A DNA stretch of 64,000 nt from Methanocorpusculum sp. (GTDB lineage Archaea; Halobacteriota; Methanomicrobia; Methanomicrobiales; Methanocorpusculaceae), in contig JAFQBW010000009.1 in the NCBI GenBank assembly GCA_017399555.1, positions 1-64,000 on the forward strand, read 5' to 3'. Below are positions 1 to 64,000 of this stretch, one piece after another (positions within the stretch are counted from its first letter, which is position 1; the number at the start of each line of letters is the position of its first letter). The notes below the pieces were generated by a model. The model saw nothing but the letters and a program-made list of their open reading frames with translations, was not told where the DNA came from and did not search any database. Made by a program: the position numbers and the translations under genes.

Positions 1-460
1 ATAGTGCAGCCATAGCCGTGGCCTCGGAGTTGATAACGTCCTTCAGCAAGGCTTCTCGCAGCCCTGTACAATACTCACTGGTACACTGGATAGATTTCTC
101 TGCCAGCCCCTTGAACTGGAGTCTGCCATACGTCCGAGTACGTCCGACTATGGTGTCATATATTGGGTCTATTTCTTTTAATGCCCACGCCTCTTCCAGT
201 TCCTTATCTTCCCAAGGACGATAGGTGCTGTTGTAGTAGTTACGCCACCACTTGGCTATGTCCAGATAGTCCTTGGCAATCTCATACTGCTTGGTCGCCA
301 GATAGGTTGCAGCTCCGGTATTCAGGAGAGCTACCGCAATAGCGGCAGCCTCCATGATTTTTCCCATTGCCCCCTTGTTACTGTCTGACTGGCCGTGCTT
401 ACAGCCATCACCACTAGTATCATGTTTGGCTATGTCTTCAGCTAATTGTCCTATGCCCAT
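1..460 (-). CDS. Internal virion/ejection-type protein, cut by left edge
   Basis: The reading frame starts at ATG 460 behind an AGGAG site and stays open to the window edge (153 residues seen). An early Asp/Lys/Gly-rich stretch precedes an Ala-rich hydrophobic segment (about residues 36-52, AAAIAVALLNTGAATYLA) and a helical Trp/Tyr-rich region. It follows the GNAT-like gene in the transcription direction and precedes the muramidase/ejection genes seen at the right edge, the place where podoviruses encode internal core proteins such as T7 gp14. That placement is the main basis for the call; no family motif was recognised. The C-terminus is outside the window. Confidence 0.55.
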   Translation of the reverse strand, partial: MGIGQLAEDIAKHDTSGDGCKHGQSDSNKGAMGKIMEAAAIAVALLNTGAATYLATKQYEIAKDYLDIAKWWRNYYNSTYRPWEDKELEEAWALKEIDPIYDTIVGRTRTYGRLQFKGLAEKSIQCTSEYCTGLREALLKDVINSEATAMAAL

Positions 461-463
461 ACG

Positions 464-919
464 CTACTCCTTTACATGTCGCGTTGTAATAGCGGTATCT
501 ACTTTACGCCACGCGATAGAAGGTGCGTCAGACTCCATCGTCTCTATACGTATCTCATTGATATTCATAAACCCAATAATAGTCATAAGGTAGTCAAACA
601 TGCCCTGTTCTATTTCTTTTGTAGGCGCGTACCACACTTCTGCTTGTAAAGTGTTAGCATCGTATAGGATAGGTACGAAGCGAACACCAATGAAAAAGCC
701 CACAGGCTTGTCGTCCTCGTAAGCTATAACAGGTACAAGACTACCCATGAACCACATCTGTACGAAAGTAAGTACATTGAAGTTCATATCCTTGTTATAC
801 AGAGCCTTGCCTTTCTTCTGCCAGTATTCACGCAGCAGCGGAAGTAGCGTGTTCTGCATGAACTGGATACCCTTCTCAGGAGTAGCCGGAGGGTCTATGT
901 ACTTGTATGTGATAGCCAT
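464..919 (-). CDS. GNAT acetyltransferase-like virion protein
   Basis: 151 residues, start behind a GAGGACAGTAAC leader. The middle (residues about 65-115) has the alternating strand/helix pattern of GNAT proteins: a beta strand VPVIAYEDDKPVGFFIGVR, then a long acidic helix around the Tyr/Phe-rich MFDYLMTII, then a strand NEIRIETM. T7-like phages carry a GNAT-fold protein (gp13) at this position, after the tail nozzle and before the ejection proteins, needed for head-core assembly and not obviously enzymatic. The same role is inferred. No clear acetyl-CoA pyrophosphate loop (QxxGxG/A) is visible, so catalytic activity is doubtful. Confidence 0.55.
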   Translation of the reverse strand: MAITYKYIDPPATPEKGIQFMQNTLLPLLREYWQKKGKALYNKDMNFNVLTFVQMWFMGSLVPVIAYEDDKPVGFFIGVRFVPILYDANTLQAEVWYAPTKEIEQGMFDYLMTIIGFMNINEIRIETMESDAPSIAWRKVDTAITTRHVKE

Positions 920-920
920 G

Positions 921-2540
921 TTACTGTCCTCTATTCACGGTCATATGTGTCATCCCAAGGTCCACGAAATCAACATTGCCTGTTCCATAAAAGCCGACTC
1001 TGTAGTTAAGGTGTCGGCCAAGTCTGCCTAATCTGAAGGGGGTTTCATCCGATACATACCGCTCGTAAGCTAGGTCAGGATAAGGGGTAAGCAACTTGAA
1101 TGTCGTACCCTGTGTACGTACTTTGGCAGATGTTGGAGAATACTCACCACCAAGGTCCAACTCCCTACTCTCCCACATATACTCTCGTAACTTATCCCCA
1201 GCGTTCCAGTGGTACACCAACCTGTCACTATCAAGCATGAGGAGTTCACCAGTAGAAGATGTTATCATATCCACAGGCTTATCACTTATTGTAGTCAGTG
1301 TACCTAATTCATAGTCGCTATATGTGTTGCCGTCTATTTCAAGCATGAACGACACTACATCCGTAACACATACGATATATCCTCGCCAATATGCCAGTCT
1401 AACTGTATCAGGACGAATCTTAATCCAGTCCTCGGTACTAAACCAGTCCGATGTGATTATGTCAAACGTGGCATTAGGCTTCAGTAAAACCAATCCATCC
1501 TTGGAACTGTAAAGCATACCGAATGGTGTTGCTATGGCCGAGTTTGGATACCCGCAGGATATATCCGGTAACGGGATGTCTGCATCTTGCGCTGGCCTAC
1601 ATTTACGCGGCTCACAACTTGGGCCACCCTCGATGACATAAGGATAACCGTCTGTAGATACCATGACATAATCATCTACCGTAACCATATTTACTATGTT
1701 GTAGGGTAGTGTCATGTCATATTCTGCGGGCCAGTTGTGTGGTTGATACGCGGCGGAGAAATGAACCTCGTTATTCGTCACACCTGTCAATACCCCGGTA
1801 CCACGCATGTATCGTATTTGTCGTAAGTCCTTTGGTGGAACACGCCCCTCCCGTGTGTTATTCACAGGACCAAGATATTTCTCCATCAGAGAATCCACAT
1901 GCGAGGTTTGTACAGCAGGAATCTCTGCCACTTTCAGAAAGTCGGTCAACGCTTCCTGTTCTTTCACTCTGTCATCTCTATAGGCGGTAGCGGTGCGGTA
2001 GATGTGAATCTCCACGATACCATACCCATCAGGTGGTGGCAGCAGTCCTGTCAACGTAACAGAGTCACCATCCTTTATGGTAAGCTGTGTACTAACAGGA
2101 CTGGGGGCTGACTCCTCACCAAATATGTTCACATAAGTGTACATATAACTGCGGGCTGCACAGTCTCTGCCATCCTTCTGCGTACCCGTCACCATAGGTG
2201 CAGCTAGGGGTGCTGGTACACCAAGATAATAATACTCTGGGGTGCAGTTGTTTAGAATAAATGTCTCCGGTCTATCCACCCGTCCTGTTATGAACTGTCG
2301 CCCATAATCTGTTACATATTCAGCTACAGTTACACACTCAGGCCATGACAACATACAGCAGTCTTTGGAGTAGATAGAGGTAGCATTATCTACAGACATG
2401 GCTATAGGCTTGCGCTCTCGCCAAGCCTCTATCTTACCATTCCGCAATTTTACGTTATGCGCTATAGTAGCTTGGTTATCCCGCAGTTCGTGCCATGCCA
2501 GTCGAGGTACTATACCACCAAACTTATTGATAACAGCCAT
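921..2540 (-). CDS. Podovirus tail nozzle/stabilisation-type protein
   Basis: 539 residues. The N-terminus MAVINKFGGIVPRL, with the following NVKLRNGKIEAWR segment, is typical of podoviral beta-propeller tail proteins (P22 gp10-like/tail tubular B class) that close the tail tube below the portal-adaptor ring. The rest is beta-rich with repeated short Gly/Asp turns and DGYPYVIEGG, GYIVCV and STGELLMLDSDRLVYHW blade-like segments, and ends in a strand-rich domain. It sits four genes after the adaptor candidate and directly after a fibre-like gene, 1 bp from the GNAT-like gene. Length and context fit; the exact family was not confirmed. Confidence 0.6.
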   Translation of the reverse strand: MAVINKFGGIVPRLAWHELRDNQATIAHNVKLRNGKIEAWRERKPIAMSVDNATSIYSKDCCMLSWPECVTVAEYVTDYGRQFITGRVDRPETFILNNCTPEYYYLGVPAPLAAPMVTGTQKDGRDCAARSYMYTYVNIFGEESAPSPVSTQLTIKDGDSVTLTGLLPPPDGYGIVEIHIYRTATAYRDDRVKEQEALTDFLKVAEIPAVQTSHVDSLMEKYLGPVNNTREGRVPPKDLRQIRYMRGTGVLTGVTNNEVHFSAAYQPHNWPAEYDMTLPYNIVNMVTVDDYVMVSTDGYPYVIEGGPSCEPRKCRPAQDADIPLPDISCGYPNSAIATPFGMLYSSKDGLVLLKPNATFDIITSDWFSTEDWIKIRPDTVRLAYWRGYIVCVTDVVSFMLEIDGNTYSDYELGTLTTISDKPVDMITSSTGELLMLDSDRLVYHWNAGDKLREYMWESRELDLGGEYSPTSAKVRTQGTTFKLLTPYPDLAYERYVSDETPFRLGRLGRHLNYRVGFYGTGNVDFVDLGMTHMTVNRGQ

Positions 2541-2543
2541 AAG

Positions 2544-3794
2544 TTACCCACCAGCTTGGACTATAGACACATCCATAAATCCGCCAGCCGTTATGGCGGC
2601 TGCACTTACCAGAGTGATTGTGTGAGGGCCAACGTCAATGTTACCAGAAGAAACAGCATGAATCTCAGTAACCATGTTTGCAGTCTTGTCGTACCAACCA
2701 TATGCGTTCACCGCCGTATCATCAATGCGTACACCGTACCCACTTGGTAGGTTAATAAATCCTGTCTGTGTATTAGTAGGTACTGTAACTTCTACAGCTC
2801 CCTTATACACAATACGGTATTGTCCTGTGGTGTTACTATTTACAGTCATATTGGTAGTATCACGGTTTGGTCCGAAATACTTACTGAACTGTGTATCAGG
2901 TGTTCGCACTACAGGTACTATAGCTTCAATAGAACCGAATCTATTTACCGCCAATACATTATAGTAAGGGTCAATCGTTTGCGGTTCCACTTCAATCATG
3001 CGCGTGGCTTTAGTAACCCGCCCGGCCAAATCCAAAGATATATCCCATCCACCCATGCGATATGTATCTGGTTCAACACCAGATTCCGCTAAGGATATGG
3101 TAACAATCTGCTCCTGCTGATTTACTTCGATACCGGGACCTTGCGTCACACTCTGTACATATCCAGCCCTGGCGTCCTTGTAACCTATAATCCTGCCATA
3201 CGCATCAATAGTGAAACTACCATACGTACCGGCATTAAGTGGTGACTCCGCCAATCCTAGTACAAAGGGGTCAGCTACATCACCAGAACCCGTAACGACA
3301 AGAGCATCTCGGTCATTGGTCTGGATGTAAGTTAGGCTGGCATCTGTAGCTGCTGCGGTAATAACCAGTGGGTCTCCGGCAGACCCGGAGCCTTTCAGGG
3401 AGATACCTGCACCCTCGTTGACGTGAAGAAAACCTCCCAGACGGCCTCCACTGTCAAAAGAAAGCAGGTTGCTTATGTTGGGTTGTAGCGAAACCGAAGC
3501 ATCACCAGAACCTCCACAGGGGCTTGCTGCTGGAGCGCAGGGGCCGGGGGTATATTCAAACACGGGATTTGGTCTGGCTGATACAATGCAGCCATTCTCC
3601 ACCGTGATTATCCCATACTCGCCATCGGGAATAGTCGGGGTCCCATCCACGCGGAGACACTGGCCATCGAAAGACAACACACGCCCAAACGGCAAGCACA
3701 CCTCAAAGGGCTGGCACACAGGTTCCGATGGAGTTCCTATCTGTTCCGGTTCACATTGAGTCTGCTTCGGATGTTTTCTGCAATAGTCGTTCAT
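2544..3794 (-). CDS. Fibre-like/adhesin-like virion protein
   Basis: 416 residues, ATG 3794 behind GTGGAG. After a Cys- and Pro-rich N-terminal region (residues 1-95, about nine Cys) come two similar beta modules containing GSGSAGDPLVIT and GSGDVADPFVLG, then YGSFTIDAYGRIIGYK-type repeats. These look like the short beta-repeat stalks of tail fibres. The C-terminal third is Asn/Thr/Val-rich and probably a beta-sandwich. It lies between the two candidate head-tail connectors and the nozzle gene, so it may be a fibre or collar decoration. No enzymatic motif is seen. Confidence 0.5.
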   Translation of the reverse strand: MNDYCRKHPKQTQCEPEQIGTPSEPVCQPFEVCLPFGRVLSFDGQCLRVDGTPTIPDGEYGIITVENGCIVSARPNPVFEYTPGPCAPAASPCGGSGDASVSLQPNISNLLSFDSGGRLGGFLHVNEGAGISLKGSGSAGDPLVITAAATDASLTYIQTNDRDALVVTGSGDVADPFVLGLAESPLNAGTYGSFTIDAYGRIIGYKDARAGYVQSVTQGPGIEVNQQEQIVTISLAESGVEPDTYRMGGWDISLDLAGRVTKATRMIEVEPQTIDPYYNVLAVNRFGSIEAIVPVVRTPDTQFSKYFGPNRDTTNMTVNSNTTGQYRIVYKGAVEVTVPTNTQTGFINLPSGYGVRIDDTAVNAYGWYDKTANMVTEIHAVSSGNIDVGPHTITLVSAAAITAGGFMDVSIVQAGG

Positions 3795-3804
3795 GGTAAC
3801 TCCA

Positions 3805-4449
3805 CTAGAACATGCGGGGCCGCCGAGCCTTCAATGCACCACGCTGCCCACCTGTCAATGTTTCAATCGCAGCCTTACGAATACCCTTGTCAAACTGCTG
3901 CTTGTGGTATTCCAGTCGTTGCAGACTAGACCACGGCTTGTTACCCATACCATAAAGGTCTGCTCTGACCCCATCCATAACGAGGTCATAATACTGCGTG
4001 AGTAGTATTTCATCTACTTCACACGCATCATAGGTAGGAGCAACAGAAAATTTTACATCGTAACAATTTCCACATCGAGCATCACTGATGTGGATAATGT
4101 TTGGTTTCTCAAACCAAGAAAATGAACCACACGGCAAACAACAAGGTTGTCCAGTGAGTCTGGTTATTGGGCTACAGCCACAGTTATCACGCTTGCAGAT
4201 ACCCATGACCGCAACTATATCCATACAGTCCTGTGGTTCAAGCCGGTAGTTATCAACACAGTCCTGTGTATGGATAGTAGCTGTACGGCGCAACACATTA
4301 CCACGTCTGGCTATATTGTTAATAGCCTTCAGTATAAAGTGAGCAAATGCGTTCTCCGGCATATCCGTAAACTCGAAAGACAACTCAGGAATAAACTCTT
4401 GAACAGAGACTTTAGGATATGCTTCGTAAACTATATTAGGACTGGACAT
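3805..4449 (-). CDS. Cysteine-rich head-tail connector candidate
   Basis: 214 residues from ATG 4449 (AGGAG seven bases upstream; a longer frame to 4473 has no good site). It overlaps the upstream adaptor candidate by 14 bp, indicating translational coupling. About sixteen cysteines cluster in residues 60-150 (CKRDNCGCSP, QPCCLPCG, CGNC), suggesting metal binding or disulfides. The C-terminus is basic (GALKARRPRMF). Its size and position after the adaptor suggest a second connector or a neck protein; function is inferred from place only. Confidence 0.45.
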   Translation of the reverse strand: MSSPNIVYEAYPKVSVQEFIPELSFEFTDMPENAFAHFILKAINNIARRGNVLRRTATIHTQDCVDNYRLEPQDCMDIVAVMGICKRDNCGCSPITRLTGQPCCLPCGSFSWFEKPNIIHISDARCGNCYDVKFSVAPTYDACEVDEILLTQYYDLVMDGVRADLYGMGNKPWSSLQRLEYHKQQFDKGIRKAAIETLTGGQRGALKARRPRMF

Positions 4450-5101
4450 TAGCAGCACTCCTGTCCTGTACAAGCAGTTCTTGATTAGCCGAGGCCCGCA
4501 GCAATTCCCAGAACGTGGTCTTGTGCTTGTCAGCTACAGAGATAATAGCGGTGTTATTCTCACCATCTACCATCTTGGCACGGTAAAGTACCCACTGGAT
4601 TACAGCAGCCCTAAGCTCTGTGTGTATGTTATAGTCATCACCAAACGTATCAGGTATCACAGAACATTCTACAAGAATATAAACATCAACTCCTGCGGGG
4701 ACCTGTGGATATACCCACACCTTATCGGTGACACCATCTACATAGTATTCCTGAAGCTCAAATTTTTTAGGATGTACTCTACAAGAACGACCGTTCCATA
4801 CCAGCTTGTCTGTGCCAGACTTCTTGAACCGAAGATACTTTATAATACTACCACTAGCAGTGGACTGTCCTATCACTCTACGTACCTGAGTACAGTCACA
4901 AGTATCTTGCACTACGGTACAGGGTTTAACTTTAACAACGCGAGTTTCTATAAACAAGTCCGGGCGTTCTGTAAAAGCTATTTGTATTGCTTCCTCCAGA
5001 TACGCCCGTAACTGTTCCCGTGACCATGTAGTAAACTCATGACCGGGAGCCGCATCGTTCAAGTCCACTGCTATCTGGTCAAGCAGGGAGCCGAATTTCA
5101 T
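4436..5101 (-). CDS. Head-to-tail adaptor-like protein
   Basis: 221 residues, ATG 5101 behind GGAG. The opening MKFGSLLDQIAVDLND, followed by W-x-R-x-x-L-R-x-Y-L-x-E-A and an I-A-F-T-x-R-P-D-L motif, resembles the podoviral adaptor family (DUF6682-like, equivalent in place to T7 gp11). These proteins form the ring under the portal that receives the nozzle. The C-terminal half ends in helices (HTELRAAVIQWVLYRAKMVD) typical of connector proteins. Assignment is from remembered family pattern and gene order. Confidence 0.55.
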   Translation of the reverse strand: MKFGSLLDQIAVDLNDAAPGHEFTTWSREQLRAYLEEAIQIAFTERPDLFIETRVVKVKPCTVVQDTCDCTQVRRVIGQSTASGSIIKYLRFKKSGTDKLVWNGRSCRVHPKKFELQEYYVDGVTDKVWVYPQVPAGVDVYILVECSVIPDTFGDDYNIHTELRAAVIQWVLYRAKMVDGENNTAIISVADKHKTTFWELLRASANQELLVQDRSAANVQS

Positions 5102-5109
5102 AACTACTC

Positions 5110-5724
5110 CTACACATAGACTCTCGCGTTGAAAGCCTGTTGGATAGCATCACCAATAACAGCATTGGGTTGACCATTTACTAATGGTAATGCAGCCTTC
5201 GTGGTAGAATTGTCTGTATAGTCCTTGGAAAAATTAGAGGGTACGCCCAGTGTAACACTAGCGAGATTCATCTGCGGCACATCACCGAATACGCCACCAG
5301 CTTCAAAATCTTCAAGGAAGAACATCAAACCCTGTGGAGCTTCCAACTCAGGACGGGATGTATCTTTGGCTACAGGCTCCGGCTCCGACTTCTGCTCCAC
5401 AACCTCTACGTTGGCATATATATCCACGTAACGTCCGTTACCATCGGAACCACCCGGCGCACGACCACGCCACGCACGTTCATCCGTATTGCCGTACTCG
5501 TCACAGTTGTCACACAAGTCAGGTCTGTTGGCAAAAAACTTAGACCACTCATGAACTTCACCCGTTGACTTCAACTTGATACAAGGAGAGACCGGAAGGG
5601 GGGGCCGCTCCCAGTTGGCAGCCCCCATCTTCCGCAACTCTGCAACGCGTTCATCGTAATCAGCGTAGGTAAAATTACCCAGTTGCCTGTCCTCTTGCAT
5701 CTGTCTTACCACCGCACTTTTCAT
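5110..5724 (-). CDS. Virion-associated hypothetical protein
   Basis: 204 residues from ATG 5724, which has AGGAG eight bases upstream; upstream in-frame codons lack a site. The N-terminal third is charged and helical (MQEDRQLGNFTYADYDERVAEL), with a CDNCDEYG pair of cysteines, then an acidic Pro-rich stretch and a Gly/Asn/Ser-rich C-terminus. It lies between a 58-residue basic protein and the adaptor in the head block. I do not recognise a family; a minor head or completion protein is plausible. Confidence 0.45.
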   Translation of the reverse strand: MKSAVVRQMQEDRQLGNFTYADYDERVAELRKMGAANWERPPLPVSPCIKLKSTGEVHEWSKFFANRPDLCDNCDEYGNTDERAWRGRAPGGSDGNGRYVDIYANVEVVEQKSEPEPVAKDTSRPELEAPQGLMFFLEDFEAGGVFGDVPQMNLASVTLGVPSNFSKDYTDNSTTKAALPLVNGQPNAVIGDAIQQAFNARVYV

Positions 5725-5734
5725 TGTTATACTC

Positions 5735-5911
5735 CTATCTGCTACCAGCACGGGTACGCTTAATCTTACGCTCACCATTACCACCCACAGTGGACTCGTG
5801 GGACATGGTAGTAGAAGCCTTCAGACGCAGCTTTGCCGGACGTTGGGTAGTATCACGGGCGATGTCGCCAACAACGCCCTTGGGATAACGAGGGAGATTA
5901 CCAGTAGCCAT
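5735..5911 (-). CDS. Small basic 58-residue head-region protein
   Basis: This short frame starts at ATG 5911 behind a perfect AGGAGG and stops at 5735, filling the gap between two structural genes exactly. The product begins MATGNLPRYPKGVVGD, is rich in Arg, Lys, Thr and Ser and ends in KRTRAGSR. No membrane segment or known motif is visible. Its basic, unstructured character would suit a DNA- or capsid-interior-facing peptide, but that is inference. Confidence 0.6.
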   Translation of the reverse strand: MATGNLPRYPKGVVGDIARDTTQRPAKLRLKASTTMSHESTVGGNGERKIKRTRAGSR

Positions 5912-5920
5912 AATGACCTC

Positions 5921-6616
5921 CTAATAGTGAGTCGGACACTCAAAGCCACGAATCTTGGCAGAGAGGAACCAACCATTAAGTGCCATGTCCAATGTCACAT
6001 TGGTATCCACCGGGAGAGACACGACCTTCAGCGACAACAGGATGTCGCGTCCAAAAGTCGGCTGCGTATTGGCATCGGCACCGGGTACAGTGGGATTGGC
6101 ATACAGGGGTACAGCATACCCACCAACCACCTTGGTCAATGACACATAAACATTACAGGGCTTATCCAACGGAATAGGAGTAAGTGCAGCCTGAGCAGCC
6201 ACAGCATCTTCCACATCCTGAATTTCCGTAATGATACGGCCACCGTTACCGTCAGACACAGCACTGAAAGCTGTAAGAGCCACAGAAGCTCCAGCCAAAC
6301 GCGGGTCCGGCTTCTGAATCTTGAAATTCAGATGCGTTACATAGTGGTTCTGCGGAACGCCGATACAGTGGATAACATCATCCACCTTGGTAACAGCAGA
6401 CAGAGCTTTACGCTGCCACTCCATCATGTGAGCCTGAATAGGCAAACCAATGGTAAAATCACCAAGATTGTATGCACCATCCACGTGCGAATCATAGGGA
6501 GGGGTATCCTCCAGATTGCGAGAACCGAAGTACGGATGGAACTGCGAGTAGTCCTGTTCGCACCACAAGAGTTTCACATCAGGACGACCGCCACGATGCA
6601 GGAAAATATCAGCCAT
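5921..6616 (-). CDS. Structural protein immediately after capsid gene
   Basis: 231 residues, ATG 6616 behind GGAGG, 11 bp after the capsid gene stop. The composition is beta-rich and ordinary for a virion protein: a fold opening with HRGGRPDVKLLW, a central SVALTAFSAVSDGNGGRI segment, and a C-terminal strand pair VDTNVTLDMALNGWF. It has no signal or enzymatic motif. A head decoration or minor capsid protein is the likeliest role, on position alone; the family was not recognised. Confidence 0.5.
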   Translation of the reverse strand: MADIFLHRGGRPDVKLLWCEQDYSQFHPYFGSRNLEDTPPYDSHVDGAYNLGDFTIGLPIQAHMMEWQRKALSAVTKVDDVIHCIGVPQNHYVTHLNFKIQKPDPRLAGASVALTAFSAVSDGNGGRIITEIQDVEDAVAAQAALTPIPLDKPCNVYVSLTKVVGGYAVPLYANPTVPGADANTQPTFGRDILLSLKVVSLPVDTNVTLDMALNGWFLSAKIRGFECPTHY

Positions 6617-6627
6617 GATACACCTCC

Positions 6628-7581
6628 TTAGTTAGTGCGGAACGTCCAGTAGGCCACAGCGATAGCTTCGGGGTACAGCATCTTGCCACCCCAAACCGCC
6701 AGCATCTGATACTCAAGGCCGAAGGTGCGCTGAGCCTCAACGATACGACCCTTGATAATATCGGATGCGTAAGCAAACGCCGAGCGATGACCCGCAATAA
6801 CGTAGAAACAAACACGACCATCCTGCTCCACAACATACGGAGCATGAGTCGTTTCAATCACATTGAAGCCGCCAAGCGGAACATTCCACATGCCGTCAAT
6901 ACCGAAACTGCAAGGCTTGCAGTTACCAGTCCATGCAGCATTGGCAAAGTTAGACATGGACAGCACAGGGCGGAAGGCGATGGGCATGACAATAAACATC
7001 TCGCCATCCCTCCACCGAAGCTGCTCCATCAGTACCTGCTGAAGCTGCGCCATGCGAAGCGGGATGTTATCCTTGTCCACCACAACAGGATTGCCGCGAG
7101 AGCCAAGGTCAATGGTACCAAACTTGCCAGCAGCAGAGCCACGGTTCTGCGGACTGGCTTCCATAATCATGGCAGTCAGCACCCATTCACGCTGCATGGA
7201 AACGTAGGACTCATAAACTTCATCAAGGAATTTTTCTTCCCAAGGAACCCAACGCTCACAAGCAAAGTAAATATCCGTTTCATCAATCTTAATGTCGTTG
7301 TACGCAGCGTTACAAATGTCCAGACAGATAGCATCAGCAGAAATCTGGTTGGGTACCATCTCCTGATTCTTCTGATAGGAACGCCAAGGCCCGACAGTGG
7401 GGGACTTCATAATCTGCACTTTCTGATGACAGTGAGTGATACGTTCATCAATCTCACTGTTGGTAATTTCAGAAAGGAAGTCACGCTCGTACACACGAGT
7501 AATAATCTCGTTGTAGTAACCGGGACGCGCAAGCGGAGTAGCTTCAAGACCCCCATAACCTGACGAGGATTGCATACGCAT
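6628..7581 (-). CDS. Major capsid protein (by position and composition)
   Basis: 317 residues, ATG 7581 behind AGAGGT. It follows the scaffold gene by 33 bp, the usual scaffold-capsid order. The sequence has an N-terminal arm (residues 1-40), a long acidic helix region (YNEIITRVYERDFLSEITNS), a central GSAAGKFGTIDLGSRGNPV segment and a well-packed C-terminal domain without low complexity, all consistent with an HK97-type coat. No family-specific motif was recalled, so the call rests on order, length and absence of another candidate. A mass-spectrometry peptide profile would settle it. Confidence 0.65.
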   Translation of the reverse strand: MRMQSSSGYGGLEATPLARPGYYNEIITRVYERDFLSEITNSEIDERITHCHQKVQIMKSPTVGPWRSYQKNQEMVPNQISADAICLDICNAAYNDIKIDETDIYFACERWVPWEEKFLDEVYESYVSMQREWVLTAMIMEASPQNRGSAAGKFGTIDLGSRGNPVVVDKDNIPLRMAQLQQVLMEQLRWRDGEMFIVMPIAFRPVLSMSNFANAAWTGNCKPCSFGIDGMWNVPLGGFNVIETTHAPYVVEQDGRVCFYVIAGHRSAFAYASDIIKGRIVEAQRTFGLEYQMLAVWGGKMLYPEAIAVAYWTFRTN

Positions 7582-7614
7582 ATTCGCACCTCTACAATGA
7601 TTTACAGGAAGCTA

Positions 7615-8676
7615 TCACTGTGCTTCCCTATGTTTCTCCATAATCTCCCTAAACTCCTGTCGGGAGATTTGCCTACTCTGAACCTTGAACCGCAACTCTG
7701 CCAATTCCTCCGGGGTAAGTCTGCCACTCTTGTCACTACCAGCCGCAGAAGGTGCAGTCGTGGTAGAAGCAGGACTGACAGACGCTACGTCCGAAAGGTC
7801 TGTTTGCACACCCGCTTTGATACGATTCAGTACATCAATGATGTAATCAGCGTTCCCCTGCCTATACTCAGCCGCTACCAACTGTCCAATAAGCACCCCT
7901 GATTTGCCACCTATCGGAGATGCCATTGTACGTTGATATTCGGGAGTCTTTTGTAGCTGTTCAAGGTCAGGATGCGCCGCAAGAATAGCAGCCTTGGTTT
8001 TCTCCAGCTTACTATAATGCTCACGGTCATCCAGTTCCTTGAATCTGGACTTTAGTGTTTCTTCCTGTTCAGCCAGCTTGCGCTGGAACTCTGCATGGGA
8101 TGCGTTCTGTTGCTGCCGCATAGTCTTTATAACAGGACCGAGCAGCTTCTTTGCATCATCCATATCAATACTACGGAAGTCAACACCGGAGTTCTTTAGG
8201 AGGTTTTCAAGCTCCTGTTCATCATGCAAAGCCCGTAAGTCATCAGGTATCTTACGAGCCTCTTCAAGTTGCTTGCGTGTTTCTTCAAGTTCGCGCAGGA
8301 GTTCTTCATTCTTACGGCGGAACTCGTCTTCCTTGTTATCACGAGGTTCGGGTTTGGGTTCTGTCTCACCGGCCATAGCCTTACCCAACAAATCCTCGTA
8401 ATCTTTTGGCAACGGTATATTCACCACAGGTGCTGTGTTTACCGTTGTACTGGTATCCGGGGGTGTCACCTCCGATACATTGTCAGAAGGCTGGTCATTA
8501 GGAAGCGATGGAGGGGGGGTCAAAACGATGTTATTCACCGCACTATTAGCAGTCGATGATGTGTCGTCACTTCCATACAGATGTGCAAATTCCTGCTTCA
8601 GTTTAGCCGCATCCCCCGCTGCAAAATGTTGACGGCGAGGCTTCGGTCTCACTTCCCCGGTCTGATTTATATTCAT
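7615..8676 (-). CDS. Capsid scaffold protein
   Basis: 353 residues from ATG 8676 in an AGAGGGTAGCAGG leader. The protein is highly charged and helical with a long coiled coil (residues about 110-225: repeated E/K/R/L heptads such as EELLRELEETRKQLEEAR), an N-terminal basic region RPKPRRQHFAAG and a basic, helical C-terminus (RQISRQEFREIMEKHREAQ) of the kind that binds coat subunits. This is the classical scaffold profile, and the gene precedes the capsid gene directly. No protease domain is seen. Confidence 0.75.
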   Translation of the reverse strand: MNINQTGEVRPKPRRQHFAAGDAAKLKQEFAHLYGSDDTSSTANSAVNNIVLTPPPSLPNDQPSDNVSEVTPPDTSTTVNTAPVVNIPLPKDYEDLLGKAMAGETEPKPEPRDNKEDEFRRKNEELLRELEETRKQLEEARKIPDDLRALHDEQELENLLKNSGVDFRSIDMDDAKKLLGPVIKTMRQQQNASHAEFQRKLAEQEETLKSRFKELDDREHYSKLEKTKAAILAAHPDLEQLQKTPEYQRTMASPIGGKSGVLIGQLVAAEYRQGNADYIIDVLNRIKAGVQTDLSDVASVSPASTTTAPSAAGSDKSGRLTPEELAELRFKVQSRQISRQEFREIMEKHREAQ

Positions 8677-8694
8677 CCTGCTACCCTCTTTCAA

Positions 8695-8970
8695 TTAGTG
8701 GCCGCGGCTTCGCAGTGCTATAATCTTGTCCCGAATCAACTCCATACCGCTAACGACACCCTGTTTGTGAACCGCCGCCATACGGACATCGGGATTAAAT
8801 ACAGCCGCTCTGGAAGCCTTTGTAAACTCTTCATCTGCTACTTGCACCAAATAAGTAATATAGTCAACAAGCGCAGAAAGTCCCTCGGAATTGGTACTCA
8901 GCAGCTTCAGTCGAGATTCATCGAAAGAAGCTGCTGAAGTACCATCGACATACTGCCTATTTAGGGACAT
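8695..8970 (-). CDS. Small helical head-region protein
   Basis: 91 residues, read from ATG 8970, which overlaps the end of the preceding 55-residue gene by 14 bp; this start is preferred over the longer frame to 9060 because that would overrun the small gene. Two helices dominate (LSALVDYITYLVQVADEEFT and ELIRDKIIAL). It sits directly ahead of the scaffold. Function not recognised. Confidence 0.5.
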   Translation of the reverse strand: MSLNRQYVDGTSAASFDESRLKLLSTNSEGLSALVDYITYLVQVADEEFTKASRAAVFNPDVRMAAVHKQGVVSGMELIRDKIIALRSRGH

Positions 8971-9124
8971 ATGTAAGCCCTGTAATACGGGAACGCTGGT
9001 CTCCAGAACCACCAGTTCTGCGGATTGTACCACCCACGGGTTTAGGCACAACCGTTCCATTGGCTGAAGACTTCGGACTGGGGGCGCGTATTACTCTCGG
9101 CTTTCTACAGGCACCGCATCCCAT
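8957..9124 (-). CDS. Small basic 55-residue protein
   Basis: ATG 9124 has a strong ACGGAGG seven to twelve bases upstream, and the frame ends at 8957. The product starts MGCGACRKPRVIRAP, is rich in Gly, Arg, Pro and Ser and lacks hydrophobic segments. The start codon lies 5 bp from the stop of the upstream 65-residue gene, and its end overlaps the next gene. The Cys-x-x-Cys pair at residues 3 and 6 could bind metal. Role unknown. Confidence 0.55.
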   Translation of the reverse strand: MGCGACRKPRVIRAPSPKSSANGTVVPKPVGGTIRRTGGSGDQRSRITGLTYVPK

Positions 9125-9128
9125 AGTA

Positions 9129-9326
9129 TTAACCTCCGTAACGTAAGTCGTCTATTTTTGCAAAACCGGGCCGCCGTTTACGCATCTCACAGCGGTGATT
9201 CTGCGCTTCAAATTTACGTTCCATATCACGTTCTGTCAAGAAGGCATCCCGCTCACACGAATTGAAGTCCCCCGCAACACGCATAAACGGCCACTCTGGT
9301 CTTTGTTTTACCGGACCTGTGTACAT
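9129..9326 (-). CDS. Small charged 65-residue protein
   Basis: ATG 9326 lies behind AAGGAG. The product is charged and polar (MYTGPVKQRPEWPFM... with ERDMERKFEAQNHRCEMRKR) and probably helical in its second half. It is part of a run of short genes between portal and scaffold that probably encode minor head proteins. No family recognised. Confidence 0.5.
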   Translation of the reverse strand: MYTGPVKQRPEWPFMRVAGDFNSCERDAFLTERDMERKFEAQNHRCEMRKRRPGFAKIDDLRYGG

Positions 9327-9335
9327 ATAAACTCC

Positions 9336-9812
9336 TTACGGATTCACCGGAGCGGGATAATACGCCGGAATAAGATAACCCCCAAAATTCAGATAAGCAT
9401 CCGGGCGACCCAATATCTGGTCACGAGTAGCCCCAACAATTATGGTAGGTACATCCGTATTCTCAGACGTGACAGGAACTGTTGCTGCAACACTAGGTTC
9501 CACAGCACCAGCTATAGCCTCCCGCATCTGTTCACAAGTGGGTATCTGCGCCCCAGCAGCATGGTCTGCGCCGTGGCAGTCTTTGAATATAGCAGCAATG
9601 TCATCGTCTGTAATATCAAGACATTCTCCCACATGAGGACAAAGTTGTTTTGCAAGAGCCTGTGCCGCAGCATCGTCAATCACTACATTATTTGTGATTC
9701 GCAACCCAGACACTTCGAGGTCCGTGGACTTACCATTTATCAATACAGGGTTGATAATAGTGGGGTCATTCCACGTACCGCCATCAAACGGACCAGTAGG
9801 CATACAAGACAT
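9336..9812 (-). CDS. Hypothetical virion-region protein
   Basis: 158 residues, ATG 9812 behind AGAAAGGT. The N-terminal part is Gly/Pro/Asn-rich, the middle is acidic helical (ALAKQLCPHVGECLDITDDD) with four cysteines, and the C-terminus is Pro/Tyr-rich (GGYLIPAYYPAPVNP). The Val/Thr-rich linker between suggests two small domains. It could be a head fibre or decoration protein, but nothing specific is seen. Confidence 0.45.
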   Translation of the reverse strand: MSCMPTGPFDGGTWNDPTIINPVLINGKSTDLEVSGLRITNNVVIDDAAAQALAKQLCPHVGECLDITDDDIAAIFKDCHGADHAAGAQIPTCEQMREAIAGAVEPSVAATVPVTSENTDVPTIIVGATRDQILGRPDAYLNFGGYLIPAYYPAPVNP

Positions 9813-9813
9813 T

Positions 9814-10278
9814 TTACCTTTCTCCTATAAAAAGTTTTGACTTCCAAGGAATTTCAGACTTTGAATAGGTACGCAAGTAAACCCTTGCATTACCCAAAGC
9901 TGTACCATCGTTCATCGTGAAACAGTAAGACCCCGGAATATCCAAGAACAGAATGTTGTGATTCTTAGATATGCCAATAGCACACCCATTCACGCGCAGT
10001 GTTTCACGCTCAATCAAAGAAGTCTGATATTTATTGAGGTCGAAGATACGACAATCTGCGGGTTCGTCCTTCAGAATATCCTCGGAGAAAAGTAGCATCT
10101 GAAGACAAGCGGCCTGTTCTACCTGAAGTTCTGTCTTATCCGCACGAGCTTTGTAATCTTGGAATCCAAAACCCTGCAACATAACAACATCACCCGGATG
10201 TACGTGAAAGAACGCACTATCCATAGCTGCTGAAATGGGAGAAAACAGCGGGACGTATATGGTTTTATCAATAGCCAT
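9814..10278 (-). CDS. Beta-rich virion-region protein, paralogue-like to next gene
   Basis: 154 residues starting at ATG 10278, two bases after the previous stop, behind AGGGGC. The layout resembles the gene just upstream: an ILFLDIPGSYCFTMND segment matches in style the neighbour's LMIAVPGIYELELEE, and both contain an early HPGDVVMLQGFG / VPGQVVLIDAYN motif followed by an ERETLRVNG / ERMTLGGSS block. The two are probably diverged duplicates with a small beta-sandwich fold, possibly head decoration proteins. The similarity is read by eye. Confidence 0.45.
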   Translation of the reverse strand: MAIDKTIYVPLFSPISAAMDSAFFHVHPGDVVMLQGFGFQDYKARADKTELQVEQAACLQMLLFSEDILKDEPADCRIFDLNKYQTSLIERETLRVNGCAIGISKNHNILFLDIPGSYCFTMNDGTALGNARVYLRTYSKSEIPWKSKLFIGER

Positions 10279-10280
10279 AG

Positions 10281-10844
10281 TTATGCCCCTGTTGCGATTA
10301 CAGTATTCATAATCCCAGCAAAGTATTCTTTGGGTAAGTATGAAAGTATGGTAGCCTCCCATGCGAGATACTCAACCTCCATCGTACCAAGCATATCTGC
10401 TTCTTCAAGTTCCAACTCGTAGATGCCGGGTACAGCAATCATAAGCTGAAGTCTGGATTGAGATACATCGGCCCGCTTTATCAGAGACCAATGCTCACTG
10501 CTACCACCCAGAGTCATACGTTCCCTGAAAGTTATCTTACCGTCAGAACCAAAGGCATGGTCAAACGCACACGGGTCACAGTTATCACCAGCTATAGGAC
10601 CGAAGTTAGACTTCACAATCCTGTTCACAAAAATGTGATAATCTTGTGGCATATTGTACGCATCAATAAGTACGACCTGTCCCGGAACTACAGTAAAGCT
10701 GGGAGAGAAAATAGTACCGTGTGGGGTATCCGGGCAGAACAATATGTTTTTGCCGGGAGTCGGTACCATCACACCCCCGGTTACAGCAGCACAAGGATTG
10801 CTCTGCATGGCATATCCTGTCTGGATGTCACTGCAACGTCTCAT
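10281..10844 (-). CDS. Beta-rich virion-region protein
   Basis: 187 residues from ATG 10844, with GGAGG just upstream; the longer frame would place the ribosome site inside the gene. It has a Cys-rich early region, a VPGQVVLIDAYN motif, a CDPC pair, and the ERMTLGGSS...VPGIYELELEE pattern shared with the next gene. Together these suggest a duplicated pair of structural proteins. No enzyme motif. The stop is 2 bp from the start of the paralogue. Confidence 0.45.
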   Translation of the reverse strand: MRRCSDIQTGYAMQSNPCAAVTGGVMVPTPGKNILFCPDTPHGTIFSPSFTVVPGQVVLIDAYNMPQDYHIFVNRIVKSNFGPIAGDNCDPCAFDHAFGSDGKITFRERMTLGGSSEHWSLIKRADVSQSRLQLMIAVPGIYELELEEADMLGTMEVEYLAWEATILSYLPKEYFAGIMNTVIATGA

Positions 10845-10845
10845 A

Positions 10846-11082
10846 CTAACCTCCAATCAACCAGTAGCCAAACACGCCGAGTATGATGCCATAAATCACA
10901 CCCCGTACAGAGGCGCAGCACCAACAAGGTTCGTCCATCCAAGGAATGGGCCAGAACGCCCAGCACCATGCGTCATAAAACCTGCTGGGAGCTTTCTCAG
11001 ACCCGTCACTGTTGGTAGGGTGGCACCAGTTAATATGGTCAATGAAAAAAGCCTTAGCTCTTTTCCACAGGTTCTTCCACAT
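10846..11082 (-). CDS. Small membrane-anchored protein
   Basis: 78 residues from ATG 11082, which has GGAGG nine bases upstream inside the end of the previous gene (29 bp overlap). The protein is Trp- and Cys-rich (WCWAFWPIPWMDEPCWCC) and ends in a hydrophobic segment (VIYGIILGVFGYWLIGG) that would span the membrane. It may be a virion or membrane-contact peptide; function unknown. Confidence 0.45.
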   Translation of the reverse strand: MWKNLWKRAKAFFIDHINWCHPTNSDGSEKAPSRFYDAWCWAFWPIPWMDEPCWCCASVRGVIYGIILGVFGYWLIGG

Positions 11083-11371
11083 CTTCGTGGCCTCCAAGCT
11101 GGAAGATGACATTGACCTTATCATACATAAGAACAGCCAAGCCCACAAAAGCTCTCCACAAGCGGCGATTCTTCGGAGGAGTGATGATATAGGGGTCAGC
11201 CCAATACACGCGCTTCTGATTACCGATGTACCCACCATCACGGAAATAGGACTCGCTGGTTCCGGTCTTTACGGTGAATCCACCGTCCGAGTTGACACTG
11301 GTAACGGTACCAGTACCCAGACCCATGACAAACACAGAATCGCCCAAGTTTACAGGATAACCGTCAAGCAT
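11054..11371 (-). CDS. Hypothetical protein after portal
   Basis: 105 residues, ATG 11371 behind AGAGGT. A short beta-barrel-like N-terminus (GDSVFVMGLGTGTVTSVNSD, residues 10-29) resembles SH3-like or KOW-like turns; a helix LWRAFVGLAVLMYDKV and an acidic tail follow. It lies between portal and the small head genes. Function not recognised. Confidence 0.45.
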   Translation of the reverse strand: MLDGYPVNLGDSVFVMGLGTGTVTSVNSDGGFTVKTGTSESYFRDGGYIGNQKRVYWADPYIITPPKNRRLWRAFVGLAVLMYDKVNVIFQLGGHEDVEEPVEKS

Positions 11372-11383
11372 GTTCTGTACCTC

Positions 11384-13309
11384 TTACATATTACCAGCGG
11401 CTTCCTGTGCTGGCATTGAAGGTTCTGCCGGACCCGGAGCCGCCATCCCGGTAGGGCCGGGTGTTTGTGGTCCAGCCTGTGACAGTAGTTCCGATGGAAC
11501 ACCCATATTTCCAAGAACATTATTTAAGGCCCATGTCAAGATGGCTGCACCATTTGGCATGGCAGTCAACTGGTTCCCCGCAGCAGCAGTCAGTTGCAGA
11601 ATCTCGTAACTGTTCTGTCTATCTATTTCACGCTGCAACAAGCCAGTAGAACCCTGTGCCAATACCTTACAGTCACCCTTAATAGACTCATCACTGTGAT
11701 AAACCATATTATAATTGTATAGTAGTTGACCCATCGGCTCAAATACGAAATGGTCTATATTACCCATAGCGGCCTTGATAGACTTGGTGGCATTGCCCTG
11801 AAGCATAGCTGCACCACGGAAGGTTCTATTCACACCAGAACCCTGTGCTGTACCATGTAAGGCTGCGGGTATGTTGGATATGCGGTCAACCAAATCCATG
11901 AAGTATTGGAGAACCTGCATGTACTGTCCCATAACACTCGGTATAGAATAAAATCTCAATGCGGGTGTGTTTGTACCTATCTCCGAATCTGCAAGATAGA
12001 CAGTATTAGGTATGAGCTTACCCAAATCCTCGTCTGTCATATACTTGCTAAGTCTGGCATAATCCGCTTCAGTAATAGGTCCAGATGCACTGGATGCGTT
12101 AGATATGAGATACCGCAGCGTTGTAAGATAACAACGCTCCACATCCCGTATCCGCTGTGGAATACTGAAACTGGGTATGCGGTCATGTGTCTTGTAGAAA
12201 CTCGCCGTGTGTACAGGACGGATGTTAAGATTAGGATTAGGTGGAACCACAACCTGTACCGTGATACCATTTATCACGGTAATCATAGCATTATAGAACT
12301 GAGTATCTTCTACATTGCGTATGTGATATTCTTTCAACTCTTTACCACTGAAGTACCCATAGTGGATAAGCACATCCACTGTAGCCGAGCAGTTAGCCCA
12401 CATGGCAAGCTGGTCGTCCGGTTGGTCTGGATTGGCGGACATCCACTTGAAGTTGTAGTCATAGCCTTCTGTCCCCTTCAACACTTCCATAATGTTGGAC
12501 TGGATATAACTACGCATCTGTGCGGCTTCCAGCAGCTTTTGTCTGGTCCACCGCTGCCGGATGAATATACCAGTTCCACGCTGTGTATCAGGACTATCAG
12601 GTGAATACCAGAAGTCCCAAGGAGACACACTATAAAACTCGTAGAAGGTTTCAACCTTGGTGTGCAGTTTGTCTCCACTCCACTGCAAGCGGGGGCGGCG
12701 TACTGGTACAGGTCCATGTAGTACAGCAAATGGATATACAGTAAAGTCGGTGGAGAAACCAAACATGGCAGTATTCCAGCGTCCTTCGAGACACTGGTCA
12801 ATCATTAGTTTCTCCATAGCTTCAGCAGCCCGTTTGGCGTGGTCGTACTCCTTACGCAACATAGTACGCTTCAGATTATAGACCAACGCTTGCAAGTCTC
12901 CAGAATAATTATTCTGAAATATCTCTTGCTGTATTTGTGCCAGTATCTCATACTTGGCAGATTCTGATAGCGTGGGAATAGGAGTCGGGCTGATAGTAAA
13001 TGGCAGAGTAGATGCTTGAACCAGTGTCTCCATCAGGAAAGACTGCACAAGTCCGGCTTTCATAGCCGACAAGTTCACATAAGCATCCACACCAATTTCA
13101 TCAGCAATCTCTTGGTCTCTACAGGAAAGATTACCATTGAACTGGTCATAACACTCTCGTAGTACAGTCTTTAATGACCTGTCACCAACCAGCTCCTGTG
13201 ATTGCCAACGTACAGCTTCATTAAACCGCTGAATTGTTATATTCGCAAGCGGGTCTCGTGACTTCGGCGGTACTTCAACAGTACGTGCATATTCATATAC
13301 GTCAGCCAT
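11384..13309 (-). CDS. Portal protein
   Basis: 641 residues from ATG 13309, coupled to the terminase stop by a TGATG overlap, with AGAAGG upstream (a GTG at 13312 is the only other start). Its length matches the large portals of T7/N4-like podoviruses. The N-terminal half is mixed alpha/beta; the stem-like helical region and a Gln/Ala/Pro/Met-rich C-terminal tail (residues about 605-641) follow. Position immediately after TerL is diagnostic. The portal forms the dodecameric DNA channel at one capsid vertex and is the docking site for the terminase. Confidence 0.75.
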   Translation of the reverse strand: MADVYEYARTVEVPPKSRDPLANITIQRFNEAVRWQSQELVGDRSLKTVLRECYDQFNGNLSCRDQEIADEIGVDAYVNLSAMKAGLVQSFLMETLVQASTLPFTISPTPIPTLSESAKYEILAQIQQEIFQNNYSGDLQALVYNLKRTMLRKEYDHAKRAAEAMEKLMIDQCLEGRWNTAMFGFSTDFTVYPFAVLHGPVPVRRPRLQWSGDKLHTKVETFYEFYSVSPWDFWYSPDSPDTQRGTGIFIRQRWTRQKLLEAAQMRSYIQSNIMEVLKGTEGYDYNFKWMSANPDQPDDQLAMWANCSATVDVLIHYGYFSGKELKEYHIRNVEDTQFYNAMITVINGITVQVVVPPNPNLNIRPVHTASFYKTHDRIPSFSIPQRIRDVERCYLTTLRYLISNASSASGPITEADYARLSKYMTDEDLGKLIPNTVYLADSEIGTNTPALRFYSIPSVMGQYMQVLQYFMDLVDRISNIPAALHGTAQGSGVNRTFRGAAMLQGNATKSIKAAMGNIDHFVFEPMGQLLYNYNMVYHSDESIKGDCKVLAQGSTGLLQREIDRQNSYEILQLTAAAGNQLTAMPNGAAILTWALNNVLGNMGVPSELLSQAGPQTPGPTGMAAPGPAEPSMPAQEAAGNM

Positions 13310-14895
13310 CACATCACCCTTCTTAAAATTTTTCTACGTTGGGATAGCTGCCTTATAATATGTGAAGCCTTGCGTTCATCATGTACATCCTCACGAACTA
13401 TATATAACGCCCCGTACTGTACGGCATCCGCTATATGTGAGTGTGAATTTTTTTCCGGCTTCGCATCATAGGCTGCACTCACAGAACCCATTATCCGTAA
13501 ACGCTTATACCGATACCCACCCTGAAACGCTTTAATTGTCAAGTGGCAATGTGGTGATATTACCAACCCACCGATACTTTTATTCAGTAATTGGTCAACC
13601 GCACGTATGCGAGTCTTGGGGTCGTTGGTTTTGGGCATGTGAACCTGTAACCCTTTCTGTTCCAGATGCGTACTTGGAGACAAACCAGTATAAGCATCCT
13701 TGGCGTTAGCAGGGTCACAGGATACGATATAGTTACACTTCTGGTATTTATGAAGTAATAATGGTAGCAGTGCTTGTTCTACGAAAGCCTCCAACCCCAT
13801 ATCCTCTCCATAAAGTTCGTCAAGTATAGCCCACCGTCCCTGTACCATCTGATAGAACACAGCGGCTGGATGGATGCCAGATGTATCATATCCTATAATA
13901 ACTGTGGAGTGTAATACAGGTTCTATCTCCGACTTAGCCACGTGTATATCATACTTGAACATAGGCCATACAGGCTTACCATCCCGCATGGGTACGTCAA
14001 GCATACAAAACAAAGAGTCAATCTTGTCAGTACGTCCTTCCAATTTCCAAGCAGCTATCTGATTCTTGTAGTAATCCATGCCCTTGTCATGCAAGAATGT
14101 ACGCTGTGCTGCTTCTGTCCACTCATTAAAGTCATCCGGTTTACGTTTTGCACCAAGATTATACAGGTTCTCTGCATCAGGATTAACCTCATATTTCACG
14201 TTACCAAGGTCATCCTCTATCTTGAAAGCTGCTGGAGGTTGTTCAAATATAGCCCAGTTCTCTTCAGGATTAGCTTTCATGTTAAGAAGGAAGTGGCCCT
14301 GTGGTGGCTGGTTAGAGTCAATCAATACTCCTGCATAAGAACAACCACCCATATTCTCTGTAGGGTATCGTCCGACACGACCCATCACTGCGGTCAGGAC
14401 TTCATAATCAATGGACGTTGCTTCATTGATAATAGCAAATGTCCAGTTGGCCGACTTGATTTTCTCGGCATCCTCAGCCGCCTGAAGAGCCTGAAGCACA
14501 AACTCTACCTGACAAATGGTACCCATCCCCGGTTGCCACGGCTCTCCCATGCGGATGTAATCATAGGGACCATCACCCACAGGGAAGCGATACAAACCAT
14601 GAATAGGCGCACCACCCTGCCGAATAGTACCATATTGTGCCGGAAAAACCTCCATAATGCTTCCTCTGGTCGTGGAAGCCAATTCCGGGTATGTGCCTCG
14701 CACTACGCCAATTCGTGTCCTACGAATCCCGTCAGAGGATGGAGCTTGTGACAGCGCGTAAAACTTGGCATCGTTCATAATCATACAGGTCTTTCCAGAA
14801 CCATATGGTCCGAACACCAGCTTCACAAACGCATCCGAGTCGTGAAAAGCCAAACCCGTCTTTGTTGGCACATAATTAAAATCATCTACTAACAT
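13309..14895 (-). CDS. terL: Terminase large subunit (ATPase-nuclease)
   Basis: 528 residues. The Walker A motif GPYGSGKT is at residues 29-36 and a Walker B-like segment WTFAIINEA is in the centre, followed by a coupling region. The C-terminal nuclease domain shows IGYDTSG with the first acidic residue and IVSCDPANAKDAY with the second, as in RNase H-fold terminases. The enzyme drives DNA into the procapsid and cuts concatemers. It starts in an ACGGGGTAGCACC leader 4 bp after the TerS candidate. Confident call. Confidence 0.9.
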   Translation of the reverse strand: MLVDDFNYVPTKTGLAFHDSDAFVKLVFGPYGSGKTCMIMNDAKFYALSQAPSSDGIRRTRIGVVRGTYPELASTTRGSIMEVFPAQYGTIRQGGAPIHGLYRFPVGDGPYDYIRMGEPWQPGMGTICQVEFVLQALQAAEDAEKIKSANWTFAIINEATSIDYEVLTAVMGRVGRYPTENMGGCSYAGVLIDSNQPPQGHFLLNMKANPEENWAIFEQPPAAFKIEDDLGNVKYEVNPDAENLYNLGAKRKPDDFNEWTEAAQRTFLHDKGMDYYKNQIAAWKLEGRTDKIDSLFCMLDVPMRDGKPVWPMFKYDIHVAKSEIEPVLHSTVIIGYDTSGIHPAAVFYQMVQGRWAILDELYGEDMGLEAFVEQALLPLLLHKYQKCNYIVSCDPANAKDAYTGLSPSTHLEQKGLQVHMPKTNDPKTRIRAVDQLLNKSIGGLVISPHCHLTIKAFQGGYRYKRLRIMGSVSAAYDAKPEKNSHSHIADAVQYGALYIVREDVHDERKASHIIRQLSQRRKILRRVM

Positions 14896-14899
14896 GGTG

Positions 14900-15418
14900 C
14901 TACCCCGTTATATCTATGACATTATTATGTGACTGCGCCACAAGGTGCGCTAACTTCTTGTTGGTTGGTAACTTGGGTATATTAAACGCGATGTTCACGT
15001 TTGTCTGCACTGGACTGGTATCCTGCTTTGGTTCTGCGGGTGCAGCAAGCCCAGCACTTTTCATAAGTATCTCAAGGAAGCTGATAAGGTGTTTGTCATC
15101 CAATTCTCCAGAACAAGCTCGTGCGTAAAGTCGTTCCTGCAAATCACCAACTATAGCTTCTGCCCTAAGCCTATGTCCTGCAAAAGGACCTAACTCTTTC
15201 ATACGAGCAAATTCAGCCCGTACCAAGTCTATGAATACAGGAAGTTTGGTAAGCGTTACAAACTCTGATTCCGTAAGATTGTAAGACTTGGCTATATCTT
15301 CAGCGGAGTATGCAGAATTAGCATTTGGCTGTGTCATCATAGCAATGTCACGTGCTATCATAGGCCACTGATGCTGCATCTTTAGCAACACAGGAGAAGT
15401 ATCGGTAGGTGTGGTCAT
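14900..15418 (-). CDS. Terminase small subunit candidate
   Basis: 172 residues directly upstream of TerL. The central part is helical with a possible helix-turn-helix (residues about 38-65: AEDIAKSYNLTESEFVTLTK), as in small terminases that bind packaging sites. A long helix (LRAEAIVGDLQERLYARAC) could form the oligomerisation stalk, and a Pro-rich linker leads to a C-terminal tail. The role (DNA recognition and TerL loading) is inferred from place, size and HTH pattern. Confidence 0.65.
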   Translation of the reverse strand: MTTPTDTSPVLLKMQHQWPMIARDIAMMTQPNANSAYSAEDIAKSYNLTESEFVTLTKLPVFIDLVRAEFARMKELGPFAGHRLRAEAIVGDLQERLYARACSGELDDKHLISFLEILMKSAGLAAPAEPKQDTSPVQTNVNIAFNIPKLPTNKKLAHLVAQSHNNVIDITG

Positions 15419-15422
15419 AATA

Positions 15423-15863
15423 CTAATCCTCGCGTTTCGGGGGATTTACTTCCCACAACCACTTGTATATCGAATTAACAAGCTGACCGTGCAAATAAGC
15501 CATGTGTTCTTCTATTTCACGGTCTGCATATATATTTAATCCAGCCATATTAGTATATTTAATGATAAAATGAAATACTTCATGCGCTATGACTTCCATT
15601 GTCCAGTCATCTTTCAGTAGATGTATCTCTCCCACAACATTAACTGATATATCTGGAATGTATAAACCATCAGTATATCGTAGTACAAACTTTGGTGTAC
15701 AACAGCAGCCTCCCATGTCTGGGTCGCCGTCACCTTCTGGTATATTCGCTATAAGAGACTCAACATCTTTCCATAGGTAAACAGTTACATAACGGTCACT
15801 ATCCGGTAAATAAAACCGTGTATGTGTGGCCTTGCTCAAATCCTTGTTTTCCTTAATCGCCAC
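15423..15863 (-). CDS. HExxH metallopeptidase-like protein
   Basis: 146 residues, GTG start at 15863 in a GAGGGTAGCACC leader. An AHEVFHF motif puts H94, E95 and H98 in a zinc-metallopeptidase (gluzincin/SprT-like) arrangement, with E116/E117 in the following helix possibly supplying the third ligand. A CCC cluster sits near residues 53-55. It lies between the terminase genes and a terminator, downstream of the DGR region. It could process a virion protein or a host protein; substrate unknown. Active-site geometry is seen, family is inferred. Confidence 0.55.
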   Translation of the reverse strand: MAIKENKDLSKATHTRFYLPDSDRYVTVYLWKDVESLIANIPEGDGDPDMGGCCCTPKFVLRYTDGLYIPDISVNVVGEIHLLKDDWTMEVIAHEVFHFIIKYTNMAGLNIYADREIEEHMAYLHGQLVNSIYKWLWEVNPPKRED

Positions 15864-15880
15864 GGTGCTACCCTCGATTA

Positions 15881-15917
15881 AAAATTAAAAGGCGCGGAGA
15901 TAATCTCCACGCCTTCA
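15881..15917 (-). terminator. Rho-independent terminator, minus strand
   Basis: On the minus strand a 12-bp stem (AAGGCGTGGAGA with TCTCCGCGCCTT, one G-U pair, 3-base loop) is followed by TTAATTTTT. It ends transcripts from the DGR/fibre block before the metallopeptidase-TerS-TerL genes, implying read-through control or a separate promoter for packaging genes. Confidence 0.8.
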
Positions 15918-15946
15918 ATATATAGCAAGCTGTGCCTGACCGCAAC

Positions 15947-16258
15947 CTACATAGTCGTGGTTTCTTTATGCACATGCTCTACAAGTTTTTTCAGTTCGCC
16001 CTTCTCATCCGGGGTAAGATTCTCCTTACGGATGCGGGAGAACAGGTCACTCAATGCAAGAAGCATATGACCGAACTCTTGCTTGGCTGGGATGTTATAC
16101 TTCTCAGCGTTGTAAGCACTCAGCTTCTTGTATTTCATCCAACCTTCACACTCGTCAGCAACACGTTTTGCGGCTTCCTTCGGACTGGTAGGCGAGGTGT
16201 CATCCTTACCTTCAGTCATGATAGGATTGCCATTGCTGTCTATGGCTAAGTATCTCAT
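15947..16258 (-). CDS. Hypothetical helical protein
   Basis: 103 residues, ATG 16258 behind AAGGGA. Mostly helical and charged (MKYKKLSAYNAEKYNIPA, LLALSDLFSRIRKENLTPDE, GELKKLVEHVHKE), no membrane segment. It is followed by the terminator at 15.9 kb and preceded by a hairpin at 16.28 kb, so it may be expressed as a short unit. Function unknown. Confidence 0.5.
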   Translation of the reverse strand: MRYLAIDSNGNPIMTEGKDDTSPTSPKEAAKRVADECEGWMKYKKLSAYNAEKYNIPAKQEFGHMLLALSDLFSRIRKENLTPDEKGELKKLVEHVHKETTTM

Positions 16259-16279
16259 GGTAATTCCCTTATATATGAA

Positions 16280-16302
16280 GTGGCCCGGCTAGGCCGGGCC
16301 AC
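16280..16302 (-). terminator. GC-rich hairpin, possible minus-strand terminator
   Basis: A perfect 10-bp inverted repeat GTGGCCCGGC/GCCGGGCCAC with a 3-base loop lies just after the stop of the 297-residue gene. On the minus strand it is followed by TTCATATAT, a weak T-rich tail, so it may attenuate rather than fully stop late transcription. Confidence 0.55.
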
Positions 16303-16309
16303 AGTAAGA

Positions 16310-17203
16310 CTAGGCCGTAGGAGCCGTTGCGGTACGTGTGGGCGTATAGTTGGTCAGAGCAAAATTCTGCAACTGAGCCACAGCAGCATCGGCTATGCGG
16401 TTGCCACGCAGGATGTCAGACAGTTCTTCCACCTTACGATGCAAGCGGGCATTTTCATCTTCCAGACGATTGGTAGCGATGTAGCTACGCAGTTCAGCAA
16501 TCTGCTGAGTTGTGGAGCAGCAACAATCATCAATCTTCTGTCCAATACGACATTCCATAGCAGCGCGGGCATTTTCCTGCTTCAGAGCTTCGAGTTCAAT
16601 CTTGGCACTGAGGTTGGTATTGACATCACGCACGTCACGGCTCAGGCCACTGATTTCACACAGAATAGTGGACATCTGAGCTTCCATCTTGCAGCAGCAA
16701 GCAGAAACCATGTCAGCAACGCGGTCGCCCTGATTCCGTACAGAATCAATTACGGAAGCGATAATGGAACACAGTTTGGTGTCGAGGTTAAGGAAACCTG
16801 TGGCAGATTCAGACTGCGCTGCGTAGATGCGGTCGTAAAGACCAGTAATCTGAGAGCAGTTACTACCAGCAGCTTCCGCAAAAGCCTGACGGTTCTGCGG
16901 ACTCATACCGCCCCAACCGCCATTGGCGAACAGGAACAACAGAAGGAACGCCCACAGGAAAGCACCATCACCGCCGAAGCCATTGGCATAGCCCTTATCC
17001 TTACAGAGAGCCAACAGACCGGGCAGGTCCATGCCCTTATTCCCCTGCATGAGAGCAAGCAGGCCAGCAATATCGCCGTTCATAGATGTATTCTCCTGAG
17101 ACGCCTTATGGTGATAATGATGAACTTCCTCTTTCGCTTCGGGCATACCGAATACCATACCCTTACCAGAAAATTCACCATCCATTACTCGATAGCCACC
17201 CAT
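16310..17203 (-). CDS. Cysteine-rich coiled-coil protein with hydrophobic segment
   Basis: 297 residues, ATG 17203 behind GGAGG. The N-terminus carries His/Glu-rich EEVHHYHH; a hydrophobic GAFLWAFLLLFLFANGGWGG segment (about residues 79-98) could cross or insert into a membrane. A long helical region with CCC clusters (SACCCKME, DDCCCSTT) and a leucine-rich coiled coil (residues about 245-270) follows. Virion proteins with a membrane segment and coiled coil are often ejection or capsid-internal proteins; here it lies just after the DGR cassette. No recognised family. Confidence 0.45.
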   Translation of the reverse strand: MGGYRVMDGEFSGKGMVFGMPEAKEEVHHYHHKASQENTSMNGDIAGLLALMQGNKGMDLPGLLALCKDKGYANGFGGDGAFLWAFLLLFLFANGGWGGMSPQNRQAFAEAAGSNCSQITGLYDRIYAAQSESATGFLNLDTKLCSIIASVIDSVRNQGDRVADMVSACCCKMEAQMSTILCEISGLSRDVRDVNTNLSAKIELEALKQENARAAMECRIGQKIDDCCCSTTQQIAELRSYIATNRLEDENARLHRKVEELSDILRGNRIADAAVAQLQNFALTNYTPTRTATAPTA

Positions 17204-17235
17204 TTAAGGGCCTCCAATAAACAAGTGTTGTGGTT

Positions 17236-17601
17236 TTACAAACCGGGCATATAGCCCGTTTCCTCTGCCACATCAGAGGTAGGCACGGTCGGAACGGATG
17301 TCAAGATGCTCTCAACCTCTTCAACCGAAAAACCGAGCCGGAAAATTTTGGCTTTTTCATTTTCCAAGAGTTCATACTGGATGTACTTGGCAGGAGCTTC
17401 GGCAGACTCCTGTTCCACTTCAACTTTGTGCGTGGCGTCAACAATACCCTCGGCCTCACTCTCAAGTACGCCTGTAGGCAACCACATAAAACGGGAATCA
17501 AGCAGCATCTGATATTCGGGTGCCCACTGTTCAACAGGGAAATTAGCCCGAATATACTCATAATCGTGCTTGGTATTCAGATTTTTGGGAAAACCTTTCA
17601 T
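17236..17601 (-). CDS. Hypothetical acidic protein near DGR
   Basis: 121 residues, ATG 17601 behind TAGGAGG. Residues 1-45 have a compact aromatic pattern (DYEYIRANFPVEQW, MLLDSRFMWLP). The rest is acidic with Glu/Ala/Pro linkers and an FSVEEVESILTSVPTVP segment. It follows the DGR accessory candidate by 8 bp. Function unknown. Confidence 0.4.
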   Translation of the reverse strand: MKGFPKNLNTKHDYEYIRANFPVEQWAPEYQMLLDSRFMWLPTGVLESEAEGIVDATHKVEVEQESAEAPAKYIQYELLENEKAKIFRLGFSVEEVESILTSVPTVPTSDVAEETGYMPGL

Positions 17602-17609
17602 AGTGCCTC

Positions 17610-17912
17610 CTACGTAAATGTATGGTATCTACGCATGTTTTTTATGGTTGTTACAAAGGGCAGGTGGCTATCGTATTCGTTCATCTGTCGCTGCAACACC
17701 ACACTGGTAGTAAACACCACGCACTCGCGCCCGTCAAGCTCAAACTGTAACTGCATACAGGGCTTGCCGGGAGCAGCCTTGGAATCCAACATCCTATATG
17801 CTTTCACTAGTATCTCTTTACCAAATATGTCACGCATCTGCATCTTATCGCCAGACAGATTTATATCCTCTTTAGCAAAATCACTGAATCTTTTTACATT
17901 ATTTGTATTCAT
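17610..17912 (-). CDS. Candidate DGR accessory/nucleic-acid-binding protein
   Basis: 100 residues, ATG 17912 behind GGGAG, overlapping the RT stop by 14 bp and so translationally coupled to it. The product is beta-rich: an N-terminal RFSDFAKEDINLSGDKM, then strands around GKEILVKAYRMLDSK, CMQLQFELDGRECVVFTTS and a final TIKNMRRYHTF, a pattern compatible with an OB-like barrel. Similar small proteins occur beside DGR reverse transcriptases in gut phages, as far as I recall. It is a plausible stand-in for Avd, which is otherwise missing. The role in mutagenic homing is inference. Confidence 0.5.
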   Translation of the reverse strand: MNTNNVKRFSDFAKEDINLSGDKMQMRDIFGKEILVKAYRMLDSKAAPGKPCMQLQFELDGRECVVFTTSVVLQRQMNEYDSHLPFVTTIKNMRRYHTFT

Positions 17913-18951
17913 GTAATAACTCCCTCACGTGTCTAATATCTATAGATAACTTCAAATTATAACTATTGGCCCACTTTAACCAACCCAATGCACTATCTAC
18001 CTGTCCTATGAATCTAATAAAATTAGCATGTCCCTTCGCTATACTGGATTTGATATAGGTAACTCTGCGGCGGATGCGCTTGGCTGTACTCTTGCGTACT
18101 AAAATGTGTGTCTTGAAATGCCGATAACCTAAAAAATCCACACCGTGACTAGTGGGAAAATACTCACATTTACTAAAACATAAATCCAATACGTTAGTTA
18201 AAAAGTTTCTAAGCTCTATAGCTGCTTCACATAGTTTATGCTTATCATTAGAGAACAATACAAAATCATCACAGTACCTGATATAGTCTTTTATCTTTAG
18301 TGTGTGTTTAATAAATGTATCCAGTTCATTGAGGTAGATATTACCAAACCACTGTGACATCAGATTACCAATAGGTACACCCCTGCCCGGTGATAACTCT
18401 GAACAACTACTAGAACTGTCTATAATCTCGTACAATAAATCTAACACACGTGGGTCTTTTATCTTTCTACGCAAAATTGCTTTCAATCTACCATGATGAA
18501 TACTATGATAAAACTTGGATATATCACACTTCAAGACATACGTATTATGCCGAACCATACTCATGCAACGCAAGCTACCCGCGTGTTGACCCTTCTTCTG
18601 CCTACAAGCATAACTGTCATAGATGAATAACTTATCCCAATAATCGCCCAATACATTCAGAATAGCGTGATGAACTATACGGTCAGGAAAGAAAGGTAGG
18701 CTATGAATAGTACGCTGTTTTGGTTCGTGGATAATCTGGGATTTATAGGCAGCAGTCTTGTAGTTACCACTAACCAGCATGTTATGTAGCTTGTCTATGT
18801 ATTTCTCTGTGTTACGTTCAACTTTACGCACCGCACCAATCCCACGTTTACCTTTGGCAGCCTTACGCAACGCCAACCGAAGGTTATCCTTATCAACTAT
18901 CTTATCCCAGAGTTTACCGATACGTTTCATAATCGTAAATTGTGGTATCAC
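17899..18951 (-). CDS. DGR reverse transcriptase
   Basis: 350 residues from GTG 18951 (ATG 18930 is an alternative; neither has a strong ribosome site). The RT palm motifs are complete: KCDISKFY with D143, the DGR-characteristic IGNLMSQ at 194-200, and YCDD at 226-229. A thumb region with DFLGYRHF follows. The enzyme would copy the template RNA (19052-19176) into cDNA with errors opposite adenines, to be homed into the variable repeat of the receptor-binding gene just upstream. The coding sequence is more AT-rich than the flanking fibre genes, consistent with cassette transfer. Host-group II intron RTs lack the SQ form of the motif. Confidence 0.93.
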   Translation of the reverse strand: MIPQFTIMKRIGKLWDKIVDKDNLRLALRKAAKGKRGIGAVRKVERNTEKYIDKLHNMLVSGNYKTAAYKSQIIHEPKQRTIHSLPFFPDRIVHHAILNVLGDYWDKLFIYDSYACRQKKGQHAGSLRCMSMVRHNTYVLKCDISKFYHSIHHGRLKAILRRKIKDPRVLDLLYEIIDSSSSCSELSPGRGVPIGNLMSQWFGNIYLNELDTFIKHTLKIKDYIRYCDDFVLFSNDKHKLCEAAIELRNFLTNVLDLCFSKCEYFPTSHGVDFLGYRHFKTHILVRKSTAKRIRRRVTYIKSSIAKGHANFIRFIGQVDSALGWLKWANSYNLKLSIDIRHVRELLHEYK

Positions 18952-19051
18952 TGACTTTCGCTTACTGCTACTAGCCAGTGATACCCACCGCTATGTGTTT
19001 CCCCGATTGGTGAGGCAGCTTTAATGTTCAGCCTCGGTGTTAGGTCAAGAC

Positions 19052-19176
19052 TCCGAGTATCAGACGCCCCCCGCCCGCCGTTGTTCGCGTTGACGTTAGC
19101 CGACACGTTGTTCAGATTGACACAACGCGGACCACAATAGGACGAGTTATTCCAGTTGCCACCAGCGTGGAGCCGA
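19052..19176 (-). repeat. DGR template repeat (TR)
   Basis: 125 bp, matching the variable repeat at the same length. In coding orientation it contains ten AAC/AAT codons; each is changed in the variable repeat. Across the central core 15 mismatches are seen and all are A in the template. The 3' end has a GC-rich run (CGGCGGGCGGGGGGCG) and then differs from the target as TGATACTCGG versus TGAGCCTCGG, the IMH*/IMH contrast that fixes direction of transfer. It lies between the target and RT genes; the frame open through it (18948-19229) is best explained as template RNA. Confidence 0.95.
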
Positions 19177-19344
19177 GAAAGCCTCATTGGTATAACATTA
19201 AAGCTGGCTTGAAAGTTTTTAACCTCCAAGACCAGTCGAATGTAAGCTGACTTACGAAACCTGTCAAGTAATTTTTTCGTATCGCGCTCCGCGCACCGAG
19301 AAGTAGTCGAACCATTCTTACAGTAGAAAGGTCGTAAAACGCAA

Positions 19345-19376
19345 GGGAGACTTGACGAAAAGTCGCCAAGTCTCCC
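19345..19376 (-). promoter_or_regulatory. Hairpin between VR and TR (homing structure or terminator)
   Basis: A perfect 10-bp inverted repeat GGGAGACTTG/CAAGTCTCCC encloses a 12-base loop. It begins 42 bp after the 3' end of the variable repeat. In Bordetella phage BPP-1 a DNA hairpin just 3' of VR strengthens homing; the same place suggests a similar use here, at larger distance. On the minus strand it is followed by TTGCGTTTTACG, so it could also be a weak terminator of the target gene. Confidence 0.6.
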
Positions 19377-19403
19377 AGTCGTAAGCCGTATTCCGTAGGG
19401 CGA

Positions 19404-20468
19404 CTAGACGAATCGCGTCCGAGGCTCAGACGCCCCCCGCCCGCCGTGGTCCGCGTAGACGTGAGCCGACACGTAGTGCAGAGAGACACAACGCGGACCA
19501 CAACAGGACGAGTCAGCCCAGCGGCCACCAGCGCGGAGCCGATAGAGATTACCGTAAGTAGAACCATAGGCTTCCGGGTCAACAGCGGAGTTGTAAGTCG
19601 AAGAACCCCAACTAGAGCCACCAGCACCTGCCCACTCGCACCACTGCCACATAAACCCACACATATCTTCCAGACCCCAGTTGGAAATCATGCGGCGATT
19701 AGCGGTATCAACATGACCGCCCGTGGTACCCCAGTCTTTGGCCCCGGAGATAGCAGTACGGTTGTTACTGCCCCATGCGGCCACGACAAACTTGTCACGC
19801 GGGATATTGAATTTCTTGACCTTGGCAAATTCCTCGTTGAATTTTTCACCGTGGAATTTCACCGTGGATGCGCCGTCCGCACACTCGCCACCAAAGATAG
19901 AACAGAGTTTGGTACTATCATAGGAAGCCAGATAGATGTCAACCCAAATATCAGCTTCTTCAATATATACCATCCCTTCCGGCTCAGACTTGGGGCGGTG
20001 CAGCAGGTCCCAGATAGATGCGGGCAGGATGTCACCTGCCACATAAGCGGACAAAGTGTGTCCATCAATGGTACCCACATCAGCGCAGAGGCAGTGGAAA
20101 CCACCAATTTTACGGCTGTTATTAGCATTATATCCCGAAGGTGTCGTACTGTTCAAAGACAGGACAAACTCAGGTACGATACCCGTTGTGGGTTCCACGG
20201 CGTAAATGTACACATCCTTGGCCGCACGAGCGGTAGCGTTACCAACAGAGGATACATTCAGTGTCACATCGGCGTTGGTAGTGTACGACTTGCCGTTAAT
20301 CATCACGTGCAGTGGCGCGGGCAGCGTCACGGTAGTCTTGGTAACGGTAGGCCGGACAGACCGCCAGTATGTGGGGTAAGGTCCCTCAGCAACTGCCAGC
20401 GTGGTCATTATGGGAAGAGCTACCGGATTAAAGCTCTTGGTAGGTTTGTCATGCACGTAAATGCCCAT
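19404..20468 (-). CDS. DGR target: Mtd-like C-type-lectin receptor-binding protein
   Basis: 354 residues. The middle carries SRKIGGFHC, then SIWDLLHRPKS and IWVDIYLASYD, matching in order the pattern ARKVGGFHY, SLWDIKFRP and FWADIYLLG of Bordetella phage Mtd. A formylglycine-generating-enzyme/C-lectin core follows (GGHVDTANRRMISNWGLEDMCGFMWQWCEW), and the variable repeat makes the last 40 residues. The protein is probably the tip that contacts host surface receptors. It lacks the N-terminal QYRGTT pedestal domain of Mtd, which appears instead in two neighbouring fibre genes. The RT lies downstream in the same strand. Confidence 0.9.
   Translation of the reverse strand: MGIYVHDKPTKSFNPVALPIMTTLAVAEGPYPTYWRSVRPTVTKTTVTLPAPLHVMINGKSYTTNADVTLNVSSVGNATARAAKDVYIYAVEPTTGIVPEFVLSLNSTTPSGYNANNSRKIGGFHCLCADVGTIDGHTLSAYVAGDILPASIWDLLHRPKSEPEGMVYIEEADIWVDIYLASYDSTKLCSIFGGECADGASTVKFHGEKFNEEFAKVKKFNIPRDKFVVAAWGSNNRTAISGAKDWGTTGGHVDTANRRMISNWGLEDMCGFMWQWCEWAGAGGSSWGSSTYNSAVDPEAYGSTYGNLYRLRAGGRWADSSCCGPRCVSLHYVSAHVYADHGGRGASEPRTRFV
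19418..19542 (-). repeat. DGR variable repeat (VR)
   Basis: 125-bp copy of the template at the 3' end of the receptor-binding gene, ending 14 bp before its last codon boundary. Twelve codons differ from the template: ten Asn codons became Arg, Ala, Asp, Ser, His, Tyr, His, Tyr, Asp and His; one His became Arg and one Tyr became Cys. Scaffold residues between them (CGPRCV, GGRGAS) are unchanged. The positions fit the ligand-binding surface of a C-type lectin fold. Confidence 0.95.
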
Positions 20469-20469
20469 T

Positions 20470-20628
20470 TTAATCCTCCAGTGCTTGCGTAGTCAGGGCC
20501 TCTTGGTCCTCAATGTTTTCAGACAGGGTGACAGTAACTATCGGCTCCAGTATCGGCTTCAAGCTGTAACCCTCGGACGCGGCCATAATAGCAAGGTCTC
20601 GTGCTTGTTGTTCAAATAGTTCGTTCAT
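20470..20628 (-). CDS. Small protein coupled to DGR target
   Basis: 52 residues from ATG 20628, which overlaps the stop of the previous gene as ATGA; a longer frame to 20700 would overrun that gene. The product is acidic with an N-terminal helix (MNELFEQQARDLAIMAASEG) and a beta C-terminus. It stops 2 bp before the receptor-binding gene. Possibly a chaperone or fibre adaptor; unknown. Confidence 0.5.
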   Translation of the reverse strand: MNELFEQQARDLAIMAASEGYSLKPILEPIVTVTLSENIEDQEALTTQALED

Positions 20629-20936
20629 ATCAATATACCCCAGACGATTACTGCGAGTACGACCGGACAGTACCAGTCCATCTGACTGGCGTATTTCCAC
20701 TGCCAGAACGCCAATGCTCGCAGTTCCGGGTAAGTGGTATTCTTCCGCAGCAGCGACTCCGCCTGTGCATGTTCACGACCCCAAAACCACAGAATAGGTA
20801 CCAGCGTTCCCATAGTTATGTAATCTGTGAAACCAAGTAGCTTACAAATACCTATGGCAACTACCTGCATCAGTAGTCCGTAAAGTGCATGTTCCACAGG
20901 TGTGAAATCGCCACCGAGAAATTCACGTAACGTCAC
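20625..20936 (-). CDS. Small integral membrane protein (holin-like)
   Basis: 103 residues, GTG start at 20936. Hydrophobic segments are seen at about residues 15-34 (HALYGLLMQVVAIGICKLLG), 39-51 (YITMGTLVPILWF) and 87-103 (DWYCPVVLAVIVWGILI), with a charged loop between. The first two are shaped like class I/II phage holin hairpins. Its place between fibre genes rather than in the lysis cassette makes the holin role uncertain. Confidence 0.45.
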   Translation of the reverse strand: MTLREFLGGDFTPVEHALYGLLMQVVAIGICKLLGFTDYITMGTLVPILWFWGREHAQAESLLRKNTTYPELRALAFWQWKYASQMDWYCPVVLAVIVWGILI

Positions 20937-20939
20937 GGT

Positions 20940-22037
20940 TTATACCTTCGCTTCCAACGCAGCAATGCGCTCCTGCAACCGCTGAAGGTCAGCAGCAACA
21001 TTATCAATGTTGACTTGCAGGTCGCTCTTGGCGTAGGTCCCCACTATAATGTACATGTAACCCTTGATAGATTGGGTCTGTACGGTGGTGATGGCGTTGC
21101 TGTAGATGGGATTACTACCACTGGCATCTAAATCAATCGTCTGATAAGTGTAAGCATTTGTACCGCTAGAACTTGACGTATCCATCATCGCAGTACCATT
21201 ACCACCGTCCCGCAATGCACCACTTGGATTTGCTTGCGCAACATCGAATTTGCGGGAACCAACATTTAACTTACCCGTTATATTCGGCAACCCCGCCTCA
21301 ATCAGGTCACCGACCGCGTTCTTGTCGATAGTACCCTCGACATGACCCGTTACCTTGGGGATGCGTACCGTACCGGCGGTGGTGTCCAACACGAACTTGC
21401 CGCAGACGCCGTAAGTAGTGACGCTGTTCTGCCACTCGGTCTCGGTGATGAACAGATTGTCATGCTCGCCAGTGTTCTTCAACTGCACCATGTAGTTATA
21501 AAATGCAGCGAAGATGCCTGTGCTGTAAATCAGCGAACCGTCAAGCAACTGGAACCCGGCACCACGGATAGGCAGCAGGGACCAGACAAGCTCACCGATA
21601 GCGCGGCCCACCACAGTAGCGTTCTCGCCACTCACATGGAGCAGACCCGTGTCGTGCATGGCATCGGATAGCGTAGTAGCGTTAGACGCGTCCAGCGTCT
21701 CTACCTCATCCGTCCAGTTCAGCGAAGACACAACACCATCAGAGACCTGAAGATTCTCACCAACTTGCAACACACCACGCTGTACAGTGCTACCTATCTT
21801 AGCGGCAATAGTATTATCAACACCAAGGGTGCCGCCTGTAACAGTGATAGCCTCACCAGCCAGCACCTTAGTAGCGGCCTTAGCCAGAGGATGACCACCA
21901 GCAGTCACACCATCCTGCACAACGACCGTATTAGTCGTTGTATCCACAGTCAACTCACCAGCAGGGCCGGTGTAGTTAGAGTGCTGCATCACCGTGCCGC
22001 GATACTGCTGCACCGGCTCTTTAGTATTACGTGCCAT
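20940..22037 (-). CDS. Tail fibre with Mtd-type N-terminal domain and collar-like domain
   Basis: 365 residues, ATG 22037. Residues about 10-50 (VQQYRGTVMQHSNYTG, then GELTVDTTTNTVVVQDG and GGHPLAK) match the N-terminal domain of Bordetella Mtd, which forms the beta-prism pedestal and trimer base. A tail-collar-like region follows (TVRIPKVTGHVEGT through KGYMYIIVGTY), and a C-terminal heptad coiled coil (VAADLQRLQERIAALEAKV). Likely a fibre subunit that joins the receptor-binding tip to the tail. The start shares its first residues (MARNT) with the next fibre gene, showing duplication. Confidence 0.75.
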   Translation of the reverse strand: MARNTKEPVQQYRGTVMQHSNYTGPAGELTVDTTTNTVVVQDGVTAGGHPLAKAATKVLAGEAITVTGGTLGVDNTIAAKIGSTVQRGVLQVGENLQVSDGVVSSLNWTDEVETLDASNATTLSDAMHDTGLLHVSGENATVVGRAIGELVWSLLPIRGAGFQLLDGSLIYSTGIFAAFYNYMVQLKNTGEHDNLFITETEWQNSVTTYGVCGKFVLDTTAGTVRIPKVTGHVEGTIDKNAVGDLIEAGLPNITGKLNVGSRKFDVAQANPSGALRDGGNGTAMMDTSSSSGTNAYTYQTIDLDASGSNPIYSNAITTVQTQSIKGYMYIIVGTYAKSDLQVNIDNVAADLQRLQERIAALEAKV

Positions 22038-22063
22038 AATTTACCTCACTATATAAACTGAAG

Positions 22064-22081
22064 GGGGGCCTTGCGGCCCCC
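22064..22081 (-). terminator. Hairpin between two fibre genes
   Basis: A 7-bp GC stem (GGGGGCC/GGCCCCC) with a 4-base loop, followed on the minus strand by TTCAGTTTATATAG. It may set the expression ratio of the two paralogous fibre genes. Confidence 0.55.
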
Positions 22082-22091
22082 AGAGCAAAAC

Positions 22092-22883
22092 TTAGTCCAT
22101 AGTACCGTAGTCGGAAGGAACGATAAGGTTGCCACTGTCGTCAATCTTGGCGTTGTTACCAGTAGCGGCCAGCTTAAGGCTGATGACCTTGCCTTCAACT
22201 TTCACACCGTCACCAGCAGTGTACACGTCAATCAGGTCAGTCACGTTGACCAGAATCTGCTTGGCAGAGCCATCAGCCAGACGGAAGTCAAAGTCAAGGT
22301 AAGTGCCAGTCAGGGTAGCAGAACCATCACCATCGGGGTCCACGGGGTTGACCGCAAGAGCCACGTTCTCCAGCATGGAGATGCTGGAGGGGATGGTCAC
22401 GGTGCCAACAACAGTCACACCGTCCTGACCGATAAGGTCCAGCTTGCCGCTGGTGGTGTCGTAAGCAAGGTCAATGTTGGCCTGAATCTTACCGTCACCA
22501 TCAAGCGACAGCAGCTCATCATTGGCCTTGACCAGAGCCGCAGCGTTACCCACGGTCAGCTTGCCATCGGTACCCACGCTCAGGCCATTGTTGACATCAG
22601 TGGACACAAGAGCCGGAACAAGGCCGGTAATAGACAGACCGATGGTAACATCCTGAGCGAGAGTACCCTCAGCACCACCGTTGACCTGCACGATAGTGCC
22701 GTCAGCAGTCACCTTGCGGGACTCTTTGGCAAGCGGATGACCACCAGCAGTCACGCCGTCCTGCACAACCGCTGTCATTTTGGTAATGTCAACGGTTACT
22801 TCGCCTACTGCCCCCGTGTAACCCGCATGTTGGTCGGTAGTACCGCGATACTGCTGGACGGGGTTGACAGTGTTACGAGCCAT
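22092..22883 (-). CDS. Tail fibre with Mtd-type N-terminal domain
   Basis: 263 residues from ATG 22883 (GGAGG upstream; the frame continues to 22898 but that would place the site inside). Residues 8-52 repeat the Mtd-type domain (QYRGTTDQHAGYTGAVGE, AVVQDGVTAGGHPLAKE). The rest is beta-repeat fibre with NGLSVGTDGKLTVGN and a final SYDLIV-type strand region. Its C-terminal modules resemble those of the 546-residue fibre upstream (IDVYTAGDGVKVEGKVISLKLA versus DIYRAGMGVKIDPDLTVSVRLA). Structural; probably part of the same fibre assembly. Confidence 0.7.
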   Translation of the reverse strand: MARNTVNPVQQYRGTTDQHAGYTGAVGEVTVDITKMTAVVQDGVTAGGHPLAKESRKVTADGTIVQVNGGAEGTLAQDVTIGLSITGLVPALVSTDVNNGLSVGTDGKLTVGNAAALVKANDELLSLDGDGKIQANIDLAYDTTSGKLDLIGQDGVTVVGTVTIPSSISMLENVALAVNPVDPDGDGSATLTGTYLDFDFRLADGSAKQILVNVTDLIDVYTAGDGVKVEGKVISLKLAATGNNAKIDDSGNLIVPSDYGTMD

Positions 22884-22907
22884 TGGAATAACCTCCAAAG
22901 TTAAGGG

Positions 22908-24548
22908 TTACATGGTACCGTGGTCAAGTGCAACAAACAGCTTGTCATCAGTACCAAGTTTGATTGCGTTGCCTGTATCAGCAGAAACTACAGTAGCCAG
23001 AGCAGCAAGAAGCTCCGCAGCAGACATACCCGAAGTGTACAACTTACCGTCAGTACCAAGTGTCAGCTTGTTACCAGCCTGAATAGAAAGTAACTCTGTC
23101 GGCTCGGTACTCTTGGCAAACAACTTGCCATCTAGCCCGACTGTAAGCAGGTTCTTCTCCTGCAACGACACAAGCTCTGTTGGCTTGACTGGCGCACTAT
23201 AGAGCTTACCATCGAGACCCACTGTTAATGTATTATCTGCCGTACCAGACAACAGGTCCTCTGGTTTAGTCTCTTCAACGTAGAGCTTGTTGTCAAGCCC
23301 CAGCTTCAGCGCGTTGCCCTCCTGTACCGACAATAGCTCCGGGATGTCTGACGCCTGAAGCCCACCAGCAGAGTACAACTTGTTGTCGCTGCCAAGCACG
23401 ATTGTATTGTCGGCATCCTTGGAAATCATCTCCCCAAGAATGACAGACCCCACGTTAGCACCATCAAGCTGTATCTCGCCATTGACGTTGAAACCCAAAC
23501 CACCATCGGTAGCCAATCGCACCGATACAGTCAGGTCAGGGTCAATCTTAACGCCCATACCTGCCCGATAAATATCAGACAGATAGGACATGTTAACATA
23601 CAACTCCTTGGCGTTGCCATTCTGCAAGCGGAATGTGAACAGCAGGTATGAGCCGGGCGACTGCCCCAAGGGGTCAATCACAAAGTCCACATCCTCCAGC
23701 ACAGACTCTGCGCCAAGAATAGTGACTTCACCCAGCGATGCACCATTGACACCAAACATCCGCAGCAACCCGGTAGCCCGCTCGTAGGCCACGGCAAACT
23801 CGGAGCCGATAGCACCATCGAGAGTCTTGTACAGCAGCTTGTCCCCAGCAGCGACCGATGCCTCCGCGTGAGTAGCCAGCTTGCCGTTCTCCACCCGGAT
23901 AGTATTACCATCAACCAACCCGGCAAGGTCCACAGACAACTTGCCGTTGTTATCGACAATAGTGGCACCATCCGCAAGATAGTCCGCGTTGATAGTCAGC
24001 TTGCCAGTACCCGGCTCAATAGTCAGCCCGTTACCAGCCATACCAACAGCGACATCCTGTGCCTGTAGCATGGCACCCTTGTCGGTACCGATAGACAGGA
24101 TGTTGCCCGCATCCGTGGAGACGATAGTTACATCAGCCCCGATACCAGCATCCTTCAGTGCTTCTTCGGTAAGCTGCACCTTGCCGTCCGTGGGACTAAT
24201 GGTAAGAAGGTTATTTACAGCATTAGACAGGATGTCGTTACCATCAACGTACACACCCTTATCTACGCCGTACCGGGCGTAATTGCCCTCCTGCTTGGAC
24301 ACAAAGTCCGGCAACTCCTGCGGCTCCACAACCAGCTTGCCGTCAAGCCCGACAGTAAGCAGGTTACCCGCAGTGGCACTCACCATATCCTTGGCCTGTA
24401 CAGTAAGCCCCAACGCATCCGACTTCAGCAGATTACCCACTTCTGTAGATACGGGGATGTACGACACCTCAATCACAGAACCCTGCTGGGCAACGATATG
24501 TTGCCGACCATCAGGACCTACTGTGACTGGTTTGAAAAACATCGGCAT
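22908..24548 (-). CDS. Long repeat-containing tail fibre
   Basis: 546 residues, ATG 24548 behind AGGAGG. Most of the protein consists of tandem modules of about 28-45 residues with the core pattern L-x-S-x-x-x-x-N-x-L-T-V-G-L-D-G-K-L, clearest near the C-terminus (LLTVGLDGKLF, KLTLGTDGKLY, TLTVGLDGKLY). One interruption (residues about 240-350) contains a module shared with the next fibre gene. Such beta-repeat stalks form elongated trimeric fibres. The number of repeats may vary between relatives by recombination. Confidence 0.75.
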   Translation of the reverse strand: MPMFFKPVTVGPDGRQHIVAQQGSVIEVSYIPVSTEVGNLLKSDALGLTVQAKDMVSATAGNLLTVGLDGKLVVEPQELPDFVSKQEGNYARYGVDKGVYVDGNDILSNAVNNLLTISPTDGKVQLTEEALKDAGIGADVTIVSTDAGNILSIGTDKGAMLQAQDVAVGMAGNGLTIEPGTGKLTINADYLADGATIVDNNGKLSVDLAGLVDGNTIRVENGKLATHAEASVAAGDKLLYKTLDGAIGSEFAVAYERATGLLRMFGVNGASLGEVTILGAESVLEDVDFVIDPLGQSPGSYLLFTFRLQNGNAKELYVNMSYLSDIYRAGMGVKIDPDLTVSVRLATDGGLGFNVNGEIQLDGANVGSVILGEMISKDADNTIVLGSDNKLYSAGGLQASDIPELLSVQEGNALKLGLDNKLYVEETKPEDLLSGTADNTLTVGLDGKLYSAPVKPTELVSLQEKNLLTVGLDGKLFAKSTEPTELLSIQAGNKLTLGTDGKLYTSGMSAAELLAALATVVSADTGNAIKLGTDDKLFVALDHGTM

Positions 24549-24558
24549 ACGATGCCTC

Positions 24559-24828
24559 CTATTGAGCGGACGTTGGTGGCATAACGCCGCTCTGAATGTA
24601 CTGAATCTCCGTTAGCCTACTATTTGCCTCGTCCAGTTTAGCATCATACTGACCTATTACAGTAAGAAGATGCTCAACTGTGACTGGAGATTCATCTACC
24701 GTTGGGTGTGCAATCGGTAGTAACAGACTACTTGGTACCTTGCTTGGACTCACTTCTATGGAACGAGCGCAACCCATGCAAAAGCTCGTCAGGAATAACA
24801 ATATGCAACACAGAGCGAATCTGCTCAT
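24559..24828 (-). CDS. o-spanin (Rz1-like outer-membrane lipoprotein)
   Basis: 89 residues from ATG 24828. The hydrophobic signal ends in a lipobox-like CMGC with Cys20 as the acylation site, then comes a Pro/Ser-rich segment and a helical end. The gene lies in another frame over the last 101 bp of the i-spanin gene, the classic overlapping Rz/Rz1 layout. Together the two fuse inner and outer membranes in the last step of lysis, which implies a Gram-negative host. The longer frame to 24870 would spoil the signal peptide. Confidence 0.8.
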   Translation of the reverse strand: MSRFALCCILLFLTSFCMGCARSIEVSPSKVPSSLLLPIAHPTVDESPVTVEHLLTVIGQYDAKLDEANSRLTEIQYIQSGVMPPTSAQ

Positions 24829-25084
24829 TCTGCGTTGCCAGTCTCCTGAGTCGTGTCTCGAACCTGTCATATTGCACCTGTCGTTCCTGTTCCTGTATCG
24901 CGAGACGAGTCGTGGCCGTCTCGATGCGGTTCAGCAAGGCAACCTGTTTTTCAAGGCTATCATTGGCAATTTTCAGGTCGGTTGTCAACCGCTGATTCTC
25001 GTTCTTGAGAGAATCTATCCTGACGTGGCTGTACCATAGGGTTGCCAATAAAACAGCCACCAGAAAGCTCCCTAGAAGTTTCAT
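24728..25084 (-). CDS. i-spanin (Rz-like inner-membrane protein)
   Basis: 118 residues: a short cytoplasmic start, one membrane segment (LGSFLVAVLLATLWYSH, residues 3-20), then a long periplasmic coiled coil with Glu/Leu/Arg heptads, ending in the IVIPDELLHGLRSF motif typical of Rz C-termini. It partners the overlapping lipoprotein gene. It also overlaps the end of the upstream membrane gene by about 125 bp. Confidence 0.85.
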   Translation of the reverse strand: MKLLGSFLVAVLLATLWYSHVRIDSLKNENQRLTTDLKIANDSLEKQVALLNRIETATTRLAIQEQERQVQYDRFETRLRRLATQNEQIRSVLHIVIPDELLHGLRSFHRSESKQGTK

Positions 25085-25514
25085 GACCTGCCCCCTGATT
25101 CCTAGCGTGTAGTCTGGCGTGTTCCTTGTGGAACGGACACTCGACTGCGTGTATCATACGCTCGGTCGCCGACATCTGTTCTCGCATCTCCACGATGTCC
25201 TTGACATTCATCAAGGATAATCCGTTGAGTCTGCGTATGATGGTATTCAGTAACCTGCTGGCCGCACCACCCAACGCACCGTACAGCATCAAGTCCAGCT
25301 TCGGCTCGATGGGATAAAATGTGCCACGGAAAAAATCTATGGTACTACTGACAACAACGGCTGCACCAGCACCTATCATGGCTGAGAATACCACGCAGAA
25401 TAGTATCTGAGTCGTGGTATTCTCATAGTAGCTGGTACGAAAGTAGCACATAAATAGTGCAAATATAAGTACAAATACTATAGGTGCGTACATGTGTAAA
25501 TCATTTATAGACAT
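24960..25514 (-). CDS. Membrane protein of lysis cassette (holin candidate)
   Basis: 184 residues, ATG 25514 behind AGGTGA. Three hydrophobic segments (about residues 10-28, 37-57, 75-95) precede a long charged tail. The tail reads far into the i-spanin gene in another frame, an unusual overlap. The topology suits a class I holin; two other small membrane genes next to it are competing candidates. Confidence 0.45.
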   Translation of the reverse strand: MSINDLHMYAPIVFVLIFALFMCYFRTSYYENTTTQILFCVVFSAMIGAGAAVVVSSTIDFFRGTFYPIEPKLDLMLYGALGGAASRLLNTIIRRLNGLSLMNVKDIVEMREQMSATERMIHAVECPFHKEHARLHARNQGAGHETSRELSGGCFIGNPMVQPRQDRFSQERESAVDNRPENCQ

Positions 25515-25522
25515 ATAATCAC

Positions 25523-25822
25523 CTATAGTCCCTTGTTTTTGTTCTCTAGGTTACGAAGTCGTGCTTCCAGCTTGGGATGCTCGTTGCGTATATGTGCCTC
25601 CAGCCTGTACTCAACCATCTCTGCGGTTTTTTTAGCACTCATGGCGTCTGCCCGTACCTCATTTTTGGCCTGAATAATACGATAGTGGCTACGCTCCTCT
25701 GCACGGTTTACCATGTAGCCAACCATATATCGTAGCGCACCCCACAAGATACCCGCCAGAGATATTATCCCTAACAAGACTTTGAGCATTTGCTCTGCTG
25801 TGGCGTTATTCAGCATGTCCAT
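25523..25822 (-). CDS. Membrane protein with coiled-coil tail (holin/antiholin candidate)
   Basis: 99 residues, ATG 25822 in a TAATG overlap with the previous stop; the longer frame to 25900 is unlikely because it would overrun that gene. One hydrophobic segment (KVLLGIISLAGILWGALRYM, residues 14-33) is followed by a charged coiled coil (residues 40-99). The shape resembles single-span phage holins or membrane anchors. Confidence 0.45.
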   Translation of the reverse strand: MDMLNNATAEQMLKVLLGIISLAGILWGALRYMVGYMVNRAEERSHYRIIQAKNEVRADAMSAKKTAEMVEYRLEAHIRNEHPKLEARLRNLENKNKGL

Positions 25823-26079
25823 TAAACACCTGCGCTTATTATCTTGGTAATACTCTGCAATAGTGTTTCCAGAATTACAACTTTGGCACCGGGGAAACAT
25901 CCGGGTATGAAAGTACGCGCCATCATCAGGAACAAATCATTAAGAATCACCAAAGACGCCGAAAAATACACCGTACAAAACAGTACGCGCTTCCACAGGT
26001 TCTTGGACAGGAGAAAAGCTATTGTGCTTCGCAGCCTACCACGCGGCTTTTCCGGCGGTGGATAAGTATTCCGATACAT
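25822..26079 (-). CDS. Small membrane protein of lysis cassette
   Basis: 85 residues from ATG 26079 (GGGAG upstream). A basic, Pro-rich N-terminus (YPPPEKPRGRLR) leads to a hydrophobic segment (RVLFCTVYFSASLVILNDLFLMM) and a second weakly hydrophobic helix. It starts 2 bp after the cell-wall enzyme gene. A holin or its regulator is likely. Confidence 0.45.
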   Translation of the reverse strand: MYRNTYPPPEKPRGRLRSTIAFLLSKNLWKRVLFCTVYFSASLVILNDLFLMMARTFIPGCFPGAKVVILETLLQSITKIISAGV

Positions 26080-26081
26080 AA

Positions 26082-26666
26082 TTACTCCCAATCACGCTCC
26101 TCAAGCAGCGTATAAGTGAAACTATTACCATATCGCGCCTTGGATTCCCGGAGTATGGACAAAAATGCGTTGCGTTCCTCCACTCCGGTACCTACCTGAC
26201 AGCCTTCTGACCAGTTATCTACCAGTTTGGACGTTCCTGTCTTGGATGACCAGTGGATATTTATCCCGAAAAGCCCGGTATCGGGATTATTATAGTCCAT
26301 AGTCATGTCACCATTGCGGTCCCGGAAGACAGTTACTGGCTTTACCTGCACCAAAGCCTCTTCCTTACCCCTGTGCAACCCCAGTTTATAGGCTCCACGG
26401 TATTGTCCCGGCTTCAAAACTGCCCGTCCCTTGGCTGGAGGAGCCTTCATAGGCCCTCTTCCGGGGTCTGTGGTAAACGGGAAGTAGTGTACAACGAACT
26501 TTCCATTCACCTTGTACACCATCAGTAGCACATCGTCAAACGTATTCGTAACGATGGTGTTCTTGCGAACACCGATAATGTTTACGTTGTAGTCGCCATT
26601 CTCAAAAAAGGCGTACCCTTTCTCATCCATGACCCACTTGGTTGATTCAAACGATGGCTTGAACAT
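26082..26666 (-). CDS. Cell-wall enzyme of lysis cassette, L,D-transpeptidase-like
   Basis: 194 residues, ATG 26666 behind AAGGAGG, first gene of the late operon. Residues 131-160 (GLFGINIHWS ... NWSEGCQV) reproduce the His...Ser-x-Gly-Cys arrangement of YkuD-type L,D-transpeptidase folds, with H138 and C156 as candidate catalytic residues. Phage proteins of this type are often listed as endolysins. There is no signal peptide, so export would depend on one of the adjacent holin candidates. No GH19/GH24/amidase motif is present elsewhere in the cassette, so this is the best endolysin candidate. Confidence 0.6.
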   Translation of the reverse strand: MFKPSFESTKWVMDEKGYAFFENGDYNVNIIGVRKNTIVTNTFDDVLLMVYKVNGKFVVHYFPFTTDPGRGPMKAPPAKGRAVLKPGQYRGAYKLGLHRGKEEALVQVKPVTVFRDRNGDMTMDYNNPDTGLFGINIHWSSKTGTSKLVDNWSEGCQVGTGVEERNAFLSILRESKARYGNSFTYTLLEERDWE

Positions 26667-26682
26667 AGAATACCTCCTTATT

Positions 26683-26716
26683 CTGTTTATAAACAGGAAT
26701 TTTGGAAAGCTGTCAA
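26683..26716 (-). promoter_or_regulatory. Late promoter with operator palindrome
   Basis: On the minus strand TTGACA (26716-26711) is separated by 17 bp from TTTATA (26693-26688), 22 bp before the ribosome site of the first late gene. The 14-bp perfect palindrome CTGTTTATAAACAG (26683-26696) covers the -10 region and is a natural repressor site. A TTGACA on the plus strand (26724-26729) faces it back to back. Confidence 0.7.
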
Positions 26717-26762
26717 TGAGAACTTGACATGGATAACCGGCTGATTAGTCTATAGACAAGGC

Positions 26763-26941
26763 ATCTTTATGTCCTTGGTTAGAGCGGGCAGTCCTTCTGG
26801 GTCGGGACTGCCTGCATTTCTATTGACACCGAACAGGATTTGGATAAAGTAGGGGTGTGCCTATTTGTGGTCTGAGCTGGTCCACGAATACGTATCCTCC
26901 TCTTGATACCCCCCGGAGCCGCTGCCGGGGGTTTCTTTTTG
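26763..26941 (+). ncRNA. Candidate short structured phage RNA
   Basis: A plus-strand TTGACA (26724-26729) with a poor -10 (TCTATA at 26749, spacing 19) would start transcripts near 26763 that end at the terminator at 26910-26941. The span holds a hairpin GGCAGTCC/GGGACTGCC and no coding frame with a ribosome site. Existence as an RNA is inferred from the terminator and stem; the promoter is weak. Confidence 0.35.
26910..26941 (+). terminator. Rho-independent terminator, plus strand
   Basis: Stem CCCCCGG/CCGGGGG with an 8-base loop followed by TTTCTTTTTG. No plus-strand gene precedes it, so it must end a non-coding transcript or block read-through toward the early genes. Confidence 0.8.
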
Positions 26942-27105
26942 AAAAAATTTTGGGGAGGGTGAAAAGACCCCGGAAGAGTGGCGTTGGCAGAGACCCCCCG
27001 TACCACTTTTATACAGCCTCTGGATAGGTTTTAGACAGGTGAAACTTGGATTTGTGGGGGGATGGATAAGGGTAGAGGGGTTGGTAGGCAAAGAATGGTA
27101 GAGAG

Positions 27106-27162
27106 TACATTGTATTTTAGATAGTGTGGGAGAATGATATAGAGATACATTGTATTTTAGAT
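27106..27162. repeat. Pair of 17-bp direct repeats
   Basis: TACATTGTATTTTAGAT occurs at 27106-27122 and 27146-27162, each followed by a G-rich GTG motif. The 40-bp period is close to four helical turns, suggesting two protein-binding sites on one DNA face. Confidence 0.7.
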
Positions 27163-27648
27163 GGTGGAGGGACGCATCGTGGGCCTTGCGGTTATGTAAT
27201 GTATAGGAATTTTGCTCTACTTCGTGCGCGTTGCTATATATGTACCACTCCGCCCCCACGCTGCGCCTCGTCCAATTCCCGCCCGTACCTCTCCACAATC
27301 ATGCAGACAACACCACGCAACGTCCACCACAACATCGAATCGCGCAACGCGCAACGCCCACCGCGCAACATGTAGCATCGGAAGCATCACACGTTGCATG
27401 ATACTGGTATTTGATTTGCATGGTAGCACGAAACAAGCAAAGCGTTACACCATCCAAAATTATAATGTTGTATCTGCATACGACTACTGTAAATGCCTAG
27501 AATCGTTGAGCTTTTTTCCTAACCTCTATAGAGGTTTAGGTGTGTGATTCCTAAGTATCTGAAATTATTAGGAATTGCAATTTTGCCGGGCCGCGTTGCC
27601 CATGCAGAAGCAAGAATTGTGTAGCGTATAAATCCGACTATCAGTGAT

Positions 27649-27665
27649 ATTGTGTGCATCACAAT
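27649..27665. repeat. Short inverted repeat
   Basis: ATTGTG-TGCAT-CACAAT, perfect arms of 6 bp with a 5-bp spacer; operator-like, no gene nearby. Confidence 0.45.
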
Positions 27666-27766
27666 GTATATCCTAGCAGTTTAGTATGGTCTGGATGTTG
27701 TTGATTGGCGCGGCTTTGCCGGGATTGGTGCAATGTAACAGGACAAGTAAAAAGAAAATTTTGGTT

Positions 27767-27813
27767 ATATATTATATTATTTAATAAATAAAATAATATA
27801 TATATATGTAACT
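27767..27813. other. Very AT-rich tract (possible unwinding element)
   Basis: About 47 bp that are almost entirely A and T, including runs of alternating TA. It lies between CGCGCAAYG motif clusters and before the 26-bp direct repeats, the arrangement expected of a replication origin, though unproven. Confidence 0.45.
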
Positions 27814-28012
27814 TTTTGAAAATGGCAGCGACAAGCAGCGTTTCGCCGATTCGTGGTTTTTTGATTTATCGCGCAATGTACCGCGCAACGCGCCCTGCTT
27901 CTCTCCGACTGTTTTTTCAGGATTTTCTCTTCCCTCTGTTTAAAATTGACTTTTTGGCTTTACCTACACAAATATATTGCTATCTCCTTGATATTCCTAA
28001 ACTTTCCACGCT

Positions 28013-28126
28013 CTGCATATCATTGCCCGCGTCAATTCCAAAAAACCGACTACACACAATAACACTGTAAAATCCGCGCCATTCCTTACTTTCCCGTCAT
28101 CTGCATATCATTGCCCGCGTCAATTC
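28013..28126. repeat. 26-bp direct repeats
   Basis: Two identical 26-bp copies beginning CTGCATATCATTGCCC (28013-28038 and 28101-28126), 88 bp apart start to start. The preceding bases are also similar. Candidate initiator or regulator binding sites. Confidence 0.7.
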
Positions 28127-28314
28127 TCCACCACGCAAAATTGCCATTTGAAAAACCATTTCAATTTCACATTATATCCAGAAACCTGCGCAGTACAAAA
28201 TCCTGTACATTGCACATAATCCCGTACAAAGTTTTATACTGTAAACAAAAACAATAACTTACATACACAAATTGCAATCCATCCTGTACCATTCCCAAAC
28301 CTATCGCGCAATGC

Positions 28315-28332
28315 AGTATAAATTTTTATACT
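28315..28332. repeat. Inverted repeat AGTATAAA/TTTATACT
   Basis: Perfect 8-bp arms with a 2-bp spacer, 140 bp before the first early gene and next to a CGCGCAATG copy. Could be an operator or contain promoter -10 elements in both directions. Confidence 0.45.
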
Positions 28333-28472
28333 ATACGCTATTATGTGATACACTGTAAATACTTGAAATTGTTACACTGTTTATTCTCTGTCCAGTTTGG
28401 CACGGGCCTTGCTATATGTGAGGTATCTGCAACGCGCCTCATGGCGCATATATCTAGGAGCGAGGCGAGACT

Positions 28473-28625
28473 ATGGCGTACCAAGAACTGTGGGAAGAAT
28501 TGAGCGCGATTCATTATGTTATGAATATATCACGCGCATGGGCTGGGAATCCAATAGCCTTACGGGCTTTGGACATGCGCGAGACTGAGATAACGCGGGC
28601 TTTGTCCAGTTTTAGACAATCATAA
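28473..28625 (+). CDS. Small first early protein, 50 residues
   Basis: Starts at ATG 28473 with AGGAG 12 bases and GAGG nearer upstream; ends TAA at 28625. The product (MAYQELWEELSAIHYVM...) is helical, amphipathic and ends ALSSFRQS. First credible gene of the early unit. Phage early proteins of this size usually target host factors, but nothing specific is visible. Confidence 0.5.
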   Translation: MAYQELWEELSAIHYVMNISRAWAGNPIALRALDMRETEITRALSSFRQS

Positions 28626-28649
28626 TTTAACTGGATAGGAGTAGAAACG

Positions 28650-28829
28650 ATGTCAATTCGTATGACACTTGAAAACATGGGACACGCTTTTCGTACCGCG
28701 CAACGGCGCGGGTATTATAGCGATGCCCATAGTCTGGCATCCGCCACGACATGGGCTTTATCCCAATGCTCTAACCTGCTTCCGTCCAGTATCGTAAGAT
28801 ATTGGATGGATGGCTATAAAATTGCTTGA
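28650..28829 (+). CDS. Small early protein, 59 residues
   Basis: ATG 28650 behind AGGAG, ends TGA at 28829. The product starts MSIRMTLENMGHAFRTAQRRG, is helical and moderately basic, and ends YWMDGYKIA. The stop overlaps the -35 element of the next promoter. Function unknown. Confidence 0.55.
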   Translation: MSIRMTLENMGHAFRTAQRRGYYSDAHSLASATTWALSQCSNLLPSSIVRYWMDGYKIA

Positions 28830-28854
28830 CATTGTATCCGAACGGCTATACATT
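28826..28854 (+). promoter_or_regulatory. Early promoter inside a large inverted repeat
   Basis: TTGACA (28826-28831) and TACATT (28849-28854) with 17-bp spacing, or TATACA (28847) with 15. It precedes the 146-residue early gene by about 70 bp and lies within the inverted repeat at 28830-28874, so repressor binding or cruciform formation could control it. Confidence 0.6.
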
Positions 28855-28874
28855 ATAGCCATGCGGATACAATG
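28830..28874. repeat. 45-bp hyphenated inverted repeat
   Basis: Arms CATTGTATCCG/CGGATACAATG (11 bp) and GGCTATA/TATAGCC (7 bp) are both perfect, separated by three-base interruptions around a CAT centre. As RNA it would be a strong stem; as DNA it frames the -10 region. Confidence 0.8.
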
Positions 28875-28888
28875 TTTCATGTGAAACA
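28873..28888. promoter_or_regulatory. ParB parS-like site
   Basis: TGTTTCATGTGAAACA differs at one base from the bacterial chromosome parS consensus TGTTTCACGTGAAACA. It lies in the leader of the early unit, 35 bp before the first large early gene. No parA/parB gene is seen in the window, so a host ParB would be the reader. Confidence 0.55.
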
Positions 28889-28923
28889 GTAGGAACTAAC
28901 TTAAAACACTGGAGGATACTAAC

Positions 28924-29364
28924 ATGGCAGCGACTTTTAATCCTATGGCAGCAAGTACTTTGAGAGAAGCAGGTATTGACTTGCGGGAATTTTGGCAGAA
29001 TCTGTCAGATGATTTTACCCTGACGGCAAGCGATGGAGCAGAATACCGCTTCATCTGTTCGGATAAGATAGATGAAATTATGCAAGATGAGTTAGCTTCC
29101 GATATGTGTTTATTGGGGTGTTTTAACTCTAATTTTTTGGCAGATATTCTTAATTTGCCGGAAGTCTTAATATCGGCAGCGCAAACGGCTGGAGCATATG
29201 AGGCCATCGGAGAAACAGTTATACAGTTTAATAAGCTGGAAGACTTACAAGAGGCATATGTCAATGCCGATGGCTACGGCCACCATTTTGCATACTATGA
29301 CCATGAGGAGCTAGAATTGACTATTAACAGCGAACAATCATTCTATATGTTCCGAATCAATTAG
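28924..29364 (+). CDS. Early accessory protein
   Basis: 146 residues, ATG 28924 behind GGAGG. The pattern is acidic and compact: REFWQNLSDDFTLTASDGAEY, then LLGCFNSNFLADILNLPEV, then EAYVNADGYGHHFAYYDHEE. Similar proteins occur on plasmids and phages next to antirestriction genes, as far as I recall. Here an ArdA-like gene follows three genes later. A role against host defence is possible, not shown. Confidence 0.5.
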   Translation: MAATFNPMAASTLREAGIDLREFWQNLSDDFTLTASDGAEYRFICSDKIDEIMQDELASDMCLLGCFNSNFLADILNLPEVLISAAQTAGAYEAIGETVIQFNKLEDLQEAYVNADGYGHHFAYYDHEELELTINSEQSFYMFRIN

Positions 29365-29380
29365 ATTTTAATAATTCTCA

Positions 29381-29410
29381 ATCGGCTGGACTTCATCCAG
29401 TCCAGCCGAT
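29381..29410 (+). promoter_or_regulatory. Intergenic stem-loop
   Basis: Perfect 12-bp stem ATCGGCTGGACT/AGTCCAGCCGAT with a TCATCC loop, ending three bases before AAGGAGG of the next gene. No T-run follows, so a processing or mRNA-stability element is likelier than a terminator. Confidence 0.6.
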
Positions 29411-29426
29411 GAAAGGAGGCTTAAGC

Positions 29427-29597
29427 ATGCTAGACTATAATAATATCCAAGGTTTTACTTATGAGCAATTACCTGTTTATAGACTACCCGCTACAGGGTA
29501 CGGAAAGAAAATACCTACAGGGTACAAGTTGAAAATCAATAACCGATGGCATAGAGTTTATTGTACTCGCTACAGCAATATAGGAACTCTTTTATAA
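29427..29597 (+). CDS. Small early protein, 56 residues
   Basis: Starts at ATG 29427 behind AGGAGG. Tyr/Arg-rich and basic (TGYGKKIPTGYKLKINNRWH), likely a small beta domain. Function unknown. Confidence 0.5.
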   Translation: MLDYNNIQGFTYEQLPVYRLPATGYGKKIPTGYKLKINNRWHRVYCTRYSNIGTLL

Positions 29598-29673
29598 GAT
29601 ACCACAATCAAGATGTAGTATTGTGCGAACAATCATTGCAGGAAACACTTGACCGGTTGACGGAGGTCTAACC

Positions 29674-29961
29674 ATGTGTGATGCTACTTGTTTTGAACTG
29701 ATTCCCGATAGCTATGGCCAGTATATCCCGCAAATTTTCGCTGAACAGTACGGCAGAAATTGCCAGAATGTTAAGCAGGATGATATGGCAATCCTGTTAG
29801 AGGGCCCGGACAATCCCGAATACTGGGAGGCATGGAACGACATAGAACAGACGGCCATACTTATCGGCAACGATGGTACACGCTATACACTTTATCAAAA
29901 TTCCAATCTCTACGCTATCAAAGAAGGTGAGGAGCTACCAGAATACTTGACCGGATTTTAA
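29674..29961 (+). CDS. Small acidic early protein
   Basis: 95 residues, ATG 29674 behind GGAGG. Acidic, with NPEYWEAWNDIEQTAILIGNDGTRYTLYQNSNLYAI giving a helix-strand-turn-strand pattern. DNA-mimic proteins can look like this, but that is only a thought. No family recognised. Confidence 0.5.
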   Translation: MCDATCFELIPDSYGQYIPQIFAEQYGRNCQNVKQDDMAILLEGPDNPEYWEAWNDIEQTAILIGNDGTRYTLYQNSNLYAIKEGEELPEYLTGF

Positions 29962-29975
29962 TTTATCCAGACTTG

Positions 29976-29997
29976 CCACAAGTCATCTGACTTGTGG
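29976..29997 (+). promoter_or_regulatory. Intergenic stem-loop
   Basis: CCACAAGTC/GACTTGTGG, perfect 9-bp arms with an ATCT loop, 40 bp before the next start. Related in arm sequence to the stem-loop at 31862. Confidence 0.55.
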
Positions 29998-30037
29998 TAA
30001 GAAGTGGACAAGTTAAAACACTGGAGGAGGTATTATA

Positions 30038-30670
30038 ATGCGAGAAGTTACCATTAAGCTATATCAATATGGTGAGTTGTCAGAAGAGGCAAAGGAAAGA
30101 GCAAGAGAATGGTTTCTATCGGACTATCCAGAATATGGATGGTGGGAGTTTGTATATGAGGATGTAGATGTACTTGCTAGAAACATCAGCTTGATAATCA
30201 AGCCACATACTAGCAGGAATATGCGCGGCGAAACTATAGCCAAGCCTGGATTCAATTTTGACCTAGACCGACAGGAGCTTATATATCAAGGATATTATGT
30301 CTATGATAAGACGTGGAAGGATAAGTGCCGACATGAATATAGCAAGGATGTATTCAAGCGAGACAGTGCTTTGAGCAAGTTCCTTAGAGCATGGGAAGAA
30401 AAAATCTTGGCTTTGCAGAAGCCCGCCTTTTATGGAATCACCATTGACGTTGATTGTCAGAGGAGCATTAACATTGACGTTCACAACGTCTATGACAGGG
30501 AGATAACGGACACGCAATTAAGACAGGTAGAAGAATTGATTGAACTGTTTAATGACCATGTGTTAGATATGCTACAGAGAGAGTATGACTATATTACAAG
30601 TGAGGCATATGCGGAGGAGATGATAATTGCCAATGCTTATGAGTTTACTGAAGATGGAACTATAGCCTAA
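30038..30670 (+). CDS. Phage early protein of 'YQYGELSEEAKERAREWF' type
   Basis: 210 residues, ATG 30038 behind GGAGGAGG. The opening IKLYQYGELSEEAKERAREW is a recurrent start of phage and mobile-element proteins sometimes annotated as antitoxin-like. The middle is charged, and the end is an acidic helix (ELIELFNDHVLDMLQREYDY). It follows the acidic early gene. The antitoxin label should be treated with caution. Confidence 0.5.
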   Translation: MREVTIKLYQYGELSEEAKERAREWFLSDYPEYGWWEFVYEDVDVLARNISLIIKPHTSRNMRGETIAKPGFNFDLDRQELIYQGYYVYDKTWKDKCRHEYSKDVFKRDSALSKFLRAWEEKILALQKPAFYGITIDVDCQRSINIDVHNVYDREITDTQLRQVEELIELFNDHVLDMLQREYDYITSEAYAEEMIIANAYEFTEDGTIA

Positions 30671-30688
30671 AGACTGGAGGAATCACTT

Positions 30689-31246
30689 ATGGAAATTGAT
30701 ATTTATATGACTTTGGAAAATGGGCAACGAATAACAATTAGGGATATAATTAAACTAGCCGTGGAACATCAGGACGAACTACCGGAGGCACTAACTTATC
30801 TTGTATCAGACATATCAGGAATACAAATAACTGATATAATTGTAAACTATAAGGGAGACAAATATCCATTCCCAGAATCGTACAGATATGAGAACAAATA
30901 CTTAACGGATGAACAATGGGATAGTCTGCTACTGGACATGGAATACATGCAAAAGGTATTAGACCATACGCAAATGTCCATACCTAGAGCATACATAAAC
31001 ATATGTTTATACAAACAGGAAGTCTTGTCTATGGAACAGTTTGACGCGGCGAATGGTGGGAACGTGCCTCTCACTATAGGAGACCTGATTGACTATGCCA
31101 AAGACTTGGCAGATAACGGAGTTATTGACATACCTGAAGACTTATACCCATATATAAACTGGGCAGCATTGGGCAAGTCTTTTGTTGAAGGACGGGAGAT
31201 GACAGACGAGGACTTGCACACAAACGAACAATGGTTTATAAACTAA
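30689..31246 (+). CDS. ArdA-like antirestriction protein candidate
   Basis: 185 residues, ATG 30689 behind GGAGG. It is strongly acidic, and the C-terminal segment IDIPEDLYPYINWAALGKSF resembles the ArdA end pattern (VPxSLxxYIDYxAYGRDL). ArdA mimics bent B-DNA and blocks type I restriction enzymes. The size matches. The N-terminal half is less alike, so this is a candidate that a profile search should test. Confidence 0.45.
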   Translation: MEIDIYMTLENGQRITIRDIIKLAVEHQDELPEALTYLVSDISGIQITDIIVNYKGDKYPFPESYRYENKYLTDEQWDSLLLDMEYMQKVLDHTQMSIPRAYINICLYKQEVLSMEQFDAANGGNVPLTIGDLIDYAKDLADNGVIDIPEDLYPYINWAALGKSFVEGREMTDEDLHTNEQWFIN

Positions 31247-31257
31247 CGGAGGACGCC

Positions 31258-31833
31258 ATGCGTAACAACACACTGACATACATATTTGCAGGATTCTCAC
31301 TAACATTCATGGTCTATTGTCTGGACGCGCAACACGACTACATAGACCTGAAGCAGGACTATGCACGGCTGCAAAAAGAATATACCCTGCTCCAGTCCAG
31401 ACTGGATGAGGCACTGGTTAAACCAGACACACAAGAGCCGGAAGCTACTGTACTGGCAGTCAAAAATAATAATCCCTGCAACGTCAAGGTTTTGAGATAT
31501 GACACATGGCAAGGTCAGACCGGAGCAGATAAACATGGCCATGCTATCTTTGATACTCCAGAGCATGGCATCCGGGCTGCGGCCTATGTCCTCAAAAACT
31601 ACGCCACACGACACGGTATTGATACCGTGGAGGGGATAGTCAAGCGGTTTGCTACTGGCAACCAGGAGCCGTATATCAAGTTTTTGTGCAAGCGACTGGA
31701 CTTGAGGGCAAATGAATCGTTCAACATCCTGCATCGGCTGCCTGAGCTTCTCAAAGCTATGGCAAGGTTTGAGAGCGGGCAGGAATGGCCTGACCACATG
31801 TTCAATCATTATGACATATTGGCTAAACTGTAA
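31258..31833 (+). CDS. Membrane-anchored muralytic/P5-like protein
   Basis: 191 residues, ATG 31258 behind GGAGGACGCC. An N-terminal membrane segment (LTYIFAGFSLTFMVYCL) and short coiled coil precede a domain starting AVKNNNPCNVKVLRY, with TWQGQTGADKHGHAIFDTPE and HGIRAAAYVLKNY. This is the pattern of phage structural protein P5/lysozyme-like proteins. Unusually it sits in the early unit rather than with late genes. It could be a periplasmic wall enzyme or superinfection factor. Confidence 0.6.
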   Translation: MRNNTLTYIFAGFSLTFMVYCLDAQHDYIDLKQDYARLQKEYTLLQSRLDEALVKPDTQEPEATVLAVKNNNPCNVKVLRYDTWQGQTGADKHGHAIFDTPEHGIRAAAYVLKNYATRHGIDTVEGIVKRFATGNQEPYIKFLCKRLDLRANESFNILHRLPELLKAMARFESGQEWPDHMFNHYDILAKL

Positions 31834-31861
31834 ACCATCCTAGAGGCTTGGTATATCCTAA

Positions 31862-31898
31862 CGGCCACAAGCCAGACAAGCATCCAGACTTGTGGCCG
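31862..31898 (+). promoter_or_regulatory. Intergenic stem-loop
   Basis: CGGCCACAAG/CTTGTGGCCG, perfect 10-bp arms around a 17-base loop, between the P5-like gene and the next. Same arm core (CCACAAG) as the stem at 29976. Confidence 0.55.
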
Positions 31899-31928
31899 CA
31901 ATGGGTAAACTAAACCAAGGAGGATAAC

Positions 31929-32135
31929 ATGAATCGGAGAGAACAAGTGCTTTGTGAAATTGGCTACGGCTTTGACATTGCGGTAGGTTTGCGTAACGCT
32001 TGTAAGAGCGGGAGGTGCATAGTGGATATGCTGGACAAGCCCTGTCCTTTCAGGAAGGATGTTGCTTGTAGTGAGGTGGAACTGGACGACTGGCTGGACG
32101 TATTCAGAGACGCGCTTGAAGATGGTACGGTATAA
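31929..32135 (+). CDS. Small cysteine-containing early protein
   Basis: 68 residues, ATG 31929 behind AAGGAGG. Four cysteines in residues 25-47 (CKSGRCIVDML, CPFRKDVACSE) could bind a metal; the end is acidic helical. Function unknown. Confidence 0.5.
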   Translation: MNRREQVLCEIGYGFDIAVGLRNACKSGRCIVDMLDKPCPFRKDVACSEVELDDWLDVFRDALEDGTV

Positions 32136-32157
32136 TGGATAAGCAAGGAGAATACTA

Positions 32158-32526
32158 ATGCAGATTGACTTGTATGTCCTGAATTATGAGGTGCAGAAAG
32201 AGATACTGAATACGGTAGCCTTGTTACTGGTTGCCAAGTGCAGAGGCTCATCTGCATGTCCGTGTATCGAGTGCGTAGAGTGTCCTATAGGTAATGTGGT
32301 TAATAACAAGGAACAGACAGATGCAATTATGGACATTATACGTCCATTGCAACGGGTACGCACTATGGCACTGGAACGACTGGCGAATATCTGTTGTCGT
32401 GGTGATGAATATACGATAGGCACACACATTGAGTGTCCATTTTCAAACAGGGAGTGTTACGAGATAACAGCAAAAAGACTGGGCTTTCTACCTCTGTATA
32501 GTAGCGGAGAGGGAGCAACAAGATAA
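32158..32526 (+). CDS. Cysteine-rich early protein
   Basis: 122 residues, ATG 32158 behind AAGGAG. Cysteines at CRGSSACPCIECVECP and later CCRG, HIECPFSNRECYE suggest a metal-binding domain. The stop overlaps the next small gene as TAATG. Function unknown. Confidence 0.5.
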   Translation: MQIDLYVLNYEVQKEILNTVALLLVAKCRGSSACPCIECVECPIGNVVNNKEQTDAIMDIIRPLQRVRTMALERLANICCRGDEYTIGTHIECPFSNRECYEITAKRLGFLPLYSSGEGATR

Positions 32527-32600
32527 TGCTTCTAAGTGAACCTATGGCATACCTTATCCTAGTATTGCTGTGCATAACAGCAATACTATGGATAAAATAA
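32526..32600 (+). CDS. 24-residue membrane peptide
   Basis: Begins in a TAATG overlap at 32526 and ends TAA at 32600. The product MLLSEPMAYLILVLLCITAI plus a short end is a single membrane span. Coupling to the previous gene supports translation; without that it would be too short to call. Possible holin-like or membrane-signal peptide. Confidence 0.35.
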   Translation: MLLSEPMAYLILVLLCITAILWIK

Positions 32601-32610
32601 AGGAGGTATT

Positions 32611-32931
32611 ATGTCTGTGTGTTACAAGTGTGGTATGCAGAATCCTGAGAAAAGTTACCGTTGTATATATAACTCGGACGGTGCAAGGGTAACAGTTCTG
32701 TTGTGTGCAAAATGTTCTGCCACATATCCGTTCACTAATGTGATTAAGGATATACAACAGAGAGACTTGCCGCTACTTATCAAACGACTGCCAGTGATAG
32801 AATCCATGCAGCCTGTAGTCGATGTAGCCAGAGCAGAGGAGGAGGCAGAACGCTATGCCCTTTGGGCTGCCGCCGTCCTGATAGCTATCGTCCTGATTGT
32901 GGCTGCTATCACCATATGGAGCGAGATATGA
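32611..32931 (+). CDS. Zinc-finger membrane protein
   Basis: 106 residues, ATG 32611 behind AGGAGG. A four-Cys ribbon (CYKCGMQNPEKSYRC and CAKC) opens the protein, and a hydrophobic segment (WAAAVLIAIVLIVAAITIW) closes it. The stop overlaps the next start as ATGA. Function unknown. Confidence 0.55.
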   Translation: MSVCYKCGMQNPEKSYRCIYNSDGARVTVLLCAKCSATYPFTNVIKDIQQRDLPLLIKRLPVIESMQPVVDVARAEEEAERYALWAAAVLIAIVLIVAAITIWSEI

Positions 32932-33173
32932 TATATGTTTACAAGATTATAGACCCCTATACACAGAAGGTAGTAGGCGAAGGCGGCATGAATTTCATGA
33001 ACCGCAGGACGATAGCTGATGCCATACGGAGGCAGACAGGGACTGTCACAAAGAAAGGCACAGCCCATGTCATCCAAGTGTATCGGCTTGTGTGGGAGCT
33101 TCAGGACAGGGTAACAGGCCACCCCATCTACCGGGTCATCGTTACAGAAAATAAATATGCTGAAAATGCTTGA
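32928..33173 (+). CDS. Small early protein
   Basis: 81 residues from ATG 32928 in an ATGA overlap. Beta-rich with a basic helix (NRRTIADAIRRQTGT). The end overlaps the -35 of the promoter at 33170. Function unknown. Confidence 0.5.
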   Translation: MIYVYKIIDPYTQKVVGEGGMNFMNRRTIADAIRRQTGTVTKKGTAHVIQVYRLVWELQDRVTGHPIYRVIVTENKYAENA

Positions 33174-33198
33174 CAGTCTGTAAAGACTGACATAGGAT
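33170..33198 (+). promoter_or_regulatory. Early promoter with internal palindrome
   Basis: TTGACA (33170-33175), 17-bp spacer, TAGGAT (33193-33198), ahead of the 117-residue gene. The spacer contains the perfect palindrome CAGTCT-GTAA-AGACTG (33174-33189), a good operator. The layout matches the promoter at 35080. Confidence 0.6.
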
Positions 33199-33224
33199 GT
33201 AAAAAACAACAAGGAGGATTTATC

Positions 33225-33578
33225 ATGAAGGATATGGTATTCGGTGGTATTGTTAGATTGCACACAGATTTTGCATGTTCCAAATGCAAACAGCGTATGG
33301 ACGATGATGACAATGTGATGCTTATCAAGTATGATGGTGAACCTATCCAGTTACTTTGCTCTGACTGCAATGAGAAACGGGTAAAAGCTCTGGTCGATGA
33401 GATTAACAGCTACACTGAGGCTCATGCCGGTAACATTGACGAAGACGTTGTTACTACCTACGTCAGACAGATAAACCCGTTTGATTCTGTCAGCGACATA
33501 ATCATAGAACTGATAGAGGAGGCTGAAAGTTGTGACTGTCCTGTATGTCGTAAACGGCGTGGAGGCAAGACGCGATGA
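33225..33578 (+). CDS. Zinc-ribbon early protein
   Basis: 117 residues, ATG 33225 behind AAGGAGG. Three CxxC pairs (CSKCKQ, CSDCNE, CPVCRK) with acidic helices between. First gene after the promoter at 33170; its stop overlaps the next start. Likely a zinc-binding adaptor; function unknown. Confidence 0.55.
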   Translation: MKDMVFGGIVRLHTDFACSKCKQRMDDDDNVMLIKYDGEPIQLLCSDCNEKRVKALVDEINSYTEAHAGNIDEDVVTTYVRQINPFDSVSDIIIELIEEAESCDCPVCRKRRGGKTR

Positions 33579-33955
33579 ATGTGCAGGTAGCTGATGTGTA
33601 TGACTTGATAGAGAGCGCGGAAGATATTGGCGTCAAACTGGAGACCATACTTATACCGGGTTTGTCATTTGCCGCGTTCAAACGTGAGCTGGAGCGATGG
33701 CAGGTTGACCATCCGGTAGAGATGAAAAAATTTGTCGGGTTGCGTATGGTTCCACACTACCCCACCGTATCTAAATACAATAGTCTTGCTGACAAGATAG
33801 ATGCGGTGATACAGTTCTATGCTCAGGTGGCAGATGATGGTGTCGATGTTGAACGCGCTGTCTATAATCACTTCGGTATAGATAGAGCAGAACTGGCAAT
33901 GGAACAGCAGATACTTGCAGCTAACATGGGGAAAGCCGATGCGATTAACAATTAA
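33575..33955 (+). CDS. Hypothetical early protein
   Basis: 126 residues, starting in an ATGA overlap at 33575. Helical and mildly acidic (YDLIESAEDIGVKLETILIP; FAAFKRELERWQVDHPVE). No motif recognised. Its end overlaps the following gene by 17 bp. Confidence 0.5.
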   Translation: MNVQVADVYDLIESAEDIGVKLETILIPGLSFAAFKRELERWQVDHPVEMKKFVGLRMVPHYPTVSKYNSLADKIDAVIQFYAQVADDGVDVERAVYNHFGIDRAELAMEQQILAANMGKADAINN

Positions 33956-34274
33956 CTCGGAAATCCAAGTCTTGAAACGCAAGACGGCACAGTACAAGGC
34001 CGACTATGATGCAGCCAAGGAACAATATGAGAACGCACTTATGCGATTAGCCTTGGTCTCCTGTCCTTGGGAGATAGGCGACATCGTAAAGGTGGTCAGA
34101 TACAAGGCTCGTTCTATCCATCGGGCCGTGGTGGTTCAAGTCCGTCCACCAACCTATCTTAAGGATGCAGAACTCTATGAGGTGGGAGTAAATATCTTCA
34201 AGACTAATGGCAGCCAGTCCAAGATGGTAGAGTACATAATGCCTAATGACATACTGCAACTGCTGGAGGAATAA
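33939..34274 (+). CDS. Coiled-coil plus beta-barrel-like early protein
   Basis: 111 residues from ATG 33939 (GGGGAAAG upstream). A short coiled coil (VLKRKTAQYKADYDAAKEQY) leads to a beta domain (WEIGDIVKVVRYKARSIHRA). Function unknown. Confidence 0.5.
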   Translation: MRLTINSEIQVLKRKTAQYKADYDAAKEQYENALMRLALVSCPWEIGDIVKVVRYKARSIHRAVVVQVRPPTYLKDAELYEVGVNIFKTNGSQSKMVEYIMPNDILQLLEE

Positions 34275-34275
34275 C

Positions 34276-34626
34276 ATGGCAGTCATTGACCATATCAAAC
34301 CATTGGAACATCACAGTTGTGGTATCCCTCCGCAAGTTATGTTCCACATGAAACGGCTGGATAAACAATCCAGTAAGCGTATGATTGACTTGGCTATGTC
34401 ATCCTATGATAAGCTAGTCTATCTTATAGAAAAGGCATTGCATGGTGACGTGCCTGTAGATTCCGAGGAACGCGCTGCTGAGTACGCAAGTCATCTCATA
34501 CTGGACGCTGCCTTTATCCACGACTGCTTGTGTCATGCTGGTTGTATCGTGGGAGCGTTTCCTTATGACCACTTGGCAGACAGGATATTGCCTAAACCAG
34601 AGCAGGAACAGAAGGTGTTGCAATGA
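34276..34626 (+). CDS. Hypothetical early protein
   Basis: 116 residues from ATG 34276 behind GGAGG. Two conserved-looking helices, then HDCLCHAGCIVGAFPYDHLA near the end. Overlaps the Nudix gene start by 4 bp. Function unknown. Confidence 0.5.
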   Translation: MAVIDHIKPLEHHSCGIPPQVMFHMKRLDKQSSKRMIDLAMSSYDKLVYLIEKALHGDVPVDSEERAAEYASHLILDAAFIHDCLCHAGCIVGAFPYDHLADRILPKPEQEQKVLQ

Positions 34627-35102
34627 GAACTTATGTATTAGGCTTCATTTTTACTGCGGATGAGAGCGGACTACTGGATGTGCTTCTGATACGCAAGCAC
34701 CGTCCTGAACCGCAGGTTGGTAAGCTCAACGGTATCGGCGGTAAAGTGGAAGATGGGGAACTGCCAGTATTGGCCATGTGTCGTGAGTGTGAGGAGGAGA
34801 TACGGTTGACTTTCCACCAGCACGACTGGACAGAGTTTGGTACGGTACAGGGTACGGACTTCAAAATACATCTGTTCTACCTGTTATCTCCTGCCATCCA
34901 GTTGCCCTACCGCTGGACTGCTGAGGGCTTGCTCACCCGCATGTCCGTAGATAGTATCAGTGCCTATGAGCATGAGTTTGTAAACCATACTCCGGCTTGC
35001 ATCATGGCTGCTATCGCACATCATAAGACCCGGAATTTTAATCTGCACTGGGTTTATGATACATGTGATGAGAAAACGCTTGACAGGTCTGTAAAGGACT
35101 AG
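34623..35102 (+). CDS. Nudix hydrolase
   Basis: 159 residues. The Nudix box is present from G40 (GKVEDGE) to RECEEEIRL (R54-L62), with the RE-x-x-EE metal-binding glutamates intact; the usual Gly before the last hydrophobic residue is Arg61, a known minor variation. The fold opening GFIFTADESGLLDVLLIRK fits MutT-type enzymes acting on modified or free nucleoside diphosphates. It may sanitise nucleotides or remove alarmones during phage replication. It overlaps the preceding gene as ATGA. Confidence 0.85.
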   Translation: MRTYVLGFIFTADESGLLDVLLIRKHRPEPQVGKLNGIGGKVEDGELPVLAMCRECEEEIRLTFHQHDWTEFGTVQGTDFKIHLFYLLSPAIQLPYRWTAEGLLTRMSVDSISAYEHEFVNHTPACIMAAIAHHKTRNFNLHWVYDTCDEKTLDRSVKD

Positions 35103-35109
35103 CTATACA
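35080..35109 (+). promoter_or_regulatory. Early promoter before MucR-like gene
   Basis: TTGACA (35080-35085), 18-bp spacer, TATACA (35104-35109). The spacer GGTCTGTAAAGGACT parallels the one at 33176 (GTCTGTAAAGACT), so the two may share a regulator. It lies over the end of the Nudix gene. Confidence 0.6.
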
Positions 35110-35160
35110 TAACTCACGGGGTAGGCCCGTACAGAAAATTTCTATAAAGGAGAAGGTATT

Positions 35161-35649
35161 ATGACCACTAATTATCGTGAACTGGCTATCGAGTTTGCTA
35201 ACAAGCAAGCTAGTATCAAGCCCATGTCTGCTGCCGAGTTTGCTCAGTGTGTGCGTGAAGCCGAGCTTGAGTTGCGTAAACTGGATGAACCTGCTGAAGC
35301 TGTTACCTCTGGTGCGCCGGAACTGGTGTGTGACCCCAAGCGGGCTATCAAGGAGAACTCCGTCACCTGCGCTGTCTGCGGGGAATCATTCAAGGTCATC
35401 ACCAAGAGTCACCTGTTGTCCCACGGTATGACACCGGAACAGTACCGTGAGTTGTGCGGTTATGCCAAGGGTACACCGCTGATTGCCAAGTCCTTGCAGC
35501 GTACTCGCCGGGCCAAGATGCAGGATATGAAGTTGTGGGAAAAGCGTAAGGGTACAGACAGCGGCGAGACCCCGGCTCCCAAGCCGGTGGCGAAGCCCGC
35601 CCCTGCCAAGAAGGAAAAGCCTGTTGCCACTCCCGTGAATGAGGGGTAG
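35161..35649 (+). CDS. Ros/MucR-family zinc-finger regulator
   Basis: 162 residues, ATG 35161 behind AAGGAG. A C2H2-like finger (C70, C73, H84, H88) and the motif SHLLSHGMTPEQYRELCG are typical of Ros/MucR proteins, which bind AT-rich DNA. The N-terminal helix could dimerise, and the C-terminus is Lys/Pro/Ala-rich and disordered. It may be a phage switch between early and middle expression, or interfere with a host MucR. Its presence points to a proteobacterial or desulfobacterial host. Confidence 0.85.
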   Translation: MTTNYRELAIEFANKQASIKPMSAAEFAQCVREAELELRKLDEPAEAVTSGAPELVCDPKRAIKENSVTCAVCGESFKVITKSHLLSHGMTPEQYRELCGYAKGTPLIAKSLQRTRRAKMQDMKLWEKRKGTDSGETPAPKPVAKPAPAKKEKPVATPVNEG

Positions 35650-35652
35650 GTT

Positions 35653-36369
35653 ATGGAACATCGGGTAGCGCAGCTTGAACAGCAGCTTGACGCGCTCATT
35701 ACCCGGTTCCTCCCTCCGATACTGGAGAGGTTGGAGAAGCTGGAAGCGGGGCAGAAATCTGCCTCCGCTACCTCAGCCCGGAAACGCAAGGCTATGACAG
35801 CCGAGATGTATGATGCCGTCAAGTACCTGTCCAAACATGGCAGGACGGATAAGGAAATATCAACAGAACTCAACATCCCGTACACTACGGTGCGGGCCTA
35901 CCTCCGGCTCTCGCCGGAACGAGTAACGGAACTACGCCGCAAGCAGCTTGATACCTTGCGGGACAAAGCCTCTGAAGAGGTTTCTCAGGACACAGAACCA
36001 GAGAAGCCAGCCCAATCCCGTGAACCTAATCCAACGGGCATCCACTTGGGGCTGGAGATGGTGCAGGATGTGTATGAGAATATGCCGGAAGAGTCTGTGG
36101 GTGGTGTGGGAGAACCCTATGAGGTGGCGTGTGACCCAAGTCCCGGTGAGTTCGGTGAAAACGGATGGTGGGAGTGGTCGCTGGACAACAAGCAGCTTGC
36201 CGAACAGTACAAGCAAGCAGACGGGTACCCTTTCTACTACCCGGTAGAACGCAACACTATCCTGACTGTACAATACATGAATGAGAATGTGCAGAAAGAT
36301 ATAGTGTCACAAGAAGTTGACTGGACGCCTAACGGTGGCGTGTTGCGGTGGAAGATTGCGTCCCAGTAG
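35653..36369 (+). CDS. HTH DNA-binding protein with coiled coil
   Basis: 238 residues, starting 3 bp after the MucR-like stop. Residues 1-35 are a leucine-rich coiled coil; residues about 62-90 (GRTDKEISTELNIPYTTVRA) form a helix-turn-helix. The second half is acidic and Trp/Tyr-rich. A transcription factor acting with the MucR-like protein is plausible. Confidence 0.65.
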   Translation: MEHRVAQLEQQLDALITRFLPPILERLEKLEAGQKSASATSARKRKAMTAEMYDAVKYLSKHGRTDKEISTELNIPYTTVRAYLRLSPERVTELRRKQLDTLRDKASEEVSQDTEPEKPAQSREPNPTGIHLGLEMVQDVYENMPEESVGGVGEPYEVACDPSPGEFGENGWWEWSLDNKQLAEQYKQADGYPFYYPVERNTILTVQYMNENVQKDIVSQEVDWTPNGGVLRWKIASQ

Positions 36370-36376
36370 TTTTAGA

Positions 36377-36401
36377 GATACCGCCGAGCCTCGGCGGTAT
36401 C
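36377..36401 (+). terminator. Hairpin after HTH gene
   Basis: GATACCGCCG/CGGCGGTATC, perfect 10-bp arms with a 5-base loop, followed by CACTAAACC without a T-run. Probably an attenuator or processing site before the endonuclease-like gene. Confidence 0.5.
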
Positions 36402-36425
36402 CACTAAACCTGCAAGGAGGTAGTC

Positions 36426-37010
36426 GTGGAAGGTAAGAGGTTCGGGAATCTGACCGTAGTCAAAGCTGCGGATACAACAAATACGCGGTGGTTATGTGCA
36501 TGTGACTGTGGTAACAGTAGAATCGTACACACAGATACATTATTATCCAGCGACCTCCTGATTTGTGGAGTACATTGTACAATGTATCGGAGACTGTATT
36601 ATACATGGAATACCATGCGCTTACGTTGTAATAGTCATAATAATCGGGACTACCACAAGGTGGGTGCGCTTGGTATCAAGTACCATCCAGACTGGGATTA
36701 CTTCGATAAGTTTGCTGTATGGGCCAAGGCTACTGGGTATGTCAAGGGCATGTGTCTGATTCGTCTGGACGAACACGCAGACTTTACTCCTGACAACTGC
36801 AAGTGGGTAACGTGGAGTGAAATGGTGTCACGCACAAATAAGGGTAGGGTGCATAAGCCACATACCAAGAGTAGAAAACTGACAGCCGATGATGTGAGAT
36901 TCATACGCCGCTGGCCTAACGACCCTGACGTAGAGATGGCTGCACGGTTCCGTGTTTGTGTAAATACTATCAGGAATATCCGCAACTATAAAACATGGAA
37001 GGGTATATAA
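36426..37010 (+). CDS. Free-standing AP2/HNH-like mobile endonuclease-type protein
   Basis: 194 residues, GTG start behind AAGGAGG. An N-terminal zinc-ribbon-like part (RFGNLTVVK, CACDCGN) precedes a segment with the AP2/HNH phage pattern: YTWNTMRLRCNSHNN, GIKYHPDWDYFDKF, LIRLDEHADFTPDNCKWVTW. A C-terminal HTH-like end (RFRVCVNTIRNIRNYKTWKG) would help DNA recognition. Such genes are often selfish elements. It lies two genes before the intron-interrupted polymerase. Confidence 0.65.
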   Translation: MEGKRFGNLTVVKAADTTNTRWLCACDCGNSRIVHTDTLLSSDLLICGVHCTMYRRLYYTWNTMRLRCNSHNNRDYHKVGALGIKYHPDWDYFDKFAVWAKATGYVKGMCLIRLDEHADFTPDNCKWVTWSEMVSRTNKGRVHKPHTKSRKLTADDVRFIRRWPNDPDVEMAARFRVCVNTIRNIRNYKTWKGI

Positions 37011-37439
37011 ATGGAAACCGAACACATCTATGGTGAACGTAAATGTCTAATCTGTGACACGGTATTTTATCCTAAACGTATCTGGGATATAACCTGTAAA
37101 CCGGAGTGCCGTACAGAGTGGCAGCGGCGTAGGTGGCGCAAGAACTCAAAGGATGTCAAGGCTCGGCGTAAGCAGCGGATGGAAGATTTAATCAAACAAC
37201 TTGGTGATGCACAGAAACATATAGAGTTTCTTGAAGGTGAAATAAAACGGTTGCAGCAGAAAATATCCACCAAAGACTTAATGACTTGTGAACGTATGTC
37301 TTTGCGGGCTACGCAGTTGCTATGTGGTCAACGGCATGAGTGCTTTAAGCCTGAGCGTTGCAGCCAGTGTCCTGAAGATGCAACCATAGAGAACGCATTT
37401 GACCCGGCGACTTTGGTAAAGCATACAGGAGATATATAA
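37011..37439 (+). CDS. Zinc-ribbon/coiled-coil protein before polymerase
   Basis: 142 residues. An N-terminal ribbon (CLICDTVFYPKR, TCKPECR) is followed by a basic stretch and a coiled coil (residues 58-88), then a C-terminal Cys-rich part (CFKPERCSQCPED). Its stop abuts the polymerase start. It may be a polymerase- or DNA-binding adaptor; unknown. Confidence 0.5.
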   Translation: METEHIYGERKCLICDTVFYPKRIWDITCKPECRTEWQRRRWRKNSKDVKARRKQRMEDLIKQLGDAQKHIEFLEGEIKRLQQKISTKDLMTCERMSLRATQLLCGQRHECFKPERCSQCPEDATIENAFDPATLVKHTGDI

Positions 37440-38567
37440 ATGACCTGTATCTATCTTGATTTCGAGACGTTTTATGACAAGGACTACACGTTAAAGAAAT
37501 TATCAACTGAAGCATATGTGCGTGACCCTCGGTTCGAGGCACAGCTTCTTGGTGTGGCAATAGATGATGGGCCAGTGATGATGGTTCCCGGCCCACAGAT
37601 AGCAGAAGCCCTGCGGCTTCTTAACCTCAACAGCCCTGGTACTTTCACGTTCATACAGAACGCCAAGTTTGATGGGTTCATTATTACACAGCATTATAAT
37701 GTACCACTAGCCAACCCGCTCTGTACACGGGCTATGTCTCGCTGGACTGGGTTGTCCCGTCTGACCAGAGAGTCCTTGGAGGCGCAGTGTGAGTTCCTTG
37801 GCACGGGCAAGAAGGGTGGTTTCATTGCCAGTATGATGGGCCGCCGGGCCAGTGACCTGTCACCGGAGGAGTATCAGGACTATGTGAACTACTGTACACA
37901 GGACGTGGTACAACTACGGGCTAACGTAAAGGCTATGCTTCCTTGTATGTCGACGGAGTCCTTGGAGTTTATCATTATGACTACAAGGATGTACACCAAT
38001 CCTGTCTTGCAACTGGATAGACCATTGCTTGAAGATTATATGGACAGGCTTAACAAGGCGCATCAGGAGAGTCAGCAGCGGTTGCAACATCTCTTCCAGT
38101 TCAACTCTCAAGAAGAGTTCCTTAAAGCCCTGCGGAGTAAGAAGAAGTTTTGTGACCTGCTTACATCCATCGGTGGTGTCGTACCATACAAGGTAAGTGA
38201 AAAGAAAACCGAGACTGCCCGGAAGAAGCTGGAGCAGGAACATGCGGAACTCATGGCTTTACAGACTGACGACTCCGCTACGGAGATGGGCATCATCCAG
38301 AGATTATCTCAAATCGAGCGGGAGTTGCAGGACGAGAGTTATACCGTGATGGAGCCAGCTATTGCCAAGAAGGACTTGGAGTTCATGGCTCTCATGGATT
38401 CCGACAATCCTGATATTGCGGCACTGGCTACGGCTCGTGCGGAGAATAACAGCAGCATTGCCATGTCCCGTGCCAAGACTTTCTTGGATATATCCAAGCG
38501 TGGTAGTCTGCCTGTACCACTGGAGCCATACCTTGCATGGACAGGACGTTATACTGGTGGTAGTCAT
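37440..38567 (+). CDS. Family A DNA polymerase, exon 1 (exonuclease part)
   Basis: Exon 1 gives 376 residues; with exon 2 the enzyme is 712 residues. The 3'-5' exonuclease is complete: DFE (D7, E9), NAKFD (N74-D78) and YCTQD (Y151-D155). The polymerase thumb/linker follows, and the exon ends within TGRYTGGSH, the conserved TGR motif where group I introns often insert. Unspliced, this frame reads 12 codons into the intron and stops at 38603. It is the phage replicative polymerase. Confidence 0.9.
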
Positions 38568-39355
38568 GTCGAGAATGTAAAGTCTGATGGAGTGAACCTT
38601 TGATAATTGGAGGTTCTAAAACCGTGTGAACTCAGGGAACATCCTATTAGGACAATCCTGAGCCAAGCTAACCCCGAAACAGCTTATCTACTTTAAGGAG
38701 TACACGATGCCTGTTTGGAATAAGATTACCGAGGATGAGAAGAAAATAATAGTTGATAAGTTTTGTAATACCGACTTACCTCTGCAAGACATTGCTAATT
38801 TAGTTAACAGGAGTTACGCTACTGTGTTTAGATTCATCCATAGAATTTTTTCTAAAGATGAAATTAAAAACAGGAAACGTGTATGTTATAGCAATTCTAA
38901 AAAGGGATATAAAAATCCTATGTATGGTAAGTTTGGTTCTGGCCATCATAATTATAAAGGTGGTTGCATTACAAAAAGTGGATACCTTATGATATTAAAA
39001 CCCAGTTGGTACACTAGTAGAAAAACACAGAAACATGTATTTGAACATCATGTTATTATGTGTGAGAAACTAGGACTTACTGAGATTCCTAAAGGCTATA
39101 TGGTACACCACTGTAATGGAAATAAACTTGACAACTGTTTTAGCAATCTTGTTCTTCTTACAGTAGCTGCACATACCAGATTACATGCAGCACTCAAGCG
39201 GGGTATAGAAGGTGCAACGACTATCTCGAAAGAGAGTACACTCAAGTGGGTGGAAGCGCACGGTGGCGGTTTATGGCAACCGTCAATGATATAGTCTGAA
39301 CTGTATGGTAACATACAGCAGCTTGAATAAAGCGGGTATGGAGTAACGAACCATG
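38568..39355 (+). ncRNA. Group I intron in the DNA polymerase gene
   Basis: 788 nt. Core elements are visible: the P strand AACTCAGGGAAC (about 38629), Q strand AATCCTGAGCC and AAGC, then after the endonuclease gene the S strand GATATAGTC (39288-39296). A P1 pairing of exon TCAT with internal GTGA (38592-38595) gives the expected U-G at the 5' splice site, and the intron ends in G at 39355. Splicing joins SH to LNIVQN in frame. Positions of both splice sites are inferred from this match. Confidence 0.85.
38707..39294 (+). CDS. Intron-encoded HNH homing endonuclease
   Basis: 195 residues, ATG 38707 behind AAGGAG. The N-terminus has a helix-turn-helix (residues about 20-50), the middle a NUMOD3-like NPMYGKFGSGHHNYKGG, and the nuclease part runs EHHVIMCEKLG to MVHHCNGNKLDN and ends with HTRLH, an HNH arrangement. 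The stop TAG lies inside the intron S element, an overlap of coding and ribozyme sequence. AT content is clearly higher than in the polymerase exons, a sign of separate origin. It would spread the intron into intron-less polymerase alleles. Confidence 0.9.
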   Translation: MPVWNKITEDEKKIIVDKFCNTDLPLQDIANLVNRSYATVFRFIHRIFSKDEIKNRKRVCYSNSKKGYKNPMYGKFGSGHHNYKGGCITKSGYLMILKPSWYTSRKTQKHVFEHHVIMCEKLGLTEIPKGYMVHHCNGNKLDNCFSNLVLLTVAAHTRLHAALKRGIEGATTISKESTLKWVEAHGGGLWQPSMI

Positions 39356-40366
39356 CTGAACATAGTGCAAAATCTAGCGAAACGTGGTGGTGACAAGACA
39401 CTACGGTATGCAATACGCGCTCCAGAGAATCATATTATTATAGCGTGTGACTCTTCACAAGTTGAAGCGCGTGTCGGTGCATGGGCAGCAGGTGCAACCA
39501 GTTTGCTAAGTGACTTTGCTTCTGGTGATGACCCCTATTGCAGACTTGCATCCGCTATCTATCCTTATTCTTATGAAGAAATTTATTACTGGACTAAGGG
39601 TGAGGGTAAGGATATACTGGATGAAACTGGTATAAAGAAGAAGCATGACTTCCATCGGTTCGTGGGCAAGACCGGGATTCTACAACTTCAGTACGGGTCT
39701 GGTGCGAGTAAACTTGCACAGTTTCTCAGCCAGAGTAGAGCCAACTTGCATATTACCAACGAGGATGGGACAGAAGACCACTCCCCAGAGGCACACGCAG
39801 CGGAATGTAAACGTGTCGTGGGTATTTACCGAGGTACTTATGCAGCTATCCCACAGTTCTGGAAGCAGTGTGAGGAGGTTATCAAAGCCCTTATCAATGG
39901 ATGGCAGGGATACTTTGGTGGGCCAGAACAAAAAGTATTCTACTATGATGGTCAGCATACTGTCTTTGGTCGGCGCGTCCCTGCTATTATGTTGCCTGAT
40001 GGTTATTGGATTCGTTATCCTAACTTGCGGATTGGCATTAATCCTGATACTGGCAAGCAAGAATATCTGTATGACCAGTTTGATGCGGGGCGTAAACAGA
40101 CTGTAAAGCTCTACGGAGGTAAACTATTCAACAACTGCATACAGGGACTAGCGTTTGCAATCATGCGCTGGCAAGCATTGCAAATTAACAGAGAGCTTCC
40201 TGTTATTATGAATGTTCATGATGAATGGACAAGTATTGTAGAAGAGTCTCGTAAAGATTGGGCTATGGAACTATATATGAAGTGGATGCGTACCTGCCCA
40301 GCGTGGGCACAGGGTATCCCCATTGATTGTGAAGCTAAAACAGGGAAGACCTACGGAGAGGTGTAA
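39356..40366 (+). CDS. Family A DNA polymerase, exon 2 (polymerase part)
   Basis: 336 residues. Motif A is ACDSSQVEAR with its catalytic Asp and the E-x-R pair, motif B follows in KTGILQLQYGSG, and motif C is NVHDEW. An ATG at 39353 lies just before the inferred 3' splice junction but is probably not a genuine start. Together with exon 1 it forms a full-length T7/Pol I-type enzyme lacking a 5'-nuclease domain. It ends 2 bp before the next gene start. Confidence 0.92.
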   Translation: MNIVQNLAKRGGDKTLRYAIRAPENHIIIACDSSQVEARVGAWAAGATSLLSDFASGDDPYCRLASAIYPYSYEEIYYWTKGEGKDILDETGIKKKHDFHRFVGKTGILQLQYGSGASKLAQFLSQSRANLHITNEDGTEDHSPEAHAAECKRVVGIYRGTYAAIPQFWKQCEEVIKALINGWQGYFGGPEQKVFYYDGQHTVFGRRVPAIMLPDGYWIRYPNLRIGINPDTGKQEYLYDQFDAGRKQTVKLYGGKLFNNCIQGLAFAIMRWQALQINRELPVIMNVHDEWTSIVEESRKDWAMELYMKWMRTCPAWAQGIPIDCEAKTGKTYGEV

Positions 40367-40367
40367 G

Positions 40368-40520
40368 ATGACTGTTGGAGACCTTATAAATATACTGTCA
40401 CACTACGACTCCGATACTGTAGTTTATCTTCAACGTGTGGATGATGAGGGTTATTATGATGGCGTTTACGAGGTTACAGATGTTGACTTAGAAGACCCTA
40501 AAAGACTTATAATATCGTGA
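40368..40520 (+). CDS. Small acidic protein after polymerase
   Basis: 50 residues from ATG 40368 (GGAGAGG upstream), 1 bp after the polymerase stop. Acidic, beta-rich (DSDTVVYLQRVDDEGYYDGV). Widespread phage proteins of this shape occur near polymerase genes; function unknown. Confidence 0.5.
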   Translation: MTVGDLINILSHYDSDTVVYLQRVDDEGYYDGVYEVTDVDLEDPKRLIIS

Positions 40521-40543
40521 AACATTAACAAGGAGGACATACG

Positions 40544-40855
40544 GTGAAGTTTAATGGTGTTGGAGGATTATTATTCCGGGCTAGTGACTGGTTGTCATCG
40601 GTCGGAGATATAGTATCTTACAACGTGCGATACAAACCCGGTATAATTAGGATGGACTTCTATCTATACCGTAAGGTACAACAGAACCGAGTGTTGTGGG
40701 ACTGTACGGTGGAACAGTTCGCCGAGTTTGACCGTGACACGTTTATGAAGTGTTTGGCTGGGTTCATTGAACCTATAATGGAAAAGGAATTTGTATCTCG
40801 GATACTGCCTAAACTACCTAACTTTAAGGAGGACTCCAATGAACGCAACCCCTAA
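40544..40855 (+). CDS. Hypothetical early protein
   Basis: 103 residues, GTG start behind AAGGAGG. Two helices and aromatic-rich strands (LFRASDWLSSVGDIVSY; IIRMDFYLYRKVQQN). The end overlaps the next gene start by 17 bp. Function unknown. Confidence 0.5.
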   Translation: MKFNGVGGLLFRASDWLSSVGDIVSYNVRYKPGIIRMDFYLYRKVQQNRVLWDCTVEQFAEFDRDTFMKCLAGFIEPIMEKEFVSRILPKLPNFKEDSNERNP

Positions 40856-41027
40856 CCTTTTGATTGGTCATGTCAAGCAACTTGTTCGAGTGCAGGGCAA
40901 GAAGAACAAGTATATGATTACTCCAGCCCAGTGTACTCACAGGGTGGACGATATTATTACAGACTCACAGGGTCGGCGTTATATAGTCATGCCCGGCTTC
41001 TACATTCGCCGTTACACAGGAGCGTAA
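40839..41027 (+). CDS. Small basic protein
   Basis: 62 residues from ATG 40839 behind AAGGAGG. Beta-rich and basic (GHVKQLVRVQGKKNKYMITP; GFYIRRYTGA). Stops 1 bp before the nuclease start, suggesting translation coupling. Possibly nucleic-acid binding; unproven. Confidence 0.5.
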   Translation: MNATPNLLIGHVKQLVRVQGKKNKYMITPAQCTHRVDDIITDSQGRRYIVMPGFYIRRYTGA

Positions 41028-41028
41028 T

Positions 41029-41736
41029 ATGAATATCGTTCTTTCTCCGAGCAATCTTAAAACATTCCGGGACTGCCCCCGGAAATTCCAAGCCCGGTAT
41101 GTTACCAAGGAACTGAAGTTTACCCAGTCTCCTGCGGCTGCCCGTGGTGAGCAACTCCATGCGCTGATGGAGGCTGCTGTCAAGGATGGGTGGGATAGTA
41201 TCAAGTGGCCGGAGCCGGGTAATCTTGAGTATGCTCGTGGCTTTATCCAGACCATATGGAATCTGAAAGCTGCTGGGTGGCTTGTAAAGGCCGAACTTGA
41301 AACGGCCACAGATGGCCTTGGGAATGTGACTGGCTGGTGGGACAAGCCTCCTCAGAACTTTATGCGGAGCAAGATTGACGTGTGTGCCACACACCCTGAC
41401 AAAGACCATGTGATTGTCATCGACTGGAAAACAGGGAAGGCATATGACACTGACCTTATCCAGTTGGCAGTCAACGCACTGTGTCTGTATCCCATAACAG
41501 GCAAGACGAAGTATCAGGCTATGTTTGCCTATCTGGACTCTGGTACAGTGAAGGATGCCAGTCTGGAGATAGACATCCTGCATCCCGCTACTTATGAGCT
41601 GAAGGACAATAGCCCACTGACTGATGTTATGCTGGCTATCCGTGGGGTGAAGAAGGCGTATGACGAGAATCAGTGGCCCGCTACCAAGAACAGATTTTGT
41701 AATTGGTGTGAGGTACAGGCTTGTCCTAATAAGTAG
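41029..41736 (+). CDS. Cas4/RecB-like Fe-S nuclease
   Basis: 235 residues. PD-(D/E)XK motifs are in order: RG-x-x-x-H (R39-H44), SKID (D117), VIDWKTGK (D132, K134) and a following Q145 helix. Four cysteines, C16 and C224/C227/C232 near the end, match the Cas4/AddB iron-sulphur pattern. Phage Cas4-like enzymes act in recombination or end processing with helicases and exonucleases, all encoded nearby here. No CRISPR array or other cas gene is present. Confident on fold, open on role. Confidence 0.88.
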   Translation: MNIVLSPSNLKTFRDCPRKFQARYVTKELKFTQSPAAARGEQLHALMEAAVKDGWDSIKWPEPGNLEYARGFIQTIWNLKAAGWLVKAELETATDGLGNVTGWWDKPPQNFMRSKIDVCATHPDKDHVIVIDWKTGKAYDTDLIQLAVNALCLYPITGKTKYQAMFAYLDSGTVKDASLEIDILHPATYELKDNSPLTDVMLAIRGVKKAYDENQWPATKNRFCNWCEVQACPNK

Positions 41737-41747
41737 GAGGTACTACG

Positions 41748-41987
41748 ATGTTCTGGTGGGGTGTAGTAGAGTGTACAAGATACTGTCTGTGTGGCCTTAT
41801 ATTCTATCTGGGATATATAATGCTACGGGATGGTGTATCCTACGGTGGGTGGATGATAGTTATAGCATTACTGGGTTTATTGCTTGGGGGGTATAAATTT
41901 AGTGCCAGCCGTTTGGCAACCTGCCCTAAGTGTGGACATAGTTTTGAAATAAAAGCGGGGAAGGACAATGCCAATACCCAAACCTAA
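41748..41987 (+). CDS. Membrane protein with zinc ribbon
   Basis: 79 residues. A hydrophobic hairpin (CGLIFYLGYIML; GGWMIVIALLGLLLGGY) precedes CPKCGHSF. It overlaps the next small gene by 20 bp. Function unknown. Confidence 0.5.
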   Translation: MFWWGVVECTRYCLCGLIFYLGYIMLRDGVSYGGWMIVIALLGLLLGGYKFSASRLATCPKCGHSFEIKAGKDNANTQT

Positions 41988-42126
41988 GAAAGACGAGACA
42001 CAGAAAGATTATGTGTCCCGGTTTATGAAGTCCAGTGCAGCTAAAGAATATAGCACACAGGAACAGGCAGCAGCGGTAGCGTATAATACTTGGCGCAGGG
42101 CCAAGAAAAAGAGGAGACAGAAGTGA
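41968..42126 (+). CDS. Small basic 52-residue protein (phage 'MPIPKPKKDE' type)
   Basis: ATG 41968 behind GGGGAAGGA; ends TGA at 42126. The form MPIPKPKKDETQKDYVSRFM, with later AAAVAYNTWRRAKKKR, is a recurrent small phage family usually found near structural or nuclease genes. Basic C-terminus. Function unknown. Confidence 0.6.
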   Translation: MPIPKPKKDETQKDYVSRFMKSSAAKEYSTQEQAAAVAYNTWRRAKKKRRQK

Positions 42127-42332
42127 CGGATATATTACCCTGTCCGTGGTGTGGTTCAACACATATACTGGGAGACTATGAATTTAGTGATGCACCCGCG
42201 CACTGGATATATTGTCTTACCTGCAAAAATTATGTAGTTGCTCCGCGTGGCGGTGCCATAGCTGTGTGGAACTTCTTGTACCACCGTATGGAGCAGGAGA
42301 GAAAAGAGGAGACAAAAAATAATGCAAACTAG
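42123..42332 (+). CDS. Lar-like restriction-alleviation zinc ribbon
   Basis: 69 residues, GTG start overlapping the previous stop (GTGA). LPCPWCGSTH...YCLTCKNY with the closing AIAVWN motif is the Lar-type ribbon. Lar proteins of Rac prophage lessen type I restriction. With the neighbouring two-ribbon protein it forms a local group. Confidence 0.65.
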   Translation: MTDILPCPWCGSTHILGDYEFSDAPAHWIYCLTCKNYVVAPRGGAIAVWNFLYHRMEQERKEETKNNAN

Positions 42333-42651
42333 GCGTATTATAGAGGTACTGGTATTCATTTTGCATCTTAACCCGGTTACAGACCGCTGCGAATCTACTA
42401 GGATAGTAGCAGTTAGTGATGACAGGAATAAATTGATAGACTGGTACAAGTCACAACGTGCGGAGAAACCTTACAGAGACGATGATGGGTACTTAAAAGT
42501 CTTTAGAAAAGGCTCTTCGTTGGAAATGTTTAATCCTATAAAGGAAGATGAATTTGAGGGGCGAAATATATTTGGACACGGTATTGAAATGGCGTGGGTT
42601 CAGTTGGACGCTATAGGCCAACTCCAAACTAACCATCACTGGGTGGACTAA
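42322..42651 (+). CDS. Hypothetical protein in Lar-like cluster
   Basis: 109 residues, ATG 42322 overlapping the previous stop by 11 bp. Beta-rich, with VAVSDDRNKLIDWYKSQRAE and later EMAWVQLDAIGQLQT. Resembles small phage 'DUF'-type proteins of two-strand/one-helix design. Function unknown. Confidence 0.5.
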   Translation: MQTRRIIEVLVFILHLNPVTDRCESTRIVAVSDDRNKLIDWYKSQRAEKPYRDDDGYLKVFRKGSSLEMFNPIKEDEFEGRNIFGHGIEMAWVQLDAIGQLQTNHHWVD

Positions 42652-42665
42652 AGGGGGTTACTGGT

Positions 42666-43613
42666 ATGGGATTTGCGTACGGTGAAACAGTTATTGTGTA
42701 TAACGAACCTACGGATATTGAGCAGGAGGGCAGGTTTATTGCCGATAGTCCAGAGCTAGTACATCGTTATGCAGTATTACGGGAAGCTGATGGTCATATC
42801 TACGTTGACAGGTTCAAACACTGTGAGAAAGTTACTGATAAAACGGGAACTACTACACAGCCTAACGATAAACCTAAAGGAGATAGTAAAATAAACCCTG
42901 CCAGTTGTCCGTGGTGCGGTAGTGACAGCGTGTATTTTTTCTTAGATGAAGTAAACACAGAGAACACGCGGGTAACGTGTATGTCGTGTAATACAAAACT
43001 TATTGCAAAAGACGCTTTAAAAAAGTGGGATAATCTACGGGAGGTGCTGTATAAAAAACAGATTGAAATGGTAATAGACGCGGCGAAAGAGGTTGCAAGT
43101 GTGATAAAGGCTAAACAACAGCTAGTTACGGGGCAGCCTGTACTGGTGCGGGACCGGGATACTGAGGAGTGGCGTTACAATTTGTTCAGTCATAAACAGA
43201 AGAAATATCCTAACTACGTTTGTGTAGGTAGTCATTGGGTTTACTGCATACCCTATGAAGGGAATGAGCATCTGTTAGGAACTACTGATGATAGTCCAGC
43301 CGCTCACATACAGGAAGTAGAACCAGAAGTTCCTCTTATGAGACCGGACTATGTGGAACAACATAAGAAACTCGTGGATGCTATTATAAGGGAACCCTAT
43401 CATGGTAAGCCGGAGGCTTGTTGTTGCAACGATGCAGTAACGTACAAATTAAAACCATGCCCTTGGTGCGGAGAAACTACCTGCCTATCGTTCCGATATA
43501 AATTTGGCGACCATACAGTAGTCCAATGTGGTACGTGCCATAATAGCGTGAAGGCTATGGATGCCGCAAGGGCATGGAATGATTTACCTCGTAAGGAGAA
43601 TACTAATGAGTAA
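42666..43613 (+). CDS. Protein with two Lar-like zinc ribbons around a beta domain
   Basis: 315 residues. Ribbons at about 78-120 (CPWCGSDSVYFF, TCMSCNTKL, LKKWD) and at 272-308 (KPCPWCGETTCLSFRYK, QCGTCHNS, ARAWND) both have the closing A-x-x-x-W form of Lar proteins. The middle (TEEWRYNLFSHKQKKYPNY, GSHWVYCIPYEGNEHLL) is a separate domain often seen in phage-encoded proteins. It could combine two antirestriction units; function inferred. Confidence 0.6.
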   Translation: MGFAYGETVIVYNEPTDIEQEGRFIADSPELVHRYAVLREADGHIYVDRFKHCEKVTDKTGTTTQPNDKPKGDSKINPASCPWCGSDSVYFFLDEVNTENTRVTCMSCNTKLIAKDALKKWDNLREVLYKKQIEMVIDAAKEVASVIKAKQQLVTGQPVLVRDRDTEEWRYNLFSHKQKKYPNYVCVGSHWVYCIPYEGNEHLLGTTDDSPAAHIQEVEPEVPLMRPDYVEQHKKLVDAIIREPYHGKPEACCCNDAVTYKLKPCPWCGETTCLSFRYKFGDHTVVQCGTCHNSVKAMDAARAWNDLPRKENTNE

Positions 43614-43917
43614 ACGTGCTGACCAGTGGAAAACTTTTGCATTGCGTGTGGTTGACCATATTGAGAAATATACAGTACCACAATATGGGGATTATCCCGA
43701 TGACCAAGCAACTAGTTTTACGGAGGAAGAAATTATTAGTCAGTTCAAACGCTATGTGAACAGACTGAGTAGTAATGCCCGTGGCGAAATAGAAGCGAAG
43801 CGTGACCTCTTTAAGATTGCTCACTACGCGGCACTGCTCTATTTTAAGCGATATGGCGACGAGCATGAGTGTAATTGTGAAAAGCCCTGCGAGAACTGTA
43901 GCTGTGAGAAAAACTGA
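43606..43917 (+). CDS. Hypothetical protein with Cys-rich tail
   Basis: 103 residues from ATG 43606 (AAGGAG upstream), overlapping the previous gene by 8 bp. The main part is helical (MSKRADQWKTFALRVVDHIEK; KRDLFKIAHYAALLYFKRY), ending CNCEKPCENCSCEKN. The stop shares a base with the VRR-NUC start. Function unknown. Confidence 0.5.
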   Translation: MSKRADQWKTFALRVVDHIEKYTVPQYGDYPDDQATSFTEEEIISQFKRYVNRLSSNARGEIEAKRDLFKIAHYAALLYFKRYGDEHECNCEKPCENCSCEKN

Positions 43918-44411
43918 TGGCATACAACACGCCCGAAGGGAAAATCAAAAAGCATGGGCGTGACATTTGCCGTAAGCTGGACTTGTACTTCTTCCCTGTC
44001 CAACAGGGAGGTACAAGTCTGGCTGGAATACCAGACGATGTGCTGTGTGTAAACGGCAAGTTTGTCCACATAGAGTACAAGGCACACATGGACTGGCGAC
44101 CTACTTCTAAAGTAACTGCCACATCCATAAAGACACTCCCGACAGAGAAGCAGTGCAAGGCAATGGAACGCTGCCGGGTAAGTGGCGGTATAACACTAGT
44201 GGTAGATGACAGTAACATAGACCACCTGTTAGGTGACTTAGAAACTATAGCGGGTGGTAAGTCTGGCGAGGACATCCCGCTTTATAGTGGATGGAAGTGG
44301 TTTCTGATAGACTACATGCGTTACCGCAGTGGCGCGTTGTCTATATGTCAATACAGTCCCGGCTATATCCCACATCCTGAAGGCACACAATATGTATGGA
44401 GGATAAAATGA
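43917..44411 (+). CDS. VRR-NUC-type nuclease
   Basis: 164 residues. The catalytic core GIPD (P39, D40) and HIEYK (E53, K55), with early E7, gives the PD-(D/E)XK arrangement of VRR-NUC enzymes, which cut branched or Holliday-like DNA. The usual domain is about 100 residues; the C-terminal 60 are extra. It lies between the Lar-like genes and thyX in the recombination block. Confidence 0.85.
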   Translation: MAYNTPEGKIKKHGRDICRKLDLYFFPVQQGGTSLAGIPDDVLCVNGKFVHIEYKAHMDWRPTSKVTATSIKTLPTEKQCKAMERCRVSGGITLVVDDSNIDHLLGDLETIAGGKSGEDIPLYSGWKWFLIDYMRYRSGALSICQYSPGYIPHPEGTQYVWRIK

Positions 44412-45022
44412 AAATCTTAGATGGCCCTACCGTAGAAGTTATTGACTACACCCCTGACCCAATAAAGATGATAGCTCGTGCTGCGCGTACTTGCTACCAG
44501 TCCATGTCTGACGGGGCTGAATCTGACCTCAAGTTATGTCAGCGGCTGATTGTGCGCGGGCATACCGCCATGCTGGAGTTCGCGCACCTCACGTTCCGTA
44601 TCGTGACAGACCGGGGTATCTCCCATGAGTTGGTGCGCCACCGTATAGCCTCCTACGCACAGGAGTCCACTCGGTACTGCAACTATGGTGGTAAGGACAT
44701 GGAGTTCATAAAGCCTAGTAGTATTGAACTGGATTCAGCCGAGGGTAAAATCTGGTCCAATGCAATGGCGGCTGCCGAGCTTAACTATAAGCGGATGCTG
44801 GAGATGAATTGTTCTCCACAAGTTGCCCGGTCTGTCTTGCCTAATAGCTTAAAGACAGAGATTGTGGCTAAGTTCAATGTGCGTTCTTTCCGCAATTTCC
44901 TGTTCCTGCGGACGGCTACTACAGCCCATCCTGACATGCGAGAATTAGCAGACCAATGTTATTCGGCTGCGGTATTCTATGGTTATGCACCACTTATAAA
45001 CGACTGCGTAAGAAGGGGGTAA
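44408..45022 (+). CDS. thyX: Flavin-dependent thymidylate synthase
   Basis: 204 residues from ATG 44408 (GGAGGATAAA upstream), overlapping the previous stop as ATGA. The ThyX signature RHRIASYAQESTR is complete (R77, H78, R79, S82, S87, R89). The enzyme makes dTMP from dUMP with FAD, NADPH and methylene-THF, feeding phage DNA synthesis. Length is typical. Confident. Confidence 0.95.
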   Translation: MKILDGPTVEVIDYTPDPIKMIARAARTCYQSMSDGAESDLKLCQRLIVRGHTAMLEFAHLTFRIVTDRGISHELVRHRIASYAQESTRYCNYGGKDMEFIKPSSIELDSAEGKIWSNAMAAAELNYKRMLEMNCSPQVARSVLPNSLKTEIVAKFNVRSFRNFLFLRTATTAHPDMRELADQCYSAAVFYGYAPLINDCVRRG

Positions 45023-45025
45023 CTA

Positions 45026-45667
45026 ATGTCTGCCTACACTATTCCTGCGGGTGTTACTGGCAAGTGCTGGAGTATATCAGAAGCACAAGACATGCAGCAT
45101 GTGGTATTGGACTTGGAAACTCTTAGCCTCCAGCCAGATGCTAGGGTAATCTCCATAGGTGCTGTTGGACTGGACGCAGCGTTTCAAATAGTTAATCATT
45201 TCTATATACCATTACGCATAGAATGGTTTGCTAATCCTCGGTATTCTATTGATACGAATACCTTTAACTGGTGGCTGAAACAGTCTGAGGAAGCCAGAGC
45301 TGCTCTGGATATAGAAGATGGGGCTTTGTACTCAGATGCAGCAGAACATTTTAGTAAATGGGTAAAGGCTAATGGAGACCCTGCAACTATTAAGGTGTGG
45401 GGTAATGGGCCAGAGTTTGATATAGTAATACTGCGGTATTTGTTCGGTGATAATCATACTGAGTGGCCCTTCGCTTACAACAGCGCACAGTCTATCAGGA
45501 CTATCCGGATGCTGAATGACACACTCAACCTTGGTGCTGTTTGGACTGAGCCTAGGGTCAAGCACCATGCCCTCTATGATGCAGAAGCGGAAGCCCTGTT
45601 CTTGCAGGATGTGATGAAGCGACTGTTGGCAATGGACGCGCAAATCTCTGATTCTATGGATAGGTAA
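45026..45667 (+). CDS. DEDD-family 3'-5' exonuclease
   Basis: 213 residues. The first motif is DLETL (D29, E31), a middle GNGPEFDIVIL contains the second acidic residue, and HHALYDAEAEA the last H/D pair, as in DnaQ/Rv2179c-like enzymes and T4 DexA. It could process 3' ends in recombination or degrade host nucleic acid. Packed between thyX and the helicase. Confidence 0.85.
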   Translation: MSAYTIPAGVTGKCWSISEAQDMQHVVLDLETLSLQPDARVISIGAVGLDAAFQIVNHFYIPLRIEWFANPRYSIDTNTFNWWLKQSEEARAALDIEDGALYSDAAEHFSKWVKANGDPATIKVWGNGPEFDIVILRYLFGDNHTEWPFAYNSAQSIRTIRMLNDTLNLGAVWTEPRVKHHALYDAEAEALFLQDVMKRLLAMDAQISDSMDR

Positions 45668-45668
45668 C

Positions 45669-47330
45669 ATGAGCAACCTACTTGTTGTGCCAGAGACTGG
45701 TGTCATCATTGACAGGGAACACAATAACTACATCCTGAAAGTAACGGATACTGGTGTGTTGGAACGGCTTACTAAAAATATCCCGTACCTATTCACGCAG
45801 CCTTATCAGGATATGACATTAGCTGTATTACCCGTACATGATGACGCGCTTACTATCTTGCGGAACTTGGGATTCTCTACAACTGGTATGGAGCCGCTGT
45901 ATTGGGAATACCAATGTCCACTTATCGAGGGTGAGTTCACAGCTATGGCACACCAAGTAACAACAGCGGCATTTCTAGCATCCTTTAAGCGGGCGTTCTG
46001 TTGTAACACAATGCGAACTGGCAAAACAGGCAGTGTGGTAATGTGTACAGACTATCTCCAGTCAGTGAAGGGAGTACCCGGTGCGGTACTCGTGGTAGCA
46101 ACGGTATCTAATCTGACTGGTGTGTGGCTGCATACTATTCGTACCACACTGCCTCACAAACGGGCAGTCGTAGTGCATGGTGGTGTCGGTAAACAGGACA
46201 GGCTACGCAAACTACGTCAGTATGCTGACTACTACATCATAAACTACGATGGTATCAAGATGGTAGAGGATGAGCTTATCAAGATGGTTAATGATAAGCG
46301 TATTGGGATTGCCGTACTGGATGAACTAACTCACTACGGCAATCCTAAATCACAGCGGTTTCTTTCCATGTATAACATACTGAATGGTAAATCCAAAGTA
46401 CCATATGTGTATGGACTTACCGGGTCTCCCGGCGAGAACCCACTCCCTATCTTTGGTTTTGTCAAGATGGTCAACCCCGCAAGACTCCCCTGTAGCAGAC
46501 TGTCCACATGGCAGGAGCTTACACAGTTTAGATATGGCAGGGAATCATGGCAGTGGCGGAATAAAGCAGACTGTCCAGATATTATTTACCGTACCATGCA
46601 GCCAAACATTCGCTTCGATAAAAAAGATATTATGGATTTACCTCCTATCGTCAGACAAGTACGGGACTGTGAGTTATCCAAAGACCAACGTGCCGCATAC
46701 GAGCGTATGCGGGATGAAATGATTGCACTGACTAAAGATGGAGAAATTATTGAGGCAGTCCACAAGGCTAGTATGTCACAAAAACTTTTCCAGATTGCAT
46801 TAGGTACAGCTATTGCTTCAGACAAGAAAACAGTTATCGAACTGGACAATAAGCCAAGACTTAAACTTATCGAAGAACTTATAAAGGAAGCTGAACAAAA
46901 AGTCGTAATGTTCTGTGCCTACACTGGTGCAATCGACCACTATGCAAAACAACTTAAAGCCCTTGGATATAGCGTAGGTGTCGTAGATGGTCGTGTTACC
47001 GGCAAGAAACGAGATGACATATTCCAGGCCTTTCAGAATACCAAAGACCCACACATACTTATATGTCATCCACGGACTACAGCTTTCGGTGTGGAACTGG
47101 CAGCCGCTGATACCATGATTTTCAATGGCCCACCAATCAGTGGTGACTTCATCTATGAGCAAGCACTTGAGCGACTGTCCAGTCTTAAACAAAAGGCTAA
47201 ACAAATTTCCATCATTCAGGTGGTAGCCACCGAGGAGGAGAGAAAATTTTTCGCAGGGCTTGACGCGGGTGTGAAATCCAGTGAGTTGATTAACGACATG
47301 TTTGCCGCTGTCACCCGTCCCCAAAAATAG
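45669..47330 (+). CDS. SF2-type DNA helicase
   Basis: 553 residues. Walker A-like MRTGKT is at 115-120, motif II LDELTHYG is in place of DEAH, and the second RecA domain shows FCAYTGAIDHYAKQL and TAFGVELAAADTMIFN with a QALERLSSLKQ end resembling the SNF2/phage UvsW-like Q/R motif. Likely an ATP-dependent duplex translocase for replication-fork remodelling or recombination. It starts 1 bp after the exonuclease stop. Confidence 0.88.
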   Translation: MSNLLVVPETGVIIDREHNNYILKVTDTGVLERLTKNIPYLFTQPYQDMTLAVLPVHDDALTILRNLGFSTTGMEPLYWEYQCPLIEGEFTAMAHQVTTAAFLASFKRAFCCNTMRTGKTGSVVMCTDYLQSVKGVPGAVLVVATVSNLTGVWLHTIRTTLPHKRAVVVHGGVGKQDRLRKLRQYADYYIINYDGIKMVEDELIKMVNDKRIGIAVLDELTHYGNPKSQRFLSMYNILNGKSKVPYVYGLTGSPGENPLPIFGFVKMVNPARLPCSRLSTWQELTQFRYGRESWQWRNKADCPDIIYRTMQPNIRFDKKDIMDLPPIVRQVRDCELSKDQRAAYERMRDEMIALTKDGEIIEAVHKASMSQKLFQIALGTAIASDKKTVIELDNKPRLKLIEELIKEAEQKVVMFCAYTGAIDHYAKQLKALGYSVGVVDGRVTGKKRDDIFQAFQNTKDPHILICHPRTTAFGVELAAADTMIFNGPPISGDFIYEQALERLSSLKQKAKQISIIQVVATEEERKFFAGLDAGVKSSELINDMFAAVTRPQK

Positions 47331-47342
47331 TTACAGACTTAC

Positions 47343-47371
47343 TTGACAAGATTTCATATAATTTGTATATA
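47343..47371 (+). promoter_or_regulatory. Strong sigma-70-type promoter
   Basis: TTGACA (47343-47348), 17-bp AT-rich spacer, TATATA (47366-47371), then AAGGAGG before the 152-residue gene. It would give separate expression of the ssDNA-binding/primase block. Confidence 0.75.
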
Positions 47372-47395
47372 AGTTTCAACAAAGGAGGAAACTAT

Positions 47396-47854
47396 ATGTC
47401 AGTGGTGGATGTCAACGTATTGGTCGAACAGTGGCGGACTATCCGTAAGCAACGCCTTGAACTGGACGACCTTTCCAAGAAGTTGAAGAACGGTCCCGAA
47501 GCAGAACTGAGGGCGCAAATTCTGATGTGGTTGGACTCTCAGAACCTTCCGGGTGTCAAGACACAACATGGTACAGTAAGTCGTACCAAGAAAAGTCATC
47601 TTGAAATCCGGGATATTGAAACTTTCTTGCAGTTCCAGTTCGGTAATATGGCTACTTGTCAACAGGAAGGGAAGCCGCTTACCGATGCACTGGTTATGCA
47701 GAAGACTCCACTCAAGAGTGGTATTTTGGAACACGTGCAGCAGGTTCTTGGACTCGACAATCTTGATTCCATCTCCGATGAAGAGTTTAACAAGGTAGCA
47801 TCGACCTTCGGTATTGAACGTGTCTCTACCGAAGATATAACCTTCAAGTCCTAA
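47396..47854 (+). CDS. Conserved phage protein before ssDNA-binding candidate
   Basis: 152 residues from ATG 47396 behind AAAGGAGG. A helical N-terminus (VLVEQWRTIRKQRLELDDLS) precedes a strand/helix domain with TQHGTVSRTKKSHLEIRD. Many phages carry such proteins ahead of recombination or ssDNA-binding genes. Function unknown; a DNA-binding or nuclease-modulating role is possible. Confidence 0.6.
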   Translation: MSVVDVNVLVEQWRTIRKQRLELDDLSKKLKNGPEAELRAQILMWLDSQNLPGVKTQHGTVSRTKKSHLEIRDIETFLQFQFGNMATCQQEGKPLTDALVMQKTPLKSGILEHVQQVLGLDNLDSISDEEFNKVASTFGIERVSTEDITFKS

Positions 47855-47863
47855 TAGGAGTAC

Positions 47864-48997
47864 ATGATGTCTCAGACCAACACCCCGGCTATTCTCCCCT
47901 CTGCAATGCAGAATCTTGTCATGGCCCCCCCTGCGGAGCTTATGACCGCTCTGTCTGGTAACTTCGCACAGGCATATGAGGACTTCAGCAGCCAGTTCCG
48001 TTCCATCTCTCTGCGTGGTTTCCAGTTCACGTTGAAGGAGTCTGGTAGTAGCACCGTCCACCCGCAGCAGTTCCTGCCCGCTGTTATCCTTGGTATGGCT
48101 CCTGACCGTCACTGCTCGTGGTACGCTAAGAAGTATGCGGGTGATGTGGATGACAATACGGCACCTGATGCAGTGTGGTGGGAGAAGATGGGTGCGCCAG
48201 CCAATGTGCCGCCGCAAGCGTTGCAGAAGGATGCGGATGGGCGTAACCAATATAGCATCCGTCAGCGTATTGCTCTTGCAATTATCAAGCAGGATGCCAA
48301 CACAGGCAATATGTTCGTGGACCTTGACAATCCCTACATTCTGGATGTGGGTGCGAAGTCCCTGTTTGGCAAGGACTATCCCGACCAGTTTGCTTTCTCT
48401 CTCGCGGGCCTCATTCGACTCTGTGCACGTAATCGCATCCTGCCTTTGCAGTTCGCTGTGCAGATTATCTTCGACCGTTCCGAGTCGGTTCCTGCCATCC
48501 GCTTTGTCCCGGCCAATCAGAATGGTCAGATTTCTTTCCTCGATGCTGCCACGCTGGAGGCTATTTACCGTGTAGCCGCGCAGCCCCACATTGCGGATAT
48601 GTTGAAGGTGCGTCTGCGTCCTGACCCCAACGCGCCGCTGCAAGCCTCTCAGCAGGTTTCTCAGCCGCAAACTGCGCCCGCTCCTGTAGCTACTGTCCAG
48701 CAGCCCGCGCCGATACCTACCCCCGCTCCAGCTCCGGTGGCTGCTCCGGTGGCTGCTCCGGCTGCCCCGGATGCCACACCTGACCTTATGTCTGTTGCCG
48801 CTGCTGCTTCTGCTCAAGCTGCCGCTGCACTGGCACAGCCCGCATCGGCCCCGGCTGCTGCCCCTGCGCCTACCCCTGCGCCTACCCCTGCTCCGGCTGC
48901 TGCACCACAGGCTGCTCCGGCTGCTGCACCACAGGCTGCCGACACACAGAACGCTTTGCAGGATTTGTTGGCTCGTGCCAACAGCTTTGGGTCATAG
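47864..48997 (+). CDS. Single-stranded DNA-binding protein candidate
   Basis: 377 residues, start at 47864 or 47867 (ATGATG). The N-terminal 240 residues form an ordered domain rich in aromatic and basic residues (HCSWYAKKYAGDVDD, PYILDVGAKSLFGKDYPDQF). Residues about 255-360 are Pro/Ala/Gln repeats such as PAPTPAPTPAPA, and the C-terminus is short. This plan of core plus long flexible tail fits phage ssDNA-binding proteins. It sits before the primase-helicase. The family was not identified from motif. Confidence 0.5.
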   Translation: MMSQTNTPAILPSAMQNLVMAPPAELMTALSGNFAQAYEDFSSQFRSISLRGFQFTLKESGSSTVHPQQFLPAVILGMAPDRHCSWYAKKYAGDVDDNTAPDAVWWEKMGAPANVPPQALQKDADGRNQYSIRQRIALAIIKQDANTGNMFVDLDNPYILDVGAKSLFGKDYPDQFAFSLAGLIRLCARNRILPLQFAVQIIFDRSESVPAIRFVPANQNGQISFLDAATLEAIYRVAAQPHIADMLKVRLRPDPNAPLQASQQVSQPQTAPAPVATVQQPAPIPTPAPAPVAAPVAAPAAPDATPDLMSVAAAASAQAAAALAQPASAPAAAPAPTPAPTPAPAAAPQAAPAAAPQAADTQNALQDLLARANSFGS

Positions 48998-49006
48998 GAG
49001 CAGGTC

Positions 49007-49270
49007 ATGGTCAAGCAGGTCTTGGAGCTTGCCAAGACCGCCAACATTCCACGGAAGGTGGTGGCGCGGATACTGGGTATCTCGCTCCCCACCCTCCAGA
49101 CTTGGTTACACCGGGGCGTCCCCGAACACAGGGTCGCCCTACTCCAAGCCTTGCAAGAGACTATCCAGTATTGTCTTGATTCAGGACTCCTGCCACGAGA
49201 TACTGATGAGCTGATATTGAAAGGTATCCTGCATATAACGGAATGTGAGCGGTTATGCAACAAGCGATAA
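49007..49270 (+). CDS. Small HTH protein ahead of primase
   Basis: 87 residues, ATG 49007 behind GGAGCAGG. A helix-turn-helix (RKVVARILGISLPTLQTWLH, about residues 16-35) dominates. It overlaps the primase-helicase start by 16 bp. Could bind the phage origin to load the primase-helicase; inference. Confidence 0.7.
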   Translation: MVKQVLELAKTANIPRKVVARILGISLPTLQTWLHRGVPEHRVALLQALQETIQYCLDSGLLPRDTDELILKGILHITECERLCNKR

Positions 49271-52239
49271 AATTTCTCCACTCAGTCCTAGCGGAAGGAC
49301 CTTTCTACTGTACCAGCAACATCGGTCCGGGTACATCCGGTAGATGGCGTGACACACCCCATGTTGCGCTGGAAAGTATGGTACAGCAGTGCTTCGCTGC
49401 TTCCAAGCAGGGTAACAATACATACTATGCCATGTCAGCTTTCAACCAAAGCTGGTATGTAAACGAGAAGAATAAAAAGGTTTTCCGCACACAAAGTAAT
49501 GCGCTCCGGCAAAAATCACTCTGGCTCGACATCGACTGTGGTAAACACGATAGTCCTTATAATACCGCAGCCGATGCCATTACTGCACTTACTGATTTCC
49601 TTCAAAAGACACATCTTCCAGTACCCACCGTTATCGGTTCGGGGTCAGGGTTGCATTTATACTGGAGCTTCTTCGAGTCTATCCAGACTGGACAGTGGGT
49701 ACAACTGGCCGGGATGCTAAAGAACGCCTGTGTCCAGTTCGGCTATGTAGCTGACCACAGTCGTACTACGGATGCTGCCAGTGTGTTGCGTATCCCCGGT
49801 ACGATGAACTATGGTAAGGATGGTATTGCCAGACCTGTTACCATACTACACCAAGCAGAATCTTTCAGTGTTCTGGATATTGCGGAGAAACTTCTCAAGC
49901 TGACGCAGAACACACCTACAACGTACTCGCCCACGCCCCTGAGTTTACCAGCGGCGCAGACTGCACCAGCATATCTCCCCAAGCCTCCTGCCGGGCTTAA
50001 CTTCGCTGGCATGGATACCATGTTCGAGGGGCCGAAGCGGCATCCGGCACGTATCATTCAGGAGTGCAAGCAAATCCAGCAGTCTGGTACTGGTACATAT
50101 ACCCAGTGGTATAACATGATGCTCGTTATGAAGCATTGTGTCTTCGCCGAAGAAGTTGTACACGAGATAAGCAAACTGGATACTACACGCTACGATTATG
50201 ATAACGTCCAGTCGAAGTTACAGCAAGCCATAGATGGTGGCTACGGTCCTGCTCGTTGCGATACATTTAATGATAAAGACCCCGGTATCTGTGAACAGTG
50301 TCCATACTGGGGTAAGATTACATCCCCACTCATGCTTGGGGAGACTTATGTAGAGCAGAAACCTATTGATATTCCACAAGCTAATGTTTATGCAGAGAAC
50401 CCCAATCAGGTGGTATCTAATGATGGTCCCACCATTCAAATAATACCATTTAATAATAAAGAATTTTCTGTCGTTCCCGGCAGAGGGATTATCTGGCACA
50501 AGAGACAACTGGTTACAGGAGAGGGTGTTGACCCGGATGAAGAAAACAAACACTATGTTACCAAAGACATCCTTATCTGTGAAACAGAAGTCTATATCCA
50601 TAGTATATTTATTGATAACACAACACGCGAGTTGAAGCGTAGTTACCTCATACGCAAGCAGCCACAGGAGCGGGCAGCCGAGGACATTCAGTTCGACATA
50701 GCTACAGACTATGGCCCGGCTACACTAGCCAAGTGGTTAGCTACACATGGTATGGCTCCTGTCCATCCCAAATACAACAAGGCAATGAGTGACTTTATGA
50801 GTACCTATCTTGCATCTATCCAGAATAAACTTCCTGAAGTTTATACACGAGACCATTTTGGTTGGGTGCGTAACCATGACAAGGTTACAGGCGAGAACTA
50901 CGATGGCTTTATCGTAGGGCCACATATGTATTCTGCTCGTGGTACGTCACAGGTTAAGTTAAATGATAGAGCTGCTGACGTAGCTACCAGTTTTTCCCAT
51001 GAAGGACGGCTTGACCATTGGCTCCCCATACCACAGATGTACCGTCTGCTTAATCAGCCGTTCCCCATGCTCATGGTGCTTAACTCTTTCTCCGCACCAT
51101 TTATGAAGTTCGGTATCGGGACAGCTACCAACATCGCATACAGTATCTGGGATGCCAAGGGTGGCAAGGGTAAGTCCACGATTCTGGAAGTAGCAGCCAG
51201 TGTTTGGGGTCATCCCAAGCTGCTGCTTCAGACCAAGGGTGATACCCCGGCTTCTCGTTTCCAGAAGTTCGCAGTCCATAAGAACCTGCCTATATTCATT
51301 GACGAGATAACCAATATCTCCGGGGCCAACTTGTCTGACCTGACGTATGATATTGTGAATGGCCGGGAAAAATCCCGCTCAACGGCTTCTGGTACAGGAT
51401 TGACAAAATCTGGCACATGGGCCACGGCCACCATGTTCACGTCAAATAAATCCTTGTACGAGCTTTTACGCGGGTATCGCGTCCAGTCCGATGCAACCTG
51501 TATGCGTATCCTTGAGATGCAATGTGACTTCCAAGACTATGTTGGTACACCCACAGGGCAGTATATCCAGTCCATTCAGAAGGCTCTGGAAGGGAACTAT
51601 GGACTGGCTGGCCCGGCGTTCATACAGTATTGCTTCCAGCATCCTGAAGTCTTTAACGAGATTCACTACAAGTCACAGGAATATGCTAACCGTTTCTTCA
51701 AGCAGAGTGATGAACGCTTCTGGGCTTATGGTGTAGGTATCCCACTGGCTGTGGGAGATGTAGTAGTCCGTGCGGGACTGCTTGACTATAACATCCCGTG
51801 GCTTGCTGATTGGATAGAGGAAATTATGTTCCCCACTATACGCAGCGTAGTTAAGTCGGTTGCACCTACGGGTAGCAACCTCCTGTCTGACTACCTGTAT
51901 GAACATATCAGTAGCACTCTTACAGTTACAGCAGAGAAGCGTGACCCATCACAGGTTGACCCCGGTACACAATCTGGACTGGATACTTATGTGCGTGGCT
52001 ATCCGACCAAAGGTCTATTCATCAGGCATGAGCTACGGACGAATACGTACTATGTTAGCGTCAAACACTTCCAGAAATGGTGTAATGCTAATAACCTTTC
52101 AGAAGAGGTCGTGTTGCAAGACTTGGCCAAGGATGGTATCTGGGTCCGTGGTGACAAGATTTCTGTCAATCTTGGCAAGGCTGTATCGGCACTGAGCCGT
52201 AGCAGGTCACTGTCGTACAAGTTTAGGTTAGTGAATTAG
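49255..52239 (+). CDS. Primase-helicase fusion (AEP-like plus DUF927/SF3-like)
   Basis: 994 residues. The N-terminal part has AEP primase features: SLWLDIDCG with the metal-binding Asp pair, IGSGSGLHLYW and DAASVLRIPGTMNYG. A CxxC pair (near residue 349) is in the linker. The C-terminal helicase-like domain has Walker A KGGKGKST (about 635-642) and PIFIDEI, as in DUF927 proteins. The enzyme would both prime and unwind at phage forks, replacing separate T7-type functions. One of the largest early proteins; no frame break is seen. Confidence 0.85.
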   Translation: MQQAIKFLHSVLAEGPFYCTSNIGPGTSGRWRDTPHVALESMVQQCFAASKQGNNTYYAMSAFNQSWYVNEKNKKVFRTQSNALRQKSLWLDIDCGKHDSPYNTAADAITALTDFLQKTHLPVPTVIGSGSGLHLYWSFFESIQTGQWVQLAGMLKNACVQFGYVADHSRTTDAASVLRIPGTMNYGKDGIARPVTILHQAESFSVLDIAEKLLKLTQNTPTTYSPTPLSLPAAQTAPAYLPKPPAGLNFAGMDTMFEGPKRHPARIIQECKQIQQSGTGTYTQWYNMMLVMKHCVFAEEVVHEISKLDTTRYDYDNVQSKLQQAIDGGYGPARCDTFNDKDPGICEQCPYWGKITSPLMLGETYVEQKPIDIPQANVYAENPNQVVSNDGPTIQIIPFNNKEFSVVPGRGIIWHKRQLVTGEGVDPDEENKHYVTKDILICETEVYIHSIFIDNTTRELKRSYLIRKQPQERAAEDIQFDIATDYGPATLAKWLATHGMAPVHPKYNKAMSDFMSTYLASIQNKLPEVYTRDHFGWVRNHDKVTGENYDGFIVGPHMYSARGTSQVKLNDRAADVATSFSHEGRLDHWLPIPQMYRLLNQPFPMLMVLNSFSAPFMKFGIGTATNIAYSIWDAKGGKGKSTILEVAASVWGHPKLLLQTKGDTPASRFQKFAVHKNLPIFIDEITNISGANLSDLTYDIVNGREKSRSTASGTGLTKSGTWATATMFTSNKSLYELLRGYRVQSDATCMRILEMQCDFQDYVGTPTGQYIQSIQKALEGNYGLAGPAFIQYCFQHPEVFNEIHYKSQEYANRFFKQSDERFWAYGVGIPLAVGDVVVRAGLLDYNIPWLADWIEEIMFPTIRSVVKSVAPTGSNLLSDYLYEHISSTLTVTAEKRDPSQVDPGTQSGLDTYVRGYPTKGLFIRHELRTNTYYVSVKHFQKWCNANNLSEEVVLQDLAKDGIWVRGDKISVNLGKAVSALSRSRSLSYKFRLVN

Positions 52240-52253
52240 GGACGGGTATTGTT

Positions 52254-52565
52254 ATGAACATTGTAGCGTTCAAGGAAATCGCCAGACACGGCCCGTGTCG
52301 CTCACACCTGAGTGACATGGGCAGTGTCTATGTACCTAAAGTAATGGGTGGTGTGTCTGTACAACTGGATGAAGATGATGTGCAGGTAACTATAAAATTA
52401 ATCCCGAATGGTGAGAATTGGAAGCGTTATACGTACATAGGGATAAGCATAGCAAGAGTTTTATTTGAACGTCTATCCAAAAATAAACAGGATGTATCTA
52501 CTATCCCATTGTTTTTCGAGTACAATAAAGAAGAAAATTACTGGTTTGCAACCATCCAGAAATAG
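52254..52565 (+). CDS. Last early-unit protein
   Basis: 103 residues, ATG 52254. Beta-rich with a short helix (ISIARVLFERLSKNKQD). It follows the primase-helicase by 14 bp and ends just before the bidirectional terminator. Function unknown. Confidence 0.5.
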   Translation: MNIVAFKEIARHGPCRSHLSDMGSVYVPKVMGGVSVQLDEDDVQVTIKLIPNGENWKRYTYIGISIARVLFERLSKNKQDVSTIPLFFEYNKEENYWFATIQK

Positions 52566-52569
52566 AGAA

Positions 52570-52593
52570 GGGCCACACCCGGAAGTGTGGCCC
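52570..52593. terminator. Bidirectional terminator between converging units
   Basis: GGGCCACAC/GTGTGGCCC, perfect 9-bp arms with a CCGGAA loop, placed between the last plus gene (52565) and the end of the last minus gene (52661). No long T-run on either side, but place and stem strength support a shared stop. Confidence 0.65.
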
Positions 52594-52660
52594 ACATAGC
52601 GGTGGTATGTCCGTGGGAGGACGGAGTTACCATAGCCGCGCATCCCACAGGTTGTCAATA

Positions 52661-53287
52661 CTATTTGGTAGCTTTCGCCGATTTCTGTGCGGTAGGCGCG
52701 TTCACCACATTTACCTTGAACTGTTTGCTAATGTTGGCCGACCCCTGTGCATTGGCAGCGGCCACAGAAATAGTGGATACCGCAGCAGCATCAGGCGTAC
52801 CACTCAGCCTGACCAACGCCCCTTCATACTCAGCACCCATCCATGCGGGCATCCCCGTGACATCGAAGTTGATAGGGAGCGAACCGGAAAATTGCAAACG
52901 CCCCTCCCACGGCTGACCCACAATGGCAGTCGGCAGGGTAGCTTTGGTGAATCCCACAGGTGTTACCTTGCAGTCCCCCTCGCAGCAGTCGTGGTTACAA
53001 ATAAGCCACGCAATCACGGGAATGGATGCTTCAAAAAATACGCAAGAGCCTTTGGGGAACTTACGAGCCTCACTGCCACCAACAGCGCGTTCCAGCACAA
53101 TAGTACCACACTGATTGGTAGCCAGTACCCACTCACTGTACAGGTTGTCCTGAATAGTGAGATAGGTAGAATCACCTTCAGGGATGTGAGCCAACAGACG
53201 CGCATTATCTCTGTCAGTCAGCGTAAGATGCTTGTCGTCAGCAAGAAGAACATCGGCCAGATTAACAGTGATTGATTTGAGAATCAT
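52661..53287 (-). CDS. Ig-like-domain virion protein
   Basis: 208 residues from ATG 53287 in an AGAGGGTAGTAGG leader. The N-terminal part is beta-rich with a CNHDCCEGDC cluster. Residues about 115-198 fit a putative Ig domain (He_PIG type: GQPWEGRLQFSG, MPAWM, LSGTPD, ISVAAANAQG). Such domains on virion surfaces help adhesion to carbohydrates. Last gene of the late unit. Confidence 0.6.
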   Translation of the reverse strand: MILKSITVNLADVLLADDKHLTLTDRDNARLLAHIPEGDSTYLTIQDNLYSEWVLATNQCGTIVLERAVGGSEARKFPKGSCVFFEASIPVIAWLICNHDCCEGDCKVTPVGFTKATLPTAIVGQPWEGRLQFSGSLPINFDVTGMPAWMGAEYEGALVRLSGTPDAAAVSTISVAAANAQGSANISKQFKVNVVNAPTAQKSAKATK

Positions 53288-53303
53288 CCTACTACCCTCT
53301 TTG

Positions 53304-53735
53304 TTACAGGTTACAGTCCACGCTGGTAACAGATACAGCGTCAACCAACACAGGCGTAAAGCACAAGTCCAAATCCAGTTTGGTCAGGATAGTGCCGTTA
53401 GCCAGTTCTACATAACCCCAATACCTACCGGGTGGCAACTCAAAAAGCTGCTTGTCGAACCTGAAAATTATATCACCATTATCATTGGTATCAAAAGCAG
53501 GATATACCACAGCAGGAAGTTCATGCGGTGGTGTCTCGCCAAGACGTGGTAAGTTGTCATAGCCCGGCCAGCACCCGGTCATTATGATAGGAGACTTCAA
53601 CAGGTGGTTACATTCGGGAGCTTTGATAACCAGTCTGAGGTTATCCACATCTACGAGCTGACCACCACCGCATCCGGGCTGGACGAGACGTACTGCAAGC
53701 TCCGGCTGGCCCTGACATATCTTGACTATAGCCAT
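53304..53735 (-). CDS. Beta-rich virion-type protein
   Basis: 143 residues from ATG 53735 (AAGGAG upstream). Beta-sandwich-like pattern (DVDNLRLVIKAPEC, GDIIFRFDKQLFELPPGRYW, GTILTKLDLDLCFTPV). Lies between a hairpin and the Ig-domain gene. A baseplate- or fibre-associated carrier is plausible; not recognised. Confidence 0.45.
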   Translation of the reverse strand: MAIVKICQGQPELAVRLVQPGCGGGQLVDVDNLRLVIKAPECNHLLKSPIIMTGCWPGYDNLPRLGETPPHELPAVVYPAFDTNDNGDIIFRFDKQLFELPPGRYWGYVELANGTILTKLDLDLCFTPVLVDAVSVTSVDCNL

Positions 53736-53750
53736 ACTATTCTCCTTGGT

Positions 53751-53782
53751 GCCGTGACCCCGGACCACTACGGGGCCACGGC
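53751..53782 (-). promoter_or_regulatory. GC-rich intergenic hairpin
   Basis: On the minus strand GCCGTGGCCCCG pairs with CGGGGTCACGGC (12 bp, one G-U) around an 8-base loop, just before the ribosome site of the next gene. No T-run; probably a processing or attenuation element. Confidence 0.55.
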
Positions 53783-53812
53783 AGTCTGACATAGAGGGGT
53801 AGCGGCCCTGTG

Positions 53813-54595
53813 TCAGAACAGTGAGTCCCACAACCCAAGCAGTGTGTCATCTATATAGGGTTGTGGATTTGGACAAAGATTATTGAGATGTTCTACAATA
53901 ACTATAGCTTGGTTTTTAGTTAGATATTCATTGCAGTTTTCAATGATAATGTCATCACTATTACAGTAGCACTTGGACGCATAGACTGTGCCAGTATCCC
54001 ATGCTGTTAATGCACGGTTCAATCCACTACGCCAGTTACGCGGACGGAATAACTCACCAATGCCGTTGCGATTTATGGCAAATCCCAGATGATTGAAACG
54101 GTCTTTCCATGACAGGAAGAATGAGAATGAACTATCCAGCGTCCGAGTAAATAAACAATGCTCGGCAATAATAGTACCACCGTCACAAGCCCATGCACCA
54201 AATGCTCGTGTGTCAAAGTACATACCCCAGTCATGTATCCAGCAGTTACGCATCGTAGCTTTGACACCATGCTTTACTTCAGGACACCTACGACCGGACC
54301 AACCTATAAAACAGTTCTCCATTACCAACGAGCCATGTGTGCTATCAGCAATAGGATACTCCCCATTACCTGCCATAACAGCTTTGGGTCCACCGAGAAA
54401 TATACAGTTCTCTATATGGACATCTGCGCCGTTGACACAACTAACAAGTTCGTCCAGTGCATCGACATCATAGGACAAGAAGTTGAACACACAGTTCTTT
54501 ATGACGAAGTAATCGCCGGGATTGCCAAAACAGCGTATGACATCACCATTGTCATAGCATGGTTTATCAAACACTTGGTTTTCAATAACTGTCAT
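53813..54595 (-). CDS. Pectate-lyase-like beta-helix protein (tailspike/depolymerase candidate)
   Basis: 260 residues in a GGGGTAGCAC leader. Regular coils of about 25 residues with Asn/Cys ladders (VIKNCVFNFLSY, HIENCIFLGG, LVMENCFIGW, ATMRNCWIHDWG, IIAEHCLFTR, IIIENCNEYL) mark a right-handed parallel beta-helix of the polysaccharide-lyase kind. It may degrade host capsule or O-antigen. It is short for a complete tailspike and has no obvious attachment domain, so it may assemble with the two following proteins. Confidence 0.65.
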   Translation of the reverse strand: MTVIENQVFDKPCYDNGDVIRCFGNPGDYFVIKNCVFNFLSYDVDALDELVSCVNGADVHIENCIFLGGPKAVMAGNGEYPIADSTHGSLVMENCFIGWSGRRCPEVKHGVKATMRNCWIHDWGMYFDTRAFGAWACDGGTIIAEHCLFTRTLDSSFSFFLSWKDRFNHLGFAINRNGIGELFRPRNWRSGLNRALTAWDTGTVYASKCYCNSDDIIIENCNEYLTKNQAIVIVEHLNNLCPNPQPYIDDTLLGLWDSLF

Positions 54596-54606
54596 GTGCT
54601 ACCCCA

Positions 54607-57600
54607 TCACAGATTTTGCAGAGCTTGTTGTGCAGCCTCGATGCTACGGTATTTACCGAGGTGCTGCTTGTTCTGGAAATAATTAGCCATTGCCTGTTCT
54701 CGTGTCCAGCGTCCCCCGTTTGGTCCGATAGTCGGGATAACGACCTGCAACCCATCCACATCTTGGATGACAATAGCTGCATCGGCTGCGATACTGCCGT
54801 CCGAGTTTCTTGGAATAACACGGTCATCCAATGTTGTGGTGCGCGGCTCTACGGCACTCATGGGTACTTCACCACGCAACTCTCTGGAGGCTTGTTTGTC
54901 CGGCGCACCCCAACGTCTGCGGTTGCCCTCGGTATAAAAACTGAGTTTGGGCATAAGCTCCTGAAACATCTGATGCTGTGTCGCACCCCAATTAGCAAAC
55001 TTCTCTCGAATAACAGACTCTTCCATATCAGGACCATAGAGCTTGTCCAGTTCCTTACGGAAGTCCGAGTTCATATCGGACAGTTGCTTTTCTGTCTTGG
55101 CAAGCGCAATGTAGTCACTGATTTCTGTAGGCAGGAATCCTGCAGCCGCAAGGATACGTTTCTTGTCCTCTTCATCACCCTTAAGTAAGTGGCCCACACC
55201 AGCGGTGCGAATCATATTCTCATAATGCTCACGAGCCTCATAGTAGGCTGTACGCTCTAGGTTAAGGGCTGCGCTATACAACGATGTAATCCCCATAGTT
55301 GTCCAGAACGGACCGAGTTCTTCTCGTGTAGTCTGGTACATGGGATGTTTATACAGCGGGTCAGCCTCCATCCATGCCACGATGCCTTGGAGAACACCAC
55401 CCATATATCCATTAGCTACTGCCCGTAATTCTTCTGGAGACCAGTCTATTGTACCACTAGTAACATCATATATCCACTTGGCTTTCTCTTTCCATGTCAT
55501 ATGTGTAGTAATGTTACCACGGTCTGATTGTCTCTGGACGCGGTTGTATGAATCGTAGGTAAGCTGTTGGCCTGAGTATGTACGGTTAGTAGCTACCTGC
55601 ATAGCCGGAGACAAAAGCATGGGTGATAGAGTTTGCATGATAAAGGCCATCGGGTCCTTACTAAACTCAAACGCTGGCATACTATTAGGTACGAGCGACT
55701 TGGCAAACGTGGTAAGAGCCGTAGCCATGAAGTCACCATAGCTCAGTTTACCACGTTCAATCCGGTCAAAGCCATAGGCGAACAGTGAACCGAACATGGC
55801 AGGACCGAAGCCTGTGGGCCACTTGATATAACTGCCATCACCCCAAAGACCGAGGGGGATAAATGATGCAACCTGTCCAAGTGGAATCATGTCCAACCGT
55901 TGCTGACCTTTTTCTTCATCCTCATCCTCGGTGCGGAGACCACCAGCGATAAGGGGCATTAACATACGTATGGCTGCATACGTACAAGTCATTACAGCCC
56001 AGCCCTTTATTGCACTCTTGCGTAGATGTGCAGCGTTAGGATGTCCACCGAAGGTCATGGTGTGCAGACCCATAGAGTAGAGCAGATTGCTGGCAGTCTG
56101 TCCGATGGAGTTTACAAAAGGAAATAGTGCTGCTGCGGTACCAGCAGTAGTACCGCGCTGCTGCATATTCATAAGTGTGGTAACACCGTACACAGTCTGC
56201 CGCATGTCTATCTGGTTCTCACGCATCTTTATGAATTGCGCGAAAGCCGGGATGGAGTAAAAGAAGTCACCCCATTTGGTAATGACACTAACAACCTGCT
56301 TCACCCGCTTCTTTCCAAGACGTTCTATCTCGGAGGGGATATTCTGTTCTATCTCGGCGATAGACTTCTTGCGGAGATTACTCAACATCTTGTTGTAGTT
56401 GCCGGACATGTCCGTGCCACTATTGAAAAAGTCGTCAAGATGCTGGTCAAAGTATGAGCTACCCGAACTACCAGTAGTCCAGTACCTAGCCATACGGTAG
56501 AAGTTGACAGGATTCATAGAGAACCCAATCATTTGTGCAGCTATCTTTAATCCACTTACCTGTTCCCCACTGTCGTTGGTATATGTACGGGTCGGTAGGT
56601 ATGATGCACGTTCCGTAAGGTCGCGTACACCAGTAAGTATCGGGAAATAGGGGCGCAATCTGGTATATATCCAAGCGTAACCGCTTGTGATTTTTGCCAT
56701 CTTGTTAATAACCGAGTTGGGGTCAGCCGAGTAGAACGGGTTACGCACAGCGTCTGCAACATCGTTGTCACGCACAATCTTACCAGTCTCATCCTGTTTG
56801 GCAAACATGACATAGTATGCCTTGGTAACAGAGCTTCCCGTATTGGGGTCTGGTTCAACTACGCGGATAACTGTAGTGGCATGTTCCTGTACTGACTTGG
56901 CCCATGCTACTGTCTCACCACTGGCATGGATGTCGTCATTAGCTACTGCGTTGATATAGTCAGTCGGCATCAACCCCATACCATCGTAGAAGTTGATACC
57001 ATCCAGTTTACCTGTAAGGTTGCCACGTGCCTTCAGTGTCTGATACGCCTCGTACATCACATAGCTGAACTCGGACATACCGACAGTGCGAGATGCACGG
57101 CACCCATACTGGACAAGTGCCTGATACCCGTCCTGTGCAGGAGTGGTGGAACCATTGCGGTGAAAGTTCTGACGCGGCGAGAAGTAGAAGATGTCGCTAT
57201 TGGACTTGTCGTTTGCCAGCGTTTCCACAGTCAGTGGTGTATAGTAATTCCATTCATCGAAGCGAGTCACGTCTTGTTCAGAGAGTTGCCCGTTCTCCAT
57301 AAGCCACCGGGTTATCCAGCGCAGCCCGTTGTGGAGATACGTATTACCCTCGTCCAGTAGGGCTTGTCCCTGCCCCCCGGTAAGGGCATCCATCTCGGTA
57401 ATCAGTCGGTCAATCTCGGCCTGAGCTTCAGCCACGCTACGACCACCATAGACATCCACGTCCTTACGCGCCCCGGTCTGTCTGTCGGCAAACCTCTGTA
57501 GAGCTTCCTCAGCAGCGATAACAGCATCGGCCTTGGCTTGACCTGCGGGCATCACATACGCCGCTTGGAGGTCCTGTTCCAGTTCTATTTGCCGTTTGTA

Positions 57601-60600
57601 AGCTGCCTCGATGGTGTGGAGACAGGTACGGTACAGGCCGACATTGTGTGCCAGTATGTCGGGGTCCACACTGTAACGACTGGCAATACCTTCTGCCCAT
57701 GTGTGGATAGGATTCAACACGGTCTCGGTGAATATCTTGGCTGCACCGAAGATGTTATTGGACAGGGTACTGAAAGACCGCCAGAGTGGGTTGTTCATGG
57801 GGTCGCCCACGGCATTGGAGAAGTGCTGGAGGCAGTACAGGTAGAAGTGTGCGCCGCCGTCCACCAGATTCTTGCGGAGCCATGTAGCGGCTCTGGCCCA
57901 CAGTCCCGGCTTCCACATACCGGCCCATGTAGTTTGGGATACTTGTGCCACTTGGGCAGCACGGAACGCGGCACCACGTTGCAGCGAGGCTTGGTTCTCT
58001 ATATCCTGTATGGACTGAGCCAATGGTTGCGTAGCTGGAGCAGCCTGTTTCAGGGACATGACCACAAACGTACCGTCCCCACTGTCCAGTTCTTCACCCT
58101 CTAGGGATACGTTACCTTCTGCCAATCCCTCGTTGAGCGTAGTTACAAGCTGTTCGTGTGCAGCCAGTTCTTCTTCGGGTGTGGGCTGAACAGGAGTTTC
58201 CAGCACAGACTCTGCGTCTCGTACAGTCATGGATACGCGGTCAGCCATTACGCTGTTAAGCTCGGTAACAGCGGCTTGTACCTCGGCAGGGAGCTGGCCG
58301 TTAGCCAGTTGTATGAGGTCAGCATCTGTCAGACTATTCTCTGTAACCAGTGGTGATGCTATATCCGCCGGGTCCTGTGCAGCTTCCAGTTTGGCTTGTG
58401 CCATCACATTATCGGGGTTGGCATAGGCTTCCTCAGCGATATTGGCAGCGTTGGTTGCAGATGCGGTATCTGCGGATTCGAGTTGTGTCTCAACACTGGC
58501 AGCTACTTGCACTTCCGGTTCTACTGTAGCCGTGTTACTTGTGCTATCAATCTGCTGCTCTGTGGTTGTATCATAACCTGTGAGTTGACGGTCAAATACT
58601 TTCTGTACTTCCGCAGATATTGACCTGTTCAGAAGCATCTTGGCTCGTTGATAAATCTGTATCAGGAGTTCCCGCATCTTGGCAAACAACCCATCCAGTT
58701 CAGGAGTAGGGGCAACACCATTGCGGAAATACTGTTCAAAAGCTCTGGCTACTTTCTCGTGTGCATTTGTTGTCCACGCATTAAAGTCTGTAGCAACATC
58801 CGCTTTGATACCAGCGAACTTGGCAAGCTGTATCATGTCAGCCATGAGTTGTGCTTTCTGCGGAGACCCCGGAATAGTGGGGTCATTCAGGATACGCAGA
58901 GACTCCGTGACAAACATATGCTGGAACTCGTGAATAGCAGTAGAAGCATCCGCGTTCTCTCCGAACAGGATGTTCATTGTGCCATTACTTAAGAGGTCTA
59001 TACGACCACGCTCGTTGGTCTGGTATAAAGTATTTATTGAAATTAAAGCGTCTGCTGGAGTAATTATTATCTGTTCGCTACGCGGTAGTAGTGTGTTATC
59101 TAAAGCGCGTTCCGTCTGTTCTGCCAAACTCGCTAAATTATTTTGTAACCCATATAGGTAACGTAGTTCGCTATTTCTAGCTTCTACTTCGCCCGCAAGA
59201 CGTTCATACACAGCGTTACGTGCATAAACATCTGCTTCACTTTTTATAGCATCTGGTATAGCGGAAAAACGTGTATGTTCATAATTTTCATACTTTGCTT
59301 GTGCTATACCAAATTCTGTATCGTGTGGCTCAACTATATGTCCAAATTCAGATAAGCAAAACTCATCAAAACTTTTTGGTGGATATTTAGAATCTAGGTA
59401 TTGATAATAAAATTTCAAATAGTGTGGTTTACTTGCCCCTTTATCTGCATCACGTGGAGTTCCACCCAAGGCGAAGCCTTCACGATGCTGTATAGCGTGT
59501 TGTATTTCGTGTATCAGTGTACTGATTAGTTGAGAATCTGGTGCGTATGCGGATTCTTTAAGTTGATTCTGAGATTTATTTATAGAATCATCATTTATTA
59601 CTATCCAGTTATCTTCTACCGCAAATCCAAGTTGTTCTGTTAGTTCTGTAAATAATACACGAGTATATCGCAATTCTGGATATGCTCTATATAGGTCAGG
59701 CATATCGTATATATCTTCTAAATAAGTACCATAATATGTGGCATCACCCAAATCAAACCGCTCTAATGTTACATCAGGCTTTAACTTACCGTCCGGTAAC
59801 TCATAACGCCACAAACCATCAGCACCACGTTCCCACCCAGTAGCCATTTTTATTATACTGGGTGAATTACGCCCACTATTTTCCATAACTTCCGCAAGTT
59901 CCAAATTATCTAGTATCTTCATACCGGGTTCATAAGTATTGAAAGACTTAGCACCCTTCTCACCAATGAACTGATACAAAGAATTTACAACTTGCATTTT
60001 ATCTACAACAGCACCAAACCGCAGACGCTGCAACTGTTGCGCGGGCGTAAGACCGGACACAGAACCCAAAGTATTGAGCATCCGCATCAGCACCTCAGTC
60101 TCACGTTGCGCCTGTTCAGGAGTTCTACCAGAAGCTACCAACTCCTGTTCAACGAAAACTCTAGTCTGTGCAGTGTCTGCATCAGGACTTAACCCAGTCG
60201 CCTGAGTCCCGCCAGACTGCGCTGCGCGTCCAGCATTGCCTGTGCGTTGGACTGGCGTTGCAGTACCGCCTCCGTTCCCAGTATTTGATTGCGCGTTGCC
60301 GGGTCCATTTGCGCTATTATTTCGTCCGCTGTTGGTTCCCTGCCCGGATGACCCCCCCACTGGTTGATTAGCTTGTACATTGCCAGTAGCCGTTCCGGTG
60401 CCCGTGTATGCGGTCCCGCCAGACCCTGTGCCTTGAGTTGTTGCATTAACTCCACCAGCAGCTTGAGTACCTGCGGCGATATTTGGTTGGTTAGTTCCCG
60501 TGGCAGGGGCTGCTGGCTGGCTACCTGTTGCAGTGCCGCCTGTATTACTTCCACCTTGGTTAGCCTGGGAGACTGGTTGCGGGGCTGCGGGTTGTCCTGT

Positions 60601-62478
60601 CGTGGGCTGTTGTGCGGTTGCTTGCTGTCCGACATTGGGCTGCGCTCCTGCCTGTAAAGAGTTCTTTACGGACTGATATGTAGCTCGGATGTCCGAGGTA
60701 TTGTTCGGGTCCTTGTTGTAAATATCCTGTACTGCGCCAAGTATGGAGTCTATGTAATCAGGATTGGCACCAAGATTCTCTGCATCAATAAGCGCGTTCA
60801 TTAACGGCAACGTGTCCGTAGTTTGCGGAGCCTTGCTGATAGCATCCACCCAACTACTCGCTACTTGCAACGCATCGGAAATCTGGATGTTCTGCTCGGT
60901 AGTGTTGGGGTTGTACTTGGCGTTCTCTGTACCACCTATCACCTGCTGTGTGGCAGTCTGTCCCGGAATGTTGATAATCCCGGCCTGACTGGATGTGTTT
61001 GCAGGGGTAGGCTGACCCCCAGCCGGAGTTGGTTGTGGGGCTGTAGAACCTCCTGAGAGGTTCATATTCGCAGGTGCAGGAGGCTGCTGCGTACCACCAG
61101 CAGGAGGCTGCTGTGTGGCATCCTTCGGTCTGCGGATACCACCCATGCTACCCAAGACACCACCAGTGAAGGCACCAAGAGCCGCAGCTTCACCCATGCC
61201 CTCGGTAATGTCCCGTGTGTCACCCGTAGCCACGTTCCAGCCCACGTTCTGTATTACCTGCTGTCCACCTTCTTCTACGGCCTCACCGGGAGCGGACAAT
61301 ACACCAGCCGTACCCATCCGCTTGACGATACCACCCTTGACCAGTGGTTGCAGGATACTGGTACGTGCCAGCATGGTCTCAGGACCAAGGATACCTGTGG
61401 CCGCAGTAAGTATGGCTGCTTGTGGTGCTGCCTCTGCTACAGCCTTGGCAACCATCTGAGTGCGGATTTCTCTGTCACTGTAACCCTGCCCAGCCAACTC
61501 CTGATACTGCGGCAGTTTGGACAGTTGCTGGATGTCTGCACTGAAAATCTCCTGTGCAATACCGGACGCTACTTCACCAACACCCTGTAATGCACTCATG
61601 GCAGAAGACGCCAGTGTGCCACCAGCTACAGTACCAGCAGGACCTGCGAGAGAACCAACAGCACCACCAGCCAGTGCTGCCCCGGCTTGCGGTAACATAT
61701 TGGCAAGCTGTTCAACGATAAGATTCCCAGCATAGCCGGGCCTGTCCATAACCTGTCGCCAGAATACCCAGCCGTCAGGATTGGTGTGCCGCAGGTCCTC
61801 GGCAATCTCCTGACCCCGGCGGTAGTCATACATCCGCTGAGGGATAGCCTCACGCCGCGCAGCCTCATTGGCCTCGGACTTGGCGAGAGCCTGTGCCAGA
61901 TTGCCCATAGACTCCTGAAGCTCTGTCTTGTTGGCATTATAAGAGGCCAGTACGTCATTAAGCGCAGTCTGTGTTTTCAGGACTTCTGCATCATAGGCTT
62001 CTTGAGAATCAAAATACTGACGCTTGAAAGGCAAGTCCTGCAATCTATCCTGAAGTTCTTTTACCTGCTTGCCATAATACTGGTCCTGCAAGATGTCAGG
62101 CAGTGTGCCAAGAGCAACAGCACTATCGTAAAGGTTATCGCCACCACGTTCTACACTGGCCCACGCATTACTTAGGGTATTACCCAGCGTATCGTATGTA
62201 GCAGCCTGTTTGTTTATCTCATCACGAAGTGTCTGTACGATGTGGTTCTTGTACAGGTTAGCAGTAGTCAGGTCATTGCCCCAACGCTGCTCCGCGTAGG
62301 GACCCCACTGTGTGTCTATGTAGTAGTCCACAATCTCTGTCTTACGTTCTGGAGTGGAGGTGGACCAATCCGGCAGATTGCGGAAGCTGTCAATAACCTG
62401 TCGTGTTTCGGCAAGCATTGCCTGATGGGCGTTCTGCTTATCCAACTGTTCCTGCTGCTTCTTGGTAAGTTTTGCCAT
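54607..62478 (-). CDS. Giant polyvalent ejection protein
   Basis: 2623 residues from ATG 62478 in a CAGGGTAGCAAC leader. N-terminal region: charged helices, then Gly/Ala-rich hydrophobic stretches (residues about 255-320) suited to membrane insertion. Residues about 450-760: Gln/Gly/Thr/Pro linker. Residues about 985-1000: HEIQHAIQH, an LPD23-type metallopeptidase-like motif. Residues about 1180: HEFQHMF, a second HExxH. Residues about 1950-2350: LPD38-like helical domain. Such proteins fill the podovirus capsid core and leave with the DNA, some carrying enzymes into the host. The segment 59030-59990 is much more AT-rich than the rest. Confidence 0.8.
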   Translation of the reverse strand: MAKLTKKQQEQLDKQNAHQAMLAETRQVIDSFRNLPDWSTSTPERKTEIVDYYIDTQWGPYAEQRWGNDLTTANLYKNHIVQTLRDEINKQAATYDTLGNTLSNAWASVERGGDNLYDSAVALGTLPDILQDQYYGKQVKELQDRLQDLPFKRQYFDSQEAYDAEVLKTQTALNDVLASYNANKTELQESMGNLAQALAKSEANEAARREAIPQRMYDYRRGQEIAEDLRHTNPDGWVFWRQVMDRPGYAGNLIVEQLANMLPQAGAALAGGAVGSLAGPAGTVAGGTLASSAMSALQGVGEVASGIAQEIFSADIQQLSKLPQYQELAGQGYSDREIRTQMVAKAVAEAAPQAAILTAATGILGPETMLARTSILQPLVKGGIVKRMGTAGVLSAPGEAVEEGGQQVIQNVGWNVATGDTRDITEGMGEAAALGAFTGGVLGSMGGIRRPKDATQQPPAGGTQQPPAPANMNLSGGSTAPQPTPAGGQPTPANTSSQAGIINIPGQTATQQVIGGTENAKYNPNTTEQNIQISDALQVASSWVDAISKAPQTTDTLPLMNALIDAENLGANPDYIDSILGAVQDIYNKDPNNTSDIRATYQSVKNSLQAGAQPNVGQQATAQQPTTGQPAAPQPVSQANQGGSNTGGTATGSQPAAPATGTNQPNIAAGTQAAGGVNATTQGTGSGGTAYTGTGTATGNVQANQPVGGSSGQGTNSGRNNSANGPGNAQSNTGNGGGTATPVQRTGNAGRAAQSGGTQATGLSPDADTAQTRVFVEQELVASGRTPEQAQRETEVLMRMLNTLGSVSGLTPAQQLQRLRFGAVVDKMQVVNSLYQFIGEKGAKSFNTYEPGMKILDNLELAEVMENSGRNSPSIIKMATGWERGADGLWRYELPDGKLKPDVTLERFDLGDATYYGTYLEDIYDMPDLYRAYPELRYTRVLFTELTEQLGFAVEDNWIVINDDSINKSQNQLKESAYAPDSQLISTLIHEIQHAIQHREGFALGGTPRDADKGASKPHYLKFYYQYLDSKYPPKSFDEFCLSEFGHIVEPHDTEFGIAQAKYENYEHTRFSAIPDAIKSEADVYARNAVYERLAGEVEARNSELRYLYGLQNNLASLAEQTERALDNTLLPRSEQIIITPADALISINTLYQTNERGRIDLLSNGTMNILFGENADASTAIHEFQHMFVTESLRILNDPTIPGSPQKAQLMADMIQLAKFAGIKADVATDFNAWTTNAHEKVARAFEQYFRNGVAPTPELDGLFAKMRELLIQIYQRAKMLLNRSISAEVQKVFDRQLTGYDTTTEQQIDSTSNTATVEPEVQVAASVETQLESADTASATNAANIAEEAYANPDNVMAQAKLEAAQDPADIASPLVTENSLTDADLIQLANGQLPAEVQAAVTELNSVMADRVSMTVRDAESVLETPVQPTPEEELAAHEQLVTTLNEGLAEGNVSLEGEELDSGDGTFVVMSLKQAAPATQPLAQSIQDIENQASLQRGAAFRAAQVAQVSQTTWAGMWKPGLWARAATWLRKNLVDGGAHFYLYCLQHFSNAVGDPMNNPLWRSFSTLSNNIFGAAKIFTETVLNPIHTWAEGIASRYSVDPDILAHNVGLYRTCLHTIEAAYKRQIELEQDLQAAYVMPAGQAKADAVIAAEEALQRFADRQTGARKDVDVYGGRSVAEAQAEIDRLITEMDALTGGQGQALLDEGNTYLHNGLRWITRWLMENGQLSEQDVTRFDEWNYYTPLTVETLANDKSNSDIFYFSPRQNFHRNGSTTPAQDGYQALVQYGCRASRTVGMSEFSYVMYEAYQTLKARGNLTGKLDGINFYDGMGLMPTDYINAVANDDIHASGETVAWAKSVQEHATTVIRVVEPDPNTGSSVTKAYYVMFAKQDETGKIVRDNDVADAVRNPFYSADPNSVINKMAKITSGYAWIYTRLRPYFPILTGVRDLTERASYLPTRTYTNDSGEQVSGLKIAAQMIGFSMNPVNFYRMARYWTTGSSGSSYFDQHLDDFFNSGTDMSGNYNKMLSNLRKKSIAEIEQNIPSEIERLGKKRVKQVVSVITKWGDFFYSIPAFAQFIKMRENQIDMRQTVYGVTTLMNMQQRGTTAGTAAALFPFVNSIGQTASNLLYSMGLHTMTFGGHPNAAHLRKSAIKGWAVMTCTYAAIRMLMPLIAGGLRTEDEDEEKGQQRLDMIPLGQVASFIPLGLWGDGSYIKWPTGFGPAMFGSLFAYGFDRIERGKLSYGDFMATALTTFAKSLVPNSMPAFEFSKDPMAFIMQTLSPMLLSPAMQVATNRTYSGQQLTYDSYNRVQRQSDRGNITTHMTWKEKAKWIYDVTSGTIDWSPEELRAVANGYMGGVLQGIVAWMEADPLYKHPMYQTTREELGPFWTTMGITSLYSAALNLERTAYYEAREHYENMIRTAGVGHLLKGDEEDKKRILAAAGFLPTEISDYIALAKTEKQLSDMNSDFRKELDKLYGPDMEESVIREKFANWGATQHQMFQELMPKLSFYTEGNRRRWGAPDKQASRELRGEVPMSAVEPRTTTLDDRVIPRNSDGSIAADAAIVIQDVDGLQVVIPTIGPNGGRWTREQAMANYFQNKQHLGKYRSIEAAQQALQNL

Positions 62479-62497
62479 GTTGCTACCCTGATATGTG

Positions 62498-63679
62498 TTA
62501 GGCAAAGTCGTGTACAGGAGTTCTTTCTATAAGTTGCATCAACGCATCTCGGTATGGCATCTCCAGTGCAGCCACTTTAAGGAAGTCCTCGTCAGGTCCT
62601 TCTACCACACCAGCAGCGTGAAGCTGTTGAGCCAGATAATCCTCTGGCGTGGATGCGGGGATAAGCTCGGCTGCCTGACTGCGTGGGTCTGCCAGTAAGG
62701 ATGCCATACCCGCTTCCAGTGAAGGAGGCAAGTCCCTTGACTCAATACCGCTGGTCTGTACAGATTGGGGCGGAGCCAGATGAAACGTGGGCGTATCAAT
62801 AGGGCCACCCGTTTCCAGTGAGGGCGCACCCGTAGCTGGAGGGGCTATACGCACTACTGTACCTGTACGGCTTACAGGCAACTGTTGCACAAGCGTGGGT
62901 TCATCAATGTGCTGTGAGGGCCACGGATGGACAGGTGTACCCTCAGCAGGGCGGAACAGCGTGTTCATCAATGCTGCTCCGGTCTCTGGTGTAAGCGGTC
63001 CGGGGGCTATGGCAAGTGGACGGCGGCGAGAGTACCGCTGTTGCAGCATCTGTCGTACTGCATCACCAGAATAATTCCCCGGCATCTGGAGATTACCTGT
63101 GGGGAATGTAGGTGTAGTCGCCGTATTTGTACTAGTGGGTAGTGAAGCGCGTGGCAGATTCATACCCTTACCATAACGCTCCAGTGCTGCGTTATAGGTG
63201 TTACGTACAAACTCTTCACTGCGAGTGCCGTGCAAGTTTCTATCGTGTGTGGATGTAGGTAACGATGCCCAGCGTTTGCCAAGTTTCTGGTAAGCCGCAT
63301 CGAAGTTACCACTCTCCATATCCTCCAGTGCGCCCACATCCATAGCCAGTAGCAATGCAGCACGGTCCTGATTCTCAGGACTAAAATCAGTAAGTATTTC
63401 TGGATACCGCTTCTTCAAATCATTCCATGTAGATTGGAGGAACTGGTATCGTCCTGCCGCACTTGACTTACGGAGTTTACCATCAGCACCACGGTACTGA
63501 CCATATATACCGGGGTGGTCTGCATAAGAATCAAACGTGGCACCTTTACCAAATGCTACGTTATAACCCCCGGTATTACTGGCCGAACCGATTTCGGAAG
63601 CTGCTATCGTATCAAGCCATGCTTTTACGATAGGATTCCGTAATGCGTTGTCGAGTCTTTCTTTTGTAACTCTAGCCAT
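62498..63679 (-). CDS. Virion muramidase, lambda-R/GH104-like
   Basis: 393 residues, ATG 63679 behind AGGAG. Residues 15-170 match the lambda R transglycosylase pattern: ASEIG (E29, catalytic Glu), GYNVAFGK, YADHPG, SAAGRYQFLQSTW, DFSPENQDRAALLL, WASLP. This enzyme opens the wall during DNA entry. A Pro/Thr-rich tail of about 220 residues follows, perhaps for packing in the virion core. Placed between the partial ejection gene at 64 kb and the giant protein. Confidence 0.85.
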   Translation of the reverse strand: MARVTKERLDNALRNPIVKAWLDTIAASEIGSASNTGGYNVAFGKGATFDSYADHPGIYGQYRGADGKLRKSSAAGRYQFLQSTWNDLKKRYPEILTDFSPENQDRAALLLAMDVGALEDMESGNFDAAYQKLGKRWASLPTSTHDRNLHGTRSEEFVRNTYNAALERYGKGMNLPRASLPTSTNTATTPTFPTGNLQMPGNYSGDAVRQMLQQRYSRRRPLAIAPGPLTPETGAALMNTLFRPAEGTPVHPWPSQHIDEPTLVQQLPVSRTGTVVRIAPPATGAPSLETGGPIDTPTFHLAPPQSVQTSGIESRDLPPSLEAGMASLLADPRSQAAELIPASTPEDYLAQQLHAAGVVEGPDEDFLKVAALEMPYRDALMQLIERTPVHDFA

Positions 63680-63688
63680 AACTGGCTC

Positions 63689-64000
63689 CTACTGGACTTG
63701 AACTGTTGGGAAACGACCCGTATATCTGTGCGTAATAGAACCGTCAACTACTGGGAATATATCTAAATAGTCACCACGTTTCGTAGCAAAATTATTTTGG
63801 TCAATCCACACACCCTGATTCTCTTGCAGTCCCCTGAGTACACCCCACTGGTCTTGGGTAAATCCCGATGTGTCGTAATATCCAGTAAATGGTGCCTTCA
63901 TGTTGGCATATACTGATGGATTGGAAACCGCAACACCGTTGGCCTCTAATGCCACACGCTCAGTCTCACCTAGCGGGGTCCTTCCGGCAGCCAGCGGTTG
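63689..64000 (-). CDS. Ejection-region protein, cut by right edge
   Basis: The frame is open to the window end (103 residues seen), without a start that must be used; GTG 63955 with AGGTGA upstream is an alternative true start. Seen is a compact sequence (PSVYANMKAPFTGYYDTSG, TQDQWGVLRGLQENQGV, RGDYLDIFPVVDG). It ends 9 bp before the muramidase start, in the ejection block. Function unknown. Confidence 0.5.
   Translation of the reverse strand, partial: QPLAAGRTPLGETERVALEANGVAVSNPSVYANMKAPFTGYYDTSGFTQDQWGVLRGLQENQGVWIDQNNFATKRGDYLDIFPVVDGSITHRYTGRFPTVQVQ

Follow-up and report, generated by a model that had tools for sequence, protein, structure and literature searches.

Does a virus-like contig binned as Methanocorpusculum sp. 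carry a complete diversity-generating retroelement (DGR), and what does the small gene that overlaps the end of its reverse transcriptase (RT) have to do with it? We examined these questions in a window of 64,000 nucleotides, which is nearly the whole contig (64,046 bases). We are close to certain that the window holds a complete DGR, one that probably works and varies the receptor-binding tip of a podovirus tail protein of the Mtd type. The fuller statement, that this working DGR is accompanied by an OB-fold protein most likely acting in the helper role of Avd, strikes us as likely. The DGR itself is of a known kind, and its OB-fold companion is what sets its clade apart.

Organization of the cassette

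The initial annotation described a complete DGR with VR, TR and RT in this order on one strand and a coupled small gene. Every part that it named was located between 17610 and 20468 of the minus strand, in the order target, VR, hairpin, TR, RT and small gene, with the last one overlapping the RT end (table 1). TR and VR form a direct repeat of 125 nt with a lag of 366 and 17 mismatches, 16 of which fall on a TR adenine (hypergeometric P 5e-13); within the stretch 19060-19176 of the TR, all 15 mismatches are at adenines. When the 105 non-adenine positions of the TR were scored over the 64-kb window, the TR itself reached 105, the VR 102 and the next best site 48. A TR/VR pair differing at TR adenines, as in other DGRs, is present, with the VR at the C-terminal end of the target gene as had been claimed. 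The two repeats have a GC-rich 3′ end in common and are not identical there, with non-adenine differences from 19059 on, making these ends a putative IMH/IMH* pair.

The hairpin between VR and TR is a real feature of the sequence (z -5.1; none of 200 shuffles was equally stable), and to this extent the spacer hairpin of the initial annotation stands. Its role as an IMH hairpin, however, is putative, since it begins 42 nt past the VR and also resembles a terminator. The sigma-70-like promoter pattern, one match of which lies 5′ of the TR, occurs nine times in the region versus 8.7 times in shuffles. The 121-aa gene beyond the small gene is probably tail-linked and outside the DGR machine.

Table 1. 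Features of the DGR cassette and its neighbourhood in window coordinates
Feature	Position	Strand	Remarks
DGR target gene	19404..20468	-	354 aa, Mtd homologue by sequence; mtd_2nd domain 43-154; VR C-terminal
VR	19418..19542	-	16/17 TR/VR differences at TR adenines
VR-TR hairpin (IMH-type or terminator)	19345..19376	-	14 bp, 4-nt loop
Sigma-70-like promoter match TTGACA-17-TACATT, 5′ of TR	19239..19267	-	weak
TR	19052..19176	-	125-nt repeat pair with VR
TR-RT spacer RNA	18944..19060	-	full-length sub-threshold match to Rfam RF03022 Phage_DGR
AGUA/GAA internal-loop hairpin	18945..18984	-	just 5′ of probable RT start; covariation in relatives
DGR reverse transcriptase	17899..18951	-	listed at 350 aa; ATG 18930 the probable start
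Predicted OB-fold protein gene, 100 aa	17610..17912	-	14-nt overlap with RT 3′ end; proposed Avd-replacing accessory
121-aa gene	17236..17601	-	look-alikes 3′ of RT in some relatives (by eye, unscored)
Upstream tail gene with Mtd_N	20940..22037	-	Pfam Mtd_N E 3.5e-8
Upstream tail gene with Mtd_N	22092..22898	-	Pfam Mtd_N E 1.1e-6

Target and reverse transcriptase

The target had been called Mtd-like, and both family and pairwise searches agree with this. It matches the Pfam family mtd_2nd (E 4e-20) and the tail protein family phrog_11262 (E 4e-48), and in tblastn it aligns with Mtd of BPP-1 at 25.2% identity over residues 3-345 (97% of the length, E 2e-9), the alignment extending into the VR1 of Mtd. 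Among 50,697 records the target matched seven, one of them BPP-1 mtd. Judged by its sequence, the target is therefore a real homologue of Mtd. Its C terminus gave an FGE-sulfatase match below the Pfam cut-off and would be a C-type-lectin VR domain; the C terminus of Mtd is a C-type lectin. A sequence search of solved structures with the target returned no match. Mtd_N was not found on the target (Pfam, E up to 0.1) and is present on the two upstream tail genes, which suggests that separate, neighbouring proteins supply the part for tail attachment and the part that varies.

The RT matches RVT_1 (Pfam, E 8e-19) and phrog_1423 (PHROGs, E 7e-116), and shares 33.8% identity with BPP-1 brt across 95%. 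Its first catalytic Asp and the YCDD and GNLMSQ motifs are intact in the alignment, as befits a DGR-type RT, and the broken catalytic residues that would have spoken against the initial annotation were not found. The nearest solved structure is 8ub7 (E 1.9e-46), labelled only "Reverse transcriptase", which we take to be the bRT of BPP-1. Translation of the RT probably starts at the ATG given in table 1 and not at the GTG 18951.

The cassette thus shares with the BPP-1 DGR (mtd, bbp7/avd, TR, brt) the target-VR-TR-RT order on one strand, a homologous target, a homologous RT and a spacer RNA of the Phage_DGR type. At this level the resemblance is one of homology, and not of analogy alone, which gives substance to the earlier view of a relative of BPP-1 in design. 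In contrast to BPP-1, the window has no avd between VR and TR and carries an OB-fold gene overlapping the RT end instead, its Mtd_N lies on two upstream genes rather than on the target, and its head genes are different. Among phage records, the best-ranked RT (47.5%) was that of vir525 (BK063673; host given as Methanosarcinales), which also has the best target (36.8%) and an OB gene directly 3′ of the RT (41.5%), but which differs in its contractile-tail genes (tail sheath and baseplate) and other head genes. The DGR of the archaeal virus ANMV-1 has the same VR-TR-RT-OB gene order, although its target is adtA and the gene 3′ of its RT is annotated as hypothetical. One figure legend labels an ANMV-1 ORF as Avd (PMC4372165, in the text available); this ORF was not matched to a gene.

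The TR-RT spacer RNA

A second hairpin, lying inside the TR-RT spacer, is better supported than the one between VR and TR. At the gathering threshold Rfam returned no match in the window. In a permissive scan the spacer gave full-length alignments that include the AGUA...GAA hairpin with RF03022 (Phage_DGR; 30.9 bits, E 0.0015, gathering 50) and RF03021 (RT-18; 19.7 bits, gathering 41.3). The idea that this hairpin is a new RNA was rejected on the basis of these matches, which make it a diverged form of a known one. We presume that its AGUA/GAA internal loop resembles the bulged-G (sarcin-ricin) motif. BPP-1 itself matches RF03022 at 104.7 bits. Of 15 sampled loci, BPP-1 (RF03022) and L129 (RF02921, RT-14) reached gathering and the other 13 had no DGR RNA match at that level, so that Rfam appears to cover this branch of DGRs poorly.

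By a strict definition, the AGUA/GAA hairpin occurs in 52 of 96 upstream regions versus 0.05 expected; by pattern only, it occurs in 70 of the 96, and in none of the 96 on the reverse strand. Pair counts and covariation were taken from 53 dereplicated pattern-only rows, leaving out the 26 loci without the pattern, and the pattern used for selection itself constrains the letters of the innermost pair. In these rows 84.6% of the stem cells are paired, versus 36-51% when the stem is slid along, and the covariation score is 0.857 against a maximum of 0.303. Three of five measures lay above the shuffles (0/500 as high); the remaining two did not, with 322/500 shuffles as high for pairs changed on both sides and 165/500 for further pair types. 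Run on the window and another 30 sources, a hairpin model (R1) picked out the window hairpin, as its sole match there, and eight more loci, all of them DGRs. It missed the remaining DGR loci supplied to it, and BPP-1 gave no match at E up to 1.

The gene overlapping the RT end

The confident fold prediction for the 100-aa product of the small gene is an OB fold, with the corresponding topology, and on this model the protein would bind nucleic acid. Toxin B subunits also appear in its list of folds. Neither the protein nor six of its relatives has a Pfam family above cut-off, PHROGs gave it and its relatives only weak matches to families of no fitting function, and a sequence search of solved structures with its profile found no match. 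The alignment used (A5) comprised the window and 33 relatives hand-picked after dereplication. A relationship of the gene to BPP-1 avd, bbp4 or bbp3 was rejected; BPP-1 Avd had no match to the HMM of the OB family, also when the filters were off. Moreover, the 241 nt between VR and TR are too short for an Avd of 128 aa, leaving the avd position empty. The small gene is thus not a recognisable avd.

We compared the window with the best 80 of at least 561 IMG/VR loci obtained in an RT alignment scan. The OB family is present in 59 of the 80, directly 3′ of the RT in 56 and between VR and TR, which is the avd position of BPP-1, in three (L114, L125, L128). In one Desulfovibrio MAG contig (L012), RT and OB gene form a single frame with the OB part at the C-terminal end of the RT, the sole fusion seen. 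With the small protein as query, an RT was found just upstream in 17 of 17 loci, a search that reached only close relatives. The sole locus with a match to BPP-1 Avd (L129, E 1e-5) has no OB gene. In a tree of 80 RTs, the window falls in a 70-row clade (support 98/92) in which 60 rows have the OB gene; BPP-1 groups with L129 and ANMV-1 stands adjacent, on long branches that make these placements unsure.

A simpler reading is that of an ordinary BPP-1-type DGR in which the 100-aa gene belongs to the tail module, follows the RT by chance and has no role in retrohoming. The OB gene is indeed absent from 21 of the 80 loci, two of which end close to the RT, and around one quarter of DGRs have no accessory-gene homologue according to the available text of PMC7290462. 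Homologues in phage records were found in vir525 and ANMV-1, both with DGRs, and also in LCBv1 (profile match 31.3 bits), a 6-kb archaeal virus with a protein-primed polymerase and no annotated RT. We nevertheless regard a chance neighbour as unlikely, because in 51 of 54 dereplicated cases the OB sequence immediately follows the RT or is joined to it in one protein, the other three lying between VR and TR, and because the OB label is clustered on the whole RT tree (8 changes versus 16.4 in shuffles), a clustering to which near-copies also contribute. More improbable still is that the protein serves the virus mainly as a replication SSB and has been inherited together with the RT: its OB-type fold and its homologue in a protein-primed DNA virus would suit such a role, but the gene is part of the tail module, with the replication genes of this virus far away, and in L012 it is fused to the RT.

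We infer instead that the OB protein is an accessory that replaces Avd in this RT clade. As to the wider proposal, that a large DGR clade comprising archaea-assigned viruses and bacterial genome contigs replaced Avd by an OB protein acting with the RT on TR RNA and cDNA, with two unrelated helper folds serving the same retrohoming step, we lean slightly towards it. In the text available of PMC10053308, Wu et al. 2018 are said to have suggested HRDC, MSL and one protein outside Pfam/CDD as accessories, and the last of these may be the present OB family. Literature text searches found no OB-fold DGR accessory, including in the available portions of PMC8144416, PMC12875486, PMC4372165, PMC6642488 and PMC8867640 and, likewise, of PMC10907252, PMC7290462, PMC3240598, PMC7159879 and PMC7824862; earlier papers may still have noted this gene. 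Two OB-fold papers in the same search apply the term to other proteins.

Signs of activity in relatives

Of the 80 loci, 73 yielded a TR/VR pair; among the other seven, six have less than 1 kb upstream of the RT and one (L072) has 2.2 kb. After two loci with repeat artefacts (L082, L084) were dropped from the mismatch count, 1330 of 1371 TR/VR mismatches in 71 loci lay at TR adenines, with the VR-TR order in 71/71. Within each of three sets of near-identical relatives, the VRs differ at TR adenines only. The cleanest set, L006/L007/L008, which lies outside the RT clade of the window (one row for the three) and has no OB gene, shows 16-21 pairwise VR differences, all at TR adenines, against none in the TR, 0/300 in the flanks and 0-1/600 in the RT. 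All 17 VR differences of L004 from L002 and L003 and all nine between L051 and L052 are also at TR adenines. Elsewhere the count was 2/2 for L119/L121 and 14/21 for the diverged pair L118/L122; the VRs of L002/L003 and of L053/L124 are identical, and the pairs L118/L120, L120/L122 and L095/L130 were out of register. The TRs of L002, L003 and L004 differ at 4-6 sites, an unexplained observation.

By analogy with these relatives, the DGR would be active in this virus as well, for which no second isolate or near-identical virus was found. That the cassette is instead a decaying remnant that has lost diversification, as its single isolate and its AT-rich RT (38% GC versus 54% in the target, which may mean that at least the RT was acquired later, perhaps recently) might hint, seems very improbable to us, given the open ORFs, the intact RT motifs, the agreement of TR and VR at all non-adenine sites of the 125 but one, and the diversification seen in relatives.

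Virus and host

The window encodes podovirus-type genes, namely a head-tail adaptor, an internal virion protein, a major head protein and a terminase. Among 49 window ORFs given to PHROGs no integrase was recognised and on the contig no exact terminal repeat was found. The earlier description of a lytic-looking podovirus is supported as regards the head genes, with "lytic" as a tentative reading. TerL matched phage records weakly, with at most 32.0% identity in all 20 of them, and the portal reached at most 27.2% among the matches listed (25 of 34); in both cases most were phages of proteobacteria. BPP-1 was absent from the 20 TerL matches and from the 25 of 34 portal matches listed, consistent with the different phage lineage that had been proposed. 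By TerL the closest sequences are 12 IMG/VR contigs (67-72%). In the window, 3.0-4.1 kb separate TerL from the RT upstream of it. Neither RT nor target was found in the fetched parts of the 12 contigs, of which only L032, L033, L035, L042 and L043 reach the RT distance.

No match to positions 1-20000 and 44001-64000 of the window was found in 24 genomes of the same genus. In same-genus and same-order genomes, archaeal 16S was matched in seven of 17 and was not matched in the genome of the virus contig itself; two of the loci were checked against all Rfam. Besides the virus contig the bin has 66 contigs, of which three were sampled: a RecJ of bacterial type lies on C1 and a CCA-adding enzyme of bacterial type on C65, both scoring just under the model cut-offs, and C2 has an archaeal RecJ. 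The codon use of the virus contig is unlike that of these three contigs, which are themselves mixed. An archaeal host deduced from the bin alone was rejected, since bacterial-type genes stand beside archaeal ones in it. Judging by the head genes, the host would be a Gram-negative bacterium; it may also be archaeal, in which case this would be an archaeal podovirus.

Proposed mechanism and significance

The steps that go beyond the anatomy of the cassette are drawn from BPP-1. A transcript comprising the TR and the structured spacer on its 3′ side, which is an RNA of the Phage_DGR type with a terminal AGUA/GAA hairpin, would be the template of the RT, which would copy the TR RNA with errors at adenines. 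The cDNA would then replace the VR, resulting in an altered tip of the attachment protein. The OB-fold protein, made from the gene overlapping the RT, would bind TR RNA, single-stranded cDNA or both, in the helper role of Avd. In the available text of PMC12875486, ExoI, an ssDNA exonuclease, inhibits BPP-1 DGR activity by a nuclease-independent route, which makes ssDNA or RNA binding by a helper plausible here by analogy. The Mtd-homologue target, the adenine-specific TR/VR differences and the intact RT motifs all favour the original proposal that the phage varies its own host recognition by mutagenic retrohoming.

The cassette adds a real Mtd and brt relative of BPP-1 within a different podovirus backbone. 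Additionally, it offers a candidate for the missing accessory of DGRs without Avd, a small and well-conserved protein whose fold is predicted confidently and which in one case is naturally fused to the RT. Such a protein makes the function of Avd, and its possible stand-ins, directly testable.

Genomic setting of the OB gene and its retroelement

The gene for the predicted OB-fold protein occupies, in the relative loci L114, L125 and L128, the place held by avd in BPP-1 (see table). A relative of this protein is also encoded by a 6-kb archaeal virus with a protein-primed polymerase (L049), in which no RT is annotated. By eye, a stretch resembling CAAAAYAC..AACGGAGG was seen to recur upstream of the AGUA/GAA hairpin in relatives.

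Template repeats are expected to be stable. In pairwise comparison of relatives, 4-6 TR differences were found among the near-identical contigs L002, L003 and L004.

Features of the virus contig and of relative loci
Feature	Sequence	Position	Remark
OB gene	L114	4093-4416	between VR and TR
OB gene	L125	4381-4710	between VR and TR
OB gene	L128	4457-4759	between VR and TR
OB protein relative	L049	3016-3294	
Lar restriction-alleviation domain protein	window	42666-43613	
2632-aa gene	window	54607-62505	LPD38 and LPD23 domains

The product of the 2632-aa gene is perhaps a giant virion protein.

Two archaeal genomes of the same genus (G007 and G009) carry DGRs of their own, at L018 and L019, with an RT of a different group and with TR/VR mismatches at adenines (13/13 and 22/22, respectively). 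Inside the archaeal bin there are bacterial-type genes, namely those for RecJ (contig C1) and the CCA-adding enzyme (contig C65), and the virus contig may have been misbinned there.
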